From Halorubrum sp. Boch-26 (lineage in GTDB: Archaea > Halobacteriota > Halobacteria > Halobacteriales > Haloferacaceae), in the NCBI RefSeq assembly GCF_029889805.1, contig NZ_JARANT010000002.1:1-63944 (forward strand): a DNA stretch of 63,944 nucleotides, in the 5' to 3' direction. The notes under the pieces are model-generated. The model was given only the letters and a program-made list of their open reading frames with translations. It searched no databases and was not told where the DNA came from. The position numbers and the translations under genes were made by a program. Shown one piece after another: positions 1 to 63,944 of the stretch; position 1 is the first letter of the stretch, and each line of letters begins with the position of its first letter.

Positions 1-113
1 GCACAAAGTACTCAATCAGGTCCGCTTCCCGCTCCGTGAGGTCCGTGGTCCGGAACGCCGGAAAATACTCTGTCTCCGTGTAGCCCCACTGGTCCGTCTC
101 GTGGGATCGCTCG

Positions 114-956
114 TCAAACGAGGGCCGGGGCGACGCCGAGGGCAGCGGTCCCGAGAAGGACCGCGACGTATCCGGTAGCGACGAGGAATACCACGCGTCG
201 TGGATGGTCGACGAGGCCCCGACGGTGTCCAACTGCCGCGAGGTAGCCAGTCAGCGGCAACAGCTGGAGGGCGTGGAGGCCGACGAAGTGCGCCAGGCGG
301 AAGTCGCCGACGAGCTGCCAGCCGACGACCGGGACCGTCGGCTCCGCCGTCTCGACGACCCGAGACTGGATCGCGAGCATCGCCGCTCCTTCGAACGCGC
401 CGACGACGAACCACGCGATTCCGAGAAGGATCCCCGCGGCGAACGCCGGGTGGACGTCGAACTCGTTGCCGCGCGCCCGGACCGCCAGCGCGGCGATCGC
501 GACGGTGACGACGACGATTGTGACGCCCATGACTCCCCCGATCGCCACGTCAAGGACGGTCGCCCGATTGAAGTGGGACCCGACGCCGCGGGCGGCCTGT
601 CCGCCGATAAGGACGATTTCAAGGAGGAGACCGACGCCGACGACCCGGGAGACGCGGCGGCGAAACTCTGTGTTGACCGGGAGGTGGACACCGAGCCAGC
701 CGAGCGTCGCGCACACGAGCGCGATCGAGCCGGCGAACTTCGCCGGTTTGAGCCACGCCGGTTCCCCGTTGACGACCATTGGGTCCAAGACGATGCCGAC
801 GGCGAAGGCACCGAACAGGACGGCGTTGATCGCGGCCACGGCGGACAAAATCGGATCGCGGCGCCGCAGCTCTCCGATCGGCCCGGCGATCGTCCGCGCC
901 ATTACCCGCAGCGTCGTCCGTCCGCTCGTGGCCGCAGCGGCCGACTCGGAGTTCAT
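114..956 (-). CDS. polytopic membrane protein, unknown function
   Basis: A 280-residue protein with about seven hydrophobic segments (roughly residues 38-58, 72-90, 106-122, 136-158, 170-192, 220-240 and 256-276) joined by short charged loops. It is most likely an integral cytoplasmic-membrane protein. I see no transporter or enzyme motif. The start was taken at the first ATG of the frame; an in-frame ATG about 18 codons later (MARTIAGP) is an alternative. It is divergent from the HTH-10 regulator at 1033, and the two share a 76 bp intergenic region, so the regulator may control it (inference). Confidence 0.75.
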   Translation of the reverse strand: MNSESAAAATSGRTTLRVMARTIAGPIGELRRRDPILSAVAAINAVLFGAFAVGIVLDPMVVNGEPAWLKPAKFAGSIALVCATLGWLGVHLPVNTEFRRRVSRVVGVGLLLEIVLIGGQAARGVGSHFNRATVLDVAIGGVMGVTIVVVTVAIAALAVRARGNEFDVHPAFAAGILLGIAWFVVGAFEGAAMLAIQSRVVETAEPTVPVVGWQLVGDFRLAHFVGLHALQLLPLTGYLAAVGHRRGLVDHPRRVVFLVATGYVAVLLGTAALGVAPALV

Positions 957-1032
957 ACTACACTGTTGCCGGGCGATTCATGTGTGCGTAACCCCAACAT
1001 GTTGGTATCTGCCCGAAGCGGCAGTGACCAGC

Positions 1033-1668
1033 ATGATCGACGCCCGGTTCCGCATTCGTCTCCCGCCGGACCTGTACATCGCCGACCTGTCGGAGGCGTT
1101 CCCCGACGCGACCTTTCGCCTGCTGTCCGGCGTCCGCAGCGGCGCCACCGCGAAGGAACTCGGTGAGGTGCTGACTCGGACTCCCGGGTCGGTCGCGGCG
1201 GCGTTTCGCGAACACGATGCGATTGACGCGTACGAGGTGTTGGAACGCACCGACGACCGGCTCCTCGCGACGTACGAGACGACCGACATCGACCTCTACG
1301 CCTTCGTCGAAGCCGGAGGGTTCCCGCCCGAGTTTCCGATAGAAGTGCGGAACGGGTTCTACGAGTTCGACCTGACCGGCACTCGCAGGGAGTTCGATCA
1401 GCTCCGGAAGACGCTGGAAGCGAGCGGAATCGAGTACCAACTCCTCTCGAAAGTGAACAAGAAGCGGTCGGACCGACTCCTCACACGCCGACAAGAGGAG
1501 CTCCTCGCCGCCGGCCTCAGAGAGGGTTACTTCGAGGTCCCGCGAGGGTGTACGCTGGCGGATCTCGCCGACGCGGTCGGCGTGGACAAGTCGACCGCGA
1601 GCGGGATCGTCCGCCGGGCGCAGGCGCGGCTTATCGCGTGGTACCTGACCGACGTGAAGGTCGAGTGA
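1033..1668 (+). CDS. HTH-10 (Bat-type) family transcriptional regulator
   Basis: A 211-residue protein whose C-terminus (about residues 150-205) has the HTH-10 pattern: LTRRQEELL, then a G-Y-F-x-V-P-R-x-C-T-L-x-D-L-A stretch and a recognition helix around DKSTASGIVRRAQ. This domain is typical of bacterio-opsin-activator-like regulators in haloarchaea. The N-terminal part has no cysteine cluster or PAS/GAF domain that I can recognise. The ATG at 1033 was chosen because it gives the usual length for such regulators; the frame is open much further upstream only as a shadow of the opposite gene. It is divergent from the membrane protein ending at 956. Confidence 0.85.
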   Translation: MIDARFRIRLPPDLYIADLSEAFPDATFRLLSGVRSGATAKELGEVLTRTPGSVAAAFREHDAIDAYEVLERTDDRLLATYETTDIDLYAFVEAGGFPPEFPIEVRNGFYEFDLTGTRREFDQLRKTLEASGIEYQLLSKVNKKRSDRLLTRRQEELLAAGLREGYFEVPRGCTLADLADAVGVDKSTASGIVRRAQARLIAWYLTDVKVE

Positions 1669-1881
1669 CGGGCGGGTGGGTTCGCCACGAGTCTTTGCGC
1701 TGATCGAGATTTGAATCTCAAAGCCATGAGACTGTGAAACGGCCTCCAATCAGATTCGATTGATGCGATCGTAGACCGTTCATTCGTCTAATTGACTGAA
1801 GTGCCACTCCCATTCTTCAAATGAGGACTGGCTGGGTCCCAAGTCTTTCTGACTGAACTCTTGGATCCTGTGCTTTTCTAG
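1669..1881. other. non-coding gap before RadA-like relic
   Basis: No gene is visible here. The stretch ends in an in-frame TAG at 1879-1881 directly before the RadA-like relic, so the normal start of that gene is missing. Confidence 0.5.
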
Positions 1882-1884
1882 CCC

Positions 1885-2475
1885 GATTTCACGGAGCTCG
1901 CTCCGGGCGTCACGCACGTCGACGTCGACGACGACCTCGGTGTCACACCCGTCCAGGCGCTCCTTCTCGACCGCGTGCTCGGTAGCGACGGGCCGGCGTT
2001 CTGGGTCGACGGCGCGAACAGCGCGAACACGACTCGCCTCCGTGAGCTCGCCCCGGCCGATCGCGTGCTCGACCGCATCGAAGTGGCTCGCGGGTTCACG
2101 GCCCACCAGCACACCTCGCTCCTCGATCGGCTGGCCGGCCGGCTGGCCGCCCGAGCGTCGCCCTCGGTCGTCGTCGCGACCGGACTCGACGGGATGTACC
2201 GTGCCGCCGACGTCGACGGCGAACTCGCAGAGCAGCTGTTCGTCCGGGCGATCGCGTCGGTCGCTCGCGTCGCTCGCGTCCACGACGTGCCGGTCATCGT
2301 GACGCGATGCCGCGAGGACGACTTCTCGCGGCCGCTCCGCCGGTCCGCGAAGACGCACCTCCAGTGCCAAGAGACGGCCTTCGGACCGCGCTTCGAGGAC
2401 GCCGAGGGTACAGTAATGGGTCGGACGAACCCGACGTACCGGGACCAGTTACTCCCGCTCTCCCGGCTCTGTTGA
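1885..2475 (+). pseudogene. RadA/RecA-like haloarchaeal protein, truncated at both ends
   Basis: The reading frame contains the landmarks of a haloarchaeal RecA-superfamily protein of unknown role: ELAPGVTHVDVDD, a GPAFWVDGANSANT stretch, then L-x-R-I-x-V-A-R-G-F-T-A-H-Q-H, a VVVAT strand and VPVIVTRCREDDF. Coding similarity starts at about 1885, immediately after a TAG, with no start codon in the first 90 bp; the first GTG is at 1975. The 3' end runs into an IS6-like terminal repeat, and its stop codon (RLC-stop) is supplied by the repeat's CTCTGTTGA. I therefore call it a remnant. Expression of a shortened protein from GTG 1975 cannot be excluded. Confidence 0.6.
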
Positions 2476-2494
2476 AATCCTTAAGAACTGATAG
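2465..2494 (+). repeat. IS6-like terminal inverted repeat, end type B
   Basis: Begins GGCTCTGTTGAAATCCT and continues as AAGAACTGATAGG. The first 17 bp recur in inverted orientation at 3370. The inner part (AACTGATAG) matches the end at 11700 better than the ends at 3370 and 8166. The terminus resembles those of haloarchaeal IS6-family elements (family assignment is from memory). No transposase gene adjoins it. Confidence 0.6.
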
Positions 2495-2605
2495 GATCGG
2501 CGTGCGAGATACAGAGGATACAGTCAGCAACGACACATCCGCATTGTGTTTCCGATCATGACACCGTGGCCCGACTCTTTTAATAATTAGACCGTCTCCT
2601 GACAC

Positions 2606-3256
2606 ATGATGTCCCTGACTAACTCCCGGCTAGGCACCAGCCCCGTCCGTCGTGCCGCCTACGCAGTGGGGCTGATCGCACTGTTCGGTATCGCGTTCGG
2701 TTTCACTTGGTCGCAGGCTATCATCGTCACGGGTGTCGTGCTCGTGGGTGAATCTGCCGAACTCGCGCGTCCGTTGCCCGGACTGGATGAACGCCATTTC
2801 CGACTCGCGCTCGGCCTCGTTGCGGTAGCTGCCGGTGGGGTCGCCTATTGGGCGCAGGGGGACACGACTGTCACCGCGGTCGGAGTCGGCGGCGGTGGGT
2901 GGCTTATGATGGACGCACTCTATACAATCCGGGAAGGCATCCGGTCGGGCGACGACGGGATGGCCGACGCCGACTCCAGTGAACTGTTTCTGTCGATGCA
3001 GGTCGGCCACCTCATTGCCGAGGAACTGAAGGACGGCCCGAAGACGGTCCCGGAACTCGCTGATGCCTGTGACATGACCGAGTCACGTGTCCGCGAGGCA
3101 CTGGACTACCACAAGCAGGCGGACACCGTCTACAGGGACGGCGGTCAGTGGCTTCTTGACGAGTCGAAAATCGGGATATGGGCGTTCGTCAGGGACAACA
3201 CTCGGCGCGCTCTGGCCCGGCTTTTTCGTCCGTTCCGGCTATTCTCACCGTCGTAA
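2606..3256 (+). CDS. membrane protein with C-terminal winged-helix domain
   Basis: A 216-residue protein with three or four hydrophobic segments in residues 15-105. A soluble C-terminal half (about 125-195) reads as a winged helix: an IAEELKDGPKTVPELADACDMTESRVREALDYHK stretch followed by a short wing ending in W-L-L-D. This suggests a membrane-anchored transcription regulator. A TATA-like CTTTTAATAATT at 2577-2588 lies about 25 bp upstream of ATG 2606, so the transcript would be nearly leaderless; a second ATG follows at once. It is the only gene between the IS6-like ends. I do not recognise the family. Confidence 0.65.
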   Translation: MMSLTNSRLGTSPVRRAAYAVGLIALFGIAFGFTWSQAIIVTGVVLVGESAELARPLPGLDERHFRLALGLVAVAAGGVAYWAQGDTTVTAVGVGGGGWLMMDALYTIREGIRSGDDGMADADSSELFLSMQVGHLIAEELKDGPKTVPELADACDMTESRVREALDYHKQADTVYRDGGQWLLDESKIGIWAFVRDNTRRALARLFRPFRLFSPS

Positions 3257-3307
3257 CTATTTCTCATCAGTCCCTGTGCGAACTGCGGTGTGACGTCCGT
3301 TGCGAGA

Positions 3308-3370
3308 TACGCGCTCTGTATTCAGCAGAGCGCTGAGAACAGATCATCGGCTGAGGATTTCAACAGAGCC
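3308..3370 (-). repeat. IS6-like terminal inverted repeat, end type A
   Basis: Read on the minus strand it starts GGCTCTGTTGAAATCCTCAG. About 60 bp, including a CTGAATACAGAGCGCG subterminal block, match the end at 8166-8226 with few differences. It is therefore the same end type as the 8166 repeat, in opposite orientation. Confidence 0.65.
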
Positions 3371-3707
3371 GCTCGACCCCAAACTGCTCCGGGCTCACGT
3401 TCTCATACATCTCCATCTGGTCGTAGAACTCATCAGTCACCGTGTTGGGAATCGTAACGCGAAATTGCCGCTCCTCCCTCGGCTCACGGCTCGTTACAAC
3501 CAACTCGTCCACGTCGAGATCGGGACTGAGCGGGCTGGAGAACTTCGGTTCGCGGAGACAGTGGATGTGATTGAGCGGAAACGTGTGCGCCTTCACCACG
3601 TCGTCGACGTAACGCGTCTTGATCCCGACAGTATCGAACGGGTCAAAGCCGACCGGATCGGGAATTGAGCCGTCGGCGTTGCGGACGAGTTCCTGCACCT
3701 TCGTCAT
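3360..3707 (-). pseudogene. hypothetical protein, 3' end cut by IS6-like repeat
   Basis: A frame of 115 residues beginning MTKVQELVRNADGS. The composition is haloarchaeal (acidic; a DLDVDELVVTSREPREE stretch), and the frame has no recognisable domain. Its last residues and stop (ERLC-stop) lie inside the terminal repeat at 3370, so the real C-terminus is lost. The ATG at 3707 follows a low-GC stretch. It may be a fragment of a longer protein; I do not recognise it. Confidence 0.45.
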
Positions 3708-4298
3708 GCACCGATCGACACAGATATTCTTCAAAAGTGTACTCAGAACCCGGACTGAAAGTGGAAGTGTACACACGTCGACGCGCCTCCCCGCACGCCG
3801 GCGCGTGGCGTCGCGCATCCCGGGGGACCCCTGTGCGCTACTCCGACACGCGCGCGTATCTGCGTCGTCGATCGCCGCGCCCGCTCGCCGATCGGCCGCG
3901 ATATCGGCTGTCGTGGAGTCCTCGCTTCGAGCGCGAAGATACGGCCGTCCGCTGACTCGTGGGCTCGATCGCTCCACAACTGACAAGTATTGCATCCGTT
4001 CGCAGGGCGAACGCACGGCGATTTCGCCGCAGATAGCTGAATGTATGCCGTGTTTGTCGGTCGAAACGGCGATATATGCGATCATATTCGATATTATGGG
4101 CAAAGATATTCGGATGCTGGCCGATTTACCTCCTGTTCCGCACGTCACGCGTCTCGGAAGATGGTGTCGGGTGAGACAGAGGAATGACCCCCAGCCATGT
4201 ACGTGTAGTCGACTGACGATTGATGCTCGACGCACGGTCCAGATACGCCGCCGATGCGACCGGACCGACGGGCGAACATCACGTCCGACCCACACGCC
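3708..4298. other. intergenic region upstream of TRAP operon
   Basis: 590 bp with no convincing gene. It contains AT-rich patches around 4060-4115 (ATATATGCGATCATATTCG and similar) that could hold promoter or operator sites for the TRAP operon. I see no clear hairpin or long repeat. Confidence 0.4.
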
Positions 4299-5582
4299 AT
4301 GAGAGACGAACACACTGACGGACGCGACGCATTGACCGGCCACTCCAGACGCGACCTCCTCAGGACGGCTTCGATCGGCGCCCTCGCTGCCGGGTTCTCC
4401 GGCTGTCTGGGCGGCGCGGCTAGCGGCACCGACACGACCAGTAGTGGCGCCGGTGCCACAGCCCGCTGGGCCGGCACTCAGAACCCCGATACGACGTGCT
4501 GGGACTTCGACGAGAACCAGTCCGAAGGGTCGGAGGGCTGTGGACTCGTCTATCCCGTCTTCGAGCTCAAGCGGCGACTCGACGCGCGAGAAGATGCCCC
4601 GGACATGGCCCTCGTCGACAGCAAGGAACTCTGCAGCGAGCAGTCCTGCATGTCGAAGCTCGACTCGAAGGTGATTCAGTTGGGTAGCAGTTCGGTCGCC
4701 AACTCCGCGAAAATATGGCCGGAGAACGAAATCTGGAGCATCCCGTACACGTTCCCTGTCCACCAGCGGGCCTCCATCGGCTACAGTTTCGTCCACCCGA
4801 CCACATGGGAGGACTACTGGGTGCCCTTCGCGAAGAAGTACAACGTCGTCCCGATCGGCTTCGATCCGCCGGGCTACCGCGCGCACCTCATCGGTACGGG
4901 CAGCGACCCCGGCACCCCGGTCACCTCGCCCGCCGATTTCGAGAATCGAAAGATCCGCACCACCCAGAGCGAGGTCATCTCAACGGCATTCGACGAACTC
5001 GGAATGAACCCGACCACCATTTCCTTCTCCGACACGCTCCAAGGGATGAAGTCGGGCGTCGTCGACGGCCTAGAGATCATCACGCCCTACGCCGTCGCGG
5101 CCCAGATCACGTCGATTACCGCGCAGGTGACGCTGACCCAGTGGGCACCCGGTCTCGACCCCATCTGGTGTCGCGTCGACTTCCTCAAGGGCCTCTCGGA
5201 GGCCGAACGGACGGCGTTCGCGGAGGTCACGGCCGACCTCGCCGAGCAGAGCATCCAGCGCACCGATCGGATGTACGAGCGCTTCCAGGGGCTCAGCCCC
5301 GACGCACCGGTCGAGGGCTCGAACTTCCACACACAGGGCCCCGACGACGAACCGGTGCAGGTCAACTGGCTGAGCGAAGAGGATCTCGACGCGTGGCGGG
5401 CACCCGTCAATCCGGCCGACAACCGCGACCTCTACAACGACGCGATCGGTCGGGTTCACGACGAGTTCACGGACGGGTTCTTCGACCAACTCCACGACAT
5501 CGCCCGCGAGAGCGGCGTGCCCGACCAGTCGAAGAACTTCACCCTCGACGCCTGGTGGGACGACTATCTGGATCGAATCTAA
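4299..5582 (+). CDS. TRAP transporter solute-binding protein, DctP family
   Basis: A 427-residue substrate-binding lipoprotein of a tripartite (TRAP) transporter. The N-terminus has a Tat motif (SRRDLL) followed by a hydrophobic stretch and a lipobox ending at FSGC, so it should be exported folded and lipid-anchored on the outer face. The body shows DctP landmarks: IWSIPYTF, then an FxNRKIR-like block (FENRKIRTTQSEV), LGMNPTTISFSDTLQGMKSGVVDGLE and an ALWAV-like W-x-D segment. This class usually binds organic acids by a conserved arginine; the substrate cannot be read here. The ATG at 4299 places the Tat motif correctly. It heads a three-gene operon with dctQ and dctM. Confidence 0.9.
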   Translation: MRDEHTDGRDALTGHSRRDLLRTASIGALAAGFSGCLGGAASGTDTTSSGAGATARWAGTQNPDTTCWDFDENQSEGSEGCGLVYPVFELKRRLDAREDAPDMALVDSKELCSEQSCMSKLDSKVIQLGSSSVANSAKIWPENEIWSIPYTFPVHQRASIGYSFVHPTTWEDYWVPFAKKYNVVPIGFDPPGYRAHLIGTGSDPGTPVTSPADFENRKIRTTQSEVISTAFDELGMNPTTISFSDTLQGMKSGVVDGLEIITPYAVAAQITSITAQVTLTQWAPGLDPIWCRVDFLKGLSEAERTAFAEVTADLAEQSIQRTDRMYERFQGLSPDAPVEGSNFHTQGPDDEPVQVNWLSEEDLDAWRAPVNPADNRDLYNDAIGRVHDEFTDGFFDQLHDIARESGVPDQSKNFTLDAWWDDYLDRI

Positions 5583-5589
5583 GTCGCCG

Positions 5590-6165
5590 ATGTCGACCAC
5601 ACTCTTCCGGTATCTCAGGATTCTCCTCGACCCGGAACGGCTGCAGGAGACGCGTCTCGGTCCCGTCGAGCGCAACCTCGAACTCTTCCTCGGCGGGACG
5701 CTTCTCGTCGCCTACGGGCTGGTGATCGGGTTCTCAGTCATCCAGCGCACCCTGACCGGCGAGCAGGCGCTGTGGGCACAGGAGAGTGCCATCGGGATGT
5801 TCGTCTGGGTCGCCTGGCTCTCCGTGGCGTACGTGATTCGCAACGAGGACCACTTGCGGTTCACGATGGTACTCGCCGATCTGTCGAACACTGGCCGGTA
5901 CGTCGTCTACTGTGTCGAGTGGCTCTGCTGGCTCGCTTTCGCGGGCATCGTGTTCGTCTACTCCCTCCCTGTCTTCGGCGACTTCCTCAGCCGTGGCGGG
6001 ACGATCACGGGCACGCCGGTCCCCGACGCAATCACGTATCTGGCGGTGACGGTCGGCGTCGCACTCGTGCTCTTTCGTGTCGCCGAGCAGATGCTCTGGG
6101 TGACGTACGCCTTTCGCCGCGGCGACGACATCACCTACGCGGACGGCGAGGTGGTGGGCGAGTGA
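5590..6165 (+). CDS. TRAP transporter small permease, DctQ family
   Basis: A 191-residue protein with four transmembrane helices (about 40-60, 75-95, 112-135 and 150-170). It contains a W-A-Q-E-x-A-x-x-x-F-V-W-V-x-x-L-x-x-A-Y pattern and a downstream R-x-x-x-H-L-R-F-type block (RNEDHLRFTMVLADL), typical of DctQ. It bridges the binding protein and the large permease. It starts 7 bp after the dctP stop, and its TGA overlaps the GTG start of dctM, which indicates translational coupling. Confidence 0.9.
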   Translation: MSTTLFRYLRILLDPERLQETRLGPVERNLELFLGGTLLVAYGLVIGFSVIQRTLTGEQALWAQESAIGMFVWVAWLSVAYVIRNEDHLRFTMVLADLSNTGRYVVYCVEWLCWLAFAGIVFVYSLPVFGDFLSRGGTITGTPVPDAITYLAVTVGVALVLFRVAEQMLWVTYAFRRGDDITYADGEVVGE

Positions 6166-7472
6166 TCCCCCTACAGGCTGGTGTTGCCGGCCTCCCTCCG
6201 GGCGTCGCGCTCTCGGTTCTGACCCTCGTCGCCGTCGTCCTGTTCGTCGTCGGGGTACCGATCCTACTGGTGTTCTCGACGTGGGCCATCGGCTTCACCC
6301 TCGTCTTCCCCGTCTTCAGTCTGCGGAACGTGGCACTCGTCTCGTACTATCAGCTCTGGACGTTCCCGCTGACGGCTGTCCCGCTGTTCATCCTCGTCGG
6401 CGCCCTCGTCAACCAGTTACAGATCGCTCGCGACATCATCAACATGTCCCGCTCGCTCGCGGGGTGGCTTCCCGGTAGCTCGGCGAACACGGCGCTTGTC
6501 ACTGCTGGCGTCTTTTCCGCCATCACGGGATCGAACGCCGCGACGACGGCGTCCGTGGGCGAGGCCTTCACCGACGAACTCAACGAGGAGGGGTACGACC
6601 CCGTGTTCAGCGCCGCCACGATCGCTGCTGGCGGCACTCTGGGCATCATCATCCCGCCGAGCGTCCTCTTTATCCTCTACGGCGTCACGTTCAACCTCTC
6701 CGTCTCGGAACTGTTCGTCGCCGGCATCCTGCCCGGTATTCTGATGCTCGGCGGACTCATCGTGACGGCGACACTCATCTCCCGGAAGCGAGACTACGGA
6801 GTGTCCGACTACTCGTTCAGCCTCACGTCCGTCTTCCGGTCGATGTTCCGGGCGCGGAACTCCCTGCTCACTATCGTCGTCCTGCTAGGTGGCATCTTCA
6901 CCGGCCTGTTCACCCCCTCGGAATCGGCCTCCATCGCCATCCTCTTTGTCGTCACAGCTGAGTTTCTCTCCGGGAACATCGACGATTTTGAGTTTGTGAC
7001 GGAGTCCGTCCAACTCACCGTCTACCTCGTCGGCATCATCATTCCGGTGTTGATCACGTCGATCATGATCCAGCAGAGCCTCTCCTTTCTCAGCCTGCAG
7101 GATCTGGTCTCGAACGCCATTCTGGCGCTCGATTCGCCCGTTCTCGTCGGCGTCGCGTTGCTCGTCGTCATGCTCCTGAGCGGGTCGATCCTGGCATCGA
7201 TTCCGAACATGATCCTCACCGCGCCGCTCTTGGCGCCTGCCGCTTTCTCCCTCGGTATCTCGCCGCTCATGTGGGGCGTGATCTTCATGATCAGCGACGC
7301 CATCGGCTTCATCACACCGCCGTACGGTCTCAACCTCTACATCATGAGCAGTATCACCGACATCGACTACATCAAAATCGCCCGCGCCGCCTTCCCCTAC
7401 TTCATCGTGTTGACCTCGGTGCTTGTGCTGTTTTTCGTCTTCCCCGAGGCGAACGTGCTCGCCGCGGACTGA
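6162..7472 (+). CDS. TRAP transporter large permease, DctM family
   Basis: A 436-residue membrane protein with roughly 11-12 hydrophobic segments. DctM motifs are visible: PLFILVGALVNQ, SGSNAATTASVGEAF, G-T-L-G-I-I-I-P-P-S-V-L-F-I-L-Y-G and the C-terminal ITPPYGLNLYIMSSI. It forms the sodium-coupled channel for the substrate delivered by the 4299 protein. The GTG at 6162 was chosen because it overlaps the dctQ stop by 3 bp and places the first helix at the N-terminus. The frame is open further upstream only as a shadow of dctQ. Confidence 0.92.
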   Translation: MIPLQAGVAGLPPGVALSVLTLVAVVLFVVGVPILLVFSTWAIGFTLVFPVFSLRNVALVSYYQLWTFPLTAVPLFILVGALVNQLQIARDIINMSRSLAGWLPGSSANTALVTAGVFSAITGSNAATTASVGEAFTDELNEEGYDPVFSAATIAAGGTLGIIIPPSVLFILYGVTFNLSVSELFVAGILPGILMLGGLIVTATLISRKRDYGVSDYSFSLTSVFRSMFRARNSLLTIVVLLGGIFTGLFTPSESASIAILFVVTAEFLSGNIDDFEFVTESVQLTVYLVGIIIPVLITSIMIQQSLSFLSLQDLVSNAILALDSPVLVGVALLVVMLLSGSILASIPNMILTAPLLAPAAFSLGISPLMWGVIFMISDAIGFITPPYGLNLYIMSSITDIDYIKIARAAFPYFIVLTSVLVLFFVFPEANVLAAD

Positions 7473-7507
7473 CCATCCGCGGGGACCGGCCTTCGTCGCA
7501 TGACGCG

Positions 7508-7517
7508 GCATATATGT
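7508..7517 (+). promoter_or_regulatory. TATA box of DsrE-like gene
   Basis: GCATATATGT is centred 28 bp upstream of ATG 7541, the spacing expected for a leaderless haloarchaeal transcript. The downstream gene therefore seems to have its own promoter despite closely following the TRAP operon. Confidence 0.5.
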
Positions 7518-7540
7518 AGCCGACCGGCCAACGGTGAGCC

Positions 7541-7897
7541 ATGTTTCTGTTGTTGACCGCGGGCCCGGACGACGCCGACGCGGCTCTCCCCTTCGTCGCC
7601 GCCAAGGGAGCACTGGCCGACGGCGACGACGTGTCTATCGTGGCTATGGCCGATGCCGTCCACCTCCTGACGACCGACACCGACCGCCACGCCATCGACG
7701 CATCGGGGCTACCCACCGTCGGGCAGACTGTCGAGCGACTCCGCGACGCCGACGCTCTCGCGGACGCCGTCGCCCTGCGCGACTGCTGTGCCGCCCGCGA
7801 CATCGACGAGGCTGACCTGGTCGACTGGGCGACGATGGACGACGAACGCGCGGTACCCCGACTCGCGGCCGCTCACGACACCACGTTATCCTTCTAA
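7541..7897 (+). CDS. DsrE family protein
   Basis: A 118-residue protein with the small alpha/beta fold signature of the DsrE/F-like family: an MFLLLTAGPDDADAALPFVAAKGAL start, a DDVSIVAMADAVHLL middle and a conserved RDCCAARDIDEADL segment with paired cysteines near residue 90. Relatives act in sulfur relay or bind small sulfur compounds. The paired cysteines fit that, but the role here is not known. It follows the TRAP operon by 68 bp and has its own TATA box. Confidence 0.7.
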   Translation: MFLLLTAGPDDADAALPFVAAKGALADGDDVSIVAMADAVHLLTTDTDRHAIDASGLPTVGQTVERLRDADALADAVALRDCCAARDIDEADLVDWATMDDERAVPRLAAAHDTTLSF

Positions 7898-8031
7898 CCC
7901 GGCCGCGGCTACCACCCCCACAATCTAGACGCCTTCCAGATCGATTTTCGCGGAATTATATCTGGAGATCGAGAAATATCTATTCCCCTTCCGGCACCGG
8001 TATCGGTCTGAGCGACACGCCCCTGCTCGCT

Positions 8032-8175
8032 ATGACAGCACCCGCACCGACTCGACGACGACTACTCCGCGCCGGGGCCACACTCGGCGCGGGAGACATC
8101 GGCCTCGACCTCGGCCGCTCGGTTGCGGCGAACCTAGGCGAACTTGTTTCAGGTTACGTAGAGTTGCTCTGTTGA
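8032..8175 (+). pseudogene. Tat-exported protein, truncated after signal region by IS6-like repeat
   Basis: A 47-codon frame beginning MTAPAPTRRRLLRAGATLGAG. It has an RR-x-LL Tat motif and a hydrophobic stretch, as at the start of a secreted protein. After 40 residues it runs into the terminal repeat at 8166, which supplies the stop (ELLC-stop). Only the export signal remains, so it is a broken gene rather than a small protein. Confidence 0.6.
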
Positions 8176-8226
8176 AATCCTCAACCGGTGAGATGTTCTC
8201 AGCGTTCTACTGAATACAGAGCGCGA
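8166..8226 (+). repeat. IS6-like terminal inverted repeat, end type A
   Basis: Begins GCTCTGTTGAAATCCTCAAC and continues through GAATACAGAGCGCG. It matches the minus-strand end at 3370-3308 over about 60 bp. It truncates the Tat-signal gene on its left. Confidence 0.65.
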
Positions 8227-8593
8227 ATGTGGCACTACGCACGAGCCAATATGCGGAAGTTTCTCGGCGCGGTCGAGTTCGCGACGAACACGTTGGAGTT
8301 CGGGGTCGCGGCCGAACTTGACGAGCGCGGCTAAGGCGAGCGCTCGAACGAACGGATCGGTGCCGATGCGTGTGTGAGCTGGGCCGCCCGTGAGGAGCTG
8401 ATCTCACTGGCGGCCCGCCTCGAGGTGGAGATGGATCTGGTCGGGGCGCACGTGCTTGCGATGGACACACCGCCTGCGGCGCAGTTCGGCCGGTGAGTGC
8501 GGACGGCGAGCACTACCTGAGGTGATGCCGACCAGCCATCCGATCTCCGAAGGGGCATCGCCTGTCAGGCGACCGTCCCTGGGAGAGCGGCCG
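8227..8593. other. gap downstream of monooxygenase gene
   Basis: About 370 bp with no supported gene. Plus-strand reading gives a short MWHYARANMRKFLG frame and, after a stop, further open sequence. I cannot match either to a family. It may be residue of the imported segment. Confidence 0.35.
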
Positions 8594-10429
8594 CTAGATC
8601 CCCTCGTGGTGGACCTCCTGCCTGCCGTACACCGGCGTGGTGATCTCCTCATAGCGTGCCTTCAGCTGCAGCCCCAGATACAGCGAGTAGTGGCGTGACT
8701 GGTGCAGGTTGCCACCGTGGAACCACAGATGCTCCACCTGCGTCGGCTTCCACATGTTGCGCTGCTCGCCCTCCCACGGTCCGGGGTCTTTGGGCGTGTC
8801 TGAGCCGAGCCCCCAGACCTTCCCCACCTGCCGCGCCGTCTCCTCATCCACCAGGCCGGCCACCCATCCGTTCATCGAGCCGAACCCCGTGGCGTACACG
8901 ACAAGGTCGGCGGGGAGCTCGGTGCCATCCTCCAGCAGGATCGCATCCTCGGTGAACTCGGTCACCTGCCCACGGGCCACCTCGACCTCACCGTCGATAA
9001 TGAGCTGACTGGCGCCGGTGTCGATGTAGTAGCCCGAGCCACGGCGGAGGTACTTCATGAACAGCCCCGAGTCGTCGGGACCAAAGTCGATCATGAAGCC
9101 GGCGTCCTCGAGCGCCTCGTAAAAGTCGGCGTCGATCTCCCTGATCGTGTCATAGATGGGCTTCTGGAACTCATGCAGGATGCGGTACGGGAGGGATGCG
9201 AAGATCATGTCCGCCCGGTGGGTGTCGATGCCGTTCTCGACGGCCCGCTCGGAGTACAGATCACCGAGTCCGTGCTCCAGCAGTGAGTCCGTCTTGACGA
9301 CGTGCGTCGATGACCGCTGCACCATCGTCACGTCCGCGCCGACCCCCCAGAGCCCCTCACAGATGTCGTGGGCTGAGTTGTTCGAGCCCACCACTACCAC
9401 GGACTTGCCCTCATACCCCTCGGGGCCGGGGTGCTCAGATGAGTGGTGCACCTCGCCGCTGAAGCGCTCCTCGCCGGAGAGGTCGGGCACGTTGGGCTTG
9501 CCGCTCATGCCCGTCGCCATCACGAGCTCCTGTGGGCGCAGCACGAGCTCCTCACCGTCGCGGTTGACCTCGACCTCCCAGGTGCCCGTCTCCTCGTCGT
9601 ACCGTGCACTGGTGGCCTCGGTCTTCGACCAGTAGTTCAGCTCCATCACCCGCGTGTACATCTCCAGCCAATCGCCGAGCTTGTCCTTCGGTGAGAACAC
9701 CGGCCAGTTGTCGGGGAACTTGATGTACGGGAGGTGGTCGTACCAGACGGGGTCGTGCAGCGCGAGCCCCTTGTACCGGTTGCGCCAGGAGTCCCCCGGC
9801 CGGTCGTTCTTCTCGACGATGATCGTGGGCACGCCGAGCTGGCGGAGCCGTGCACCGAGCGCGATGCCGCCCTGTCCCCCACCGATGATCACGGTGTGTG
9901 GCTGCTCGGTGTACCCCAGGTTCTCCAGCTCCTCCTCACGGAGCTCTGTCCACGTCTTGCGGTCTGGGTCCGCAACCTGCTCTGCGCCCCTCGGTCGGTC
10001 TCTGCCCTTGGGCTCCTCATGCCCCTTCAGCTCCGTCAGTGCGGTCAGGAGGGTCCACGCACCGCCATCTTTCAGCCGGACGACACCCTCACCACGACCC
10101 ACCTCGGTCTCGAAGGTGAACCAGGCGGTGATGATCCCATCCTCCTCTTCCGCCGGCTCGGTAAGCTCGAAGCCCGACGGACCGATGTGCTCGAGTGTCT
10201 CCTCGAGCATGTCCTCGACGCCACTGGGATTCTCCACCGTCTTGATGTTCCAGGTGAACGCGACCAGGTCGCGCCAGTAGCTCGTCGCACAGAACATCTC
10301 CGCCGCAGCGGCGGCATCCTCCCGGCGCATCGCATCCTCGAACTCCTCTAGGTACGCCTGTGCCGTCTCGGTCGCATGGTCGATGTCGGCATCGGCGAGC
10401 TGTTCGGACGTCTGGTCTGGCGAGCTCAT
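8594..10429 (-). CDS. flavin-dependent monooxygenase (FMO/BVMO-like) with N-terminal NTF2-like domain
   Basis: A 611-residue protein. Residues about 20-135 look like an NTF2/SnoaL-like domain. The rest is a two-dinucleotide-fold flavoprotein: an FAD GGGQGG motif at 183-188, an FMO-type FSGEVHHS block at 323-330, an NADPH-fold GSNNSA at 348-353 (degenerate against GxGxxA) and an ATGF motif near 520. It should oxygenate a small organic substrate using NADPH and O2. A GGAGGAGG Shine-Dalgarno-like sequence lies just before the ATG, unusual in haloarchaea and typical of bacteria. Together with the IS-like flanks, this suggests transfer from a bacterium, perhaps an actinobacterium (inference). Confidence 0.85.
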   Translation of the reverse strand: MSSPDQTSEQLADADIDHATETAQAYLEEFEDAMRREDAAAAAEMFCATSYWRDLVAFTWNIKTVENPSGVEDMLEETLEHIGPSGFELTEPAEEEDGIITAWFTFETEVGRGEGVVRLKDGGAWTLLTALTELKGHEEPKGRDRPRGAEQVADPDRKTWTELREEELENLGYTEQPHTVIIGGGQGGIALGARLRQLGVPTIIVEKNDRPGDSWRNRYKGLALHDPVWYDHLPYIKFPDNWPVFSPKDKLGDWLEMYTRVMELNYWSKTEATSARYDEETGTWEVEVNRDGEELVLRPQELVMATGMSGKPNVPDLSGEERFSGEVHHSSEHPGPEGYEGKSVVVVGSNNSAHDICEGLWGVGADVTMVQRSSTHVVKTDSLLEHGLGDLYSERAVENGIDTHRADMIFASLPYRILHEFQKPIYDTIREIDADFYEALEDAGFMIDFGPDDSGLFMKYLRRGSGYYIDTGASQLIIDGEVEVARGQVTEFTEDAILLEDGTELPADLVVYATGFGSMNGWVAGLVDEETARQVGKVWGLGSDTPKDPGPWEGEQRNMWKPTQVEHLWFHGGNLHQSRHYSLYLGLQLKARYEEITTPVYGRQEVHHEGI

Positions 10430-10594
10430 CGGCCCACCTCCTCCGCTGCGGTGGTCGCCACAGCGGGTGTCGGTACCGATTGCAGTTCAGGTTGGTCGGT
10501 TTGTTCATTAAAGAACATTGATCTATAAGGTGTCTTCTTTTACTTAATGATTATTAGTAAAGATTTATTATCCATACCGACTCAGTTGTAAGGT
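10430..10594. other. upstream region of monooxygenase, GC to AT transition
   Basis: GC-rich to about 10490, then abruptly AT-rich (10505-10575). This composition break probably marks the edge of the imported monooxygenase segment. No gene is seen. Confidence 0.4.
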
Positions 10595-10960
10595 TTGGAT
10601 TGTGACGGTGGAGATCGGTACGCAATTCAAAGCCATCATATCTTCCCGCGAGCCCAGTTAGAACGGCCAGGATACGATTCGAGGAACAACCACCACGACA
10701 GGAAGCGTGTGAATGAAATCGCGAACCGTGTCCCACTCACCCAATCGGGAAACCTCGACATATTCGATTCACGACCGACTGAGTATCTCCCAACCGTCCG
10801 CGAGAATTATCCAGGTGCGCTGGAACCCGCGTTTATTCCGCCAGACGAATGGCTCTGAAGAATTGGGAACTACGAGGAGTTCCTCGCCAAGCGACGGCAA
10901 CTCATCGCGGAGGGCATCAACGACTATCTGGACGGACTCGTGGAGAACTCATTCCTTCGT
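10595..10960 (+). pseudogene. GmrSD/DUF1524-like HNH protein, C-terminal remnant with in-frame stop
   Basis: The frame carries a DUF1524-type HNH core: an SHHIFPRAQLERPGY segment, then a run of Asn/His (SRNNHHDRKRVNEIANRVPL). This resembles the C-terminus of GmrSD modification-dependent restriction proteins. A TGA at 10856-10858 splits it, but the same frame continues with family-like sequence (RIGNYEEFLAKRRQLIAEGI and on). The N-terminal DUF262 part is missing. It is therefore a decayed restriction gene. Confidence 0.55.
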
Positions 10961-11202
10961 CCTACCACATGGTTTAGTGGGTACTTGTGGTTACAACCCT
11001 TATTGATTGATCGCTCTCGGTTCAGCCCCGTTCGGCATCCGGAAAGTAGCGTCCACGCTCATCTATCAATTCGTCAGTCTTAGGGACTTCAGCTCGCTGT
11101 TGTCGGTGTACACGGCTAGAATATTCGATGTGACCGAATGCCCCGATGGTAGTGCACTAGTCCAGATTACCGGTGTCGTATTCGATACTGTATAGACCTC
11201 TG
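10961..11202. other. gap without recognised genes
   Basis: Moderate GC with a few short frames (up to about 62 codons at 11007) that match nothing I know. I regard it as degraded sequence inside the IS-bounded segment. Confidence 0.35.
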
Positions 11203-11343
11203 AGCCTTGTTTAGACGCAGCAAGAATCGGCTCTTGCGCCATGTACTCAGCAGACGAACCCACACCGCGAGGTACTCACGAAGGGATTCTGATCAAGCGC
11301 AACGACCCTTGACCCGTCCATTTGAGAGCGTCTAAACAAGGCC
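11203..11343. mobile_element. MITE-like element with 15-16 bp inverted repeats
   Basis: The sequence GCCTTGTTTAGACGC near 11204-11218 returns as its exact reverse complement at 11328-11342, enclosing about 140 bp with no coding potential. Size and structure fit a miniature inverted-repeat transposable element. I cannot name the parent IS. Confidence 0.5.
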
Positions 11344-11347
11344 GACC

Positions 11348-11375
11348 CTCTGTATTCAGCACACTAGTTCTGACA
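11348..11375 (+). repeat. partial subterminal copy of the IS6-like end
   Basis: CTCTGTATTCAGCACACTAG resembles the inner part of the type A and type B ends (CTCTGTATTCAGCAGAGC and CTCTATATTCAGCAACC) but lacks the terminal TGAGGATTTCAACAGAG. Probably a third, decayed end. Confidence 0.4.
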
Positions 11376-11649
11376 GTACTTCGGTAGCTCACGAGAAACA
11401 GACTACATACGGAGGATGTATTTGACCGGCCAGTGAGATCCGCCGTTGCATGTGAAATCAAGGGGTTGTCGAAAGTGGAGTGGTCGTTTGATAAGTAAAA
11501 CAGGCTCTGTAATCACTAGACATCGTTGGGTTAGATAGAGCGATCCTGACTGCTATTGAGAACAATTTGCCTCGTTTCGCATGGAGATTGTAGTCCATCT
11601 CTCCACCGTATTTTGACGATTCGATAGCGGGTCTAGTGCGTACTACTGC
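11376..11649. other. gap without recognised genes
   Basis: No supported gene between the partial end and the intact type B end. Confidence 0.35.
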
Positions 11650-11700
11650 CTCTATATTCAGCAACCAGTTTCTATCAGTTGCTGAGGATTTCAACAGAGC
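11650..11700 (-). repeat. IS6-like terminal inverted repeat, end type B
   Basis: Read on the minus strand it starts GCTCTGTTGAAATCCTCAGC and continues AACTGATAG, matching the 2465 end internally. It cuts into a gene whose tail survives to the right. Confidence 0.6.
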
Positions 11701-11701
11701 T

Positions 11702-11781
11702 ATAGATACGAATTTATTGAAGCTCTCGGGATGGATGCAGACGATATAGAATTTGGATCAGACGAAGACAAGCCAATTTAG
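11702..11781 (+). pseudogene. C-terminal remnant of a gene cut by the IS6-like end
   Basis: Directly after the repeat, a frame reads YRYEFIEALGMDADDIEFG and ends DEDKPI-stop. It is an acidic tail without a start codon, so only the 3' end of the disrupted gene remains. The family is unknown. Confidence 0.4.
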
Positions 11782-12130
11782 CCCAGATTTTCGTCCAGCA
11801 TTCGTGTGGTATATTCACACGTATCGATTTTGTCGCAATCAATCCTCACGTCGAGACTGATACAGCTCCACTGTGGGGATAACACTCATACGCGCACGGT
11901 TTCAAATATGGCCCAGATGCCAGACGGCTTCGGGGCACGTTCAGTTACCGAACGAACTCGCTCGGCGATTAGCGCCGATTTAGAGCCGGTAGACTCGCCA
12001 TCATGCGATCTATACGACTCGGAATAGTTCGGTGAAGAAGCGGGCCGGGCGCGATTCCACCAAAGCGGGTCGCTAGCCGTTTCACTGTGCCGTCGAACGT
12101 ACATGGGTTGCGTTGTCATAGTTGTGTTGA
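11782..12130. other. chromosomal flank, attL and integrase 3' region
   Basis: No convincing gene. It holds the attL copy at 12039-12056. The sequence to the left should be the original chromosome that lay next to tRNA-Lys before integration. Confidence 0.5.
12039..12056 (+). repeat. attachment site (attL), copy of tRNA-Lys 3' end
   Basis: AGCGGGCCGGGCGCGATT is identical to 35647-35664, which is the 3' end and T-arm edge of tRNA-Lys. It lies 75 bp from the 3' end of the integrase gene. This is the classical signature of integration into a tRNA gene. Confidence 0.85.
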
Positions 12131-13198
12131 TCATGCTGCATCTAGCCTCTCGACGTACTCACTGCGATTCTCCATCCGATCGCGGTAGCGCTTCCACCGC
12201 TGCTTCTCCGAAGCCCAGTCGTAGTGGTCCGCGATCGTCTTCACCGAAGCGTTGACGCGCTCGGCGACCACCTCCGGCGGGATCCCGATGTTCAACTGCC
12301 ACGTGATCGAGCCCGTCCGGATCTGGTGCGGGCTCCGCGACGACGGGCACTTGCTCGCCTTGTGGTAGTCGACCCACTCGCAGGCGTCCGGGTCCTTGCC
12401 GTGCGGACAGGTGCCGTGGAGGCAGGGAATCGTCGCGCGGTAGCTCCACGCTCTGATCGTCGCTTCCCCGGCTCGACCCCTCGCACTCGCGAGCAACGGC
12501 TGTCTGCCGCTGCCATCGCGGCTGTCGTAGCGATACTGTCCGACGTACTCGCTGAGAATGCGGGCGACTCTGTCGGGAATGCCGACCGGTCGCTCGCCGC
12601 GGATCTTGTTTTTCAGCGGCGTGCCGGTCTCGGGGCGATGACGGAACTCCACCCAGCTCTGTTCGTCGTCGTCGAGACGGAGGTAGAGGTCGCGGACGTC
12701 GAGCCCGCGGAGCGCTCCCTGCCGGGCGCCGGTGTACCACGCGAGTTCGAGGAACGCGTGGCGTCGTCGGGCGCGCTCGGCGTCCGAGTTGCGGTAGTAC
12801 TCGAGCAAGGCGAGCGCCGGCTCCCTGTCGAGCGCTGTGTCGCTCGACCGCTCGTCAGGATCGAGATCGGGAATGCGCACCGACTCGTGGAGCCCGCTCT
12901 CGACGGCGTCGAGCTGCTCTAAGTACTCGACGAACATCCGGAGGGTCCACATCTCGCCCTCCAGCGTCACCGGCGCCACCTGACTCGCACGGAACTCGTA
13001 GTAGTCGTCGAAGTCGTAGCCGCGAAGCTCGCTGACCGACTCGATCCGGGCCTCTTCGGCCCACTCGCGGAACAGCTTGAGCCGGTACTTCCACGCCTCG
13101 ACGCTCGACTCTGTGGAGTCGGCGCGCCGGCGGCGGAGGTACCGGTCGATCCCGTCCCTGACCGAGAGTTCGGACGGGTCGCGAGCGTCCCGGCTCAT
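12131..13198 (-). CDS. tyrosine recombinase/integrase of the tRNA-Lys element
   Basis: A 355-residue phage-type integrase. An N-terminal SAM-like core-binding domain (about 15-110) precedes a catalytic domain with the first Arg in YTGARQGALRGL, the H-x-x-R box in SPHQIRTGSITW and the nucleophile Tyr in ADHYDWAS. A cysteine/histidine insertion (CLHGTCPHGKDPDACEW) between the boxes may bind zinc and is common in haloarchaeal integrases. The ATG at 13198 overlaps the stop of the zinc-ribbon gene by 4 bp. Its 3' end faces attL, so it most likely catalyses insertion at and excision from tRNA-Lys. Confidence 0.92.
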   Translation of the reverse strand: MSRDARDPSELSVRDGIDRYLRRRRADSTESSVEAWKYRLKLFREWAEEARIESVSELRGYDFDDYYEFRASQVAPVTLEGEMWTLRMFVEYLEQLDAVESGLHESVRIPDLDPDERSSDTALDREPALALLEYYRNSDAERARRRHAFLELAWYTGARQGALRGLDVRDLYLRLDDDEQSWVEFRHRPETGTPLKNKIRGERPVGIPDRVARILSEYVGQYRYDSRDGSGRQPLLASARGRAGEATIRAWSYRATIPCLHGTCPHGKDPDACEWVDYHKASKCPSSRSPHQIRTGSITWQLNIGIPPEVVAERVNASVKTIADHYDWASEKQRWKRYRDRMENRSEYVERLDAA

Positions 13199-13317
13199 GA
13201 GCCCACGTCGCCGGGGGCGCCCCCGTAGCGCCGTCCGCAGGACGGGCACGTGCAGCCGTTGACGAAGCCGTCGACGAGGCGGTCACAGCGACCGCAGCGC
13301 CAGAGCGTCCCGCTCAC
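13195..13317 (-). CDS. small zinc-ribbon protein
   Basis: A 40-residue protein starting at GTG. It has two CxxC knuckles (CGRCDR and CPSCGR) 15 residues apart, enough for one zinc ribbon. It overlaps the integrase start (ATGA) and the upstream gene, so it is translated from the same operon. A role as a DNA-binding accessory of the recombinase is possible, but inferred from position only. Confidence 0.65.
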   Translation of the reverse strand: MSGTLWRCGRCDRLVDGFVNGCTCPSCGRRYGGAPGDVGS

Positions 13318-13475
13318 GGGACCACCTCGCCCGTCTCGAAGGCTTCGGGGGCGATTCCCGCCTGTCGGCGGGCGATGTCGACCGCGGCGTCGTCGGTCGC
13401 GACGACGCTCACGTCGACCTCCTCGCGGAAGACGTGACTCTCCACGCGGAGTTCGACCTCGACGCGCCGGCTCAC
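13314..13475 (-). CDS. small hypothetical protein
   Basis: A 53-residue frame starting at GTG and beginning VSRRVEVELRVESHVF. It overlaps both neighbours by 4 bp, a pattern that runs through the whole operon and supports it as a real gene. It reads as a single beta-rich domain with no known family. Confidence 0.5.
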   Translation of the reverse strand: MSRRVEVELRVESHVFREEVDVSVVATDDAAVDIARRQAGIAPEAFETGEVVP

Positions 13476-13753
13476 GCTTCAGCCTCCGGGGCGTCGGTTT
13501 CGGAGCCCGCCAACTCGTCGTAGTCGAGATCGCGGAGCGCGTCGACGGCCCAGCCGGCGTCACCCGGGAGGTTCCGAGCGAGCCGGTGGCGGTCGTAGTC
13601 GGCGACGACCGCGCCGGGCGTCATCACCGCGTAGAGCAGTTGCGGCGAGTGGTAGCCCGCGGGCTCCAGCTCCGAGTCGGCGTCGGGATCGAGTCGCTCG
13701 ACGCCGACCGTGTAGGCGGTCGACTCGCCGTCCGCGATACGGGTGAACCTCAT
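13472..13753 (-). CDS. hypothetical protein of integrase operon
   Basis: A 93-residue acidic protein (MRFTRIADGESTAYTVG start). I see no motif. It overlaps both neighbours by 4 bp within the 14260-12131 operon. Confidence 0.6.
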   Translation of the reverse strand: MRFTRIADGESTAYTVGVERLDPDADSELEPAGYHSPQLLYAVMTPGAVVADYDRHRLARNLPGDAGWAVDALRDLDYDELAGSETDAPEAEA

Positions 13754-14073
13754 TCGTCACCTCCGGCGACCCACCGATCGCGGCGGTCGAGCGCGTCGCG
13801 AGCGGCGTCCGTGAGCGCGTAATCGTTCGTCCGGCGGTCGCGCGTCTCCTTCTCGACGAGCCCGCGGTCGACGAGCTGGTCGAGGTTGGGGTAGAGCCGG
13901 CCGTGGTTCACGTCGATCCCGTAGTACTCTTCGAGTCCGGCTCTGATCGAGGTCCCCTTCTGGTGGTCCTCGCGTTCGAGGAGCCGTAGAATGTCCCGCT
14001 GGAACGCGGTGAGATCGGCGACAGCGCCCGTCCCGTTGACCGCGGGCGTCTCGCCGTCCGCCGCGCTACTCAT
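13750..14073 (-). CDS. PadR-like winged-helix regulator
   Basis: A 107-residue protein. Residues about 20-95 form a PadR-type winged helix: LTAFQRDILRLLEREDHQKG, then GLEEYYGIDVNHGRLYPNLDQLVDRGLVEK, a strand-turn-strand wing and YALTDAARDAL. It probably represses or tunes its own operon, including the integrase. The ATG at 14073 overlaps the upstream gene's stop by 8 bp. In-frame sequence further upstream is a shadow of that gene. Confidence 0.82.
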   Translation of the reverse strand: MSSAADGETPAVNGTGAVADLTAFQRDILRLLEREDHQKGTSIRAGLEEYYGIDVNHGRLYPNLDQLVDRGLVEKETRDRRTNDYALTDAARDALDRRDRWVAGGDE

Positions 14074-14260
14074 CACGCACCTCCCGCACGTCGCTCTGGA
14101 GCGCGCCGAACGCGTCCGCGCACTCCGCGCAGAGCGCCCCGCCGTACGCGGCGTCGTAGCCGTCCGCCGACGCCTCGCACAGCCCGCAACCGCCGGTGTT
14201 TTCGATCGGTTCCTCGGTCGTCGCGCAGGGCTTAAGCCCCGCAGTTGCCTTCGTTGGCAT
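14066..14260 (-). CDS. small zinc-finger protein, first gene of integrase operon
   Basis: A 64-residue protein with CGLCEAS and CAECADAF pairs that can form one zinc site. It is the promoter-proximal gene of the integrase operon. The family is not known. Confidence 0.6.
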   Translation of the reverse strand: MPTKATAGLKPCATTEEPIENTGGCGLCEASADGYDAAYGGALCAECADAFGALQSDVREVRDE

Positions 14261-14430
14261 GGTTCTGTGGTTTCAGCACAGAACCCGACCCGGTCGGGCG
14301 CTACAGACGCCGCGACCGGGATCCTACATTTTCTCACTAGCCGAGGGTTCGTCACTCGGGCTCCGTGGATACATATGAATACTCTCGTTACTTGAATGTA
14401 CTGGTAGTGTTTAGAGATACTATTCGGTCT

Positions 14431-14440
14431 TATATTAAAT
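14431..14440 (+). promoter_or_regulatory. TATA box of PhiH1-like repressor gene
   Basis: TATATTAAAT is centred about 27 bp upstream of ATG 14462. It lies in the 200 bp control region between the integrase operon and the repressor operon, which is where operators for this repressor would be expected. Confidence 0.55.
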
Positions 14441-14461
14441 ACGGGTGCGACAGTGTATTAT

Positions 14462-14791
14462 ATGAGATATGCGGGAGAGTGGATGTCTGCTGCTGACGAT
14501 CGTATTCTAGAGTATCTCTCTGAACACGAATCTGGTTCTCCAACGAAAATGAAGAAGGAGGGGCCGATTCGATATTCGCGTGTTCAGGTCCACCGACGAT
14601 GCAAGAAGCTAGCTGAAAAGGGACTCGTCAAAGATCTCGGAAATGGAATCTACATGATCACCGACGACGGTGAAGCCTATCTCGACGGTCGGCTCGATAC
14701 CGAGAATTGGACCTACATCGATGACGACAGCGACGCTGTTGAGTCTCAAGATCCCACCAACGGTGAGACCTCAAACGGAGGCACCACCTGA
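14462..14791 (+). CDS. PhiH1-repressor-like winged-helix protein
   Basis: A 109-residue protein with the typical opening MRYAGEWMSAADDRILEYL, followed by a winged helix (SRVQVHRRCKKLAEKGLVKDL, then GIYMITDDGEAYLDG). It resembles the repressor of halovirus PhiH1 and many haloarchaeal relatives. ATG 14462 fits both the family start and the TATA box. It is likely the switch controlling the divergent integrase operon. A second winged-helix gene follows directly. Confidence 0.85.
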   Translation: MRYAGEWMSAADDRILEYLSEHESGSPTKMKKEGPIRYSRVQVHRRCKKLAEKGLVKDLGNGIYMITDDGEAYLDGRLDTENWTYIDDDSDAVESQDPTNGETSNGGTT

Positions 14792-15127
14792 ATGCGCGAC
14801 TCCGTTCCGTGGATGGGTGGTCTCGATGAGCGGATCCTAGAACGGCTCGTTGACGATGGCGATGCCGACGCTTGGGAGATCGCGTTCGATATACGCGGTC
14901 GTATAAGCCAAGATCGGGTGACTGAACGGTGTAAAGTGTTAGCTGACGCCGAGCTCGTCGATCAATACGAACATGAGATCGTCGACGGCCGCTTCGAGAC
15001 CTACTGGTCGGTTACGACATGGGGCGAGCTGTTTCTCAGTGAAGACGCCGATCCGAGCCTCGACGTTCCGGTTCCGAATCCGCGGCCGCCGCACGCGACG
15101 AGGCCCGATTGGTGGGCAGGGTTCTGA
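14792..15127 (+). CDS. winged-helix DNA-binding protein
   Basis: A 111-residue protein that starts immediately after the PhiH1-like repressor stop. WMGGLDERILERLVDDGDADAW opens a winged helix like its neighbour's, with a wing around YWSVTTWGELFL and a proline-rich acidic tail. It is a diverged paralogue, possibly an antirepressor or partner. Confidence 0.7.
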   Translation: MRDSVPWMGGLDERILERLVDDGDADAWEIAFDIRGRISQDRVTERCKVLADAELVDQYEHEIVDGRFETYWSVTTWGELFLSEDADPSLDVPVPNPRPPHATRPDWWAGF

Positions 15128-15129
15128 CA

Positions 15130-15417
15130 ATGTCCGATGACGATATTCAAAAATACTCCAAGGAGTGGATTCGAGAGAATTGGGACTATGAACAGGATAC
15201 TGGATCTCCACTGGTACAACTCGTCAAGGTAGTTCACGAACTCCACATCGCAATCCCCGGAATCGTTGCCGCTACCGTTGTTTGTCCGATTCTCTGGTAC
15301 TACGAGATGTCGACACTACAAATTGTCAGTACTGGTCTGGGAACTATCGGTGGCGGCTATGCTCTGTTCTTCAACCAGTGGTGGTGTGCCACTCTTAGCG
15401 ATCCTAACGACGATTGA
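15130..15417 (+). CDS. small membrane protein
   Basis: A 95-residue protein with an N-terminal acidic soluble part and two hydrophobic segments (about 42-60 and 65-85). It is the third gene of the repressor operon (2 bp spacing). Function unknown. Confidence 0.6.
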   Translation: MSDDDIQKYSKEWIRENWDYEQDTGSPLVQLVKVVHELHIAIPGIVAATVVCPILWYYEMSTLQIVSTGLGTIGGGYALFFNQWWCATLSDPNDD

Positions 15418-16135
15418 ATGTCCGACGGAAAGGATCGAAAACTGGGATGTCCATCTTCGGAAGGCTGAATAGGCTGAGTAGTCCCTTCAGAACCTTCTCA
15501 AGCACACGTCTCAGTGTTTGCGAAAGTGTTGTGATCAGATCCAGGATCAACAACACGGCTGTTGTCATCAGAGTGATGGGCATCAGCACTATGAACGCCG
15601 GGAATGCGAGGAGTGTCGACGGACTCAGGAACCAGAGTGGGCTTCCGGTTAGTTTGCCTTCTATGGATGGCAGACCGATTGCGACAAGAATCCCGAACGC
15701 AGGTGCGATGTGAATTGTCACGTACGCAGCGCTGAGCGCCGCAACAGTCATGGTTATTCCAAGGTAGGTGAGAGTCGCATATGTGCTAAAGAGGTCAGAC
15801 ATTATTTCGTCGAATTTCTGAACCAGACCTTCCTTCTCTGCCTCGGCTTCATTACTCAGGTCGGATTCCTCATCCACCTCCTCTTCACTCTCAGTAGCGT
15901 TTAACGAGGTGTTGTAAATAGTCAATCCCATCCAAGATGCCACGAAGTAAGGAACGTAGGTTGTAGCACCGATCGTTTCCGTGATTTCCGCGAATACACC
16001 AGCATCTGCTAGATAAGGTCCGAAGAATAACGCAGAGACCAGCAGAGCCATCAGGTTTCCGAAGGCAGCTCGTGGGAAGTAGCTCGCAAAATGCGAGAGC
16101 TGCTGTTTCGGAGAGCGCTGGCTCTGGTAACTCAT
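15404..16135 (-). CDS. membrane protein with acidic internal loop
   Basis: A 243-residue protein: two helices (about 28-45 and 58-78), a glutamate-rich loop (ESEEEVDEESD region, about 82-110), then three more hydrophobic segments and a basic C-terminal tail. A TATA-like TTTTAACA (plus-strand 16161-16170) is 29 bp upstream of the start. It converges on the repressor operon with a 14 bp overlap. Function unknown. Confidence 0.65.
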   Translation of the reverse strand: MSYQSQRSPKQQLSHFASYFPRAAFGNLMALLVSALFFGPYLADAGVFAEITETIGATTYVPYFVASWMGLTIYNTSLNATESEEEVDEESDLSNEAEAEKEGLVQKFDEIMSDLFSTYATLTYLGITMTVAALSAAYVTIHIAPAFGILVAIGLPSIEGKLTGSPLWFLSPSTLLAFPAFIVLMPITLMTTAVLLILDLITTLSQTLRRVLEKVLKGLLSLFSLPKMDIPVFDPFRRTFNRR

Positions 16136-16397
16136 CGTGGCTGTACCTTCGTTCGCTACATGTTAAAATCACGTGGTCACACTGACTACCGTGCGCTTCT
16201 TCATTTCTAGGTAGTCGACTACATCTTCGAAGCGTCGAATGGAGGCGACTGAATACGCCCGTATGTCTCCTAGACGGCACAGATCGACGAACACGTCTGA
16301 GCGGCTTGCCGAAGACGCAGACGCAGCAGCGTGAGAGTTCGGTGTCGATGTAGCGGGAGCGCTATGTACAGGTCGCGTGACTGAGCGCTGTTCCGTG
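16136..16397. other. gap between membrane protein and PLD gene
   Basis: About 260 bp without a supported gene. It contains the promoter of the 16135 gene. Confidence 0.4.
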
Positions 16398-17735
16398 TTA
16401 GGTGTGTTCAACGCGATCTGCATCTTCCCAGATTCGATCAAAGAATTCAATTGCATCATTTATTGTTTCTGGGTCTTGAGTTAGAATTCCAGCATTAAAC
16501 TCATCGCGGAGCTGATCCCGCGTTAAGTCTGCTGAAGAGACTATTAGTTTGTGGTCATCTGCAATGACTAATCTAGAATGTAGACGGTGGTGTTCTTTGA
16601 CGTTTCCTTCTGTTGCTTCAATCAAATCGTTTAGCACGTCTTTTTTTATCCCCTGACGGTTTCCCTTCACGTTCCTTCCTCTAGTCAGAACTCGAACTTC
16701 TAAGTCTGGATTAGTAACGATTCGATCGATTATTTGATCAAATAACATGTCGATATACAATGAATCAACCCGTAGAATGCTGTTCGCGCTTGTTATCAGG
16801 CTTTCTGCTGAATCTTGAATTTCTGCAGCATACTCTGCAGAAGGAGAGATCGGCACTGTTTGGATAAATTTTGGTCTGATATTCTCATGACGCTGTGCCT
16901 GTTTTTCACTTTTCCAGTTGGACTTAAAAACAGATTCTTTTGGACCCTCTCCAATTGCAATAAGAGATAAAACTTGGTCAGCAATCTTCTTTGGACGCAT
17001 TTCACCAAAATCAGGATCACCACTTACAACTCCAAGATCTGGTAATAATTTCTCAATTTCGGAATCAAAGTTTTGCGGAGCTTTTGATAGAGCCTCAAAT
17101 ATTGGCCATGTGGCAGAATAGTTATCAAACGAGATCGCATCTCTAGCTGCATCGGTATTTGTCTGTAGAGCGTTTAGCATTTCTTCGGCCATCCTGTCGA
17201 TTTCCTCGTTGTATGTATAGATATCGAACTCACAAAGTCCTAATATTCCCACAGCAACATTTGTGAATGTAGAACCAAAATTAAATTTTTCATCCCGATC
17301 ATTAGATACAAAATGAGAGACTGCATTTTGCACGACTGCTGATTCTGGTTTGAGTATAGATAGAATCCATAGGGGTGACAGGTCTACATCAGACAAATGG
17401 AAGTTCCCATTAACCGTCTGGTTATTCTCCATAATCTCTGTGAAAGGGCGTAATTCTTTTTTATTGGGGATTTCGTCGTGTATACGATAGGTTTCTAATA
17501 GATGTATTAAACATAATGGAAACTCAAATGCGATAGTGTGTTCATCATAGGAACCCGTATTCCAGTCATTCAAAAAGTTGCCTACAGCTGGGTGTTCGTA
17601 ATAAGCTAACACTCTATAGATTGGAGAATGCGTGAGTTTGTTACTTGTAGTCTCTTCAGATTCAACAAAAGTAGCCAATTTCTCGACTCTTGTTCGAGTC
17701 CTTTCTGAGGATGTGTTGAGGTACTGTTTGTTCAT
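16398..17735 (-). CDS. large protein with C-terminal phospholipase D-like domain
   Basis: A 445-residue, unusually AT-rich gene. The N-terminal 290 residues are helical and unrecognised. The C-terminal 150 residues resemble a PLD-like domain: YIDMLFDQIIDRIV, LEVRVLTRGR and HSRLVIADDHKLIVSSADLT. The last corresponds to an HxKx4D motif in which the lysine is replaced by arginine, so catalysis is uncertain. A TATA-like ATATACTTAC lies about 30 bp upstream. PLD proteins occur in defence loci (for example DrmC in DISARM). Position next to methylase and PglZ genes makes a defence role plausible, but this is inference. Confidence 0.7.
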   Translation of the reverse strand: MNKQYLNTSSERTRTRVEKLATFVESEETTSNKLTHSPIYRVLAYYEHPAVGNFLNDWNTGSYDEHTIAFEFPLCLIHLLETYRIHDEIPNKKELRPFTEIMENNQTVNGNFHLSDVDLSPLWILSILKPESAVVQNAVSHFVSNDRDEKFNFGSTFTNVAVGILGLCEFDIYTYNEEIDRMAEEMLNALQTNTDAARDAISFDNYSATWPIFEALSKAPQNFDSEIEKLLPDLGVVSGDPDFGEMRPKKIADQVLSLIAIGEGPKESVFKSNWKSEKQAQRHENIRPKFIQTVPISPSAEYAAEIQDSAESLITSANSILRVDSLYIDMLFDQIIDRIVTNPDLEVRVLTRGRNVKGNRQGIKKDVLNDLIEATEGNVKEHHRLHSRLVIADDHKLIVSSADLTRDQLRDEFNAGILTQDPETINDAIEFFDRIWEDADRVEHT

Positions 17736-17819
17736 TTATCGGTTAGAAGTATTCTAAATGTAAGTATATGGCGTGATAGATACTCAGAGTATGCAAATGC
17801 CGCGAGAAGATTACTGTAG

Positions 17820-18022
17820 TCAGTCCACCCTATTTCCGATTGCTTCTTCGACGATCTCGATCTCGTCCTCAGTCACCCCGTACAGCTCGTAGACGATCTC
17901 GTCGATAAGCCGGTCCGTCTGCTCGATCTTGGCGTCGAGCTCCTCGGCACGCTCCTTCGTCTCCAGGTAGTTCTCCAAGTCGTCGGCCACGTCGTCGACG
18001 ACCTTGTCTTGCGGTTCGAGCT
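17820..18022 (-). pseudogene. C-terminal tail of an Eco57I/PglX-type methylase (copy A)
   Basis: The frame reads ADDLENYLETKERAEELDAK and then IEQTDRLIDEIVYELYGVT, ending RVD-stop. This coiled-coil tail closes many Eco57I-type restriction-modification proteins. It is preceded by an in-frame TAG at about 18020 and has no catalytic part. It is nearly identical to copy B at 18716-18900, including a 72 bp exact stretch. Confidence 0.6.
17877..17948. repeat. 72 bp exact direct repeat, copy A
   Basis: Identical to 18767-18838; similarity continues with scattered changes to about 17995. The two copies lie in the same orientation and bracket the 18056-18547 gene. Confidence 0.75.
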
Positions 18023-18055
18023 ACCTATCCTCCTCTACCAGAGTTCAGAGACTCC

Positions 18056-18547
18056 TTACTCACGGTGGACTTGATACTCTAAGTAATCAAGCCGGTCCTC
18101 CAGTTCAGATACCTCCTCATTAAGATCTGCTTCAACCTGCCGGAAACGGCTTTCAAGAGTCATGTGCGGTGAGTCGGAACCCACATCGGTCACATCGTCG
18201 ATCTCCGCAATAGGGTATATTCCTCCACCCTCCCAAGTAAAGTAGAGGCCGGAGTCAATTTGTCCCTCTCCAGAGATATAATTGAACCTCACCTCAGCAT
18301 GCCAATACCTGTTTAGAAGTATATTAGAAACTATGGACTGTCTTGCCGCTGTAGCACCTGTAATAGAATCCTCGCCTGTTAGGTCTGTGGGATACAGATG
18401 CTGATAGTTCTCTATCAAGTACTCATCTATCTCTTTTATCGAAAATGCCTCCTCACTGTTATTGGATAATAGCTCGGTTATGTGTACTCGGAGCGGGTCG
18501 TCTGATCCTGACTCCTTCCAAATATCGGAGTTAGTATCAATTGGCAT
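18056..18547 (-). CDS. hypothetical protein between duplicated methylase tails
   Basis: A 163-residue acidic protein. A helical N-terminal half (DPLRVHITELLSNNSEEAFS) may be a winged helix, and the C-terminal 30 residues form a short coiled coil (VEADLNEEVSELEDRLDYLE). Its own TATA-like ATATAATTAAA (plus-strand 18572-18585) lies about 30 bp upstream. Its GC is lower than its flanks, and it sits exactly between two direct repeats, as if swapped in by recombination. Confidence 0.65.
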   Translation of the reverse strand: MPIDTNSDIWKESGSDDPLRVHITELLSNNSEEAFSIKEIDEYLIENYQHLYPTDLTGEDSITGATAARQSIVSNILLNRYWHAEVRFNYISGEGQIDSGLYFTWEGGGIYPIAEIDDVTDVGSDSPHMTLESRFRQVEADLNEEVSELEDRLDYLEYQVHRE

Positions 18548-18715
18548 GTCTTATAATACGATCAGAACGGTTTAATTATATCGCGTTTTAGACAGTAGTT
18601 TCAAATATCACATATAGACCATAGAATGTCCACACGCTCATCTTTTAATAAGTCCGAGTAGCCCTCCTCGATCGCTCCCGCCTCTCTCATTGGCTATCGG
18701 TCGTAGATCTTCCGA

Positions 18716-19030
18716 TCAGTCGTCGCCGACCGCCTCCTCAACGATTTCGGTCTCTTCTTCGGTCAACCCGTACAGCTCGTAGACGATCTCGTCGATAAGC
18801 CGGTCCGTCTGCTCGATCTTGGCGTCGAGCTCCTCGGCGCGCTCCTTCGTCTCCAGATAGTTCTCCAGGTCGTCGGCCACACCGTCGACGTCCGGCAACT
18901 CGATCGCCTTCAGCCGATCGACGAGCGAGTTCGTCTTCGTCGCCGTCTCCCGGAAGTTCGCGAAGCCGCCCGCCTCGTCGACGGCGACCGAAAATAGTCC
19001 CGTAGTCCCGCGATAGTCGCTACGCAGTGT
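18716..19030 (-). pseudogene. C-terminal fragment of an Eco57I/PglX-type methylase (copy B)
   Basis: The frame contains GGFANFRETATKTNSLVDRL, then the ELPDVDG, TDRLIDEIVYELYGLTEEE tail and VGDD-stop. This is the end of a large R-M or PglX-like protein. No methylase motifs precede it; upstream the frame runs through unrelated codons towards 19087. It is a relic of a lost methylase gene and the partner of copy A. Confidence 0.6.
18767..18838. repeat. 72 bp exact direct repeat, copy B
   Basis: Partner of 17877-17948. Confidence 0.75.
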
Positions 19031-19053
19031 GCGCCGATCAGGCCGGTCGAACC

Positions 19054-19449
19054 CTACGACTGAACGTTGATGTTGCTGTAGTACCAACCCGACCCTTCCT
19101 GCTCAATCCCGTGGAAAATAGTCCGTAGCGGAACCTCGTCGTCTCCATCGCGGAATACGGGTTCGTCCCAGTATTCGAGATCATCGACCACAAATTGGAC
19201 TCGGGGGTTCTCTGCGAGCAGGAAATTGACGTGGTCTCGGAGCAGATTGTGGACGTAGTCGCACGCATCATGCGGGTTATTCGCACTACGGATGAAGTCT
19301 CCGAGGCCGTAGACAGTAACGTCATACGGGAGACTGTCCATCCGCTTGACGCGGCGGAGGAACTCGACGACGCTCATCTCATCGTCGAACGTCCCATGTC
19401 GCTCGACGGCGTCCTCCGAGTGCACGTGGAAGCCGATGTCCATGCTCAT
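19054..19449 (-). CDS. hypothetical protein downstream of DUF1156 methylase
   Basis: A 131-residue protein starting MSMDIGFHVHSEDAVERHG. It is acidic, with no recognised domain. It lies 70 bp downstream of the methylase on the same strand, so it may be the last gene of the defence module or a separate immunity/accessory gene. Confidence 0.6.
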   Translation of the reverse strand: MSMDIGFHVHSEDAVERHGTFDDEMSVVEFLRRVKRMDSLPYDVTVYGLGDFIRSANNPHDACDYVHNLLRDHVNFLLAENPRVQFVVDDLEYWDEPVFRDGDDEVPLRTIFHGIEQEGSGWYYSNINVQS

Positions 19450-19519
19450 TCTCTTACGTCATACTGGTGACGCCTTCCCCTATAAACGTCAGCACAGATA
19501 GGGGTCAGAATTCGCATTG

Positions 19520-22180
19520 TTACGAGAAATCCTCCAGATCGAGCTGGGTGTCAGTCCGATCCTCGACGTACTCGGCGATGTCGATGTACTCGTCGTCGTT
19601 CTCGATCTCGGCGAGTCGTCGAAGAGCAGCAATGGCCCCTTCATCTGTCCATTTTCCGAACTTCTGAGCCAACTGATCGGTCTCGTAGAGGTAGCGGAGG
19701 TAGTGAGCTTTGTCGACAGCGAGGGGGTTCTGCTTGCGTTCGACATCGTCGGCACGGTCTAGTGGACCACGAACGTTCAGGTCGTCACCCTCCTGCTCCA
19801 ACAGACGCTCGTTGACGAGTTCCGCGACATCGACGCCGCGCTGACGCAGATCCTTGTTCAGTGCGTTGTAGGAGACCGTTCCACCCCGTCCGAGTACGTA
19901 GGTGAGGTAGATGGCACTCAGAGTGTCCATCTCGTCACCCATCGTCTGGACCCGCTCCTCCATTAGCTGCTCGTCGACAATGTCACGGATCGTCCCGACA
20001 GCGTCGTTGACGGACATCTGTTCCCCTTCGTGGGTGACGTTCGGGAAGTGACGCGAGTACACTTCGAGACACTTGCCCATCGTGACTGCGAAGATGTCCC
20101 CTTGCGTGAGTCGGGAGCCACTCTCTTCGAGACGGTCGATCTCCTCTTGGGCTCGGAAGTAGATCTCGTCTTCGAGGGACCGCCAACTGACGGTCTCGGG
20201 GTCTTCCTCACGGCTCCGACAGACGACGATCATGTCGTACTCGATGTTGGCCTTATCGTGGATATGCGTGGAGCCTCGCATCTCTCCACGGATGGGGTAC
20301 AGGGAAGTAACGTAGAACCCCGCTTCGAGAACGGACCTCAAGACCGTACTCCACCCTTCAGTCTCTTTGTGGTGGAAGGTGAAGGCCATGATTCCGTCGT
20401 CCTTGAGCTTCTGGTTGGCTTGGTCGAAGACGTTCGTCAGACCCGTGACGAAGTGATCTTCATCGCGGTAGGTGTCGACGCTATCCTCGCCAGCTGGGTC
20501 GCTCACTACTTCACTTGCCTTTGGCGTGAGTTCGGCACCAAAGTGATCGTACTCGTCTTCGAGCACTTGCTTCAGCCACACATAGTAGAAGTCAGCAGTC
20601 TCCGAGTACATCACGTTGTCAAAGTACGGTGGGTCCGTGATGACAGCATCAACACTGTTGTCGTCTATCGGAAGATACTCCGAAGTCCCACAGCGGAGAT
20701 GGACATTATACGTCGCGTCTTCTTTCCCCTCGACGGGCTCACCGATCTCAGCAGGATCGTCGGTGACGTAGCCCTCGATCTTTCCGACCCCGTCGCGTTG
20801 TTTCGTCTCTCCATCTTCGACGTACTTCTCGTAGGGATTTAGACAGAATTCCTTACCCGCCCGCATCTTGTCGAACTCTGTAGAGAAGGTTGCGGCTCCT
20901 TCTTCAGTCCCCCAAACATTATTTTCAACAGGAGTATGCCGTGCCGTGATAGTGTGCCGCTTATACATCCCCTGTATTTTGTTCGCAGAAGTGTGATATT
21001 CGCAGAACATATTATTGAATGTCGTAGTGTCTGAGAATGCCAACAGGAGGAATTCCTTCACGTTCTGATCCTCTATTTTTTCTATTTCTTTCAGCAGCTT
21101 AGATAAGGAAAGCAATTGTCGCGGATTGAACATCTGGTCGTAACGTTCGTATCCATGCTTTCGGGCACGGTCTGAGCTTCCTCGGTACCGTTTTGTTGTC
21201 GGGATGGGGAGCTCGTCACGCTTTTCTTCGAGCTCTGACTCAGCCTCGGAGAACAAATCACGATCAAACTTCGTTGCCGATTTGTACCCTTTCTCGCCCG
21301 TTTCAGGACAGTAGTATTCGACAGCGTAGAGGGATCGCTCAGCCTTCCCGAAGCGTTCGACGCTCTCGATAATCGACATCTCGGGATGTTCGTCACAGTG
21401 GGGGCAGGTGTAGCTCCCGCGGGAGACGTTCCCTGCGTCCTTCGGAACATATTCGTGTGAACACTCGGGACACGTGGTGTCTGTACGGTAGTCGTCCGTC
21501 TCGAAGACGTTCCAGCAATCGGGGCAGATAACGTTATAGTGATCGTCCTTCGAGGAACGGGCATTAGAGAGACGGTAGTCTTTGAACAGAGCGACATCTT
21601 CGCCACAGTTCCGACAGGGGAGTTCATTCACCCAGAAAGAGTACATAGCGTCGGCGTGATCGTCGCAATGCGGGCACTCAGTTCGATAGTAGTCTTTAAT
21701 TTCTTTGCCGACACTCTCTTCCAATTCCTCAAACGCAGCGTCAAGCTCATCCAGATCGACGGGCTCGACTTCCTTCTTCACGACGAACCACGCGACGGGA
21801 TTGAGTTCACTCCCAATAGCGTTACACCCCATACGGAGAGATTCAACAATACTCGTCCCCCCACCCATGAAGGGATCAAGGACGGTCTTGTCTCCGAAAT
21901 CGATGTCTTCGAGGTAGTAATCCCAGAGAGCATCAGGATTCTCCCAGTCTACTTCCGGAAGTCCATCGATGGTTGATTGTCCACCGGTGTCGACCGACAT
22001 TTCCTCGTCGGCGAGCGAGTAGAGCAGCATCGTTCGGAAGACCGAACCCAGTCGCCGTGCCCACCATTTGTGCATGGTGTAGACGGGGCGATAGTAGCGT
22101 TTGGCATGGGCTTCTTTTTCGGCTATCTCATTCACTTGGTCAATTGGAAATGAGATTTCGATAGGTCGCTTGTCGCTCAT
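19520..22180 (-). CDS. DUF1156-type DNA methyltransferase with multiple zinc ribbons
   Basis: An 886-residue protein. The N-terminus (PIEISFPIDQVNEIAEKEA, then YTMHKWWARRLGSVFR) is the DUF1156 signature. A SAM-binding DPFMGGGT is at 102-109 and a catalytic DPPY at 516-519, so it should methylate an exocyclic amino group (N6-adenine or N4-cytosine). Between them lie at least five CxxC pairs (about 169, 189, 219, 237 and 259), giving two or three zinc ribbons. The C-terminal 200 residues are helical and may recognise the target. It is the modification component of the module with the upstream PglZ and ATPase genes. A GTTATAG-like sequence about 20 bp upstream could be a separate promoter. Confidence 0.88.
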   Translation of the reverse strand: MSDKRPIEISFPIDQVNEIAEKEAHAKRYYRPVYTMHKWWARRLGSVFRTMLLYSLADEEMSVDTGGQSTIDGLPEVDWENPDALWDYYLEDIDFGDKTVLDPFMGGGTSIVESLRMGCNAIGSELNPVAWFVVKKEVEPVDLDELDAAFEELEESVGKEIKDYYRTECPHCDDHADAMYSFWVNELPCRNCGEDVALFKDYRLSNARSSKDDHYNVICPDCWNVFETDDYRTDTTCPECSHEYVPKDAGNVSRGSYTCPHCDEHPEMSIIESVERFGKAERSLYAVEYYCPETGEKGYKSATKFDRDLFSEAESELEEKRDELPIPTTKRYRGSSDRARKHGYERYDQMFNPRQLLSLSKLLKEIEKIEDQNVKEFLLLAFSDTTTFNNMFCEYHTSANKIQGMYKRHTITARHTPVENNVWGTEEGAATFSTEFDKMRAGKEFCLNPYEKYVEDGETKQRDGVGKIEGYVTDDPAEIGEPVEGKEDATYNVHLRCGTSEYLPIDDNSVDAVITDPPYFDNVMYSETADFYYVWLKQVLEDEYDHFGAELTPKASEVVSDPAGEDSVDTYRDEDHFVTGLTNVFDQANQKLKDDGIMAFTFHHKETEGWSTVLRSVLEAGFYVTSLYPIRGEMRGSTHIHDKANIEYDMIVVCRSREEDPETVSWRSLEDEIYFRAQEEIDRLEESGSRLTQGDIFAVTMGKCLEVYSRHFPNVTHEGEQMSVNDAVGTIRDIVDEQLMEERVQTMGDEMDTLSAIYLTYVLGRGGTVSYNALNKDLRQRGVDVAELVNERLLEQEGDDLNVRGPLDRADDVERKQNPLAVDKAHYLRYLYETDQLAQKFGKWTDEGAIAALRRLAEIENDDEYIDIAEYVEDRTDTQLDLEDFS

Positions 22181-22249
22181 TGTTTTGTATTCGGTTTCTA
22201 TAACTGTGTTAGGGTTTCGATTGATTATCAGACAAACTACAGAATGATA

Positions 22250-22696
22250 TCAGTAGTACCCATATTCTCTTCCCTGAGCTCCTTGCCCCGTGGAACCCAA
22301 AACGCCATTTGACTCAGCGTGTGTTCTCCAGTTATCTACGTCACTATGGGAGGGATTTCTAATATCTAAATTGTAACAGCGTCCACTATACCAGGTGTTA
22401 TCTGCTGTATCCTTCTCAAACCGAGCTATCTTATTTGGATAATATGTTTGAGAGAATGCACTGAACGCAGTTGGAAAAAAGATCCTCCACTGAGGTGTAT
22501 AGTGGTCAGAGCTATGATGTTTGAAATCTCTGCTGTCCCATACGGCACCCTGATGTCTAATAGCGATTGTTGTTTCTTTACCACTTTTCTCTTCAAAAAA
22601 GTCTGCTAAGTGTTCTGCGATCTCCAATATGTATCTATCTTCGCCTTGCATGGAGCCCGTTTCTATCCAGAATACGTCAGCATCAGAGACGTTCAT
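22250..22696 (-). CDS. hypothetical protein embedded in PglZ-methylase module
   Basis: A 148-residue protein (MNVSDADVFWIETGSMQGED start) rich in aromatic residues and histidine, with an NxWYSGRCYNLDIRNPSHSD-like middle and a Gly/Tyr tail (REYGYY). I do not recognise it. It is lower in GC than its neighbours. It has its own TATA-like TTTTTATTC (plus-strand 22719-22730) 28 bp upstream, so it may be expressed independently of the PglZ gene. Confidence 0.65.
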   Translation of the reverse strand: MNVSDADVFWIETGSMQGEDRYILEIAEHLADFFEEKSGKETTIAIRHQGAVWDSRDFKHHSSDHYTPQWRIFFPTAFSAFSQTYYPNKIARFEKDTADNTWYSGRCYNLDIRNPSHSDVDNWRTHAESNGVLGSTGQGAQGREYGYY

Positions 22697-22718
22697 TCTA
22701 TATTTACTTTCTTCTCTC

Positions 22719-22730
22719 GAATAAAAACCT
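22719..22730 (-). promoter_or_regulatory. TATA box of 148-residue gene inside the PglZ module
   Basis: On the minus strand, GGTTTTTATTCG is 28 bp before the ATG at 22696. It sits in the 47 bp between the PglZ stop and this gene. Confidence 0.5.
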
Positions 22731-22743
22731 TTCCACCACGATA

Positions 22744-23634
22744 TTACTTCTCAATGTCTAATTTAATTCGTGGAGTTAAGCACTCAGCAAGGCTTAGTCC
22801 GCCATGTTGGAAGGTACTGTACTTGCCTCGGGCAGGCCAGGTGTATCTGCCGATAGGCATGTAGTATCCGTCTGCTTCGACGACGAGTCCCGCGTTGACG
22901 AGATGTCTCGCGTCAACGTCCCCAACACTCTCGAATCGTCCGCTGAATGTCTCTTGGAGGGCCGACTTCTCGCTATCGCTTATCTGGAAGGTGTGCCCGG
23001 AATCGAGGCGGGCATACCCGTGGTCCGAACCGATCACCACGCGATCAGTATCCAGTTGATCAAGGATCGCTTGTAACGCCGTCTCAGTCTTCTCGTACAT
23101 CTCTTCAATCGACGAGAGTTTTGTCTTCCCCTCCTGTATGTTTTCGAGGAGGGCGTCGGGGTACCGACACCAGATGATCTCCTCGTCGCCGTCGAGACTG
23201 GGCTCTTGGCTCTTGACATCCGCCGTCTTGTGGTCTTTCTTGATCTGGGAATAGTCGACTCGATCGCGGTAGAACTTTGTCTCCGAGGGAACTGAGGAAA
23301 AGGAGAATCCCGTCTCAGGTTCGTGTCCTTCGTCTTCGAGCATATCGACGAACATTGACGCCTCGCGGACGCTCATCGCATCCATTACCACGAACGTCCC
23401 GTCTTCGGGGATATCGAGGGAGGCTTCATTGACGCACTTGTCGGGCAAGACATCAGTGAAGAATTCCTGATAGACATCCAGTAGAAGACGCTCGTAGCTC
23501 ACAGCGTCGGTCTCGCGTCCGTAATGCTCGGTGACATCGTCGCCGGCGGGATACCAGATGTCCCAGAGGGTATCCCATACTGCTGGGACAGGGTCGTCAC
23601 TCTCAATCAGCCGGGTGAGAGACTCAGTTCTCAT
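22744..23634 (-). CDS. pglZ: short PglZ-type alkaline-phosphatase-fold protein
   Basis: A 296-residue protein with the three PglZ landmarks: FVVMDAM (metal-binding Asp about 85) followed by SVREA, IGSDHGYARL (203-206) and KYSTFQHGGLSLAE (277-279). PglZ proteins are core factors of BREX and phage-growth-limitation systems; their exact chemistry is unclear. BREX PglZ is usually 700-900 residues, so this is close to a bare core domain. The start is ATG 23634 (overlap of 11 bp with the ATPase stop), or GTG 23640. The overlap implies co-translation with the ATPase. Confidence 0.85.
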   Translation of the reverse strand: MRTESLTRLIESDDPVPAVWDTLWDIWYPAGDDVTEHYGRETDAVSYERLLLDVYQEFFTDVLPDKCVNEASLDIPEDGTFVVMDAMSVREASMFVDMLEDEGHEPETGFSFSSVPSETKFYRDRVDYSQIKKDHKTADVKSQEPSLDGDEEIIWCRYPDALLENIQEGKTKLSSIEEMYEKTETALQAILDQLDTDRVVIGSDHGYARLDSGHTFQISDSEKSALQETFSGRFESVGDVDARHLVNAGLVVEADGYYMPIGRYTWPARGKYSTFQHGGLSLAECLTPRIKLDIEK

Positions 23635-26107
23635 CTTCACGCTCCACGGTCACTGTTGCATCGATGTGTTCCCCACTCGGGAGCTGCTCAAGGAATTCGA
23701 CCAATTCGTCCTTCGAGAGGTTGTCGACATCGTAGGACAGATCGATATGTGTTGCTGCGTCTTTCTCCCCGTTTATCCGCGAGTCTGCCATGCTCCGCAG
23801 TACACGAGCACTGTTTCCTTCGAGTTTGATAGCCTCCGTGGAGACTGTGACAGGACTCGTATTGTTGGACTTGGGAGGCACTGACTTCGTTTCGGGTTGT
23901 TGTTTGAGGGTCGTCGTATCGTCGATCTCTCCCTCGCCCTCGTCTTCACTATTTGGTACTGGCTCAGGCTCTTCCTCGAAGATTGATTCGTCGAGGTTAT
24001 CTGGATGATGGATTGTTAGGTCGTCAGAGAGGTCAGGCAGCGCATCGCCCTTCTGTGGTACGTAGAAGTTTGCTCGATCCCCTTCGAGTACTATTTTCTC
24101 ATCGCGATATAGCTGGCTAACCGCCGAGTAGAAGACTTCGTCGGAGAGGAGTATGGGCATCCGACGGAATTGCTTGAAGTCGTTGAGCATCGACGCGATT
24201 GCGATACCGTTCTCAGCATCCGCAACTTCCTCTCGGATCTTCTCGCCGACGTAGGTTTTGTCTCGGCCAACCTTGTCCTTCACGTCGTCGACATCTGCCG
24301 CGACATCGATCCGACGCATCCGAATTCCATCACCACTTGGGTCTTCGCTCCACTTCACCCACTTCCCGAACCGGTCTTCTAGTTCGTTCCGAAGCTCTCG
24401 CCGCTCGTCACGGATGATCGACGTAAGTTCTCCGCCGTCGTCGACGTTCCCACGGAGATTTTCAGCTCCTAAAACACGAGCTGCCTTGCTGATTATCTCC
24501 TCATCGTCGCGGATTTCCTTCTTTGGTGTGACAAACAGAATCGTGTTCTGGTAAGTCCGTCCCCCAAAGAAGTCGTCAAGCTTCGCACGCAGTGCCCCGT
24601 TAGAGAGGTAATCAAGCATCACCACGGTGGTCAGTTCCTTTCTGTCGGGGACATCCTCGTCAGGGTAGACAGACACATCATCACTCCAGACATCGCTACG
24701 GACAACATCGACAAGGGTCTCTTCGATGCTGCCACGGTCGTCTTCGAGTACCCGCTCCTGTTCACGAGTCACCAGCGCCGTGAGCTTCGGATCTTCGGTG
24801 AGGTAGTAGTTCTCTTTCTGCGAGTCGCGATCGAGATAGTGAGCAACCCCGTAGAGCCCTTCCAACGACATGTGGAGCTTGTCGACCGTCGCTTTCTCCG
24901 GCTTGAACGTTCCAAGGAGGCACTCGGTTACTGACGCTCGCTGTCCCCGTTCCTCGATAGTGTAGAGGAAGATCGTCCGAAGGAGGTCATCGCCGAAGTC
25001 GATGTCGTCGACGGCGTCCTTGTCGGAGGTATAGCGGTTGAAAAGTGTCTGATTGATGCCTCGGAAGGCGCTCGGTGTGATGTCACACGTAATAAGGAGA
25101 TCTGTCTCATCATACTTGCGGCGGACCGTATCAGCAAGAACGTTCATCACACCACGGACGCTCTGTCGCTCCCGACCCGCGTCGTAGACATCATCGAGTA
25201 GGTCGAGAAGTTCGGGATGGAACGGGTATGTCTCGACCATACGGTTCTCATATCGCTTGGGTTCGTCAATCTCGATAGGGTAGTTATAGTGATCGACGTA
25301 CTCGCTGACAACATCACGAATCGCCTTTTCGTCGACATCACCCTGACGAGTTTCGAAGAGCCGATGGAGGATGATCTGCTCTCGGTCCCCCGTGTCGTTC
25401 ATATCGACGGCGTAGGGATTGGTTCGATTGACGATGCGCTTGATGTCTTGACTCTTGTCGAGGAGGGTGGCAAAAGCGAAGAGATCCTCCTCTGGGTCGT
25501 TCGCCACTTCGAACAAATGCTGGAGGAAGAACTCATTTCGTTCGAGCAGCTCTTCGTTCTCGCTCTCGTCGAACGATTCCCACCAAGTTTCGATCTCGTC
25601 GAAGAAGATAGCGACTGGTTCCTCCTCGGTTAGTCGTTCGAGATGCTCTGTTGTCGGGTACCGTTTGATGTCGTCCAGGATATCTTCGCGACCTAGATCC
25701 TCGAAAATCGGTTCCCAGATGAGATCTGCGTCGGTCTCGCTAGTGGAGTGAATTGTTGCCTTCGAGCTCTCGGGGAGATCTAAGGAAACATCCCATTCGT
25801 CAACCCATTTCTGAGCGACGGTTGGGCTGTTGAACATATGGTAAAGCACGAGAAGACCGTGAGACTTCCCGGCTCCATAGGGCCCAGAGAGAGTGATTCC
25901 TCCTTGGTTGTCCCGCCCACGAAGCTTGTTATCCACGTGATCGAAGGCCGTCTGGAGGGCGTTCGAGGGATAAGTCATCGAGAACAGCCGATCTGCATCG
26001 TTCTCCAATCGATCCTGATCGGAGCCCACCTTGTGAGCCTGCAAAACTCCTTGGAACTGACCCTCGATAACTTCGTCCCGAGGAGTGAGGAAATCCGCGA
26101 TCGTCAT
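23624..26107 (-). CDS. BrxC/PglY/DUF499-like P-loop ATPase
   Basis: An 827-residue protein with Walker A GPYGAGKSH at 75-83 and Walker B IFFDEIETW at about 168-175. The region around residue 100-600 is the long helical body seen in BrxC/PglY and DUF499 ATPases. Near 610-690 there are winged-helix-like segments. A low-complexity acidic linker at about 700-745 leads to a small C-terminal domain (about 750-827). It is the first gene of the module and overlaps pglZ. It is probably the AAA+ motor of the system. The family assignment between BrxC and DUF499 is not settled from sequence alone. Confidence 0.82.
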   Translation of the reverse strand: MTIADFLTPRDEVIEGQFQGVLQAHKVGSDQDRLENDADRLFSMTYPSNALQTAFDHVDNKLRGRDNQGGITLSGPYGAGKSHGLLVLYHMFNSPTVAQKWVDEWDVSLDLPESSKATIHSTSETDADLIWEPIFEDLGREDILDDIKRYPTTEHLERLTEEEPVAIFFDEIETWWESFDESENEELLERNEFFLQHLFEVANDPEEDLFAFATLLDKSQDIKRIVNRTNPYAVDMNDTGDREQIILHRLFETRQGDVDEKAIRDVVSEYVDHYNYPIEIDEPKRYENRMVETYPFHPELLDLLDDVYDAGRERQSVRGVMNVLADTVRRKYDETDLLITCDITPSAFRGINQTLFNRYTSDKDAVDDIDFGDDLLRTIFLYTIEERGQRASVTECLLGTFKPEKATVDKLHMSLEGLYGVAHYLDRDSQKENYYLTEDPKLTALVTREQERVLEDDRGSIEETLVDVVRSDVWSDDVSVYPDEDVPDRKELTTVVMLDYLSNGALRAKLDDFFGGRTYQNTILFVTPKKEIRDDEEIISKAARVLGAENLRGNVDDGGELTSIIRDERRELRNELEDRFGKWVKWSEDPSGDGIRMRRIDVAADVDDVKDKVGRDKTYVGEKIREEVADAENGIAIASMLNDFKQFRRMPILLSDEVFYSAVSQLYRDEKIVLEGDRANFYVPQKGDALPDLSDDLTIHHPDNLDESIFEEEPEPVPNSEDEGEGEIDDTTTLKQQPETKSVPPKSNNTSPVTVSTEAIKLEGNSARVLRSMADSRINGEKDAATHIDLSYDVDNLSKDELVEFLEQLPSGEHIDATVTVEREDEN

Positions 26108-26254
26108 TATCTAATTCAACTGTGAGGCACGGCCTCTTTGGTGTTTCCCATCAGCACAGTGTCAACAGTGCTGTGATGTAATCTCTCCCTCTCACATGAG
26201 AGTGTTAGAACACCCCTCAGAGGTGAAATCTTCTGGTGGGATCGCCAACGCTGA
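26108..26254. promoter_or_regulatory. upstream region of the defence module with two hairpins
   Basis: The 147 bp before the ATPase gene contain the inverted repeat CAGCAC-N10-GTGCTG (about 26153-26174) and the palindrome CTCTCACATGAGAG. They could be an operator or the terminator of the GIY-YIG gene upstream. No canonical TATA is obvious. Confidence 0.4.
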
Positions 26255-27208
26255 TCAGAACTGGTCTCGCGGCGCCTTCGTATTCGCCAGCCAGTGTGCG
26301 CCGATCAGGTCCGTCTCGATCTGCTCGCGCTTGTGCTGTGCGTCGCCGTCGTCGACGATCGCGTAGCTGAACACCAACGCTTCATCCCGATTCCGGCGGT
26401 GCTTGTAGAGCCGACTCTTCAGGTTCCCGCTCTGTCCGATGTACTCCAGCGGCTCCGGCTCCTTGCGGTCCCAGATCCGATACACACCAGCATCGGTCGG
26501 GAGCCCGTACGCGTTCGCGAGCGGTTCGGGTTCGGTCCAGTCGAGCCCCATCCACGATCGACTCGTCGGCTCGTCGGCGTCCGTCCACGGGAGCGGTCCG
26601 ATGCCGGTTGCCGAGTTCGACTCGGTCTCGTCGTCGTCGAGCGCACCGCCGGTAAATCCCCCCGAGCGCTGGCTCGACCGCTTGTAGCCCTCGATGATGC
26701 GCCCGAAGTTCGCCGTCGTGTTCTCGCCCGACTCGCGGCGGTACACCGCGATCAGCGCCTCCTCGATCGAGAGCCGTCGCTGTCGCTGGTCGATGTCGTC
26801 GGGCTCGATGACCGACACCTGGAAGGCAGGCCCGTACTCCTGTCTCACGGCCCAGAGGCTCGGCGCCGCGACGTGCGGGTCCGTGTACGGCATCTCGTCT
26901 TTGTAGCACCCCGAGAGAGCGCGAAGGCGGCCGCGGAGGCTGCGACCAGTCTGGCCGATGTAGGTGAGGCCGTCTCGATCGAGATGTCGAACGCGGTAGA
27001 TACCCGGGTTCGTGGAGATCTCCGAGAGCTCGCCGTCGGCCGGGTTCAGGCTGAGCCACGGTGACCAGTCGAACCCCATCCAGTCGGAGCCGTGGTAGTC
27101 AGACTCGTTGATCGGAGTCACGTAGTGGGACTTTGTTCGGCGATCGCTATTGAGTGTTGGCTGTCGATTTCGGTGATCGCGATCGTCGACGCCGATTCGA
27201 CCACCCAC
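26255..27208 (-). CDS. protein with two GIY-YIG nuclease-like domains
   Basis: A 317-residue protein. GIY-YIG motifs occur twice: GIYRVRHLDRDGLTYIGQTG near residue 68 and GVYRIWDRKEPEPLEYIGQSG near residue 244. Each is followed by an arginine (SLRGRLRAL; NLKSRLYKH), and the first by a downstream E-x-x-L segment (IEEAL). It may be a paired-domain homing or restriction-type nuclease. The start is either GTG 27208 (a GGTATAC box lies about 33 bp upstream) or GTG 27121. It is upstream of, and co-oriented with, the ATPase gene. Confidence 0.75.
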   Translation of the reverse strand: MGGRIGVDDRDHRNRQPTLNSDRRTKSHYVTPINESDYHGSDWMGFDWSPWLSLNPADGELSEISTNPGIYRVRHLDRDGLTYIGQTGRSLRGRLRALSGCYKDEMPYTDPHVAAPSLWAVRQEYGPAFQVSVIEPDDIDQRQRRLSIEEALIAVYRRESGENTTANFGRIIEGYKRSSQRSGGFTGGALDDDETESNSATGIGPLPWTDADEPTSRSWMGLDWTEPEPLANAYGLPTDAGVYRIWDRKEPEPLEYIGQSGNLKSRLYKHRRNRDEALVFSYAIVDDGDAQHKREQIETDLIGAHWLANTKAPRDQF

Positions 27209-27475
27209 TTTCAGTCACTCGTCGCCGACCGAGATTTCGGTGTATACCGCCGGTCTCCATCGCGGGGGGAGGTGGTGGGTTGGCGTACGCGCGAGCGCGT
27301 AATCTCCCGCTCGGCGCGACTCGCCGCGATTCTGCCGAGTGATTGAAATCGGTTTCAGTTGGCGTATTCTCTGAACTCACGACGAACTGATCCGACGAGC
27401 AAGCACTACAGGTACAATTTTCGACGAGTAGGTAGCACAGAAAGTTGATATAACCGGTGATCGTCACGTTTCGTA
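27209..27475. other. divergent intergenic region
   Basis: Contains a TATA-like GGTATAC (minus) for the GIY-YIG gene and TTGATATAAC at 27445-27454 (plus) for the gene at 27476. No gene is seen. Confidence 0.45.
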
Positions 27476-28039
27476 ATGAGTTGGATCCACGACCTCCTCC
27501 CCTCAAGCCGGCCCTCCCTCGAAGATGTTCAGCCTGAGCGAGAAGAACGATTTCCCCGTCATACGTACGGACCTGGATATCCGATCGTCGTTCACCAGCA
27601 AGAGATCGATGACCTTCGTCGTCTCTTGGAGATAGAAGGTGACGCGCCAGATGGATGGGAGAACGACCCACTGCTCAGTAGCGAGGACTTCGACGAGATC
27701 ATCGAGGATGTAACCGGATTCGAAACTCCGCCTCCCGAGGCGCGCCGCGACGAGATTGAGGAGATTATCGACTCATGGCAGGAGCAACTCACCGATTCCC
27801 AAGACGCCGTCTGGACAGCGATTGGCACCGATTACCGGTTCAAGATCTACATCGCCCGTTGTGAAGCCCGAGCAGATGTAGAGGGAGACAGATTCGAAAT
27901 ACCGCCCGAGCTTGAGACTGCACGCGAGATCCTCGAACGAATTGAAACCGCTCAGAACACCGATTCGAAGCTGGCGATCGTTCACAAGCGCGATCTCCCG
28001 CTAGAGGAGCCAGAAGAAGAGCCGACAGGAGCGAGTTAG
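27476..28039 (+). CDS. hypothetical acidic helical protein
   Basis: A 187-residue protein (MSWIHDLLPSSRPSLEDVQ start), strongly acidic and mostly helical, with no known domain. A TATA box (TTGATATAAC) lies 27 bp upstream, supporting ATG 27476. It is transcribed away from the GIY-YIG gene. Confidence 0.65.
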   Translation: MSWIHDLLPSSRPSLEDVQPEREERFPRHTYGPGYPIVVHQQEIDDLRRLLEIEGDAPDGWENDPLLSSEDFDEIIEDVTGFETPPPEARRDEIEEIIDSWQEQLTDSQDAVWTAIGTDYRFKIYIARCEARADVEGDRFEIPPELETAREILERIETAQNTDSKLAIVHKRDLPLEEPEEEPTGAS

Positions 28040-28203
28040 CAGTACATCTGAAGACGCGAGATTTCAGCCTCGCTATTTCACGGAGCAATATACCGATCGA
28101 ACGATCGAATAATCAGAATATTTGTCGTGTCTACAGACGTGAATACACCAGAATGAGACAATAACCCCACATTTTCAAGTTGTACCGAGACAATACGTAA
28201 TCG

Positions 28204-28452
28204 ATGTCCGGAGATATCCGCAAGCTGCGCGATCTCGGTAACGGAAGCGGCGGTATGGTCATCCCGAAAGAGGTCCTCCGCGAGTGGGGACTAGTCGATG
28301 ACGACGGCGAGGTGATCGACGCACACCTCTACTCCTCCACTTCTGACGGTGTCCTCACGGTCCAACCGCTCGGCGCGGGTAGTGCCGATGACGACTCACA
28401 GCCCACGCGCTCGACCGGCCGGTCGATCCCGGCGTCAAAAGCCGACCTGTAA
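28204..28452 (+). CDS. AbrB/SpoVT-like DNA-binding protein
   Basis: An 82-residue protein with a swapped-hairpin signature: KLRDLGNGSGGMVIPKEVLREWGLV, then a second strand pair ending VLTVQPL. It resembles antitoxin/transition regulators of the AbrB fold. No toxin gene is adjacent. Confidence 0.7.
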   Translation: MSGDIRKLRDLGNGSGGMVIPKEVLREWGLVDDDGEVIDAHLYSSTSDGVLTVQPLGAGSADDDSQPTRSTGRSIPASKADL

Positions 28453-28667
28453 CTCCGGTCTTTTCCTTCGACGGTTCGCCCGCCAGCTCACTCGCCGAGC
28501 TGACGCTCTATCGCGACGATCGATCCGGTCCGCTTCCCCTCCCCCTCACGTCCCTATACATACGCCCGCGCATGGGTCAGATTCTGAGCAGGCAGCAGCA
28601 ACTCCGAACCGGTCGATCTCAGAGGGCGTCACATCGAGATATACGGCGATCTCAGTGTGAATTCCGG
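28453..28667. other. gap between AbrB-like and second integrase genes
   Basis: 215 bp without a supported gene. Confidence 0.4.
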
Positions 28668-29279
28668 TCAGACTCGGTCGATGTGGTCGTAGACGCGCTC
28701 GGTCGTCTGAATACTCGCGTGCCGGAGCCGGTTCCGCACGTCGTAGAACGTGTTCCCGTCCTCGACGTTGAGCATCCGATAGGCGACGCTGTGGCGGAGC
28801 GTGTGCGGTGTCACGTCTTCCGGCTCGCCACGACCGGCGACGGTCATCGGACGCACGTCGGCGGCGACAGCCGCGTCTCGCACGACGTTCCGCACGGACT
28901 CGGTCGACATCCGGTTCGACTGTCGCGAGGGCCACAGCGCCGCGGTCTCCTTCCATCGTCCGGCGAGGTACATCCGGAGCGTTCGAACTGTCTCGTCGGC
29001 GAGCTCGATCTCGGTGTAGCTCGGCGAGCGGTCGGTCGGGTAGTCCTTCTGGAGGTCGGCCGGGAGCGCGATCACGCCGTCGTCGAGGTCGAGGTGGTCG
29101 TCCACATCGAGCGCGATCGCCTCGCTCACGCGAAGCCCCGAGTCGTACAGCGTCGCGATCAGCGCGTCGTTTCGCGTCGCGAGGTACGTCGCGCTCGCTT
29201 CGACCGTTGCACTCCGCATCTTCTCGACCTGCTCCGGCTTCAGCCAGACGGTCGCCTTCTCTTGAGTTTGGGAATCCAT
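28668..29279 (-). CDS. tyrosine recombinase lacking the core-binding domain
   Basis: A 203-residue protein that is essentially only the catalytic domain: Arg in YDSGLRVSEAIALD, the H-x-x-R box in THTLRHSVAYRML, a later H in RLRHASIQTTE and the nucleophile Tyr in VYDHIDRV. The missing N-terminal SAM-like domain (about 100 residues) matches a family of short haloarchaeal recombinases. TTTATAAAC at about 29305-29315 is well placed as its promoter. It may resolve multimers or act as a second integrase. Confidence 0.82.
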   Translation of the reverse strand: MDSQTQEKATVWLKPEQVEKMRSATVEASATYLATRNDALIATLYDSGLRVSEAIALDVDDHLDLDDGVIALPADLQKDYPTDRSPSYTEIELADETVRTLRMYLAGRWKETAALWPSRQSNRMSTESVRNVVRDAAVAADVRPMTVAGRGEPEDVTPHTLRHSVAYRMLNVEDGNTFYDVRNRLRHASIQTTERVYDHIDRV

Positions 29280-29337
29280 TGTTCGGTGTGTTCTGTGGTG
29301 GGTTGTTTATAAACGGTACAGCGAGGAAGGGCGGTCA

Positions 29338-29367
29338 GTTTGGGAGTCTATACAAAGAAACCCAAAC
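29338..29367. promoter_or_regulatory. inverted repeat upstream of second integrase
   Basis: GTTTGGG (29338-29344) and CCCAAAC (29361-29367) form a perfect 7 bp inverted repeat with a 16 bp spacer. It lies between the short recombinase and the right-hand operon and could be an operator or hairpin. Confidence 0.35.
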
Positions 29368-29406
29368 TCGTCTTAGGCGTTGACACACCCCCGATCGGTC
29401 TCTTGC

Positions 29407-29628
29407 TCACTCGACATCGTCTGTTTCTCCCGAGATCTCAGTGTACTCTGCCATACGCGCGGCTGCGATTCCACAGAGCAACGCGATCACCGCCGTCGTC
29501 GAGACGACATCTGGATGCTCAGGGTACAGCACCAGCGGGACGAGCGTCGCCGCCGCGATGAACACAACGCCGACCCACGTCGCCGGGTGGGTGAGCTGCC
29601 GGTAGACCACCGAGCGTTCGCTAGGCAT
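29407..29628 (-). CDS. small membrane protein
   Basis: A 73-residue protein starting MPSERSVVYRQLTHPATWVG, with two hydrophobic segments (about 17-35 and 42-58). It is the last gene of the right-hand operon; its start overlaps the upstream small gene. Confidence 0.55.
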   Translation of the reverse strand: MPSERSVVYRQLTHPATWVGVVFIAAATLVPLVLYPEHPDVVSTTAVIALLCGIAAARMAEYTEISGETDDVE

Positions 29629-29788
29629 CGTCCAACCTCGCAGGCGTCCGCACGTCTCGGGCGGTTGTCCACGGACGTACTCGGGCTCCGCCTCCGCCGT
29701 ACGCCCAGACGGTCGCACCAAGTAGGTGTTCACGGGCGATCGCAGTCCGACTTCGATCGACCCTCTCGGTGGATCCGTCACTCGCCAT
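29621..29788 (-). CDS. possible small gene in overlapping operon
   Basis: A 55-codon frame (MASDGSTERVDRSRTAIARE start) that fills the space between two operon genes and overlaps each by 8-11 bp, like other genes here. The composition is arginine-rich and not clearly haloarchaeal, so it is tentative. Confidence 0.35.
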   Translation of the reverse strand: MASDGSTERVDRSRTAIAREHLLGATVWAYGGGGARVRPWTTARDVRTPARLDDA

Positions 29789-30059
29789 CGTAGACCTCCG
29801 GCTCTAGGCGCTCTCGTGCGTCACACAGTCGCTGCCAGCCGGCCATTGCGATCTGTGCTCCCCTGAAGAGCCCGTACATCAACCCCGCTGACACGATGTA
29901 GAACGTCGCGATGAACGGATACACCACGAGCAGCGGCGTGATCCGAAGCCGGCCGTAGGCCGTCCGCTGCCGCCACTCGTTCCGTAAGTGAGCGACATCG
30001 CAGCCCACGCCGTCGACGATAGCGATGAACGCGTCCGAGAGTTCCTCATTAGTCGTCAT
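29778..30059 (-). CDS. small protein with one or two membrane segments
   Basis: A 93-residue protein beginning MTTNEELSDAFIAIVDGVG, with a hydrophobic stretch at about 45-70. ATG 30059 overlaps the TOPRIM gene's stop. Function unknown. Confidence 0.55.
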   Translation of the reverse strand: MTTNEELSDAFIAIVDGVGCDVAHLRNEWRQRTAYGRLRITPLLVVYPFIATFYIVSAGLMYGLFRGAQIAMAGWQRLCDARERLEPEVYDGE

Positions 30060-31068
30060 CGGGAACCTCCAGAGCGTCCCGGTTGATCTCGATACACTCG
30101 GCGAGCTGCTCTCGAGAATCTCGGATTCGATCTTCGACCTCACGCTTCTTCTCTAGGTCGACGTGCTCCTCGATCGCGTCGCGGACGAGGTCCTCGAGGA
30201 ACTCCCGTTCGAACTCTTTCAGCGCGTTCAATTCGACGTTGGTGTCACGCCCGTCGGAGACGTACCGACGGAACGACCGCTTGATCGTCGCGTCTTTGTC
30301 CGAAGACGAGGGTACCGGATTCTCGGGGAGTTCGAACCGCTCGATGTGTTCGGTGTTCAGTGCCTTCCTCTCCAGTGCGAAGGTTCCATCGCAGTTTGGG
30401 AACCAGAACGGAGCCCCGTGTTCGGCATTGTAGTAGCGGTGATCGTTGGAATCAGGGAACTCCCGACCAAGGTCGATACCGTAGTACCCCATCGCGTCGA
30501 GGATGCTGACAGGCGCGTGGAAGCCAGAGGGATTGTAGTCTCCGAAATAGAGAACTCTGACATCCTTTCCGTCGGTGATTTTCTCCCTGATTCGGTTACT
30601 CGCTTGGTAAACCTTCGAGTCGGACCAGTCTCCTCGAGTCGCCTCTAGGCGGACGTTGTACTCCTCGCAGATCGGCGCGAAGACAGAGGCGAGACTTTGC
30701 TTTTCGAGCCACACCTCGACGTAGGTCTCCTGTTCGCGCCAGAAGCTCTCCCAGTAGTCGTTCCACACCTCGTCGACGCGGTCGTCGACGAAGTGCTCGG
30801 GGTCACGCCACCCCGTCGCCGCAACGTTCTCTGCCGTCCGTGAGGCGTCGACGATCTGTGCGGGGTCGATGTAGCCGGCACGCCGGCCCTTCTTGACCGC
30901 TCGCTTCACGTACCGATATTCCCACTTGTGACCGCGGGATTCGAGCGCGTAGTAGACATCGCGCACGGTACGTTCTTCGCCTGAAGACAGCACATCCTGA
31001 ATCTGCGAGAGAATGGCCTGATACTTTTTGCCGGGGTTCCACTCGCCCTTGGTCGTGTCACTCGCCAT
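30049..31068 (-). CDS. TOPRIM protein resembling topoisomerase VI A subunit/Spo11
   Basis: A 339-residue protein. The N-terminal 90 residues form a winged-helix-like region (RTVRDVYYALESRGHKWEY). A TOPRIM-like core follows, with an acidic residue in VWLEKQSLASVFAPICEEY, then VLYFGDYNPSG (D-x-N in place of the usual D-x-D). The order matches the Topo VI-A/Spo11 family, but the short length and altered metal motif suggest a derived protein. No B-subunit gene is nearby. ATG 31068 overlaps the upstream gene's stop; GTG 31077 is possible. Confidence 0.65.
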   Translation of the reverse strand: MASDTTKGEWNPGKKYQAILSQIQDVLSSGEERTVRDVYYALESRGHKWEYRYVKRAVKKGRRAGYIDPAQIVDASRTAENVAATGWRDPEHFVDDRVDEVWNDYWESFWREQETYVEVWLEKQSLASVFAPICEEYNVRLEATRGDWSDSKVYQASNRIREKITDGKDVRVLYFGDYNPSGFHAPVSILDAMGYYGIDLGREFPDSNDHRYYNAEHGAPFWFPNCDGTFALERKALNTEHIERFELPENPVPSSSDKDATIKRSFRRYVSDGRDTNVELNALKEFEREFLEDLVRDAIEEHVDLEKKREVEDRIRDSREQLAECIEINRDALEVPDDD

Positions 31069-31279
31069 CGCTCTCACCCCCGAGAGGGACGCTGTATTCG
31101 TTCCACTTCCGGCGATCCTCTGAGTCGCGAACGCGGAGGTAAAGCCGATTGCTCGGATGGACCTTCGCCTTCAAGTCGTCCCCGACCTGCTCGTAGCTGG
31201 TCCCGAGCGCATCGGGATCAAGACGGAGATCGCCGTACTTCCCACGTTCAATTGCTCTGCTGTCTTGCTCACCGCTCAA
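31058..31279 (-). CDS. small hypothetical protein
   Basis: A 73-residue charged protein (MSGEQDSRAIERGKYGDLRL start), linked by overlaps to both neighbours in the operon. No known domain. Confidence 0.5.
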   Translation of the reverse strand: MSGEQDSRAIERGKYGDLRLDPDALGTSYEQVGDDLKAKVHPSNRLYLRVRDSEDRRKWNEYSVPLGGESDGE

Positions 31280-31382
31280 TGGTGATCACCTCGCGTTTGT
31301 ACCCGAGTTCTCTGAGATCCTCGATCGCCCGCTCCTCCTCTTCACGGTCCATGTTCCGGAGAACAATCTCGGCGTCACCCAT
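31269..31382 (-). CDS. 37-residue helical protein
   Basis: A 38-codon frame, MGDAEIVLRNMDREEEERAI and so on, ending TIER-stop. It overlaps the downstream start by 11 bp and the upstream gene's stop by 8 bp. The helical, strongly charged sequence and coupling favour a real microprotein. Confidence 0.45.
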   Translation of the reverse strand: MGDAEIVLRNMDREEEERAIEDLRELGYKREVITIER

Positions 31383-31623
31383 CGAGATCACCCATCTGCT
31401 CGACCTGCTCAGCTACCGGCTTGAACTCCCACGAGCCGATCGACCCGCCGTACAGGTCTCCGTACGAGTCTGCAACCGAGGTCGCCGTCGCTCGGTCCGA
31501 CCGTGATGTCTCCCCCGGACGCTCTCTGTCACCTCGGCCCCGCTGGTCCTGCACCAGCTGCAGGAGCAGTGCGTTCTGTAGCTCGATCGCCTCCGCGATC
31601 CGCTCTAGGTTCTCGTCGCTCAT
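31375..31623 (-). CDS. small hypothetical protein
   Basis: An 82-residue protein with an N-terminal amphipathic helix (ENLERIAEAIELQNALLLQLV), perhaps for oligomerisation, and an Arg/Gly-rich middle. It belongs to the right-hand operon. Confidence 0.5.
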   Translation of the reverse strand: MSDENLERIAEAIELQNALLLQLVQDQRGRGDRERPGETSRSDRATATSVADSYGDLYGGSIGSWEFKPVAEQVEQMGDLDG

Positions 31624-31635
31624 TGGTAACCTCCG

Positions 31636-32157
31636 TTAGACTTTGATCGGCTCTCCATCGCACTCTCGTCTCGCACACTCCAGGCACCGCTCGCCGGCGA
31701 AGCCGGGCGATGTCGCGAGCAGTTCCGCGGGCTCGTGACACCCGTCACAGACGGCTTCCTCCGAGACGGCAGCTCCACGACGCCGCTGCTCGCGCTTCTC
31801 GTCTTCCGCCCACGCTCGAACCTGCTCCTGGGTGATCGACGCGTGCCGAGCGTGCTCGACCGGCTCGATGTTCCCCGGTCGATTGTCCCACTTGACGCCG
31901 TTCTGGTGGTGCACGTCCTTCTCCGCGAGATCGTCGAGCACCGACTCGATCGGCTCGTCGAGCGAGTAGCACTCGACGACCGCGAGCAGCCGATGATGCG
32001 CGACGTAAACATCTTCTCGGCCGGATGTCGCCGTGTGCGGGCGGTGCTCTGTCGATCGCCAGCGCTCGTAGCCCGCGCCACTTCCGTGACCGGGTTTCGC
32101 GTGTTCGAACCTTGCGAACGATTGCACGCGGTTCTCACCGAGGTGGTAGTTTCGCAC
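31636..32157 (-). CDS. HNH endonuclease with C-terminal zinc finger
   Basis: A 173-residue protein starting at GTG. The HNH core reads DVHHQNGVKWDNRPGNIEPV, as in halophage HNH nucleases. A CDGCHEP plus CLECARREC pair at about 135-165 forms a zinc finger. It follows the PCNA gene by 7 bp. It may nick or cleave DNA during replication or packaging, or act as a homing nuclease. Confidence 0.8.
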   Translation of the reverse strand: MRNYHLGENRVQSFARFEHAKPGHGSGAGYERWRSTEHRPHTATSGREDVYVAHHRLLAVVECYSLDEPIESVLDDLAEKDVHHQNGVKWDNRPGNIEPVEHARHASITQEQVRAWAEDEKREQRRRGAAVSEEAVCDGCHEPAELLATSPGFAGERCLECARRECDGEPIKV

Positions 32158-32164
32158 ACCGTCA

Positions 32165-33010
32165 TCACCTACTTTGGACCCGCGGCGCCAGCATCACGGT
32201 CACGTGGCCGAATCCTTCCGCGAAGTCGTAGTGCATCTTCACGGGCATCTCCTCAGAGAACTCGACACGAAGGTCCGTGTCCCTGTTCAGCGGCTTCAGG
32301 AGTCCCTTGTACTTGCCCCCCTGTGTAGATCCACCGACCAAATAGGGGAGCGAGTACAGCGAGGTCGCGTCCGACTCGAAGTTCGCTTTGGGGAGATCGT
32401 CTGAGTCGAGCACCGTCTCGATCTTGTCCGTGTCGCCGAGGCCGCTCACGACGAGCGCTTGGTCGTCGACGACCGCCTCAAACTCGACGTGGTCGCTGAC
32501 GAGTTCTGCGTTCTCGACTGCGTCACGGAACACCCCCGCGTCAGCGGTGAACTCCACGCTGGGATCGAGATCTGGAACGTCGGGCTCGCCACGGATCGCA
32601 TCCGGGTCGATCCCCGACATCTCCACCTCGACGTTCGTATGCTCGATGTCGATCGACCGTGTCTCAGGCCGGTACGACAGCTCCACCGGATCGCCCCCGC
32701 TCGCCCCATCGATGTAGTCGTCGAGCTTCTGCAGATTCAGCCCGATCGGAAACATCCCGTCGCCGACCGACTCGAACGCGCCCGGTTCGACTTCCAGCTC
32801 GACCATGCCGACGTTCGCCGGATCCACCGCCGCGACCGCGAGCCCGTCGTAGCCGATTCGAAAGATCGCCTCGTCGACGACCGTCAGCAGCTGGTCGACC
32901 ACCTGCTGCAGCACTTCGGCGCGGACGATCACCGTCATTCCCTCGACCGCCTTCGTTGTCGATTCCTTTCCGCTCTGACCGTCTGCAGCTTCCGCGTCAG
33001 CGGCCGCCAT
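32165..33010 (-). CDS. PCNA-like DNA sliding clamp
   Basis: A 281-residue clamp paralogue. After a 25-residue acidic leader the two-domain fold is clear: VIVRAEVLQQVVDQLLTVVDEA, GLAVAAVDPANVGMVELEV, an interdomain linker, SLYSLPYLVGG and a final beta segment (PVKMHYDFAEGFGHVTVMLAPR). Cellular haloarchaeal PCNA is about 247 residues, so the leader is an addition. Clamps tether DNA polymerase and repair enzymes to DNA. A copy on an integrative element points to self-directed replication. ATG 33010 was chosen over TTG 33013. Confidence 0.88.
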   Translation of the reverse strand: MAAADAEAADGQSGKESTTKAVEGMTVIVRAEVLQQVVDQLLTVVDEAIFRIGYDGLAVAAVDPANVGMVELEVEPGAFESVGDGMFPIGLNLQKLDDYIDGASGGDPVELSYRPETRSIDIEHTNVEVEMSGIDPDAIRGEPDVPDLDPSVEFTADAGVFRDAVENAELVSDHVEFEAVVDDQALVVSGLGDTDKIETVLDSDDLPKANFESDATSLYSLPYLVGGSTQGGKYKGLLKPLNRDTDLRVEFSEEMPVKMHYDFAEGFGHVTVMLAPRVQSR

Positions 33011-33300
33011 CAAGCACCACCTCCGAGGTCGTCGTCAGTCGCGTCCTCGGCGTCGGTACTCCCGTCGATTTCGGTGGTGTTGGCACTCATAGTCGTTGTG
33101 TCCGCGAACCGCTTGGTCGTCTGCTCGATGCTCTCCGGGACACCACTCAGGGTCTGTTCCAGCTCCTCGGCCGAGATCCCCGCCGGCGCTTCTACGAGAA
33201 GCGAGACATCGCCCTTCTCGACGCTCGCCAGCGTCCGATCGCCGACGACCTCGATATCGAGCACCGCCGGCTGCTCCGGCGCTGCAGTCTCTGGCAACAT
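33010..33300 (-). CDS. hypothetical acidic protein upstream of PCNA
   Basis: A 96-residue protein (MLPETAAPEQPAVLDIEVVG start) with a beta-rich N-terminus, a helix (ISAEELEQTLSGVPESIEQT) and an acidic tail. Its stop touches the PCNA start. Function unknown. Confidence 0.55.
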   Translation of the reverse strand: MLPETAAPEQPAVLDIEVVGDRTLASVEKGDVSLLVEAPAGISAEELEQTLSGVPESIEQTTKRFADTTTMSANTTEIDGSTDAEDATDDDLGGGA

Positions 33301-33578
33301 CAGTCGCCACCCCCTCGTCCCAGACGGCGACGGTTCTGCTCCGTGTCCTGTGACCGGGCAGAACTCACCGAGATCTCGTCTCCCGGCTCAGTGAGGTCAG
33401 CACCCTCTGCCAGCTCGATTCGCCAAACGCCGGGGCTCGTCATTCTCACTACCACGGATGTCGACTCCGGGTCCCCGTTTTCGTCGAGAATGCCCAGTAG
33501 CTCTAGGTGGTCTTTCGGCAGCGTCACGACGCCACTGCCGCTCTTCCGCTGGATCGTCTGCAAAGAGACCACGGTCAC
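33300..33578 (-). CDS. AbrB/SpoVT-like DNA-binding protein
   Basis: A 92-residue protein with the swapped-hairpin pattern: TIQRKSGSGVVTLPKDHLEL, then VVVRMTSPGVWRIELA. It is probably a regulator of this operon. It overlaps both neighbours. Confidence 0.62.
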   Translation of the reverse strand: MTVVSLQTIQRKSGSGVVTLPKDHLELLGILDENGDPESTSVVVRMTSPGVWRIELAEGADLTEPGDEISVSSARSQDTEQNRRRLGRGGGD

Positions 33579-33778
33579 TCACCCCCGCAGAGCGCTTTGC
33601 CAGACGTGCAGCCGTTGTAGCGACACTTCGAACAGAACCGGAGCCCGCCGTTGGTCCCGTCGCACCCCGGACACTCGCAGTCGCGTGAGGGGTGTTGACA
33701 GCTGGAGTCTTGCCGACCTTCGTCGGCAGCGTCCACGTCGACGCCCGTGGCTGTACGAGCCGATTGTGCCCGACTCAT
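33575..33778 (-). CDS. cysteine-rich zinc-binding protein
   Basis: A 67-residue protein with seven cysteines in the second half (CQHPSRDCECPGCDG, then CSKCRYNGC), enough for two zinc sites. The family is unknown. Confidence 0.58.
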   Translation of the reverse strand: MSRAQSARTATGVDVDAADEGRQDSSCQHPSRDCECPGCDGTNGGLRFCSKCRYNGCTSGKALCGGE

Positions 33779-33999
33779 GCTTCCCTCCAGTACTCGACCT
33801 CGTGGCTCGCGTTCTGCTCGTCATGAGCCCACGGCGAGTCGTCCCCAACTTCGAGCAGGAGCGTCTCGGTCTCCTTGCAGGTACAGCAGTAGGCGTAGAT
33901 GACGCGGCGCTCGTCGAGATCGGTCTCGTAAGGCTCGTCGCCCGACGACCCGCGCTTGTCGACATTCTCGGCGGCGCTGACGGCGCGCTCACTACTCAT
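33775..33999 (-). CDS. small protein with a CxxC motif
   Basis: A 74-residue acidic protein with YCCTCKETETLLLEVG in the middle and histidines downstream (WAHDEQNASHEV), a possible zinc site. It is part of the overlapping operon. Confidence 0.52.
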   Translation of the reverse strand: MSSERAVSAAENVDKRGSSGDEPYETDLDERRVIYAYCCTCKETETLLLEVGDDSPWAHDEQNASHEVEYWREA

Positions 34000-34504
34000 T
34001 ACGAGTCACCTCCGTGTCGGCCGCGGCGAGCTCGTCGAGCCGCTCGCGCGCCTCGCCCCCGTCCGTCGCCGCCTTCTGCGCCGGCACGTCCGGGTCGGGG
34101 TCGGGGCTCGCCGTCGCGTCGTCGAGCGATCCGACGATGACCCACACGTCGTGAACCCCTTGGTGGAGCCGAATCACGTCTGCCGCCTTCAGCGGCTTCA
34201 CCACGATCCGCCGGATCGCGTCCGTCTTGATGTTCAGGTGATTCGCGAGCACCGACTCCGCCGTCTCCAGTTCGATCCGCCCGCCGATCCCGGTCCACTC
34301 GACGAGCTTCCGGTGCCCCTCACGAGCCTTAAGCGGAATCTCGCCGTCGTCGGTCTCGCTCGCGTCGTCGCCATCGACGTAGGCTTCTGAAACCGCGAAC
34401 CGGATCGCATCCGCGAGCGACCCGTGCTCCTCTTCGGCTTCCGCGAGCGCGTCGAGTCGCGCCTCGTCACGGATCGTCGCCTTCGCGACTCGCGACTCGC
34501 TCAT
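33992..34504 (-). CDS. hypothetical protein, possible DNA-binding
   Basis: A 170-residue protein. The N-terminal 45 residues (RVAKATIRDEARLDALAEAE, then SLADAIRFAVSEAY) resemble a ribbon-helix-helix or short helical DNA-binding unit. The rest is mixed and ends in an acidic tail. No firm family. Confidence 0.5.
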   Translation of the reverse strand: MSESRVAKATIRDEARLDALAEAEEEHGSLADAIRFAVSEAYVDGDDASETDDGEIPLKAREGHRKLVEWTGIGGRIELETAESVLANHLNIKTDAIRRIVVKPLKAADVIRLHQGVHDVWVIVGSLDDATASPDPDPDVPAQKAATDGGEARERLDELAAADTEVTRNE

Positions 34505-34776
34505 GCCGCCACCCCGCTACGCCTGCGAGCACGGCCATGGCCGCATAATGCGCGGCGGCGCGCGCGCCGCTTAAAGTTCGCGAGCACCCGCTCGGGTGCG
34601 TCACGTGGGCACCGATTCTTCCACACCCCCGTACCTTCGTACGACTTCACAGATTCGGCGTGAGAGGCGAAACGGGCGCCGATAACCGCCGAATCGGTGT
34701 CGTACGACGGGGTCGCGGTTTCGTACGACTCGTACCCTCCAGTTGTTCCACGTGAAACAGTCGAAACGGAGGTCAT
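34501..34776 (-). CDS. small basic protein
   Basis: A 91-residue protein: a Ser/Tyr-rich N-terminus (GGYESYETATPSYDTDSA) and a very basic C-terminus (NFKRRARRRALCGHGRARRR), unusual in this acidic proteome. ATG 34776 overlaps the upstream stop (ATGA). It may bind nucleic acid. Confidence 0.45.
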   Translation of the reverse strand: MTSVSTVSRGTTGGYESYETATPSYDTDSAVIGARFASHAESVKSYEGTGVWKNRCPRDAPERVLANFKRRARRRALCGHGRARRRSGVAA

Positions 34777-35237
34777 CGCTCGGTACCTCCGTCGGCCGCG
34801 ACCGGCTGGTCGGGCTCGGTGTCGACGCGATCTCGCTCGGCGTCGTCGATCGAGAGCCACCACGGCGGCGACAGGTGCGTTCGACCGGCGTCGAGATCGG
34901 TCACAGCGAGGTCCTCGCGGCTCCATTTCCACCAGAGAAGCGCGACGTGAGCGCACCAGCCGCGGAAGCGGTAGCCGTCACACTCGCACTCAGCGACGAG
35001 CTCGCCCTCGTAGAGCGCGAACAGAACGCGGTGCTTCGCGAGGCCGTCGTCGTCGACGTAGCCGAGCAGCACGTCGAACTCGGCCGGGTTCGCAGCGCCG
35101 ACCTGCGACGGAGCCGCCTGAGCCCGTCGCCAGCTCGTCGACATGGCCCATCCGGTCGGGAACTGGAGTCGATCTGGCTCGCCGAGACGGTTCGCGATCT
35201 GCTCACGGTGCTCCTCAACGGCGGTCTCCGCGCTCAT
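34773..35237 (-). CDS. SWIM-type zinc-finger protein
   Basis: A 154-residue protein. CECDGYRFRGWCAHVALLWW fits the SWIM pattern CxCx(n)CxH. SWIM domains bind DNA or proteins and are found in haloarchaeal mobile elements. ATG 35237 overlaps the upstream stop by 4 bp. Confidence 0.68.
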   Translation of the reverse strand: MSAETAVEEHREQIANRLGEPDRLQFPTGWAMSTSWRRAQAAPSQVGAANPAEFDVLLGYVDDDGLAKHRVLFALYEGELVAECECDGYRFRGWCAHVALLWWKWSREDLAVTDLDAGRTHLSPPWWLSIDDAERDRVDTEPDQPVAADGGTER

Positions 35238-35575
35238 GGCGGCGAACACCTCTTGACGAAGTTGCCGACGCCACCCGCATGCCTGTCCTCGATATGCTTC
35301 CGAATCGCGTCGTGGACCGCCTTCTCACCGCAACGGATCTTGGAGATCCACCTGTCTTCGTCGAACCGCGTGTTCACCGAGTAGTACCGCGTCTCGCCGT
35401 CGACGATCTTGCGGATGTATCCGCTCCATCCCGCGTCGTCTTGCCAGAGCCGAAGCTCATCGTTCTCGTCGAACAGCTCGTCGATTTCGACTTCCCGGCG
35501 CTCCTCGACGACCGCGATTGCGACGTTTTCGTCGGTGTCGAGGTCAACGTCGATCCGCCGATCGACGCTGCTCAT
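35234..35575 (-). CDS. hypothetical protein, first gene of right-hand operon
   Basis: A 113-residue acidic protein (MSSVDRRIDVDLDTDENVAI start) and the promoter-proximal gene of the 35575-29407 operon. The TATA-like TTAATAAAAGG (plus-strand 35633-35643) is about 60 bp upstream, suggesting a short leader. Confidence 0.58.
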   Translation of the reverse strand: MSSVDRRIDVDLDTDENVAIAVVEERREVEIDELFDENDELRLWQDDAGWSGYIRKIVDGETRYYSVNTRFDEDRWISKIRCGEKAVHDAIRKHIEDRHAGGVGNFVKRCSPP

Positions 35576-35646
35576 AGCCCCACCTCCAGCGGGATCGCTG
35601 ATCGACCGAAAAATGTATCAGTGAGGCCTCTACCTTTTATTAACGG

Positions 35647-35664
35647 AGCGGGCCGGGCGCGATT
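35647..35664 (+). repeat. attachment site (attR) within tRNA-Lys 3' end
   Basis: AGCGGGCCGGGCGCGATT, identical to 12039-12056. It reconstitutes the 3' half of the acceptor stem of the tRNA. Confidence 0.85.
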
Positions 35665-35722
35665 TGAACACGCGACCGACGGATTAAGAGTCCGTCGCTC
35701 TCCCTAACTGAGCTACCGGCCC
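35649..35722 (-). tRNA. tRNA-Lys (CTT)
   Basis: 74 nt on the minus strand. The acceptor stem pairs GGGCCGG with CCGGCCC. The D-loop follows TAGCTCAGTTAGGGAGAGC, the anticodon arm is CGGACTCTTAATCCG with anticodon CTT, and the T-arm is GTCGCGTGTTCAAATCGCGC. The discriminator base is G and no CCA is encoded. It is intact despite serving as the integration target. Confidence 0.93.
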
Positions 35723-35823
35723 TCATCGAATTCTACCGCTGTCGAACTAAAAGACCTTTTCATTCGACGGCGCTGAATCTCCGTCCGGCGTCGATCGTGG
35801 CGGTCGCAGTCGCATGGGAAACC

Positions 35824-35832
35824 GTTTTTAAC
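35824..35832 (+). promoter_or_regulatory. TATA box of TAXI-TRAP operon
   Basis: GTTTTTAAC is centred 28 bp upstream of ATG 35856, giving a leaderless transcript. Confidence 0.6.
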
Positions 35833-35855
35833 TCCTGTTGTGTACTACGTACCGT

Positions 35856-36875
35856 ATGTCAGACAACACAAACAACGAGCGGATCGACCGGCGGACACTC
35901 CTTCGCGGCGCGGCCGCGGCGGGCGTCGTCGGCATCGCCGGCTGTTCCGGCAACGGCGGCGACGGAAGCGACGGGAGTGACGGAAGTGACGGCAGCGACG
36001 GCAGCGACGGCGGCACTGACATCATCCGCTGGCACGCCGGCGGTACCGGCGGGACGTACTTCCCGCTGTCCGGCGAGTTCGAGGGAGTCATCGAGAACCA
36101 GACCGACTACCCGGTCGAGGTCTCTTCGACGGGCGCGTCAGTCGAGAACGTCGGCAGCCTCGGCAACGGCGACGCCGACTTCGCGCTGATCCAGAACGAC
36201 ATCGCCTACTTCGCCCGCAACGGCGAGGGGCTCGACGCCTTCGACGGCTCGCCGGTAGAGAGCCTCCGCGGCGTCGCGACGCTGTATCCGGAGACCATCC
36301 ACGTCCTGATCAACCCCGACGCCGACGTCAGTTCGCTCTCCGACCTGGAAGGGATGCGCGTCAACACCGGCGACCTCGGCAGCGGGACGCAGGTGAACGC
36401 GCTACAGATCCTCGAGTCGGCGGGCGGGCTCACTACCGACGACTTCGACGAGCAGAACACCGACTTCACGCAGGCGGCGAACCAGCTCCGCGACGGCGAC
36501 GTGGACGCCGCGTTCGTCGTCGGCGGCTGGCCCGTCGGCGCGGTCGAAGAGCTCGCGACGACGACCGACGTGCAGATCCTCAACATGTCCGACGAGGAGC
36601 GGCAGGCCGCCCGCGACGACGCCTCCTGGTTCGCGGACGACACCATCCCCGCAGGCACCTACGAGGGCATCGACGAGGACGTCAACACGGTCTCCGTCCA
36701 AGCGATGATCGCGACGCGCTCGGACTTCTCGGCTGACACCGTCGAGGCGGTCACGGAGGCCATCTTCGAGAACCTCGACCAGCTGTCGATCAAGACGGAC
36801 TTCATCAGCGTCGACTCGGCGCAGGACGGCATGTCCGTCGAACTGCACGAGGGGGCGGCCCGTTACTTCGAGTAA
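35856..36875 (+). CDS. TAXI family TRAP transporter solute-binding protein
   Basis: A 339-residue Tat lipoprotein: an RR motif in DRRTLLRG, a hydrophobic core, a lipobox ending IAGC and then a long glycine-serine-aspartate linker (five GSD-type repeats). The mature domain has TAXI hallmarks: WHAGGTGGTYFPLSGEF, then STGASVENVGSLGNGDADFALIQND and the later AAFVVGGWPVGAVEEL. TAXI receptors feed fused DctQM permeases and often take up glutamate or other organic acids; the ligand is unknown here. It heads the operon 35856-40179. Confidence 0.9.
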   Translation: MSDNTNNERIDRRTLLRGAAAAGVVGIAGCSGNGGDGSDGSDGSDGSDGSDGGTDIIRWHAGGTGGTYFPLSGEFEGVIENQTDYPVEVSSTGASVENVGSLGNGDADFALIQNDIAYFARNGEGLDAFDGSPVESLRGVATLYPETIHVLINPDADVSSLSDLEGMRVNTGDLGSGTQVNALQILESAGGLTTDDFDEQNTDFTQAANQLRDGDVDAAFVVGGWPVGAVEELATTTDVQILNMSDEERQAARDDASWFADDTIPAGTYEGIDEDVNTVSVQAMIATRSDFSADTVEAVTEAIFENLDQLSIKTDFISVDSAQDGMSVELHEGAARYFE

Positions 36876-36876
36876 C

Positions 36877-37383
36877 GTGGTCATGGGAGTGCGAACGTCG
36901 TCGATCGGCGGGAAGACGCTTCTCGCCGCGGTCGTGGCGGCGCTCGCAACCCTCGCGGTCGTCGGCGGCATCGCGCTCGGCGGCGGCGCGGACGCCGTAA
37001 CCGGCGGACAGACGCTCGTCGTGACCGACGAGGACGGATCGGAACTGCTTGCTGCTCCCGTCGACGACGAGACGGAGATCGTGATCGAGTACACCCACAG
37101 CGTCGAGAAGACTCTCGTTCGGGACGTGTACGTCCCGTCCGACGACGGACTCGTCATGACGCGGATGGCGTTCAGCTCGTTCGGCGCGGGGCTCCCGTCG
37201 CAGGCGGACGTGACGGAGCGCGACGGCCGATACATATACGAACCCCCCTCGGCGACGTACGAGACGCTCCACCTCAAGACGGGTGCGGTCGCCGACCACG
37301 ACCTGATCGTCGGCGACGAGCGGTACGACATCGCGGCAATGAGCGACAGCGGGGCGGTCGAACTGACTATCGAGCGGCGCTGA
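36877..37383 (+). CDS. DUF1850-like TRAP-associated protein
   Basis: A 168-residue protein with a single N-terminal membrane anchor (about 12-35). The outside domain contains the pattern EYTHSVEKTLVRDVYVPSDD and MAFSSFGAGLP, as in DUF1850 proteins, which nearly always lie beside TAXI-TRAP genes. The start is GTG 36877 or ATG 36883. It follows the binding protein by 1 bp, so it is in the same operon. Confidence 0.75.
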   Translation: MVMGVRTSSIGGKTLLAAVVAALATLAVVGGIALGGGADAVTGGQTLVVTDEDGSELLAAPVDDETEIVIEYTHSVEKTLVRDVYVPSDDGLVMTRMAFSSFGAGLPSQADVTERDGRYIYEPPSATYETLHLKTGAVADHDLIVGDERYDIAAMSDSGAVELTIERR

Positions 37384-37479
37384 CGCCGGGTCACGGGGCG
37401 GTACGCTGGCGGCGCAACAGAGGCGGCGGCCGATCCGAACGCGCGGCAGAGGCGACACACACAGGAGGACACTACAACT

Positions 37480-40179
37480 GTGACGACAAACACATCGGAC
37501 ACGATCGAACCGGACCCAGAGGGGAGCGAGGCGGCGAAAGACGTCTTCGAGGAGATCGACAACCGGCGATCGCTGACGGGGGTCCCGTTGGTCGCCGTGG
37601 CGATCGTCGGGATCCTCTTCTCGGCGTTCCAGCTGTGGCTGGGCGCCCGCGGATTCGTCTTCGAGTTCACGATCCCCGGCTTCGGGGTCGTCGAACTCGC
37701 GTCGCTCGCGTCGCTGCAGATCCGGGCGATCCACGTGAACTTCGCGCTCGTGATGGCGTTCCTCCTGTTCCCCGGAGCGACGGAGACCGGGGCGATAACA
37801 CGACGGATCGGCTCGCTGCCGGCGGTGGCTCGAGACCGCGTCGGCGACTCGCCGGTGACCCGGATCGCGGAGCGGATCCGCGGGGCGGTCTGGTGGGCGT
37901 TCGTCGACGAGGACTCGACGCGGATCACGCCGTCCGACCTCGTGCTGATCGCTCTCTCGACGTTCCCGACGATCTACTACATCACGCAGTACGACGAGAT
38001 CACGGACATCATCCGCGTACGGGGCCTCGGCGGCGCCGGAGCCCTCGGCGAGGTCGTCCCGTGGCTCTCGTTCGCGGAGGTCGGGTTCCTCGCCGACTAC
38101 AGCCTCGCGTACCTGATGGGCGTGCTCGCGATCCTGTTAGTGTTGGAGGCGACGCGCCGGGCGCTCGGCCTGCTGCTCACGCTGCTCGTGAGCCTCTTTC
38201 TCCTGTACGCGAAGTACGGCTACCTCCTGCCTCGCGACCTGCCGGTGGCCCAGACGTTCGCCACCTCGCAGCTCCGCTGGAACCAGATCGTCCAGAACCT
38301 CTGGTACACGGTGGAGGGCATCTTGGGCGTCCCGGTCGGCGTCTCGGTCCGATTCATCTACATCTTCATCCTGTTCGGCGCGTTCCTAGAGATGTCCGGG
38401 GCCGGCAAGTGGTTCATCGACCTGGCGTACTCGATGACGGGCACGCGCAAGGGCGGCCCGGCGAAGGCGAGCGTCGTCGCCTCCGGGTTCATGGGAATGC
38501 TCTCCGGCTCCTCGGTCGCGAACACCGTGACGACGGGCGCGCTGACGATCCCCCTGATGAAGCGCTCCGGCTACTCGCCGGAGTTCTCCGGCGCCGTCGA
38601 GTCTTCGGTCTCCTCCGGCGGACAGATCCTACCGCCGGTGATGGGCGCGGCCGCGTTCCTCATCGTCGAGTACACCGGGACCCCGTTCCGAGACGTGGTC
38701 ATCGCCGCGACGCTGCCCGCCATCGCCTTCTTCTTCGGGATGTGGGTGATGGTCCACTTCGAGGCCGCTAAGCGCGGAATCGGCGGACTGAAACGGTCCG
38801 AACTGCTCGACATCGGGCCGCACATGCGTCGCGGGTGGTTCTACCTCGTCCCGCTCGGACTCCTCTTGTACTACCTCGTGATCGCCCGGCTCTCCGTCGG
38901 GCGCGCCGGCTGGCTCACGATCGTCGCGACCGTGGCGCTCATCGCGATGGTCGCCGCCTACAACGAGCGGACCGGAAGCTACCTCGTCGGCGGCATCCTC
39001 GCCGGCTACGCGCTGTTCGCCGTCTCGCTGTTCTCGACCGGGGGGACCCCGATAGAACTGCTGTACGGCGCCGAGACCGCCGGCGGCGCCGACGTGGGCA
39101 TCGGCGCCGCGCTGCGGTCGGCGGCCGCGTCGCTGCCGACCGTGGTGGCGACGATCAGCCTGGTGTTCCTCCTGGCGGACCCGCGCGGGGACGCGCCGCT
39201 GCTCAATCTCGACGACGACGTGGTCGAGGCGGGGGCGTGGTTCGATGAGCGGGTCGGTCGGGAAATCGCGGGCTCGCGGGCCGGCCAGTTCGGGTCGTTC
39301 GTCCTGAAGGCGATGGACTCCGGCGCGAAGACGGCGACCATCGTGGTCGTCGCCGTCGCCGCCGCGGGGGTCATTCCCGGCGTGATCGGCATCACCGGCC
39401 TCGGGGGGAGCCTCCGCGCGCTCATCATCAGCGTGAGCGGCGGGTCGCTCGTCCTCCTGTTGATCCTCGCCGGGCTCGCGGCCGTGATCGTCGGGATGGG
39501 GATGCCGACGACGGTGATGTACATCATTATCGTCGTGCTGCTCGGTCCCGTCCTGCCCGAGTTCGGGATCGCGATCTTAGCGGTCCACCTGTTCGTCCTC
39601 TACCTCGGACTGATGGCCGACGTGACGCCCCCGGTGATGGTCGCCGCGTACGCCGCGGCCGGGATCGCGAAATCCGACCCCTTCGAGACCGGCAAGCAGG
39701 CGTTCCTGCTCTCGTTGAACAAGATCCTCGTTCCCTTCGCGTTCGTGTTCTCGCCCGGGATCCTCCTGCTCCGCACGACCGACGGGCAGGGAGCAGTCCT
39801 GACCGGCGCCGACTTCGCAGACCTCGGCTTCTTCCTGCCCGAGGTCGCGGCGCCGATCGTCGCGGTGTTCGCCGGCGTGTACGCGCTCGGCGTCGCGATC
39901 ATCGGCTACTACCACACCGACGTGCGCTCCGGGTCGCGCGTCTCGCTCGTCGCCGCCGCGGTGCTGCTGTCGGTCCCCGGCATGGTGTTGCTCCCGGCCA
40001 GCGCCGCGCTCGGGCTCGCGGGCCTCGACGTCGCGCTCTACTCGGTCACGAACGAGCTCGTCGCCCGCGGCGTCGGCGGGGCGATACTCGCCGTCGGCCT
40101 CGTCCGGAACCGGCGGCGCGCGAGCGGCGGAGCGACCGGGCCGGCCGGCGAGGAGTCGCGCGACGCCGTGACGCAGTAG
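37480..40179 (+). CDS. TRAP transporter fused DctQM permease (TAXI type)
   Basis: An 899-residue membrane protein starting at GTG. The N-terminal part (about 30-300) is DctQ-like. The remainder is the DctM-like channel with SGSSVANTVTTGALTIPLMK, SGGQILPPVMGAAAFLIVEY and a late GMGMPTTVMYIIIVVLLGP repeat of the same fold. It has about 20 hydrophobic segments. It works with the TAXI binding protein at 35856 as a sodium-driven importer. The arrangement is unlike the split dctQ/dctM at 5590-7472. Confidence 0.92.
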   Translation: MTTNTSDTIEPDPEGSEAAKDVFEEIDNRRSLTGVPLVAVAIVGILFSAFQLWLGARGFVFEFTIPGFGVVELASLASLQIRAIHVNFALVMAFLLFPGATETGAITRRIGSLPAVARDRVGDSPVTRIAERIRGAVWWAFVDEDSTRITPSDLVLIALSTFPTIYYITQYDEITDIIRVRGLGGAGALGEVVPWLSFAEVGFLADYSLAYLMGVLAILLVLEATRRALGLLLTLLVSLFLLYAKYGYLLPRDLPVAQTFATSQLRWNQIVQNLWYTVEGILGVPVGVSVRFIYIFILFGAFLEMSGAGKWFIDLAYSMTGTRKGGPAKASVVASGFMGMLSGSSVANTVTTGALTIPLMKRSGYSPEFSGAVESSVSSGGQILPPVMGAAAFLIVEYTGTPFRDVVIAATLPAIAFFFGMWVMVHFEAAKRGIGGLKRSELLDIGPHMRRGWFYLVPLGLLLYYLVIARLSVGRAGWLTIVATVALIAMVAAYNERTGSYLVGGILAGYALFAVSLFSTGGTPIELLYGAETAGGADVGIGAALRSAAASLPTVVATISLVFLLADPRGDAPLLNLDDDVVEAGAWFDERVGREIAGSRAGQFGSFVLKAMDSGAKTATIVVVAVAAAGVIPGVIGITGLGGSLRALIISVSGGSLVLLLILAGLAAVIVGMGMPTTVMYIIIVVLLGPVLPEFGIAILAVHLFVLYLGLMADVTPPVMVAAYAAAGIAKSDPFETGKQAFLLSLNKILVPFAFVFSPGILLLRTTDGQGAVLTGADFADLGFFLPEVAAPIVAVFAGVYALGVAIIGYYHTDVRSGSRVSLVAAAVLLSVPGMVLLPASAALGLAGLDVALYSVTNELVARGVGGAILAVGLVRNRRRASGGATGPAGEESRDAVTQ

Positions 40180-40280
40180 CGTCGCGGTCGCCGCCGGATC
40201 GATCGACTCAGTCGACAGTTTCTGGCCGTCCCGGACGGAGAGCGCACTCGTTAAGTGTCGTCCCGGGGAAATCACGTGCA

Positions 40281-41744
40281 ATGAGTAGTGGCGCATCCGG
40301 ATCGGCGCGGACGCGATACGCGATCCTCGGCTGTGGCAGCGTCGGACACGCCGTCGCGGAGGAGCTGACCGATCGCGGCAAGGACGTACTCATCCTCGAC
40401 CGCGACGAGAGCCGCGTCGAGGCGCTCCGCGACCAGGACCTCAACGCCCGCGTGCAGGACATCGCCGAGCCGGACGTCGTCGACGCGCTCGACGACCGCG
40501 ACATCGTGTTGATCCTCGCCAGCGACGTCGAGGCCAACAAGGCGGCCGTCTCGGCGATCCGAGAGGTCGGCGGCGACCACTACCTCGTCGCCCGCGCCTC
40601 CGACCCGGTCAGCGAGGACGAGCTTCGGGAGCGCGGCGCCGACGTGGTGATCAACCCTTCGACGGTGATCGCCGACAGCGCCCTCCAGTCGCTCGAAACC
40701 GGCGAGCTGGAGTACATGGCGCGCCAGCTCGCGGAGATCATCGAGGAGGGCGGCGGCCGGATGGCGATCCTGACTCACGACAACCCGGAGCCGGACTCGA
40801 TCGCGTCGGCGACCGCTCTCCAGGCGATCGCGGACGCGTTCGGCGTCGAGGCCGACATCCTCTACTCCGGTGACGTGGGCCACCAGGAGAACCGGGCGTT
40901 CGTCAACCTCCTCGGGATCGACCTCGTGGCGCGGTCGGACGCGGACGACCTCTCGGAGTACGAGACGGTCGCCGCGGTCGACCTCGCGAAGTCGGCCGAC
41001 GACGGCTTCGACTTCGACGTCGAGTTCGACGTGTACATCGATCACCTGGAGGCGGACGTTCCGTTCGACGCCCGGTTCGTGGACGTGCGGACGAACGTCT
41101 CCTCGACGTCGACGATCCTCACGAAGTACCTCCAAGAGTTCGACCAGTCACCGACGGAGGCGGTCGCGACCGCGCTCCTGTACGGGATCCGCGCCGAGAC
41201 GCTCGACTTCAAGCGAGACACGACGCCCGCGGACCTGACGGCGGCCGCCTACCTCCACCCGTTCGCGAACCACGACACGCTCGAACAGGTGGAGTCGCCC
41301 TCGATGAGCCCCGAGACGCTGGACGTGCTCGCGGAGGCGATCCAGAACCGCGAGGTACAGGGGAGCTACCTGTTCTCGACGGCCGGCTTCATCCGGGACC
41401 GCGAGGCGCTCGCGCAGGCCGCCCAACACCTGCTCAACTTAGAGGGGATCACGACCACCGCCGTGTTGGGGATCGCCGACGACACCATCTACCTCGCCGC
41501 GCGCTCGAAGGACATCCGCCTCAACATCGGTAACGTCCTCGACGAGGCGTTCTCAGAGATGGGCGACGCCGCCGGCCACTCGACGCAGGGGTCCCTCGAG
41601 ATCCCCCTGGGCATCTTCACCGGCATCGAGTCGAGCGGCGACAATCGCGACACCCTCCTCCACCTCACCGAGGAGGCCGTCCGCCGGAAGCTGTTCGACG
41701 CGCTCGGCGTCGAGGGCGGCGGTGACAGCGGAAACGGGTCGTAG
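40281..41744 (+). CDS. DHH phosphoesterase with N-terminal TrkA-N domain
   Basis: A 487-residue protein. Residues about 10-130 form a nucleotide-binding RCK/TrkA-N domain (AILGCGSVGHAVAEEL, then VLILDRDESRVEAL). The DHH domain follows (AILTHDNPEPDSIASATAL, then VAAVDLAKS, YIDHLEAD and VRTNVSSTSTILTKYL), with a DHHA1-like C-terminus. Relatives hydrolyse small phosphodiesters such as oligoribonucleotides or cyclic dinucleotides. The TrkA-N part could sense NAD(H) or nucleotides. The combination is well known in haloarchaea. Confidence 0.9.
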   Translation: MSSGASGSARTRYAILGCGSVGHAVAEELTDRGKDVLILDRDESRVEALRDQDLNARVQDIAEPDVVDALDDRDIVLILASDVEANKAAVSAIREVGGDHYLVARASDPVSEDELRERGADVVINPSTVIADSALQSLETGELEYMARQLAEIIEEGGGRMAILTHDNPEPDSIASATALQAIADAFGVEADILYSGDVGHQENRAFVNLLGIDLVARSDADDLSEYETVAAVDLAKSADDGFDFDVEFDVYIDHLEADVPFDARFVDVRTNVSSTSTILTKYLQEFDQSPTEAVATALLYGIRAETLDFKRDTTPADLTAAAYLHPFANHDTLEQVESPSMSPETLDVLAEAIQNREVQGSYLFSTAGFIRDREALAQAAQHLLNLEGITTTAVLGIADDTIYLAARSKDIRLNIGNVLDEAFSEMGDAAGHSTQGSLEIPLGIFTGIESSGDNRDTLLHLTEEAVRRKLFDALGVEGGGDSGNGS

Positions 41745-41854
41745 CGATACGATCCATCGCAGGTGCGGAGACCGCGACCGCACCTCACCTCGATCGCCGA
41801 ACCCGTTTTACTCGTCGGGCCCGTATCTGCGACGCGCGAAGCGGCGCGACCGTC

Positions 41855-42067
41855 ATGCACGTTCCGGAGGACCCCCCCACGACCTGTCCCGCCTGCGGCG
41901 ACCCCTACGAGTCGGTGTCGCGCCACGCCGACGGGTTCGTCGTCAACCTACTCGACAACGAGCGGTACCAGCGGGTGTGCTTCGATCCCGCGAGCGACGG
42001 CGGCGACCCCGCGCTCGACTGTTATCACCACACGCACGGGAAGGCCGACGGCTCGGTAGGCGAGTAG
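41855..42067 (+). CDS. small protein with CPACGDPY zinc motif
   Basis: A 70-residue protein: TCPACGDPYESVSRHADGF at the N-terminus and a CYHHTHG segment near the end, which together can bind zinc. It is common in haloarchaeal genomes as an uncharacterised protein. Confidence 0.68.
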   Translation: MHVPEDPPTTCPACGDPYESVSRHADGFVVNLLDNERYQRVCFDPASDGGDPALDCYHHTHGKADGSVGE

Positions 42068-42124
42068 CCGGAGAGCCGAAACGACGACCGAGAGCGACGG
42101 GAGGCGTTTCGGGATCGCCGCCCG

Positions 42125-43099
42125 CTAGAAGTCGTCGCCTCGGGTGATCGAGGTGTACGAGCCGATCAGCGCGCCGGAGAGGTCGACGCCTTCCAGCGTG
42201 ACGCCCTTGTCGATCACGGAGTTGCGGACGTCGGAGTCGGTGATCGTCCCGTTCGGGAAGACGACGGAGCGGTCGAGCGTCGAGTCGGTGACGGTCGCGC
42301 CCGACATGACGTGGACCACGTCGCCGAGGTCGGAGCCCTCGACGGTCGCGTCGTCGGCCACGAGCGTGCCGCCGTCCAAGGCGTACTCGACCGCGTCGAG
42401 GTAGCTGTCGGCGGTGCCGATGTCGAACCACGCGCCGTCGAAGGTGTACGCGTGGACCGCGCCGCGCTCTTGGAGCCACTGGAGGAACCAGCCCGGCTCG
42501 TCCGGGTTGTTCCCGTCCGAGAGGTACGTCGAGAGGTCGGGCAGCGTCTCCGCCGGGAACGCGTAGCACGCGATGGAAACGAGCGTGCTCTTCGGGTCGT
42601 CCGGCTTCTCTTGGAAGTTCACGACCTCGTCGCCGTCGAGCTCGACGAGCCCGTACGACTTCGCGCGCTCGCGGTCCTCGACGTCGTAGGCGGCCAGCGT
42701 CGGCGTCCCCTTCGACTCGAAGAAGTCGGCGAAGTCGCCCAGATCGAAGCTGATCATGTTGTCGCCGGCGACGACGATGAGGTCGTCGTCGACGTCCTCG
42801 CGGTCGACGAGCTGTTCGAGCGCCCCCACGACGCCGAACTTCTCGTCTTCCGCGACGGTCTCTTCGACCGAGAGCGTCGGCTTCTCGAACGGGCTCTCGG
42901 CGAGGTACTCGTCGAACGTGTCGGCGAAGCGCTCGTTCGTTGAGACGAACACCTCGTCGACGCGGTCGTCGGCCTCGAGGTCCTCGAATATCTCGTCGAT
43001 AACGGTGTTGTCGCCGACCGGTAGGAACATCTTCGGTCGGTGCTCGGTGATCGGCCAGAGTCGGGTGGCGTAACCCCCCGCGAGTACGACGGCTTTCAT
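42125..43099 (-). CDS. sugar-1-phosphate nucleotidyltransferase
   Basis: A 324-residue enzyme joining NTP and a sugar-1-phosphate. The N-terminal signature AVVLAGGYATRLWPITEHRPK binds the nucleotide and is followed by VVAGDNM and VNFQEKPDDP. A C-terminal left-handed beta-helix (hexapeptide repeats, about 240-320) mediates trimerisation. It probably makes dTDP- or UDP-glucose for glycosylation or the S-layer pathway; exact specificity cannot be read. ATG 43099 sets the family's N-terminus. Confidence 0.88.
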   Translation of the reverse strand: MKAVVLAGGYATRLWPITEHRPKMFLPVGDNTVIDEIFEDLEADDRVDEVFVSTNERFADTFDEYLAESPFEKPTLSVEETVAEDEKFGVVGALEQLVDREDVDDDLIVVAGDNMISFDLGDFADFFESKGTPTLAAYDVEDRERAKSYGLVELDGDEVVNFQEKPDDPKSTLVSIACYAFPAETLPDLSTYLSDGNNPDEPGWFLQWLQERGAVHAYTFDGAWFDIGTADSYLDAVEYALDGGTLVADDATVEGSDLGDVVHVMSGATVTDSTLDRSVVFPNGTITDSDVRNSVIDKGVTLEGVDLSGALIGSYTSITRGDDF

Positions 43100-43176
43100 A
43101 TCACCCCCGTCTCGCCGCGGTGACATACTTCTTTTGCTCGTGTCAACCGCCGAAAACGCGGATCGGGACGTCGATC

Positions 43177-43473
43177 TCAGTCGCTCAGGCGTTCGGTGTC
43201 GATGCTCACGCCCGGGGGAGTGACCACGAGGAACCCGCGGAAGTGCATCAGCTCGCCGCCCATGTCCTTCACCTCGCGGGCGAAGCCGGCGGCGAGCTCG
43301 TTGAGGTCGCCGTCGATCGACAACACCAACGTGTTGCCGTAGTCGACGCTGCGGACCCACTCCTCGGGATCGGTGGTGCCGTCGAGGACGCCGAGGACGA
43401 CGTCGCCGCCGGCCGCGAACGCCTCGTCCATCTGCTCTTCGGCGTCGCGCAGGTCGAGGTCCCAGTCGCTCAT
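43177..43473 (-). CDS. small haloarchaeal protein (DUF5779-like)
   Basis: A 98-residue acidic protein (MSDWDLDLRDAEEQMDEAFA start) with VVLGVLDGTTDPEEWVRSVDYG and GGELMHFRGFLVVTPPG. It resembles a conserved haloarchaeal family that I recall as DUF5779 (tentative). Function unknown. Confidence 0.62.
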   Translation of the reverse strand: MSDWDLDLRDAEEQMDEAFAAGGDVVLGVLDGTTDPEEWVRSVDYGNTLVLSIDGDLNELAAGFAREVKDMGGELMHFRGFLVVTPPGVSIDTERLSD

Positions 43474-43557
43474 ACCACAGGGTCGCGAGGCGCCGGCAAA
43501 AACGTTCGGACGCGAGCCACTCCGCTCGGGTGCGGGACCCCGCGGTCGTCGCGGAGT

Positions 43558-43566
43558 GGTTAAGTG
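43558..43566 (+). promoter_or_regulatory. TATA-like box of DsbA-like lipoprotein gene
   Basis: GGTTAAGTG is centred about 27 bp before ATG 43589. Confidence 0.45.
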
Positions 43567-43588
43567 CGATCCGGCCCGAACGGCGAGT

Positions 43589-44287
43589 ATGGAACGCACG
43601 CGGCGGTCCCTGATCGCGGGCGCGGCGTCGGTCGGCGTCGTCGGCGCGACGGGATGTCTCGGCGGCGGAGGCGGCGGCAACGGCGGCACCGACGGCACCG
43701 ACGGCACCGACGGCGGAAACGAGCTCGACACGGGCGAGTACGACTGCGACCTCTCCGAGCCGTCGGACCCGGATCTCGAGTTCCGACCGGTCCTCGGTGA
43801 CCCGGAGTCCGACGTCGTCGTGCAGGCGTTCGAGGACTTCACCTGCGGTCACTGCGCCACCTACAAGCTCGACCACTTTCCGACGATCCGCGAGGAGTTC
43901 ATCGAACCCGGTGAGGTGCGCTACGAGCACTGGGACTTCCCGATCCCGGTCGACGAGACCTGGGCGGTCCCCGTCGCCAGCGCGGCCCGCGGCGTCGGCG
44001 CTCGCAACGGCTCGGAGGCGTTCTTCGCGTTCGCCTCGGCCGCCTACGAGTCGCAGGGCAGTTACAGCGGCGAGGCGATCGGCGCCGCCGCGGAGGCCGC
44101 CGGCGCGGACCCCTGTGCCGCCATCGCCGACGCCCGGTTCGCGGCATACGAGGAGGCGTCGATGAGCGACCGGAGCGAGGGCGAGTCGATGGGCGTCTCC
44201 GGGACGCCGGCGATCTTCGTGAACGGCGAGCCGGTCGACACCTACGAAGCGGAGACGATCGCGGCGGCGATCGACGAGGCGTTGTAG
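43589..44287 (+). CDS. DsbA-like thioredoxin-fold lipoprotein
   Basis: A 232-residue exported protein. MERTRRSLIAGAASVG carries a twin-arginine motif, the lipobox ends ATGC, and a Gly/Thr/Asp linker follows. The thioredoxin-like domain has VQAFEDFTCGHCATYKLDHF with the CGHC active site, a helical insertion and a cis-proline loop (GVSGTPAIFVNGE). It should oxidise or isomerise disulfides in exported proteins. Confidence 0.88.
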   Translation: MERTRRSLIAGAASVGVVGATGCLGGGGGGNGGTDGTDGTDGGNELDTGEYDCDLSEPSDPDLEFRPVLGDPESDVVVQAFEDFTCGHCATYKLDHFPTIREEFIEPGEVRYEHWDFPIPVDETWAVPVASAARGVGARNGSEAFFAFASAAYESQGSYSGEAIGAAAEAAGADPCAAIADARFAAYEEASMSDRSEGESMGVSGTPAIFVNGEPVDTYEAETIAAAIDEAL

Positions 44288-44421
44288 TCGGGGACGCCCC
44301 AATGGTCGTGGCGGTCGTTCCGTCATCGAGCCGTCAGTTGAACACGGTTCGAATCTCTTGGACTGCCGATCGTCGTTGTATCCGATTGATATTTATCCAC
44401 AAAATGCGAATATACGGTGAC

Positions 44422-44685
44422 ATGGCTGGGAGAAACCAGAACGTCGGCCGCCGCGATCGGATCGCACGGGCGGTGCTGACGCCGGTCACGGTGGCAGCTA
44501 CCCTCTGGCTCTATTATTCGGTTCCCCGCAACCCGCTTACGCTGGCGGTCATGGGCGGGTTGGTCTTCCTCGCGTTGGCCCTCGGAATCGGTGCCGTTAC
44601 GGGTACCTGTGGGATTTACGCCGCGCTCGGCGTCGACACCTGTCGCTGTGAAGACGAGTACACCGGCGGGAGTACGTGGGGGTAG
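44422..44685 (+). CDS. DUF2892-like small membrane protein
   Basis: An 87-residue protein with two transmembrane helices (RAVLTPVTVAATLWLYYSV and AVMGGLVFLALALGIGAVTG), followed by a Cys-containing tail (TCGIYAALGVDTCRCED). It resembles the membrane part of YgaP-type proteins. ATATTTATCC about 30 bp upstream supports ATG 44422 over 44404. Confidence 0.65.
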   Translation: MAGRNQNVGRRDRIARAVLTPVTVAATLWLYYSVPRNPLTLAVMGGLVFLALALGIGAVTGTCGIYAALGVDTCRCEDEYTGGSTWG

Positions 44686-44693
44686 CCGGTCGT

Positions 44694-45923
44694 TCAGTCG
44701 TTCGCTGACGGCGTCGTGGCGTCTGCGTCATCGTCAGTTGCCGCGACTTCCTCGTCGAGATCCGGATTCAGTTGCTTGAGCGTCTCCACGCTCACCCGTC
44801 CTGGCGTCTTCTCCGTGATCTCGAAATCGCTCGCCGGCCGGAGCAGCCCCCAAAACGCCCCGACTGCGTGCAGTGTCACTGCGAGCGGTGTCAACGCGAT
44901 GTAGACGGGCCACAGCTCGGGGTACTTTCGGTATTCGATTAGCCCGGCGACCATGTACACGAACAGCATACTCAACAGGGCGACGGAGACCACCTGATAG
45001 ATCCCGTGTTGCGGGACGAGATCGGGATAGAGGAACGCCAAGACGGACAGCAGCGGGATCACGGGAGACAGCGTCCAAGTGATTATCCGCGCGGCCTGCA
45101 GGGGGAGGTATCGACGCGGCAGGCGGTACACCTCCCGTAGGGTCCCGGACATCCACCGCCGTCGCTGATTGAACATCTCCCGAACAGTGGGCGGGGCCTG
45201 GTTTCTGAACCGCTTGTTCAACAGGCGGTACTCGAAGCGCCCCCTCTGCCGATCGACGTGCTCAGCCGCCCGCCAGATGAACGTCGTGTCTTCGGTGATG
45301 GTCGGGACGTCCCACGTGACTTCGTCTTCGAGTTCGGCCCGGACGGCGACGCCCCCGCCCCACGCGTAGAGGGGATACGCCATGCGGTGGAACGCGCGCT
45401 GTTCGCGCTGATAGCCGACCCGGAACACCTCACACAGGTACACCAGCCAGGATCCGGTCCGGAGAGGGTGTTCCGTGATCTGGACGAGGTCGGCGGCCGG
45501 CAGTCCCTCGAAGTCGACCAGGATGCTGTCCTCGTCGAGGTACAGGATGTACTCCTGATCGCAGCCGACGTACCGGCGGGCCCACTCGATGGCTCGGCCC
45601 TTCTTCTGGGCCTGACTCTCGAACTCGTCGGGAACGACGTGGACGTCGGCGCCGTCGATATCCATCTCCGCCTCGGCTATCACTTTCGTCCCGGCTACTC
45701 CGTCGGGTACCGAGTTCACGGTCACCTGCACGGTCGACGGCGAGTTGTACGTCAGAATACGCACTTGGATGTTATCCAAGTCGATCTCGTTCTCGTCGTC
45801 GGCCTGCCAGCCGTACGCGAGGACCGTCACTTCGAGCAGCCACCAGAGCGAAGAGAAGCTATACAACAGGAGCGTACCCCAGAACACGAGGGCGACGGCT
45901 GTTGCGGCGAGCGGTTCGATCAT
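44694..45923 (-). CDS. membrane glycosyltransferase, family 2-like
   Basis: A 409-residue enzyme: N-terminal membrane segment, GT-A domain with a DxD-like motif in YILYLDEDSILVDFE, TITEDTTFIWRA (catalytic-region aspartate) and QRRRWMSGTLREV, and C-terminal helices about 270-365. The layout matches processive or lipid-linked GT2 enzymes, which make polysaccharide or glycolipid at the membrane. The substrate is unknown. Confidence 0.85.
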   Translation of the reverse strand: MIEPLAATAVALVFWGTLLLYSFSSLWWLLEVTVLAYGWQADDENEIDLDNIQVRILTYNSPSTVQVTVNSVPDGVAGTKVIAEAEMDIDGADVHVVPDEFESQAQKKGRAIEWARRYVGCDQEYILYLDEDSILVDFEGLPAADLVQITEHPLRTGSWLVYLCEVFRVGYQREQRAFHRMAYPLYAWGGGVAVRAELEDEVTWDVPTITEDTTFIWRAAEHVDRQRGRFEYRLLNKRFRNQAPPTVREMFNQRRRWMSGTLREVYRLPRRYLPLQAARIITWTLSPVIPLLSVLAFLYPDLVPQHGIYQVVSVALLSMLFVYMVAGLIEYRKYPELWPVYIALTPLAVTLHAVGAFWGLLRPASDFEITEKTPGRVSVETLKQLNPDLDEEVAATDDDADATTPSAND

Positions 45924-46235
45924 CGACAGCGATCAACTCCGACCGTTACGTCGCTTGCGGTCCGTTCCGATCTCATTCGTTGGTCTCCTTCGGTCGTCGA
46001 TATCGGTCGGGTCCGGCGTGGGTAGATCTCGCCGTCCGCGGCCGTCGGTCGCCGGCGGATGCCGGTTGGCCTGCTGACCACTACGCGCCGATGATTAAAA
46101 TATCCGGGGCACGGCGGGAGGGCGTCGGCGTTCCCACCGACCGTTTCGACGGCGCCGGAACGATCGATTCGTCGCGGGGGTGGCTCTCCCCACGGAGCGT
46201 CGTTCTTTTGCCCTTTCGACCCGTCTCATGCTCTA
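45924..46235. other. divergent intergenic region
   Basis: 312 bp without a supported gene. It separates the glycosyltransferase from the MFS gene and must hold both promoters; no single clear TATA was identified. Confidence 0.4.
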
Positions 46236-47486
46236 ATGAGCGACGACGACCGCGGGGAGCGACGGCTGCTCGGCGCCGTCGTGCTCGCGGTGCTGATCTC
46301 GCAGGTGCTCCTGTATCCCGGCGTCCCGGCCCTCGTGGTCGCGCTCGGTGCGCCCGCCGGCATCGACGCCGGGATGTGGTTCCTCGTCGCGGAGTTCGGC
46401 GCGTTCGTCTCCTTCGCGGTCGTCTGGGGCGCCGCCAGCGACGCGCTCGGCAAGCGGGTCCCGCTGATCGTCGCCGGGGCGCTCGGCGGCGCGGCCTCGT
46501 ACGTCGCGCTGGCGGCGCTCCCGGGACTCGGCCTCGGCTTCCGGGCGGCGCTCGCCGTCCGCGTCGTCGGCGGCGCGCTCACGATCGGCGCGTTCTCGCT
46601 CGCGATCACGTCGCTGATGGACCTCCGCGGCGGCAACGGCCGTAACATGGGCGCCGCCGGAACCGCGATCGGGCTGGGCGCGGCGGTCGGGGCCGTGGTC
46701 GGCGGCGCGCTCGCCGACCTCGATCCCTTTTATCCGTTGTACGCCGGCGCCGCGGTGCTCGCTGGGGCGGGCCTGCTCGCGGCGAGGGTCGACGACCGGG
46801 CGGTGGGACGCGCGAAGGTAACTGGGGAAGACGGCGACGACGCCGGGTTCCGCGACGTGCTCGCTCGGGCGCGGACGACCCGCGGGCTCCTCGTCCCGCT
46901 GGCGTTCGGGTTCGTCGACCGACTCACGGCCGGCTTCTTCGCCTTAGTGGGCGTCTACTACTTCCAAGACCCCGGCACGTTCGGGCTCTCGGCCGCCGGC
47001 GCGGGGGCGACGCTCGCGCTCTTCTTCGTCCCGTTCGCGCTGCTCCAGTCGCCGTTCGGGTCGCTCTCGGACCGTGTTGGGCGCTTCCTCCCCGTCGTGG
47101 TCGGCTCGATCGCGTACGGGGTCGTCACGGTCGGCGTCGGCGTCGCGCCGATATACCCCGTTGCAGCTGGTTTGATGACCCTCGTCGGGGTCTGCGGCGC
47201 GCTGATGGCGCCGGCGACGATGGCGCTCGTCACCGACCTCGTCGAGCCCGAGGCCCGTGGCGCGGCGATGGGGCTGTTCAACGTGTTCGGCTCGCTCGGC
47301 TTCCTCGCCGGCTTCCTCGTCGGCGGGGGCGCCACCGAGGCGTTCGGGTACACCCCGGCGTTCCTCGCGGTCGGCGGGCTGGAGCTCGCGATCGCGCTGG
47401 CGCTGCTCCCGGCGGTGCGGGCGATCGCGCCCGGAGATGGCCTCCTCGGCCTCCGCGGCGGCGCCGAGCGGTCGACATCGAAGTAG
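46236..47486 (+). CDS. MFS transporter
   Basis: A 416-residue protein with 12 predicted transmembrane helices and the loop 2-3 motif (WGAASDALGKRVPL), repeated in variant form at GSLSDRVGRFLPVV. It is probably a drug or metabolite exporter; the substrate is unknown. ATG 46236 starts MSDDDRGERRLLGAV. Confidence 0.88.
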   Translation: MSDDDRGERRLLGAVVLAVLISQVLLYPGVPALVVALGAPAGIDAGMWFLVAEFGAFVSFAVVWGAASDALGKRVPLIVAGALGGAASYVALAALPGLGLGFRAALAVRVVGGALTIGAFSLAITSLMDLRGGNGRNMGAAGTAIGLGAAVGAVVGGALADLDPFYPLYAGAAVLAGAGLLAARVDDRAVGRAKVTGEDGDDAGFRDVLARARTTRGLLVPLAFGFVDRLTAGFFALVGVYYFQDPGTFGLSAAGAGATLALFFVPFALLQSPFGSLSDRVGRFLPVVVGSIAYGVVTVGVGVAPIYPVAAGLMTLVGVCGALMAPATMALVTDLVEPEARGAAMGLFNVFGSLGFLAGFLVGGGATEAFGYTPAFLAVGGLELAIALALLPAVRAIAPGDGLLGLRGGAERSTSK

Positions 47487-47500
47487 GTCCCCGAGTCGAG

Positions 47501-47510
47501 CCTTTTTAAG
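47501..47510 (+). promoter_or_regulatory. TATA box of prephenate dehydrogenase gene
   Basis: CCTTTTTAAG lies about 30 bp upstream of ATG 47539. Confidence 0.5.
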
Positions 47511-47538
47511 CCTCGCGCGCCCTCCGTCCGGACAACCG

Positions 47539-48312
47539 ATGGATCTACTCGTCGCGGGCGCGGGCGAGATCGGCCGGTGGATCGCCGACGCGGTGTCGGC
47601 CGACGAGTCGCCGGTGGACGCGACGGTGGCGTTCGCCGACCGCGACTCGGACGTCGCCCGCGACGCCGCCGCTTCCCGGGACGCGAGGGTGGTCCCGACC
47701 GACGGCGACACGACTCACGACGCGGTGTGTCTCGCGGTGCCGATGTCGGCGGTCCCCGCGGCCGTCGAGGCGTACGCGCCCCGCGCGGAGCGGGCGATCC
47801 TGGACGTCTCCGGCGAGATGACCGACGCGGTCGCGGCGATGCGTGAGCACGCCCGAGGCCTGGAACGCGCGAGCTACCACCCGCTGTTCGCGCCGCCGCG
47901 CGTCCCGGGCAACGTCGCCTGCGTCGTCGATGAGGGCGGCCCGGTCGTCAAGGGCGTCTCGGCCGCGATAGAGGCCGGCGGCAACGAGGTGTTCGAGACG
48001 ACCCCGGCCGAGCACGACCGGGCGATGGAGACGGTACAGGCCGGCGCGCACGCCGCCGTCCTCGCGTGGCGACTCGCGGGCGACGACGTGCGCGAGGAGT
48101 TCCACACGCCCGTCTCGGCAGCGCTCGACGAGGTCGCCGACACCGTCACCGAGGGCGCGCCGGGCGTGTACGCCGAGATCCAGCGCGCCTTCGACGGCGC
48201 CGACGACGTGGCCGTCGCGGCCCGCGAGATCGCCGACGCCGACGCGGAAGGATTCACCGACCTGTACGAGGCGGCCCGCGGCGAGCGCGAGGGACGGGAG
48301 CGACACGAGTGA
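47539..48312 (+). CDS. tyrA: prephenate dehydrogenase
   Basis: A 257-residue enzyme converting prephenate to 4-hydroxyphenylpyruvate in tyrosine synthesis. The Rossmann start is LLVAGAGEIGRWIAD. Downstream are AVCLAVPMSAVP, ILDVSGEMTDAV, YHPLFAPP and TTPAEHDRAMETVQAGAHA, which correspond to the TyrA substrate-domain blocks (histidine in YHPLFAP). The length fits a monofunctional archaeal TyrA. The methyltransferase gene follows 25 bp later on the same strand. Confidence 0.88.
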   Translation: MDLLVAGAGEIGRWIADAVSADESPVDATVAFADRDSDVARDAAASRDARVVPTDGDTTHDAVCLAVPMSAVPAAVEAYAPRAERAILDVSGEMTDAVAAMREHARGLERASYHPLFAPPRVPGNVACVVDEGGPVVKGVSAAIEAGGNEVFETTPAEHDRAMETVQAGAHAAVLAWRLAGDDVREEFHTPVSAALDEVADTVTEGAPGVYAEIQRAFDGADDVAVAAREIADADAEGFTDLYEAARGEREGRERHE

Positions 48313-48337
48313 GCCGACCGATGACGACAGTGATTTC

Positions 48338-49798
48338 ATGACAGACAGAGACGCGGTCCGGAACAACGCCAACTACCTGCGCAACGTCAGACCGATCGAC
48401 CCCGAGGAGATCGCGGAGTACATCGAAGGGAGGCCGCACCCGGCGGTCGTCCGCGAGACGCTCCGCGAGGAGGCGTTCGGCCTCCGCCTGCGCGAGCGCG
48501 ACGACGGGAGCTTCGAGCCCGTCCCGGAGGGACCGATACCCGACCCGGGATGGGCGCCGACCGCGTTCCCCGAGGCCTACGCGTTCGCCTTAGAGGACCT
48601 CCTCGTCGCCGAGTTCGGCGCGAACTGGCACCGCGGCGAGTCGGGCGCGGAGCTCCGCGAGGCGGTCAGGCGGCTGAAGACCGACTACCTCTACGAGAAC
48701 GAGGTGGAGTACGACCGGGTGGCGGCGCTCGGCTACGCGATCTACCACCTCCCCGCCTACTACGCGACGATCGGCTACGTCCTCGACGACCTCGTCGAGA
48801 ACGGGCTCATCGACCGGACCCTTCGCGTCCTCGACGTGGGCGCGGGCGTCGGCGGGCCCGCGCTCGGCCTCCACGACTACCTCCCCGACGACGCCGTCGT
48901 CGATTACCACGCCGTCGAGCCGAGCGCCGCCGCCGGCGTGCTCGGCCGGCTGCTCGGCGAGACCGGCCGCAACTTCCGGGCGGCGATCCACGAGACGACG
49001 GCGGAGTCGTACCTCGGCGTCGACGGCGGCTCGGCCGGGACAGGCGCCGGCGACGCGGACGCGGCGGCTGGACCCTTCGATCTGGTCGTCTTCGGGAACG
49101 TCCTCTCGGAGCTCTCGGATCCGGTCGCGGTCGTCGAGGCCGCGCTCGACCGCCTCGCCGACGACGGGAGCGTCGTCGCCTTCGCGCCCGCCGACCGAAA
49201 CACGGCGATGGGGCTCCGAGAGATCGAACGGGAGATCGTCACGCCGACGAGCGACGTGGAGACGTACTCGCCCACGCTCCGGCTCTGGCCGGACGCGACG
49301 CCCGCGGACGGCGGGTGGTCCTTCGACGTCGCCGACGACCTCGAAACGCCGCCGTTTCAGCGGCGGCTCGACGAGGCGGCCGAACGCGGATCGACCGACG
49401 AGCCGGGCGAGTTCCGCAACGTCGACGTTCAGTTCGCGTACGCGATCGTCCGACCCGACGGAAAGCGCCGCGTCGACGTCCGGGCGAGCGACGACCGCTG
49501 CGGGCGGATGGCGGACTCGGAGGATCACGTCACCGACCGCGTGAACCTGCTCGCGGTGAAGCTCAGCCACGACCTCAGCGACGGGGACAACGCCCTCTAC
49601 CGCGTCGGCGACGGCTCGCAGACGGTCGACCACTACCTCGTCTGCACGCGCGAGACCGTGCTCAACGAGGACCTCCGGCGGGCCGACTACGGCGCGGTCG
49701 TCTTCGTCGAGAACGGGCTCGTCCTCTGGAACGACGACGAGGGCGCGTACAACGTCGTCGTCGACGACGAGACGGTCGTCGACCTCGTGGCGCCCTGA
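48338..49798 (+). CDS. SAM-dependent methyltransferase, Rsm22-like
   Basis: A 486-residue protein. An N-terminal helical region (about 1-140) precedes a class I methyltransferase fold (VLDVGAGVGGPALGLHDYL, then VVDYHAVEPS and FDLVVFGNVLSEL). The C-terminal part (370-486) contains several short beta strands. The pattern resembles mitochondrial/archaeal Rsm22 relatives that methylate the small ribosomal subunit or help assemble it. The four-cysteine cluster of canonical Rsm22 is not visible, so specificity is uncertain. Confidence 0.75.
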   Translation: MTDRDAVRNNANYLRNVRPIDPEEIAEYIEGRPHPAVVRETLREEAFGLRLRERDDGSFEPVPEGPIPDPGWAPTAFPEAYAFALEDLLVAEFGANWHRGESGAELREAVRRLKTDYLYENEVEYDRVAALGYAIYHLPAYYATIGYVLDDLVENGLIDRTLRVLDVGAGVGGPALGLHDYLPDDAVVDYHAVEPSAAAGVLGRLLGETGRNFRAAIHETTAESYLGVDGGSAGTGAGDADAAAGPFDLVVFGNVLSELSDPVAVVEAALDRLADDGSVVAFAPADRNTAMGLREIEREIVTPTSDVETYSPTLRLWPDATPADGGWSFDVADDLETPPFQRRLDEAAERGSTDEPGEFRNVDVQFAYAIVRPDGKRRVDVRASDDRCGRMADSEDHVTDRVNLLAVKLSHDLSDGDNALYRVGDGSQTVDHYLVCTRETVLNEDLRRADYGAVVFVENGLVLWNDDEGAYNVVVDDETVVDLVAP

Positions 49799-49946
49799 AC
49801 CGGCCGCGGCCCCCATCGCGGAACGCGTCTCTCTCAGGCCAGGTCACCGCGGTCTCCCGGCGAACGCGCCGTTCGCGGAGTCACCCCCGAGACCGGCTCC
49901 GTCCGCACCGTCGGCTTCGATACCGATCTCCTCCGAAGGATGTGCA

Positions 49947-49957
49947 TAGGTATAAGC
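49947..49957 (+). promoter_or_regulatory. TATA box of ZIP transporter gene
   Basis: TAGGTATAAGC is centred about 29 bp before ATG 49981. Confidence 0.5.
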
Positions 49958-49980
49958 GTCCCATCGATAAACGGCGTGCA

Positions 49981-50835
49981 ATGGCGTTTGGACTCACCGA
50001 GGCGTTCGTCCGAGTCGCCGGGACGTCCCCAGTGATACAGGCACTCGCTGGTGGCCTCGTCATCTCCCTGCTGAATCTCTTCGGCGCGTCGCTTATTCTG
50101 GTCTGGCGGGACCCATCTGAGCGGGCCCTCAACGGTCTGCTTGGATTCGCGGCCGGCGTAATGCTCGCGGCGGCGTTCACCAGCCTCATAATCCCCGGAA
50201 TCGAGGAGTACTCCGGCGGAAACCCCGTCCCGACGCTCATCGGTGTGGGGATCGGCGCGCTGTTTCTCGATCGGGCGGACGCGCTGGTTCCCCACGCGCA
50301 CTACCTCTTAACCGGCTCCCGTCGAACGGACGCGGCGAAACCGAACGAGACGCTTCCGGTCACCGACGAGCGGGTGACCGGAGTCGTCCTCTTCATTTTG
50401 GCCATCACGCTGCACAACATGCCCGAGGGGTTGGCCGTCGGCGTCGGGTTCGGTGCGGCCGCGGGGGACCCGGCACAGCTCGGGAGCGCGCTGTCGCTGA
50501 TGGTCGCGATCGGCCTCCAGAACGTCCCCGAGGGACTGGCCGTCTCCGTGGCCGCGATAAACGCCGGGCTCGACCGTCGGCTGTACGCCGCCGTCGCCGG
50601 GATCCGGGCCGGAGTCGTCGAGATCCCGTTAGCGGTGCTGGGCGCCGTCGCCGTCGCCACGGTCGAGCCGCTGTTGCCGTACGCGATGGGGTTCGCCGCG
50701 GGGGCGATGTTGTTCGTCATTTCCGACGAGATCATCCCCGAGACGCACAGGAGCGGTCACGAACGCGTGGCGACGCTCGGACTCATGGCGGGCGTGATCA
50801 TTATGCTGTACCTAGACATCGCGTTAGCGGGTTGA
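49981..50835 (+). CDS. ZIP family metal transporter
   Basis: A 284-residue transporter with about eight helices. The metal-site helices read ITLHNMPEGLAVGVGFG (helix IV) and IGLQNVPEGLAVSVA (helix V). A histidine-containing loop (ADALVPHAHYLL) precedes them. It imports divalent metals such as zinc or iron. A TATA box 29 bp upstream gives a leaderless transcript. Confidence 0.9.
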   Translation: MAFGLTEAFVRVAGTSPVIQALAGGLVISLLNLFGASLILVWRDPSERALNGLLGFAAGVMLAAAFTSLIIPGIEEYSGGNPVPTLIGVGIGALFLDRADALVPHAHYLLTGSRRTDAAKPNETLPVTDERVTGVVLFILAITLHNMPEGLAVGVGFGAAAGDPAQLGSALSLMVAIGLQNVPEGLAVSVAAINAGLDRRLYAAVAGIRAGVVEIPLAVLGAVAVATVEPLLPYAMGFAAGAMLFVISDEIIPETHRSGHERVATLGLMAGVIIMLYLDIALAG

Positions 50836-50914
50836 TCGCTCGTTTCGAACCGAGACCGATCGCGCTGAACTCAGCCTCCGTGCCCCCGCGCCGACTTCGT
50901 CGGCTACCGCACGT

Positions 50915-51649
50915 TCATCCGAGCCGTTCGATCAACTCGGGCGCGTCGACGGCTGGGGAGTTCACCCGCGGCGACACCGGGTGTGCGGTCAGCTCGTCGG
51001 CCGGGTACGGGTCCAGCAGCGCGGCGGCCTCGTCGGGGTCGCCGCGGAGCCACGTCTCCTCCTCGTCCGGGTCCAAGATCACCGCCATCCGGTGGTGGAG
51101 GTCGGCAACGAGGTCGTTCGGCTCGGTCGTCACGATCGTGAACGTCTCCACCGGGCCGCCGGAGTCGCCGGTATCGGCACCCTCGGCCGACCCGCCGCCG
51201 AACGCCCCGAGCCCCGTCTGGGTCGTCTCGGGCTCGGGCGGCTGCCACCGCTCGTAGAGCCCCGCCATCGCGAACGGACGGTCGTCCTCGAAGGCGACCC
51301 GGTAGGGGGTCTTCCCGGACCCGCCTCCACCGTCGGGGCCGCCGCCGTCGACCCACTCGTAGAAGCCGTCTGCGGGCACGAGACACCGCCGGCGCTCGAA
51401 GGCGTCGGCGAAGCTCCGCTTCTCGCGGACCGTCTCGCCGCGCGCGTTGATGAGGCCGAACGACTCGTCGGCCCACGACGGGGTGAGTCCCCACTCCATC
51501 CGGGCCGCGCGGTCCGGCACCTCGTCCGCGATTACGGGGAGCTCCTGCCCGGGCGCGCAGTTGTAACTCGGCTCGACGCCGCCGAAGTCGGCGTCGAATC
51601 GAGCTTCGAGGTCTTCGGCGGGAGCGAAAAGCGTGTAGCGACCGCACAT
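50915..51649 (-). CDS. SRAP (HMCES/YedK) family protein
   Basis: A 244-residue protein beginning MCGRYTLFAP. Cys2 is the catalytic residue that forms a covalent link with abasic sites in single-stranded DNA. Other conserved blocks are YNCAPGQELPV, RMEWGLTPSWA, INARGETV, RRCLVPADGFYEW and HHRMAVIL (active-site His). It shields abasic sites from error-prone repair. A glycine-rich insertion (GGGPDGGGGSG) interrupts the C-terminal half. TATA-like ACTTAAGT lies about 29 bp upstream. Confidence 0.92.
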   Translation of the reverse strand: MCGRYTLFAPAEDLEARFDADFGGVEPSYNCAPGQELPVIADEVPDRAARMEWGLTPSWADESFGLINARGETVREKRSFADAFERRRCLVPADGFYEWVDGGGPDGGGGSGKTPYRVAFEDDRPFAMAGLYERWQPPEPETTQTGLGAFGGGSAEGADTGDSGGPVETFTIVTTEPNDLVADLHHRMAVILDPDEEETWLRGDPDEAAALLDPYPADELTAHPVSPRVNSPAVDAPELIERLG

Positions 51650-51673
51650 TGATACCGACGGTTGGAACTGCCG

Positions 51674-51683
51674 ATACTTAAGT
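51674..51683 (-). promoter_or_regulatory. TATA-like box of SRAP gene
   Basis: On the minus strand ACTTAAGTAT lies about 29 bp upstream of the SRAP ATG at 51649. Confidence 0.5.
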
Positions 51684-51754
51684 AGCGGTCGGGAGGCGTC
51701 CCGTTCCCGCCGGCTCCCGTCGGGTTTTTGCCCGCGCGCCGCCGGGGGGGGAGT

Positions 51755-52516
51755 ATGCGCATCGAGAACAGCTTCATCCCGGTCGAGGGGGTCGGCGAGA
51801 CGACGGAGCGCCGGCTCTGGCGCGAGGGCGTCACCACGTGGGAGGCGTTCGACCCCGCCGTCGACGTCGCGGGCGTCGGCTCGACCACCGCCGACCGGAT
51901 CGAGTCGTTCATCGCCGAGGCGCTGACGCACCTCGACGACGGCGACGCGGCCTACTTCGACCGGACCTTCCCGAGCGGGGAGCGGTGGCGGCTCTACGAG
52001 AACTTCCGCGGGGAGACCTGCTTCTTCGACATCGAGACGACCGGACTCGACGAGCACCGCGACCGGGTGACGACCGTGAGCTTCCATCGGGACGGGGAGA
52101 CGACGACGCTCGTCGCCGGCGAGGACCTCACCGCCGACCGCCTCCGCGAGGAGTTCGCCGACGCGGGCCTGCTCGCGACGTTCAACGGCGCGCGATTCGA
52201 CGTGCCGTTCTTAGAGAGTTCGTTCGGGATCGACATCGAAACGCCCCACCTCGATCTCATGTACCCCTGCAAGCGGATCGGGCTCTCCGGAGGGCTGAAG
52301 CCGATAGAGAAACGGATCGGGATCGACCGCGACCGCCCGGATCTGTCGGGGCGAGACGCCGTCCGCCTCTGGCGCGAGTACGAGCGCGGCGACGAGGGCG
52401 CGCTGGAGACTCTCGTCTCGTACAACCGCGAGGACACGGAGAACCTCCGAACGCTCGCGGACGTCGTCTCCGAACGGCTCCACGAGGAGGTGTTCGTCGA
52501 CGCGACCGAGCGCTGA
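51755..52516 (+). CDS. RNase H-like exonuclease (YprB/DEDD type)
   Basis: A 253-residue protein. An N-terminal helix-hairpin-helix-like region (RLWREGVTTWEAF) precedes a ribonuclease H-like domain: FFDIETTGLDEHRDRVTTVS (DxE), LATFNGARFDVPFLE (Asp) and LVSYNREDTENL (last Asp). The four acidic residues fit the DEDD exonuclease order. It likely trims DNA or RNA in repair. Confidence 0.85.
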   Translation: MRIENSFIPVEGVGETTERRLWREGVTTWEAFDPAVDVAGVGSTTADRIESFIAEALTHLDDGDAAYFDRTFPSGERWRLYENFRGETCFFDIETTGLDEHRDRVTTVSFHRDGETTTLVAGEDLTADRLREEFADAGLLATFNGARFDVPFLESSFGIDIETPHLDLMYPCKRIGLSGGLKPIEKRIGIDRDRPDLSGRDAVRLWREYERGDEGALETLVSYNREDTENLRTLADVVSERLHEEVFVDATER

Positions 52517-52546
52517 GAGGAACCGAGACCGCCCGCACCGCGCCGG

Positions 52547-53545
52547 CTACGTCGCTTCCGGATCGGGGTCGACCGGCGTCTCCCTCGTCTCGGATTGCGA
52601 GTCGTCTTCGCTCTCGTCGGAAGCCGCGTCGTCCTCGGCGGACGCTTCGTCTCTCTCGGTGGCAGCCCCGTTGTCGTCGATTGCGCCGTCGTCGGTCGCG
52701 TCGTCACGCAGCTCCTGCACCAGCCTCATCTCGCCGCGAGCCCGGAGGGCGCCGTCGATTTCGGCGCCGTCGTGGACGACGAGGTCGCCGGCGGAGACGT
52801 CGCCGAGCACACGTGCGCCGGCCTCGATGGTGACCGTTCCGCCGCGGGTGGTGACGTCGCCGTGGATGACCGTGTCGGCGCCGACCGTGATTCCCTCGCG
52901 GGCCCGCAGGGAGCCGAACACCTCGTTGCGCTCGCCGACGCGGACGGACTCGGCCCGGAGGTTGCCGTGGAGTCGGCAGTCGTCCCCGACCGTCGCGGGC
53001 GTCGAGACCCGCCACGCGTCGTCGGAGATCTCGGCGCCGCGCGGGACCAGAAGCGGGTCGCGCACGTCGTCGCCGTCGGCGAGCGCCTCCGCGAGCTCGT
53101 CGGCCGCGTCGGTCTCGCCGACCCGCAGGAGCTGCGAGAGGACGATGAAGTAGAAGACGATGGTGGGGACGGGGTTCCGGATGACGATCCAGCCGTTCGC
53201 CTCGAACCCCTCCTCGATCGACACGTCGTCGCCGATGTCGAGGTCGCCCGAGACCATCAGCCGGCCCGTGACGGTCACGCGCTCGCCGAGGTACGCGTCC
53301 TCGCCGACGAGGACGTTGCCGTCGACGGTACACCACGTGTCGAGCCGGCAGTCCCCCTCGGCCTCGATGTCGCTCCCGACGCGCACGCGCTCGCCGATCG
53401 CGACGTTGCGCCCGCGGAGCCCGAACTCCACCGTCGACTGGCCGCCGACGAGCACGTCGCCGTCGACGACGAGATCGTGCTCCTCGACGGTCGTCCCGGA
53501 CGGGACAGCGAGCTCCTCTATCGGACCGTCTCCTCGCAGCGACAC
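52547..53545 (-). CDS. bactofilin-like/left-handed beta-helix polymer-forming protein
   Basis: A 332-residue protein made of short repeated V-x-G-D/D-V-x strands, as in polymer-forming cytoskeletal (bactofilin-like) proteins. The repeats are split by a hydrophobic segment (VPTIVFYFIVLSQLL, about 165-185) that may be a membrane anchor. The C-terminal 70 residues are an acidic Ser/Asp/Glu tail. GTG 53545 was chosen because in-frame codons further upstream are not haloarchaeal-like. Confidence 0.75.
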   Translation of the reverse strand: MSLRGDGPIEELAVPSGTTVEEHDLVVDGDVLVGGQSTVEFGLRGRNVAIGERVRVGSDIEAEGDCRLDTWCTVDGNVLVGEDAYLGERVTVTGRLMVSGDLDIGDDVSIEEGFEANGWIVIRNPVPTIVFYFIVLSQLLRVGETDAADELAEALADGDDVRDPLLVPRGAEISDDAWRVSTPATVGDDCRLHGNLRAESVRVGERNEVFGSLRAREGITVGADTVIHGDVTTRGGTVTIEAGARVLGDVSAGDLVVHDGAEIDGALRARGEMRLVQELRDDATDDGAIDDNGAATERDEASAEDDAASDESEDDSQSETRETPVDPDPEAT

Positions 53546-53715
53546 ACCGAGTGAACTCCCTCCGCGCGTATAAACCGTGTGGGGAGTCAGACGCACGGCG
53601 GACGCCAGCGCGACCGCCAGCGGACGACTGAGCGACTCCGAGTGGACGCGTGCGTCTCGTCCTCGTACCGTCCCCATGTCACTGCCCTTTTGAGTCCGGC
53701 ACCGAAGGGTCAGGT

Positions 53716-53898
53716 ATGGGATTCGGATCGTACGACGAGAGCGAGCAGAAGGACCAAGACGTGGACACCGACGACGACGACGCCGTCAACGTCCACGAGA
53801 ACGACCACGACGGCGAGGTGTCCATCGAGGGCGGCGCTTCGACCGACGACCTGGTCGGGCGCCTCTCGGAGATGAAAGACGACGGCGACGACGAGTAG
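53716..53898 (+). CDS. DUF5786-like small acidic protein
   Basis: A 60-residue, extremely acidic protein opening MGFGSYDESEQKDQDVD, characteristic of a haloarchaea-only family (recalled as DUF5786). Its C-terminus has a short helix (TDDLVGRLSEMKDD). Function unknown. Confidence 0.75.
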   Translation: MGFGSYDESEQKDQDVDTDDDDAVNVHENDHDGEVSIEGGASTDDLVGRLSEMKDDGDDE

Positions 53899-53975
53899 GC
53901 GGTCGCTCCCGGATCGCCGACGCGAGACCGGTGCCGGCGACACCTCCGGACGCCGAACCACGGCCGTGTCACGCC

Positions 53976-53985
53976 CCTTTTATCT
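53976..53985 (+). promoter_or_regulatory. TATA-like box of DUF5800-like gene
   Basis: CCTTTTATCT lies about 27 bp upstream of ATG 54007. Confidence 0.45.
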
Positions 53986-54006
53986 GATCACCGCCTACGG
54001 CGCTTC

Positions 54007-54204
54007 ATGAGCACCGACCTGACGTTCACCGACGACGGCGTCGACGTCGTTTACGAGGGGACCGAGTTCGAGTTGGAGAAGGACCTGATCGAGGAGGCGA
54101 CCGGTAAGGGGTTCCGCGACGTCACCGACCACGAGGTGTTACAGATCGTCGCCGAGGAGCCCGAGCTGGACGGCGAACCCGTGCGGATCGGCGACGTCCT
54201 GTAG
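54007..54204 (+). CDS. small haloarchaeal protein (DUF5800-like)
   Basis: A 65-residue acidic protein (MSTDLTFTDDGVDVVYEGTE start) containing VTDHEVLQIVAEEPEL and a VRIGDVL end. It resembles a conserved haloarchaeal family I recall as DUF5800. Function unknown. Confidence 0.65.
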   Translation: MSTDLTFTDDGVDVVYEGTEFELEKDLIEEATGKGFRDVTDHEVLQIVAEEPELDGEPVRIGDVL

Positions 54205-54330
54205 CCCGCTCCCATCGGACAAGCTGACTGCTCTCCAACTCAACTCCAATTGCGCTAGAACCGTTCTAATTTATACGGATCGCGGAGCGACGGCCGCTGA
54301 CGGGAATGCCTCGTGCGGTACGCAACAACA

Positions 54331-54340
54331 CTTTATTTAC
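54331..54340 (+). promoter_or_regulatory. TATA box of winged-helix regulator gene
   Basis: CTTTATTTAC lies about 25 bp upstream of ATG 54360. Confidence 0.5.
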
Positions 54341-54359
54341 GGCCGCCGAACGACCGATA

Positions 54360-55163
54360 ATGACCGAGACAGGTGGGGCAGACTCGCCGGACGTCCTCGA
54401 GAACAAGCGGAGCGCGACGCGCTACCAGGTGCTCGTGGAGATCGCGGCCCGGCAGCCGGCCGTGAGCCAGGGCGAGATCGCGGACACGATCGGCGTCACC
54501 TCGCAGGCGGTCAGCGATTACGTCCGGGATCTCGTCGAGACGGGCTACGTCGAGAAGGGGGGTCGCGGTCGGTACGAAGTGACGAAGGAAGGCGTCGACT
54601 GGCTCATCTCCCGGACCGACGATCTGGAGACGTACCTCGAACGGGTCAACTCCGACGTCCTCGGCAGCGTCGAGGTCGACGCCGCGATCGCGCTCGACGA
54701 CGTGAGCGAGGGGAGCGAGGTCGGACTGGTAATGCGCGACGGCGTCCTTCACGCCAACCCCGCCGGCGGTACCGCGACCGCGGTCACCGTCACGAGCGCG
54801 GCGACGGGGGAAGCCGTCGGCGTCGCCGACTTCGAGGGCGTCGTCGACTACGACACCGGAACCGTCTCCGTGCTCCCCGTCCCGACCGTCACCGACGAGG
54901 CTCCGCCCGACGCGGAGGTGGTCTCGGCGCACGTTCCCGACGACGGTCTGCTCGCGGTCGCCGGAACGGAGGCGTACGCGCTCGTCTCGCAGACCGATGT
55001 GACTCCGGACATCCGGTTCGGAACCGCCGATGGCGTCGCGGAGGCGGGCATGCTCGGACTCGACGTCCTGCTGGTCGCGGTGACCGACGAGATACCGCGG
55101 CACACCTCGAAGCTCCGCGACAGGAACGTCCCGCATCGAGTTCTCGACTCGGACGACCGCTAA
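54360..55163 (+). CDS. winged-helix transcriptional regulator
   Basis: A 267-residue protein with an N-terminal MarR-like winged helix (RYQVLVEIAARQPAVSQGEIAD, then TSQAVSDYVRDLVETGYVEK and RYEVTKEGVDWL). The C-terminal domain is about 150 residues and beta-rich, probably a ligand or dimer domain. ATG 54360 matches the TATA spacing. The target is unknown. Confidence 0.82.
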   Translation: MTETGGADSPDVLENKRSATRYQVLVEIAARQPAVSQGEIADTIGVTSQAVSDYVRDLVETGYVEKGGRGRYEVTKEGVDWLISRTDDLETYLERVNSDVLGSVEVDAAIALDDVSEGSEVGLVMRDGVLHANPAGGTATAVTVTSAATGEAVGVADFEGVVDYDTGTVSVLPVPTVTDEAPPDAEVVSAHVPDDGLLAVAGTEAYALVSQTDVTPDIRFGTADGVAEAGMLGLDVLLVAVTDEIPRHTSKLRDRNVPHRVLDSDDR

Positions 55164-55204
55164 TCGGCCGCTCGGCTCGGGGCGGGTTCACGCGGTCAGA
55201 ATTT

Positions 55205-56299
55205 TCAATCCGCCACGTCCGGGACGCCCGTGCTCTCTCCGTCCAGCGTCGCCGGAAGCTCGCCGTCGTACCCCTCGGGCACGTACGGGCAGAGGGGGTC
55301 ACTCCCCATCGGGTCCCCCGTCGCCGCGAACGCCCGAGAGCGGCTTCCGCCGCAGAGCTGCCGGAACTCACACGCTCCGCACTTCCCCGCGAACCCGTCC
55401 GGGTCCCGGAGCGACTCGAACAGCTCCGCGTTCCGATAGATGTCGACGACGGACCGGTCCCGGACGTTGCCCGCGGACTTCGGAAGGAACCCCGACGGGT
55501 ACGTCTCCCCGGTGTGGCTGACGAAGGCGAAGCCCCGACCGGCCGTGATGCCGCCGCGACGACGAACCCCGGCGCCGTCGCCGTCGCGCTGGCGTCCGAC
55601 CCGGCGATAGAACGGCGCCTCGGTGGTCTTGACGCCGAACCGCTCCGCCTCGGCGACGCCGTGGAGCCACTCCATCACCTCCTCGGCGCGCTCCGGCGGG
55701 ATCGGGTCGAGGATCCGCCCGCGACCGACGGGCACGAGGAAGAAGACGCTCCAGAGCACCGCGCCGAGGTCGCGCACCCGGTCGCGGATCGCCGGGAGCT
55801 CGTCGACGGTCTGCGCGCAGACCGTCGTGTTGACCTGCAGCGGGAGGCCGGCGTCGCGGGCCGCTCGCGCCGCCGTCAGCGTGTCCTCGAAGCTCTCTTC
55901 GCCGCGGAACCGGTCGTGGCTCTCCCGGGTCGCGCCGTCGATGCTGAGCGCCATTCGCTGAATGCCGGCGTCGGCCAGCGCCTCGACCCGGGCCGGGGTT
56001 AGCGACGCCGTCCCGCTCGGCGTGATCGTCATGCGGTGGCCGAGGTCGTCGCCATGCGACACCAGCTCGGTGAGGTCGCCCCGGGCGAGCGGATCGCCGC
56101 CGGAGAGGACGATCAGCTGTCCGTCGCCGAACGCCGCTGCGTCGTCGAGGAGCCGCTTCCCCTCGGCCGTCGTCAGTTCGTCGGGGTGGCGCTTCGGCTC
56201 CGCGTCCGCCCGACAGTGACGGCAGGCGAGGCCGCACGCCTGCGTCACCTCCCAGATCAGGACGAGGGGACGCCGGTCTACGTCGAAGTCGTCGAACAT
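55205..56299 (-). CDS. radical SAM/SPASM domain protein (TIGR04053-like)
   Basis: A 364-residue protein. The radical SAM motif is CGLACRHC (CxxxCxxC) at about 22-29, with a GGDP motif following. The C-terminal SPASM-type cluster region reads CGACEFRQLCGGSRSRAFAA and then DPLCPY. It belongs to a group related to the Ahb proteins that finish heme synthesis from siroheme-type precursors; whether it is one of those or a peptide-modifying enzyme cannot be decided here. Confidence 0.85.
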   Translation of the reverse strand: MFDDFDVDRRPLVLIWEVTQACGLACRHCRADAEPKRHPDELTTAEGKRLLDDAAAFGDGQLIVLSGGDPLARGDLTELVSHGDDLGHRMTITPSGTASLTPARVEALADAGIQRMALSIDGATRESHDRFRGEESFEDTLTAARAARDAGLPLQVNTTVCAQTVDELPAIRDRVRDLGAVLWSVFFLVPVGRGRILDPIPPERAEEVMEWLHGVAEAERFGVKTTEAPFYRRVGRQRDGDGAGVRRRGGITAGRGFAFVSHTGETYPSGFLPKSAGNVRDRSVVDIYRNAELFESLRDPDGFAGKCGACEFRQLCGGSRSRAFAATGDPMGSDPLCPYVPEGYDGELPATLDGESTGVPDVAD

Positions 56300-56539
56300 G
56301 GAGCTTCCTCGTCGTACGATCCCTCCCCGCTTATCACATACCCCGAACGTGTTCAGATACCTTTAGTGGCTCCGGGTCCGCCGATACCTCGCCGGCGGTC
56401 GCCTCGCCCACCGGATTACCGGACGTGTCCCCCGACGCGACGACGTGGTCGGCGGTCTACACCGCGCGCTTCAGTATCCGCGGGACCACGACGACTTCGG
56501 AGACGACTCCCGGCGGAGCCGACCGTTCGTTTCTCGGTC

Positions 56540-57070
56540 CTATTCGACGCTGCTCCGGATCTCGCGGACGAGCCGCAGCAGCGATCGCCACTGAGCGGTC
56601 GTCCCCGGAACCGTATCGTCCGTCCCGCCGCTGCGGTCGGCGACGGTCCTCTGGACCGCTTTCGGATCGCTGACCCGGCGGAACCGCAGGTCGCGGCCGC
56701 CGGCGACCTCGATCGTGACCGTTCCGTACCCAAACGCCGACCCGCTGACGGACTGGTTGTACGCGGTGTTCTGTACTTTTTCGAGGGTGACCCGCCGGAC
56801 TGTCAGTCCTACCACGCCGCGTTTGGCCCAGACGGCGCGGGTGGTGAGCACGTAACTGGTCCGTCGCACTTGGAGCACCGCCCACGCGGCGACTCCGATC
56901 CCGAGGACGCCTCCCGCGATGAGCCGCGGATCCACGACCACCGCGGCCGCGATCGCAGCCGCACACACCGCGGCCCCGAAACCGATTCCGGGAAGGGCCG
57001 CCGAGAGCCGCGGTCGCCCCCGCCAGACGACGCGCTCGGAATCGCGTCGATACCACCAGTCGTCGCTCAT
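56540..57070 (-). CDS. PH-domain membrane protein (YdbS/bPH2 type)
   Basis: A 176-residue protein: two hydrophobic segments (about 24-45 and 50-68), then a bacterial-PH-like beta domain (TSYVLTTRAVWAKRGVVGLT, then RVTLEKVQNTAYNQSVSG and GYGTVTIEVAGG). It is a paralogue of, and overlaps by 4 bp, the upstream PH-domain gene. Such pairs may act together in the membrane. Confidence 0.8.
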   Translation of the reverse strand: MSDDWWYRRDSERVVWRGRPRLSAALPGIGFGAAVCAAAIAAAVVVDPRLIAGGVLGIGVAAWAVLQVRRTSYVLTTRAVWAKRGVVGLTVRRVTLEKVQNTAYNQSVSGSAFGYGTVTIEVAGGRDLRFRRVSDPKAVQRTVADRSGGTDDTVPGTTAQWRSLLRLVREIRSSVE

Positions 57071-57708
57071 GACTCGTCGGTCGGGAACTCCTCGGTCGGC
57101 GCGCCGTCGCCGTCGGTCGGACGACCGCTCCCGGTGCGGTCGTTTCCGTCGTCGTCGCTCACCGCCCGTCGGATCGCCGTGACCTCTCTAAGGATCTCGT
57201 TCAGCACGTCGTCCTCGTCCGTCGAGTCCGATTCGCTCTGCCGTCGGCCGTCGACCTCCCTCGCGATCAGCTCTTGGACCGACGCCGGATCCGGAATGCT
57301 TCGGAACTGAAGCTCGACGCCCGACCCGCCGGCCGTGCTGACGTCGACCGAGCCGTACCCGAAGGACGCCCCGAGCGCCGACTGGGAGTAGGAGATGTTC
57401 TGGACCTTGTCGAACCCGATCTGTTTGACGTCTCTGGAGAGGATGCCCCGCTTGCTGTAGAGCCCGCGATCCGTGACGACGTAGTTCGTGTTCTGATACT
57501 GGAGGTACGCCGCCGCGAGGATTGGAACGCCGATGAGGACGAGAGAGAGCGGAATTCCGACGATAAACGCGGGGACGACGCTGTACTTGTGCGGCGTGCT
57601 CGCCCACAGGATCGATTCGTCGTCTTCGAGCGTGAGCCAGTCGAGATCGATGTCGGCGGTATCGGACGAACCGCGTCTCGGTGCGTCTTGGAGGGCCTTT
57701 TCGGACAT
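57067..57708 (-). CDS. PH-domain membrane protein (YdbS/bPH2 type)
   Basis: A 213-residue protein with two membrane helices (about 48-80) and a bPH2 domain (TNYVVTDRGLYSKRGILSRD, then IGFDKVQNISYSQSALG and GYGSVDVSTAGGSG). The C-terminus is an acidic, disordered tail. ATG 57708 was chosen over an upstream start because it places the first residues directly before the domain. It is translationally coupled with the second paralogue. Confidence 0.8.
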   Translation of the reverse strand: MSEKALQDAPRRGSSDTADIDLDWLTLEDDESILWASTPHKYSVVPAFIVGIPLSLVLIGVPILAAAYLQYQNTNYVVTDRGLYSKRGILSRDVKQIGFDKVQNISYSQSALGASFGYGSVDVSTAGGSGVELQFRSIPDPASVQELIAREVDGRRQSESDSTDEDDVLNEILREVTAIRRAVSDDDGNDRTGSGRPTDGDGAPTEEFPTDES

Positions 57709-58101
57709 ACGGGGGGGATACACGGGCGGGTCAGAAAACGATAGCGGCCGCCGCCCGTTCGAGGGGCCGCTCGCGAAGGCGGACTGTCGATCCCGCTTGG
57801 ATGCCGGTGGTGACGGCGCACGGTCGCTACCGACGCGTGCCGGCCGTAGTCGCTTCGCGGCGCCGTCATCGTCGCATCAGACCGCCGCATTCCGCGCTCG
57901 ACGAGCGACGCGAGGCCCGTTTCACCGGTCTCGGTACAGTCCGAACACGCGCATACCGACTCCGAGAGCTACTGCGCCACCTCCGAACCTGTGGAAGACG
58001 CTCGACGAGAATTCAATATAGCGATATGCAGTTTACTCGTGCGGATCGCGACACTAATTCGTCGATATCAAGCCGACGGAATGCGTGCAACGGCCATCGA
58101 G
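57709..58101. other. gap between PH-domain pair and integrase gene
   Basis: About 390 bp without a supported gene. It contains one copy of the TGCATATCGCTATA-type motif (minus strand, 58017-58030). Confidence 0.4.
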
Positions 58102-59136
58102 TCACTCCAACAGCCGGTAGACGTTCGTCTCGTACGTCTCTCGGACCTGATCGCCCCAGTTGTGGGTGTAGGTGTCGATCACGTCGTCGGCGACGTCGCC
58201 GCGCAGGTACTTGACCACGCCGCGGTCGCCGGTCCTATCGCGCAGGTGCGTCGTGAAGAAGTGCCGGAAGTAGTGAGGTGTGACGTTCTCGGCGGCGCCG
58301 CCACCCGTTCGATACCACCCCGAGTCGCGGGCGTACCGCTCGACGACGTGTCGCACCGCCTGCGGATCGAGTCGCTCTCCCCACCCTTCCGCCGTGCCGA
58401 CGAACAGCGGCTCCGCCGGCGAGGGACTGTCGGGACGGATCGCCAGCCACCGCTTCAGCGTTCGAGCCAACTCGTCGTCGACTGGGATCACCGTCCCCCG
58501 CTTGCGCTTGTTCGATGCCGTCCTGACCTCGCCGTTCAATGTCTCGCCGACGGTCGCGTCAGGGGTCACATACAGCGAATTCGGCCGGTCCGCGAGGACG
58601 GGGCGGGTTCCGAGCGCGTACGCGTCCCGTAGCTCGGAATCGTCAACGGCGAGGTCGCGGAGATCGAGGTTACAGCACTCGCCCACCCGCATCCCGGTCT
58701 TGAGTAGGGTCACCACCAAGGCTCGATGGAGCGGATGGCGGATCCCTGCAACGAACTCGCGCATCGCCGCAACGGAGATATCGCGGCGGGCCGGGTCCTT
58801 GTCGACCGTCTCGTCCATCTCCTCCATCACGAGCGTCATCGGATTCCCCTCGAAGACGCCGATCTCGGTCATGTATCCGTAAAAGCGGTGGAGGTAAGCG
58901 GCGTACGTCGCCACCGTGCTGTCGGCGACGTCACCGCGTAGCGAGTGAACGAACGACATGCAGTCGCGGTGCGTCGCCGACGCGGGCGTCGCGTCCGCGC
59001 CGAGGAACGCTTCGAACCGCCGGAGAACGCGTTCGTAGGACTCGCGGGTACGCTCGGTCTTCCCGTGGTAGGTGAGGTCCTCGATGAAGTACTCCACTGG
59101 GTCGTCGACCCCGTCCGGCGCTCGGGCGCTACTCAT
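58102..59136 (-). CDS. XerC/D-like tyrosine recombinase
   Basis: A 344-residue recombinase. A SAM-like N-terminal domain (about 12-105) is followed by the catalytic domain: Arg in LLKTGMRVGECCNLDL, the H-x-x-R box in TPHYFRHFFTTHLRD and the Tyr in VIDTYTHNWG, with a second nearby tyrosine in RETYETN. It overlaps the DUF5805-like gene by 8 bp. This pair occurs widely in haloarchaeal chromosomes and could be the host's own Xer recombinase rather than part of a mobile element. No att repeat was found beside it. Confidence 0.85.
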   Translation of the reverse strand: MSSARAPDGVDDPVEYFIEDLTYHGKTERTRESYERVLRRFEAFLGADATPASATHRDCMSFVHSLRGDVADSTVATYAAYLHRFYGYMTEIGVFEGNPMTLVMEEMDETVDKDPARRDISVAAMREFVAGIRHPLHRALVVTLLKTGMRVGECCNLDLRDLAVDDSELRDAYALGTRPVLADRPNSLYVTPDATVGETLNGEVRTASNKRKRGTVIPVDDELARTLKRWLAIRPDSPSPAEPLFVGTAEGWGERLDPQAVRHVVERYARDSGWYRTGGGAAENVTPHYFRHFFTTHLRDRTGDRGVVKYLRGDVADDVIDTYTHNWGDQVRETYETNVYRLLE

Positions 59137-59509
59137 CGGTGAGGGTGTACCCGCCCTTCCGTCCGTTGTACCGGACGCGGTTGCGATCCTGTAGCGCGTC
59201 GAGCGCGTTCTCCAGCCGCGCCTCGAAATCGCCGACCACGTCCTCGACGAGCTCCTCCCACGAGAGCGGACCGTCGGCGAGTGCGGCTTCCACCCGTGTT
59301 TCGAGGCGGTCACCCCCGGGGTCAGACCCGGTCGGACCGGGTTCCACGGTCTTCTCGGATTCACCCGTCGAGAAGCCGCGGCGACCGGCCTGTACCATCG
59401 TCCTGACGAACTCGCTCTGTGACATCCCGAGCTCGTCCGCGTGGTCCTGCCACCGGCGCTTTTGTTCGGCGGGAACGTACGTCTTCACCGAGCGGCGGTC
59501 GTCGGTCAT
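59129..59509 (-). CDS. DUF5805-like partner of Xer recombinase
   Basis: A 126-residue protein beginning MTDDRRSVKTYVPAEQKRRW, followed by a ribbon-helix-helix-like segment (MSQSEFVRTMVQAGRRGF) and a C-terminal winged-helix-like part (PLSWEELVEDVVGDFEARLE, then RYNGRKGGYTLTDE). It probably binds DNA together with the recombinase it precedes. Confidence 0.78.
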   Translation of the reverse strand: MTDDRRSVKTYVPAEQKRRWQDHADELGMSQSEFVRTMVQAGRRGFSTGESEKTVEPGPTGSDPGGDRLETRVEAALADGPLSWEELVEDVVGDFEARLENALDALQDRNRVRYNGRKGGYTLTDE

Positions 59510-60010
59510 CGTTCGAATTCGACTTCTTCGGCCGGCGTCTTCAATCTATCCCACAATTCCGGATAAAGTCCCTTATACAGAGTTCTGAACCTCTGTTTAG
59601 AGCGTATTCTGTGATATATACTGAATTATAGTACTTATCATATTCAGTGTAGAACTAGTATACAAGATAAATAGTACAGTTGAAGATCGAAACAGTCCGT
59701 TTGAGAAGGTCAAAAAGCGATCGGATCGTTCACTGAGTTGGTCGTCCGGATCCGCCGGGGCGATAGGGGAGTGCTCGATCGTGACATCTCCGGATTCCCG
59801 TTTTGCCGAGGCCACCGCGTCACGGGCGACATCTCAGTCCGTCCCGTTGACTTGGTGTTTCGGTTCCTCGTATCGCCCGTGGCTTCGAGGCCACGAGCTA
59901 CAGTTCGTCGGGTGGTTCGTCCGGTCCCACTCGTCTCGGAAACGATCTGCCCCACTAGTACGTCTCGTCCGCAACGAGTATATTGTATGTCGCTATAAAA
60001 ACTCTCGAGA
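59510..60010. other. intergenic region, AT-rich
   Basis: About 500 bp without a supported gene. The stretch 59580-59720 is strongly AT-rich and could be a promoter or replication-related region. A TGTATGTCGCTATA motif lies at 59984-59997. Confidence 0.4.
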
Positions 60011-60916
60011 TCAGATCCGAATCTCGGAGGTCGCGTCGTCGACGTCGAGGATTGCTATCGCGCGCTCGACCCGTGGATCGCTCTCGGCCGCGTTCCGCAT
60101 CAACACGGTCTCGCTCGGGAAGAGGTGTTCTCCGACGACGAGCCCGTGCTCGCGGGCCGTGGACCCGGTCACGGTGAGGTAGACTCCGAGGCCCGTCCGC
60201 GCGATGCCAGCCTCTTCCTCCTCGTCGGGGCTCGGATAGACGAAGTCGACCCCGTCGAGGGAGTCCGTGCCCAACACCGCGGTGACCAGCCGCTCGTACC
60301 GCGGAGAGATACACAGCGGCCCCTCGTAGCCGGCGAGGAACGCGCGGTCGAGGTCGGTCCCCGGTTCGAGCAGCTCCGGACGGCCCATCAGCGTGTGGTA
60401 GACGGTGTCGCCGAGCCCGTTGACGACGCGAACATCGGTGTCGACGGGATCGATCCGCTCGTTGACGTCGGCGATCTCGCCGAGCCCCTCGGGTCGGATC
60501 CCGACGACCTCCTCCAAGACGAGATCCGCCGAGTCGAATCCGAGCGCGAACTCGTGGGTTCGAAGGGCGCGGAACGGCTCCTCGCGACCGACGAGCTTCA
60601 GTCGCACGTCGCCGATGTCGACGGTCGCGGCGTCGAAGACGATCCGACGGGGCTTCCCGTCGCGGTCGTCGCGCAGCAGCGTGAACTCCGGCTCGGTCGG
60701 GGTGTCCGGGTGGGAGTAGTCGGCCAGCCGCTCGTACGGGCCGTCGTCGGCCTCGACGCGGTCCTTCGTGATCGCCTTCTCATAGCGGAGCGTGTTGCTC
60801 ACGCTGTCCGCGAGTCGCTCCAACCGGTCGTCGCTACCGACGGTCGCGATCCGTTCGAGGACCGCTTCGAGGGGTCGGCCCTTTCGCGGGACGGCGACCG
60901 GTACCGGTTCGCTCAT
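60011..60916 (-). CDS. hypothetical protein with HisG-like N-terminus
   Basis: A 301-residue protein. The opening VPVAVPRKGRPLEAVLERI resembles the first strand and loop of HisG-type phosphoribosyltransferases. LVGREEPFRALRTHEFALGF, then ADLVLEEVVGI suggest a periplasmic-binding-like fold as in HisG. The rest does not match HisG catalytic blocks that I can recall. It could be a diverged relative or an unrelated fold. Confidence 0.6.
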   Translation of the reverse strand: MSEPVPVAVPRKGRPLEAVLERIATVGSDDRLERLADSVSNTLRYEKAITKDRVEADDGPYERLADYSHPDTPTEPEFTLLRDDRDGKPRRIVFDAATVDIGDVRLKLVGREEPFRALRTHEFALGFDSADLVLEEVVGIRPEGLGEIADVNERIDPVDTDVRVVNGLGDTVYHTLMGRPELLEPGTDLDRAFLAGYEGPLCISPRYERLVTAVLGTDSLDGVDFVYPSPDEEEEAGIARTGLGVYLTVTGSTAREHGLVVGEHLFPSETVLMRNAAESDPRVERAIAILDVDDATSEIRI

Positions 60917-60972
60917 TACCCGGAGTGAGGGAGCGCGGCTGAAACGGGTTGCGCTTTCCGTCGGCCCGGGAG

Positions 60973-62730
60973 TTACGGTCCGAACGCCTCGTTGAGCCGC
61001 TTTCGGAACGCCTCCAGCTCCTCCAGATGGTCGTTGATATCGTCGAGCTCCGATTCGACGTCGTCGAGGTCCTCGCCGAGCCGGTCCTCGATCTCCGTCA
61101 GGCGGGTGTCGACCTCTGCGAGGTCATCCCACAGGTCATCGAACTCCTCGTCGAAGCGGCCGAGCCGAGACTCCACGTCGTCGACGCGCTCCGCCGTGGA
61201 CTCGACCGCGGCGGCGGCGTCGTCGACCTCCCCGTACAGCGTCTCGACGTCGTCGCCGACATCGTCGAGCGCCTCGTCGAGCGCGACCGTCTCCTCGTCG
61301 ATCCGCGAGATGTCGTTCGTGACCTCCTCGACCGTCGCCTCCACGTCGCCGACCGTCTCTTCGACGGTCGAGACGGTCGCTTCGACACCGTCGACCCGAT
61401 CGCTGACACCGTCGACCCGATCGCTGACACCGTCGACCCGGTCGGCCACGCCGTCGACCTCCGTCGAGACCGCATCGACGGATTCGTCCACCTGAGAGAC
61501 CGTTCCGCGCAGGTCCTCTCGGTCGGCGTCGGCCGCGTCGACCCTGTCGCCGAGCGCGTCCATCTCGGAGTCGACGCGATCCACCTTCTGGTCGAGCTCG
61601 TCGAGAATCTCCCGTGCCGTCCCCTCGCCGTCGATGAACTCCGCGAGCGCGTCGGCGTACGCCTCGATGTCGGCGACGCTCGACTGAAGGCGAGCGATGC
61701 GGACATCGACGCTCCGCGGAACCCCAACGTCCAACTCGTCTTTGAGGGTATCGAGGTCCTCGTCCGCGACCTCGCTGGAGCGGATCTCGGCCGCCAGGGC
61801 GGCCGCGAGGCCGCTTTCGGGCGACACGCTCGGGGTGGAGGGGTCGTCGGGTTCGGCGGTGCCCTCGTCGCGTTCCATGCCTTCCTCGGGCCGTCGATCC
61901 GCGCCCTCATCTGCGTCGGTCGCGTCGTCGGTTTCGACCGTCTCTCTCGATTCGATCGAGGGCTCGGACTCCGCCGTCGGCTCCGAGTCGTCGACCTCAT
62001 GCGCGTCTTCCTCGGACGCCTCGGGCTCGTCGTCTCGGACAGTGACCGCCGCTGTACCGTCCGCGGACACCGGCCGCGGTTCGGGAGCGTCGGGTTCCTC
62101 GTCGAGATCCGTCGCCTCGGTCACCTCATCCTCGGCTCCCGGCGCCGTAGACGGTTCCGCGTCCGGCGCCGTGGACGATTCAGCGTCCGGTGCCGTGGAC
62201 GATTCAGCGTCCGGCGCCGTGGCCGGTTCCGCGTCCGCCTCGGCCGCCATCGCGTCGTCCGGGTCGCCGAGCGAGTCATCCATGCCGGGGAGGGTTGCAC
62301 GGTCGCCGGAGAGCACCTCCCTGACGGCGTCGGTGTCGCCGGTGCCGAGAACGTCTTCGATCTCCTCCCCGACCGGGACGTGCTCGATCACCGGCGTACC
62401 GAGGAACCCGTCGAGGTCCGGGTCGTCGTCGCGGATCCCGAACACGGTCTCGATCGCGTCGCCCGGGTCGAGCACGCGCTCGAACTCGACGCGGTGGTCT
62501 TTGTACGCCGTCCAGTTCTCGCTCTCGTACTCCGGGTGGAATCCGATGCGGTCCATCGGGAACGACTCGGGAATACGGTCCACGATGCGCACGCGCACGG
62601 GATCCTCGCGGCTCGAGGAGAGCTCGTACATCACCGCGGGTACGGGGAACGCGTCGTCGGTAAAGGATTTCTCGACGCGAATACCGTCCTCGTCGACGGT
62701 CGTCGTCGCTTCTGCCGTCCGTTCGCTCAT
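60973..62730 (-). CDS. large acidic coiled-coil protein with tandem repeats
   Basis: A 585-residue protein. The N-terminal 130 residues look globular (VEKSFTDDAFPVPAVMYELS). Residues about 165-330 are a low-complexity acidic region with repeated APDAESST units. Residues about 345-575 are a long coiled coil of V-D-x-V-x-D-R-V-D-G-V-type heptads (three near-identical DRVDGVS units near 440). It may be a structural or envelope-associated protein. TATA-like AATTTAAGC is about 28 bp upstream. The tandem repeats are visible in the DNA. Confidence 0.7.
   Translation of the reverse strand: MSERTAEATTTVDEDGIRVEKSFTDDAFPVPAVMYELSSSREDPVRVRIVDRIPESFPMDRIGFHPEYESENWTAYKDHRVEFERVLDPGDAIETVFGIRDDDPDLDGFLGTPVIEHVPVGEEIEDVLGTGDTDAVREVLSGDRATLPGMDDSLGDPDDAMAAEADAEPATAPDAESSTAPDAESSTAPDAEPSTAPGAEDEVTEATDLDEEPDAPEPRPVSADGTAAVTVRDDEPEASEEDAHEVDDSEPTAESEPSIESRETVETDDATDADEGADRRPEEGMERDEGTAEPDDPSTPSVSPESGLAAALAAEIRSSEVADEDLDTLKDELDVGVPRSVDVRIARLQSSVADIEAYADALAEFIDGEGTAREILDELDQKVDRVDSEMDALGDRVDAADADREDLRGTVSQVDESVDAVSTEVDGVADRVDGVSDRVDGVSDRVDGVEATVSTVEETVGDVEATVEEVTNDISRIDEETVALDEALDDVGDDVETLYGEVDDAAAAVESTAERVDDVESRLGRFDEEFDDLWDDLAEVDTRLTEIEDRLGEDLDDVESELDDINDHLEELEAFRKRLNEAFGP
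61385..61445. repeat. tandem DNA repeats in coiled-coil gene
   Basis: The unit CACCGTCGACCCGATCGCTGA repeats almost exactly three times, encoding the DRVDGVS units. A second tandem set (GCCGTGGACGATTCAGCGTC) lies at about 62160-62225. Confidence 0.65.
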
Positions 62731-62860
62731 ACCCAGTTACTCCCGGAGCAGGGGCTTAAATTCCACGGGCCGGGTTTCGGGGGTGATAACCACCGAGGCG
62801 CCAAAACCCGCGGTTTCGACCGTCTCATTCGAACTCTCGACGGTTCGCGCGACTCGTCGG

Positions 62861-63694
62861 CTACAGCTCGATCCGGTCACCCGTCTCCACTATCTCCAGC
62901 CGGTTCGGATGTTCGAAGCTCCGCACGTGTTCGTGAAGCGCGGTCGGGTCCGCGGTCAGTCCTTTCCACATGTCCCAGTGCGTCGGAACGAGCCGGTCGA
63001 GTTCGAGGTCGTTCGCCGCCTTCGCGACCTCGTTCTCGTCGCTGTACCACTTCGTCCGGACCGGCTCGCCCGTCTCCTTGTCCGGTATCGCCCCCACAGA
63101 GCCGAACGCGAGGATCCCGAGATCGATGTCGAACTCGTCGGCGAGCCCCGGGAACGACTCCGAGGGCTTGCTGTCCCCGGCGTGGAAGACGGTGCCGGCG
63201 TCGTGTTCGATCACGTACCCGACCGGATGCGTGGCGTCCGAGTCGTGCGTTTCGACGACGCGAACCGTGAACTCGCCGATCTTCAGTTCGTCGCCTTCGG
63301 TCACCTCGAGGAAGGCTTCCTCGTCAACGTCCCACCGATCGGTCCACCGCTCTTCCTCGCGCGCGACCGCGAGCGAGTCGTCGGGCGCGATGAAGTCGGC
63401 GTCGGTGTTCGCGAGGATCGGCGCCTGCGAGGGGCCGTGGACGTGGTCAGTGTGCTCATGGGTCGCGAGTACCGCGTCCGCGACGTCGACGTCGGCGGGA
63501 TCGAAGGGAACCGGAATCATCCGAACCGTGCGAGGCGGGTCCCCCGTGCCCACGTACGGGTCGATCCAGATGACGGTGCCTTCGCTCCCCTTGATCGCGA
63601 AGCCGTTACAGCCCAGATACCACAGCGCCACCGTGTCGGGGTCGGCGTCCGCGACCGCGCGCGGCAGCCAGTCGCCCCAGTCGGAGTCGGCCAT
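62861..63694 (-). CDS. metallo-beta-lactamase-fold hydrolase (UlaG-like)
   Basis: A 277-residue protein with the MBL metal motif ATHEHTDHVHG (HxHxDH), IDPYVG near the N-terminus, GTVFHAGDSKPS and a PTHWDMW segment (final His). The pattern resembles UlaG-type lactonases and related hydrolases. The substrate is not known. AATTATTA about 29 bp upstream may be its TATA box. Confidence 0.85.
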   Translation of the reverse strand: MADSDWGDWLPRAVADADPDTVALWYLGCNGFAIKGSEGTVIWIDPYVGTGDPPRTVRMIPVPFDPADVDVADAVLATHEHTDHVHGPSQAPILANTDADFIAPDDSLAVAREEERWTDRWDVDEEAFLEVTEGDELKIGEFTVRVVETHDSDATHPVGYVIEHDAGTVFHAGDSKPSESFPGLADEFDIDLGILAFGSVGAIPDKETGEPVRTKWYSDENEVAKAANDLELDRLVPTHWDMWKGLTADPTALHEHVRSFEHPNRLEIVETGDRIEL

Positions 63695-63944
63695 GTCACA
63701 CGCTCTGCGGGCGCACGGGGTAATAATTCCGGAGTTTCCCGATTTTCTGACCGATAATAGACAACAGTTCCCCCGTCCGATCCCGATCGAATATATCGTA
63801 TGTCGCTATATGAAATTGGCGCAGCTGACGATCCACAGGTTCGGAGGATAAGCCAGTTTCAGGCCGAATTAGGATCAATTCGTGGTTTTTCTCACCGACC
63901 AGTCCTGATTTGGATCCCTACTGGTCGCATCTACCGGACGAACG
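63695..63944. other. window end, non-coding
   Basis: 250 bp without a supported gene. It contains the promoter of the MBL gene and a CGTATGTCGCTATA motif at 63797-63810. Confidence 0.4.

Follow-up and report, generated by a model that had tools for sequence, protein, structure and literature searches.

Open reading frame calls across the window, meaning the whole 63,944-nt stretch of Halorubrum DNA analysed here, place five genes on the minus strand. Their coordinates agree with those given in the earlier note, which had described five same-strand frames with an ATPase overlapping a PglZ protein of 296 aa, the length obtained here from the ATG at 23634. The ATPase and PglZ frames overlap by 11-17 nt. 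The features of the locus are as follows, with the support for each in brackets.

23624..26107, minus strand: DUF499-type AAA+ ATPase, 827 aa (Pfam DUF499 2.4e-9, PADLOC HmaC 7.7e-20, motifs)
22744..23640, minus strand: standalone PglZ, 298 aa from GTG or 296 aa from ATG (fold, profile, invariant columns)
22250..22696, minus strand: X, 148 aa, apparent accessory insertion (homologues in three Halobacteria, no copy in H. salipaludis, GC content)
19520..22180, minus strand: DUF1156 DNA methylase, 886 aa (Pfam N6_N4_Mtase 1.1e-13 and DUF1156 3.3e-6, PADLOC HmaB 1.2e-50, motif count)
19054..19449, minus strand: Y, 131 aa, fourth member of the conserved core and candidate BrxB-like iSTAND (24 Halobacteria cassettes, fold model)
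18744..26198, minus strand: block common to Halorubrum salipaludis, broken only by X (blastn)

The ATPase carries intact Walker A (GPYGAGKS) and Walker B (AIFFDE) motifs and its DUF499 match lies above the Pfam cut-off. BrxC/DUF6079 is not found in this protein, as its Pfam scan returns DUF499 alone and the PADLOC BrxC model gives 0.0053 over 50 residues. The methylase contains the DPFMGGG and DPPY motifs and five CxxC motifs. The NCBIfam models for "anti-phage-associated" DUF1156 (1.4e-31) and DUF499 (9.5e-12) proteins also match, at scores far below their cut-offs. No Pfam family is assigned to X or Y in the Pfam scan.

The PglZ protein is recognized weakly by Pfam, with an E-value of 0.0028 that falls under the cut-off, and its identity is backed by fold and profile comparisons. 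Its AlphaFold model (pLDDT 88) matches PorX (Foldseek E 4.5e-8) and the BREX PglZ 9zn5_B (Foldseek E 1.6e-7), and the family profile reaches the PglZ chain 9nv3_C at 6.7e-7. The invariant columns of the family are D87, T121, D206-H207 and H279, and the conserved metal-site residues are present in this standalone PglZ. PglZ nicks and cuts DNA, a nuclease activity that was only recently demonstrated (PMC13326643), and it is likely the effector of the cassette. Family and fold matches together bear out the proposal that this is a compact BREX-like module in which a core-only PglZ is combined with a DUF499 ATPase and a DUF1156 methylase takes the place of PglX.

Recurrence was assessed in 292 Halobacteria genomes, 24 of which encode a PglZ of the window type (E ~1e-26 or better). 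These proteins form two groups, 56-88% and ~30% identical to the window PglZ, and carriers include Halorubrum lacusprofundi and Haloferax larsenii. The order ATPase-PglZ-methylase-Y on one strand is intact in all 24 genomes, as are the Walker A/B, PglZ and DPPY motifs; X does not recur. Such recurrence of the gene set is far beyond chance. With H. salipaludis and genome G069 as references, dN/dS is ~0.04-0.05 for the ATPase and methylase, 0.05-0.06 for PglZ and 0.09-0.10 for Y, indicating that all four genes are kept by strong purifying selection. In several loci (L050 14131-18880, L091, L092, L095 and L096) the gene immediately after Y encodes a Dam-like adenine methylase, and an McrB-like ATPase and its partner lie nearby on the opposite strand.

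The cassette appears to be mobile. A blastn comparison of window positions 14000-30000 with H. salipaludis locus L049 aligns 18744-26198 at 82-86% identity between unlike flanks, and this difference in the flanks indicates that the cassette moves as a block. Six haloarchaeal plasmids have the identical gene order, and five close relatives of the window cassette are plasmid-borne. Integrase genes lie on both sides of the cassette within the window, where two integrase-like ORFs, a PCNA-like gene and a tRNA-Lys gene (12131-13249, 28668-29279, 32165-33013 and 35648-35722) point to at least one integrated element surrounding it. The GC content is lower across 14-26 kb of the window. A 168-nt direct repeat (90%) occurs at 17836-18003 and 18726-18893, and its copies look like remnants since the second lies inside an ORF that matches the C-terminal end of Type IIG restriction enzymes. 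At 16398-17735, ~1.3 kb past Y, lies a gene whose 445-aa product ends in a DrmC-like PLD domain; as a candidate for a missing nuclease it was rejected, having no homologue adjoining any relative tested.

The earlier note had counted X as a member of the module, a claim that fails on comparison with other loci, since X is missing from H. salipaludis and from every other cassette examined. In H. salipaludis, the nearest cassette (ATPase 92% identical), the methylase begins almost directly after PglZ, at the position where the window has ~560 bases between the two genes. X resembles the C-terminal ~140 residues of proteins of 343-366 aa from three other Halobacteria (32-36% identity), whose N-terminal parts give weak PLDc_2 matches (0.0005-0.003), and it starts at the domain boundary of these PLD-nuclease-like homologues; it has no match in the phage and plasmid records searched. 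Its GC content is 43%, compared with 54-56% for the four core genes. We read X as a recent accessory insertion, akin to the C-terminal domain found in PLD-nuclease-like proteins, and as only this domain is left it may be a remnant. A functional role for X as a core subunit here, for instance as a DNA-binding domain redirecting specificity, would fit an intact ORF inside the cassette that starts at a domain boundary, but its lower GC content, its truncated form and its absence from even the nearest cassette make this very improbable. Elsewhere the same interval is occupied by SIR2 and HerA-like genes (Citrobacter), by a gene for a DUF3800 protein (Chloroflexota) or by an unknown gene together with one for an HSDR_N_2 protein (ANME-2), and from these contents it can be read as an accessory slot that receives effector-like genes. 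The Citrobacter arrangement (L094 10933-24144) is a complete Type-3 BR locus, as defined below, with the SIR2 and HerA-like insertions and adjoining Tn7-like transposition genes, and is found on Citrobacter and Klebsiella plasmids.

The greater part of the gene set already has a name. The DUF499-centred BREX-Related (BR) systems described by Rakesh and Krishnan in January 2026 (PMC12839542) include a Type-3 built from a DUF499 ATPase, a DUF1156 methylase, a standalone active PglZ, an iSTAND protein and a Swi2/Snf2 helicase. According to the same study, the methylase carries two zinc fingers in its recognition insert in a subset of systems, the standalone active PglZ extends across all 569 Type-3 taxa (134 of them archaea), the iSTAND gene is present in 82% of loci, and the helicase, BrxHII-like and without a nuclease, is listed as retained (PMC12839542). 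The cassette has in common with Type-3 BR the DUF499 ATPase, a zinc-finger DUF1156 methylase and a standalone PglZ with conserved metal-site residues, and the predicted fold of its small conserved gene fits the iSTAND description. It differs in the Swi2/Snf2 helicase, which is missing at the locus, in the window genome and beside the 24 haloarchaeal cassettes. The suggestion of a new minimal variant is therefore only partly upheld, since the gene set is largely that of an already named subtype, which is much of what the earlier note had itself set as refuting, and the novelty is confined to the missing helicase. No mention of helicase-less loci was found in the main text of PMC12839542. On this evidence the cassette would work like a BREX/BR core, but as the helicase is a listed component of Type-3 BR, it is best read as a variant of that kind without a helicase and not as an ordinary member.

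The absence of the helicase was examined at several scales. With an HMM trained on helicase sequences taken from four complete loci, 20-kb stretches around the 24 Halobacteria cassettes contain no full-length helicase within ~10 kb in any case, the sole trace being a 453-aa fragment ~7 kb away in Haloarcula japonica; the window has none. At E<=1e-5, the Methanoperedens helicase has no match in seven of the 24 whole genomes, including the window genome, whose assembly is 95% complete, and two genomes assembled in one contig (G280) and three contigs (G182). The other 17 encode some Swi2/Snf2 homologue elsewhere, on other contigs or >70 kb from the cassette, and the one match whose neighbourhood was read sits in a TaqI-like methylase operon. 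The loci of Methanoperedens (L069) and of Citrobacter (L094), Tenderia (L114) and Aminobacter (L115) plasmids share the order ATPase-PglZ-slot-methylase-small gene with the window but differ in that the helicase is the next gene, directly after the Y position. No helicase was found at the Chloroflexota (L055) or ANME-2 (L057) loci. In trees, the two haloarchaeal groups are separate and each is well supported, and Methanoperedens (with helicase) and ANME-2 (without) together form the sister of the second haloarchaeal group. This distribution suggests that the helicase has been lost repeatedly, with the deep order and the placement of the DUF499 ATPase in the Type-3 clade unsure in these quick trees, which have long branches and one outgroup row.

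Comparison with other defence systems places the cassette near BREX Type I, whose core of BrxB, BrxC, PglX and PglZ comprises the same four roles and with which it has the PglZ fold in common. It is unlike BREX Type I in having DUF499 for BrxC/DUF6079, a PglZ of only ~296 aa, a DUF1156 methylase for PglX and no BrxL. The window genome has no match to BrxL (PF13337) or BrxB (PF08747), both of which were matched in control genomes; it also has none to BrxA (PF08849), but neither did the controls. The earlier statement that helicase and BrxL are lacking is thus confirmed, for the helicase at the locus and beside the 24 cassettes, and for BrxL across the window genome. The ATPase and methylase are homologous to HmaC and HmaB of the Hma system, or Type-1 BR, from which the cassette differs in lacking the HmaA helicase-nuclease at the locus and in having PglZ and Y. 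ARMADA was considered and set aside, as PglZ, DUF499 and DUF1156 go unmentioned in its paper; PglZ, DUF499 and BREX likewise go unmentioned in a survey of archaeal immunity. Two haloarchaeal plasmids (L116 10974-17314 and L118 10971-17302) carry a 1077-aa DUF499 ATPase, a DUF1156 methylase and a Y homologue without PglZ, with a second DUF1156 gene upstream, an arrangement that looks undescribed.

Y is present in every haloarchaeal cassette examined. Its model (pLDDT 88), for which 20 sequences were used, shows four core strands and additional ones following strand 4. Its fold matches are of the RecA/AAA+ type and all weak (Z <=5.3), with no BrxB or other iSTAND structures among the matches listed. 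A Walker A motif is absent. Searches against PDB sequences gave chance hits only, no sequence link to BrxB was found, and a profile comparison with the gene at the same position in bacterial Type-3 BR loci was not significant. The predicted P-loop-like fold without Walker A fits the iSTAND description of PMC12839542, making Y a candidate that may fill the BrxB role. The claim that the module lacks BrxA and BrxB is consequently probably wrong in substance for BrxB, given a conserved gene whose predicted fold suits a BrxB-like iSTAND, while direct sequence homology between the two was not detected.

For methylation, Type I BREX requires no more than B:C:X:Z, and the same four proteins are also required for restriction; B:C:Z form a core complex, and BrxL can be spared in methylation and varies in its importance for restriction (PMC13326643). 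As the four conserved genes can fill these roles, we infer a defence guided by methylation in which PglZ is the effector and no helicase takes part. The reading we prefer, and think somewhat more likely than not, is that of a mobile, BREX-related haloarchaeal defence cassette without the Swi2/Snf2 helicase, acting as a four-protein unit that matches B:C:X:Z. The DUF499 ATPase would correspond to BrxC, the DUF1156 methylase to PglX and Y to BrxB/iSTAND, alongside the standalone PglZ. The methylase would be held in an ATPase-PglZ-Y complex, where its zinc-finger recognition insert would read the target site and host DNA would be methylated. On unmethylated invading DNA, the ATP-driven complex would activate PglZ to nick or cut, and a helicase would either be unneeded or be replaced by a host motor. 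Methylase alleles have been exchanged relative to the ATPase, being ~62% identical to the window methylase in L050-L052 and ~80% in L035, L053, L037 and L038, with ATPase distances similar or reversed. Such exchange would be expected if it is the methylase that determines the target site.

Two other explanations bear on the missing helicase. The cassette could be a modification-only module that methylates DNA and does not restrict, serving regulation or the protection of mobile elements against host restriction. Its location on plasmids and beside integrase genes and the sufficiency of B:C:X:Z for BREX methylation (PMC13326643) agree with this, but strong selection on the PglZ active site and the requirement for the same four proteins in BREX restriction (PMC13326643) argue the other way, and we regard it as rather unlikely. 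The selection on PglZ is itself open to a second reading, as BREX methylation also needs PglZ, which could thus be kept for methylation alone. Somewhat less likely again is the full Type-3 BR mechanism with a Swi2/Snf2 helicase acting in trans from elsewhere in the genome. The homologues in 17 of the 24 genomes and the helicase inside the operon of close relatives (L069, L094, L114 and L115) would favour such an arrangement, against which stand the seven genomes without a match at E<=1e-5 and the assignment of the sole match with a known neighbourhood to another operon. Within the preferred reading of a helicase-less defence unit, the stronger claim that the cassette is a complete minimal BREX-type immune machine, in which the ATPase, PglZ, methylase and BrxB-like partner would be enough for self-marking and restriction, with PglZ as the sole nuclease and no helicase or BrxL-like motor, is put forward tentatively. 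On that claim, the absence of the motor from two separate haloarchaeal lineages would mean that it has been dispensed with more than once.

We know of no settled account of how BREX restricts phage. A natural cassette of four core proteins without helicase or BrxL offers a direct test of whether the core alone can restrict, and so of how little machinery such defence needs. If the proposed reading is true, the published definition of Type-3 BR, which has the helicase as retained, would be amended.
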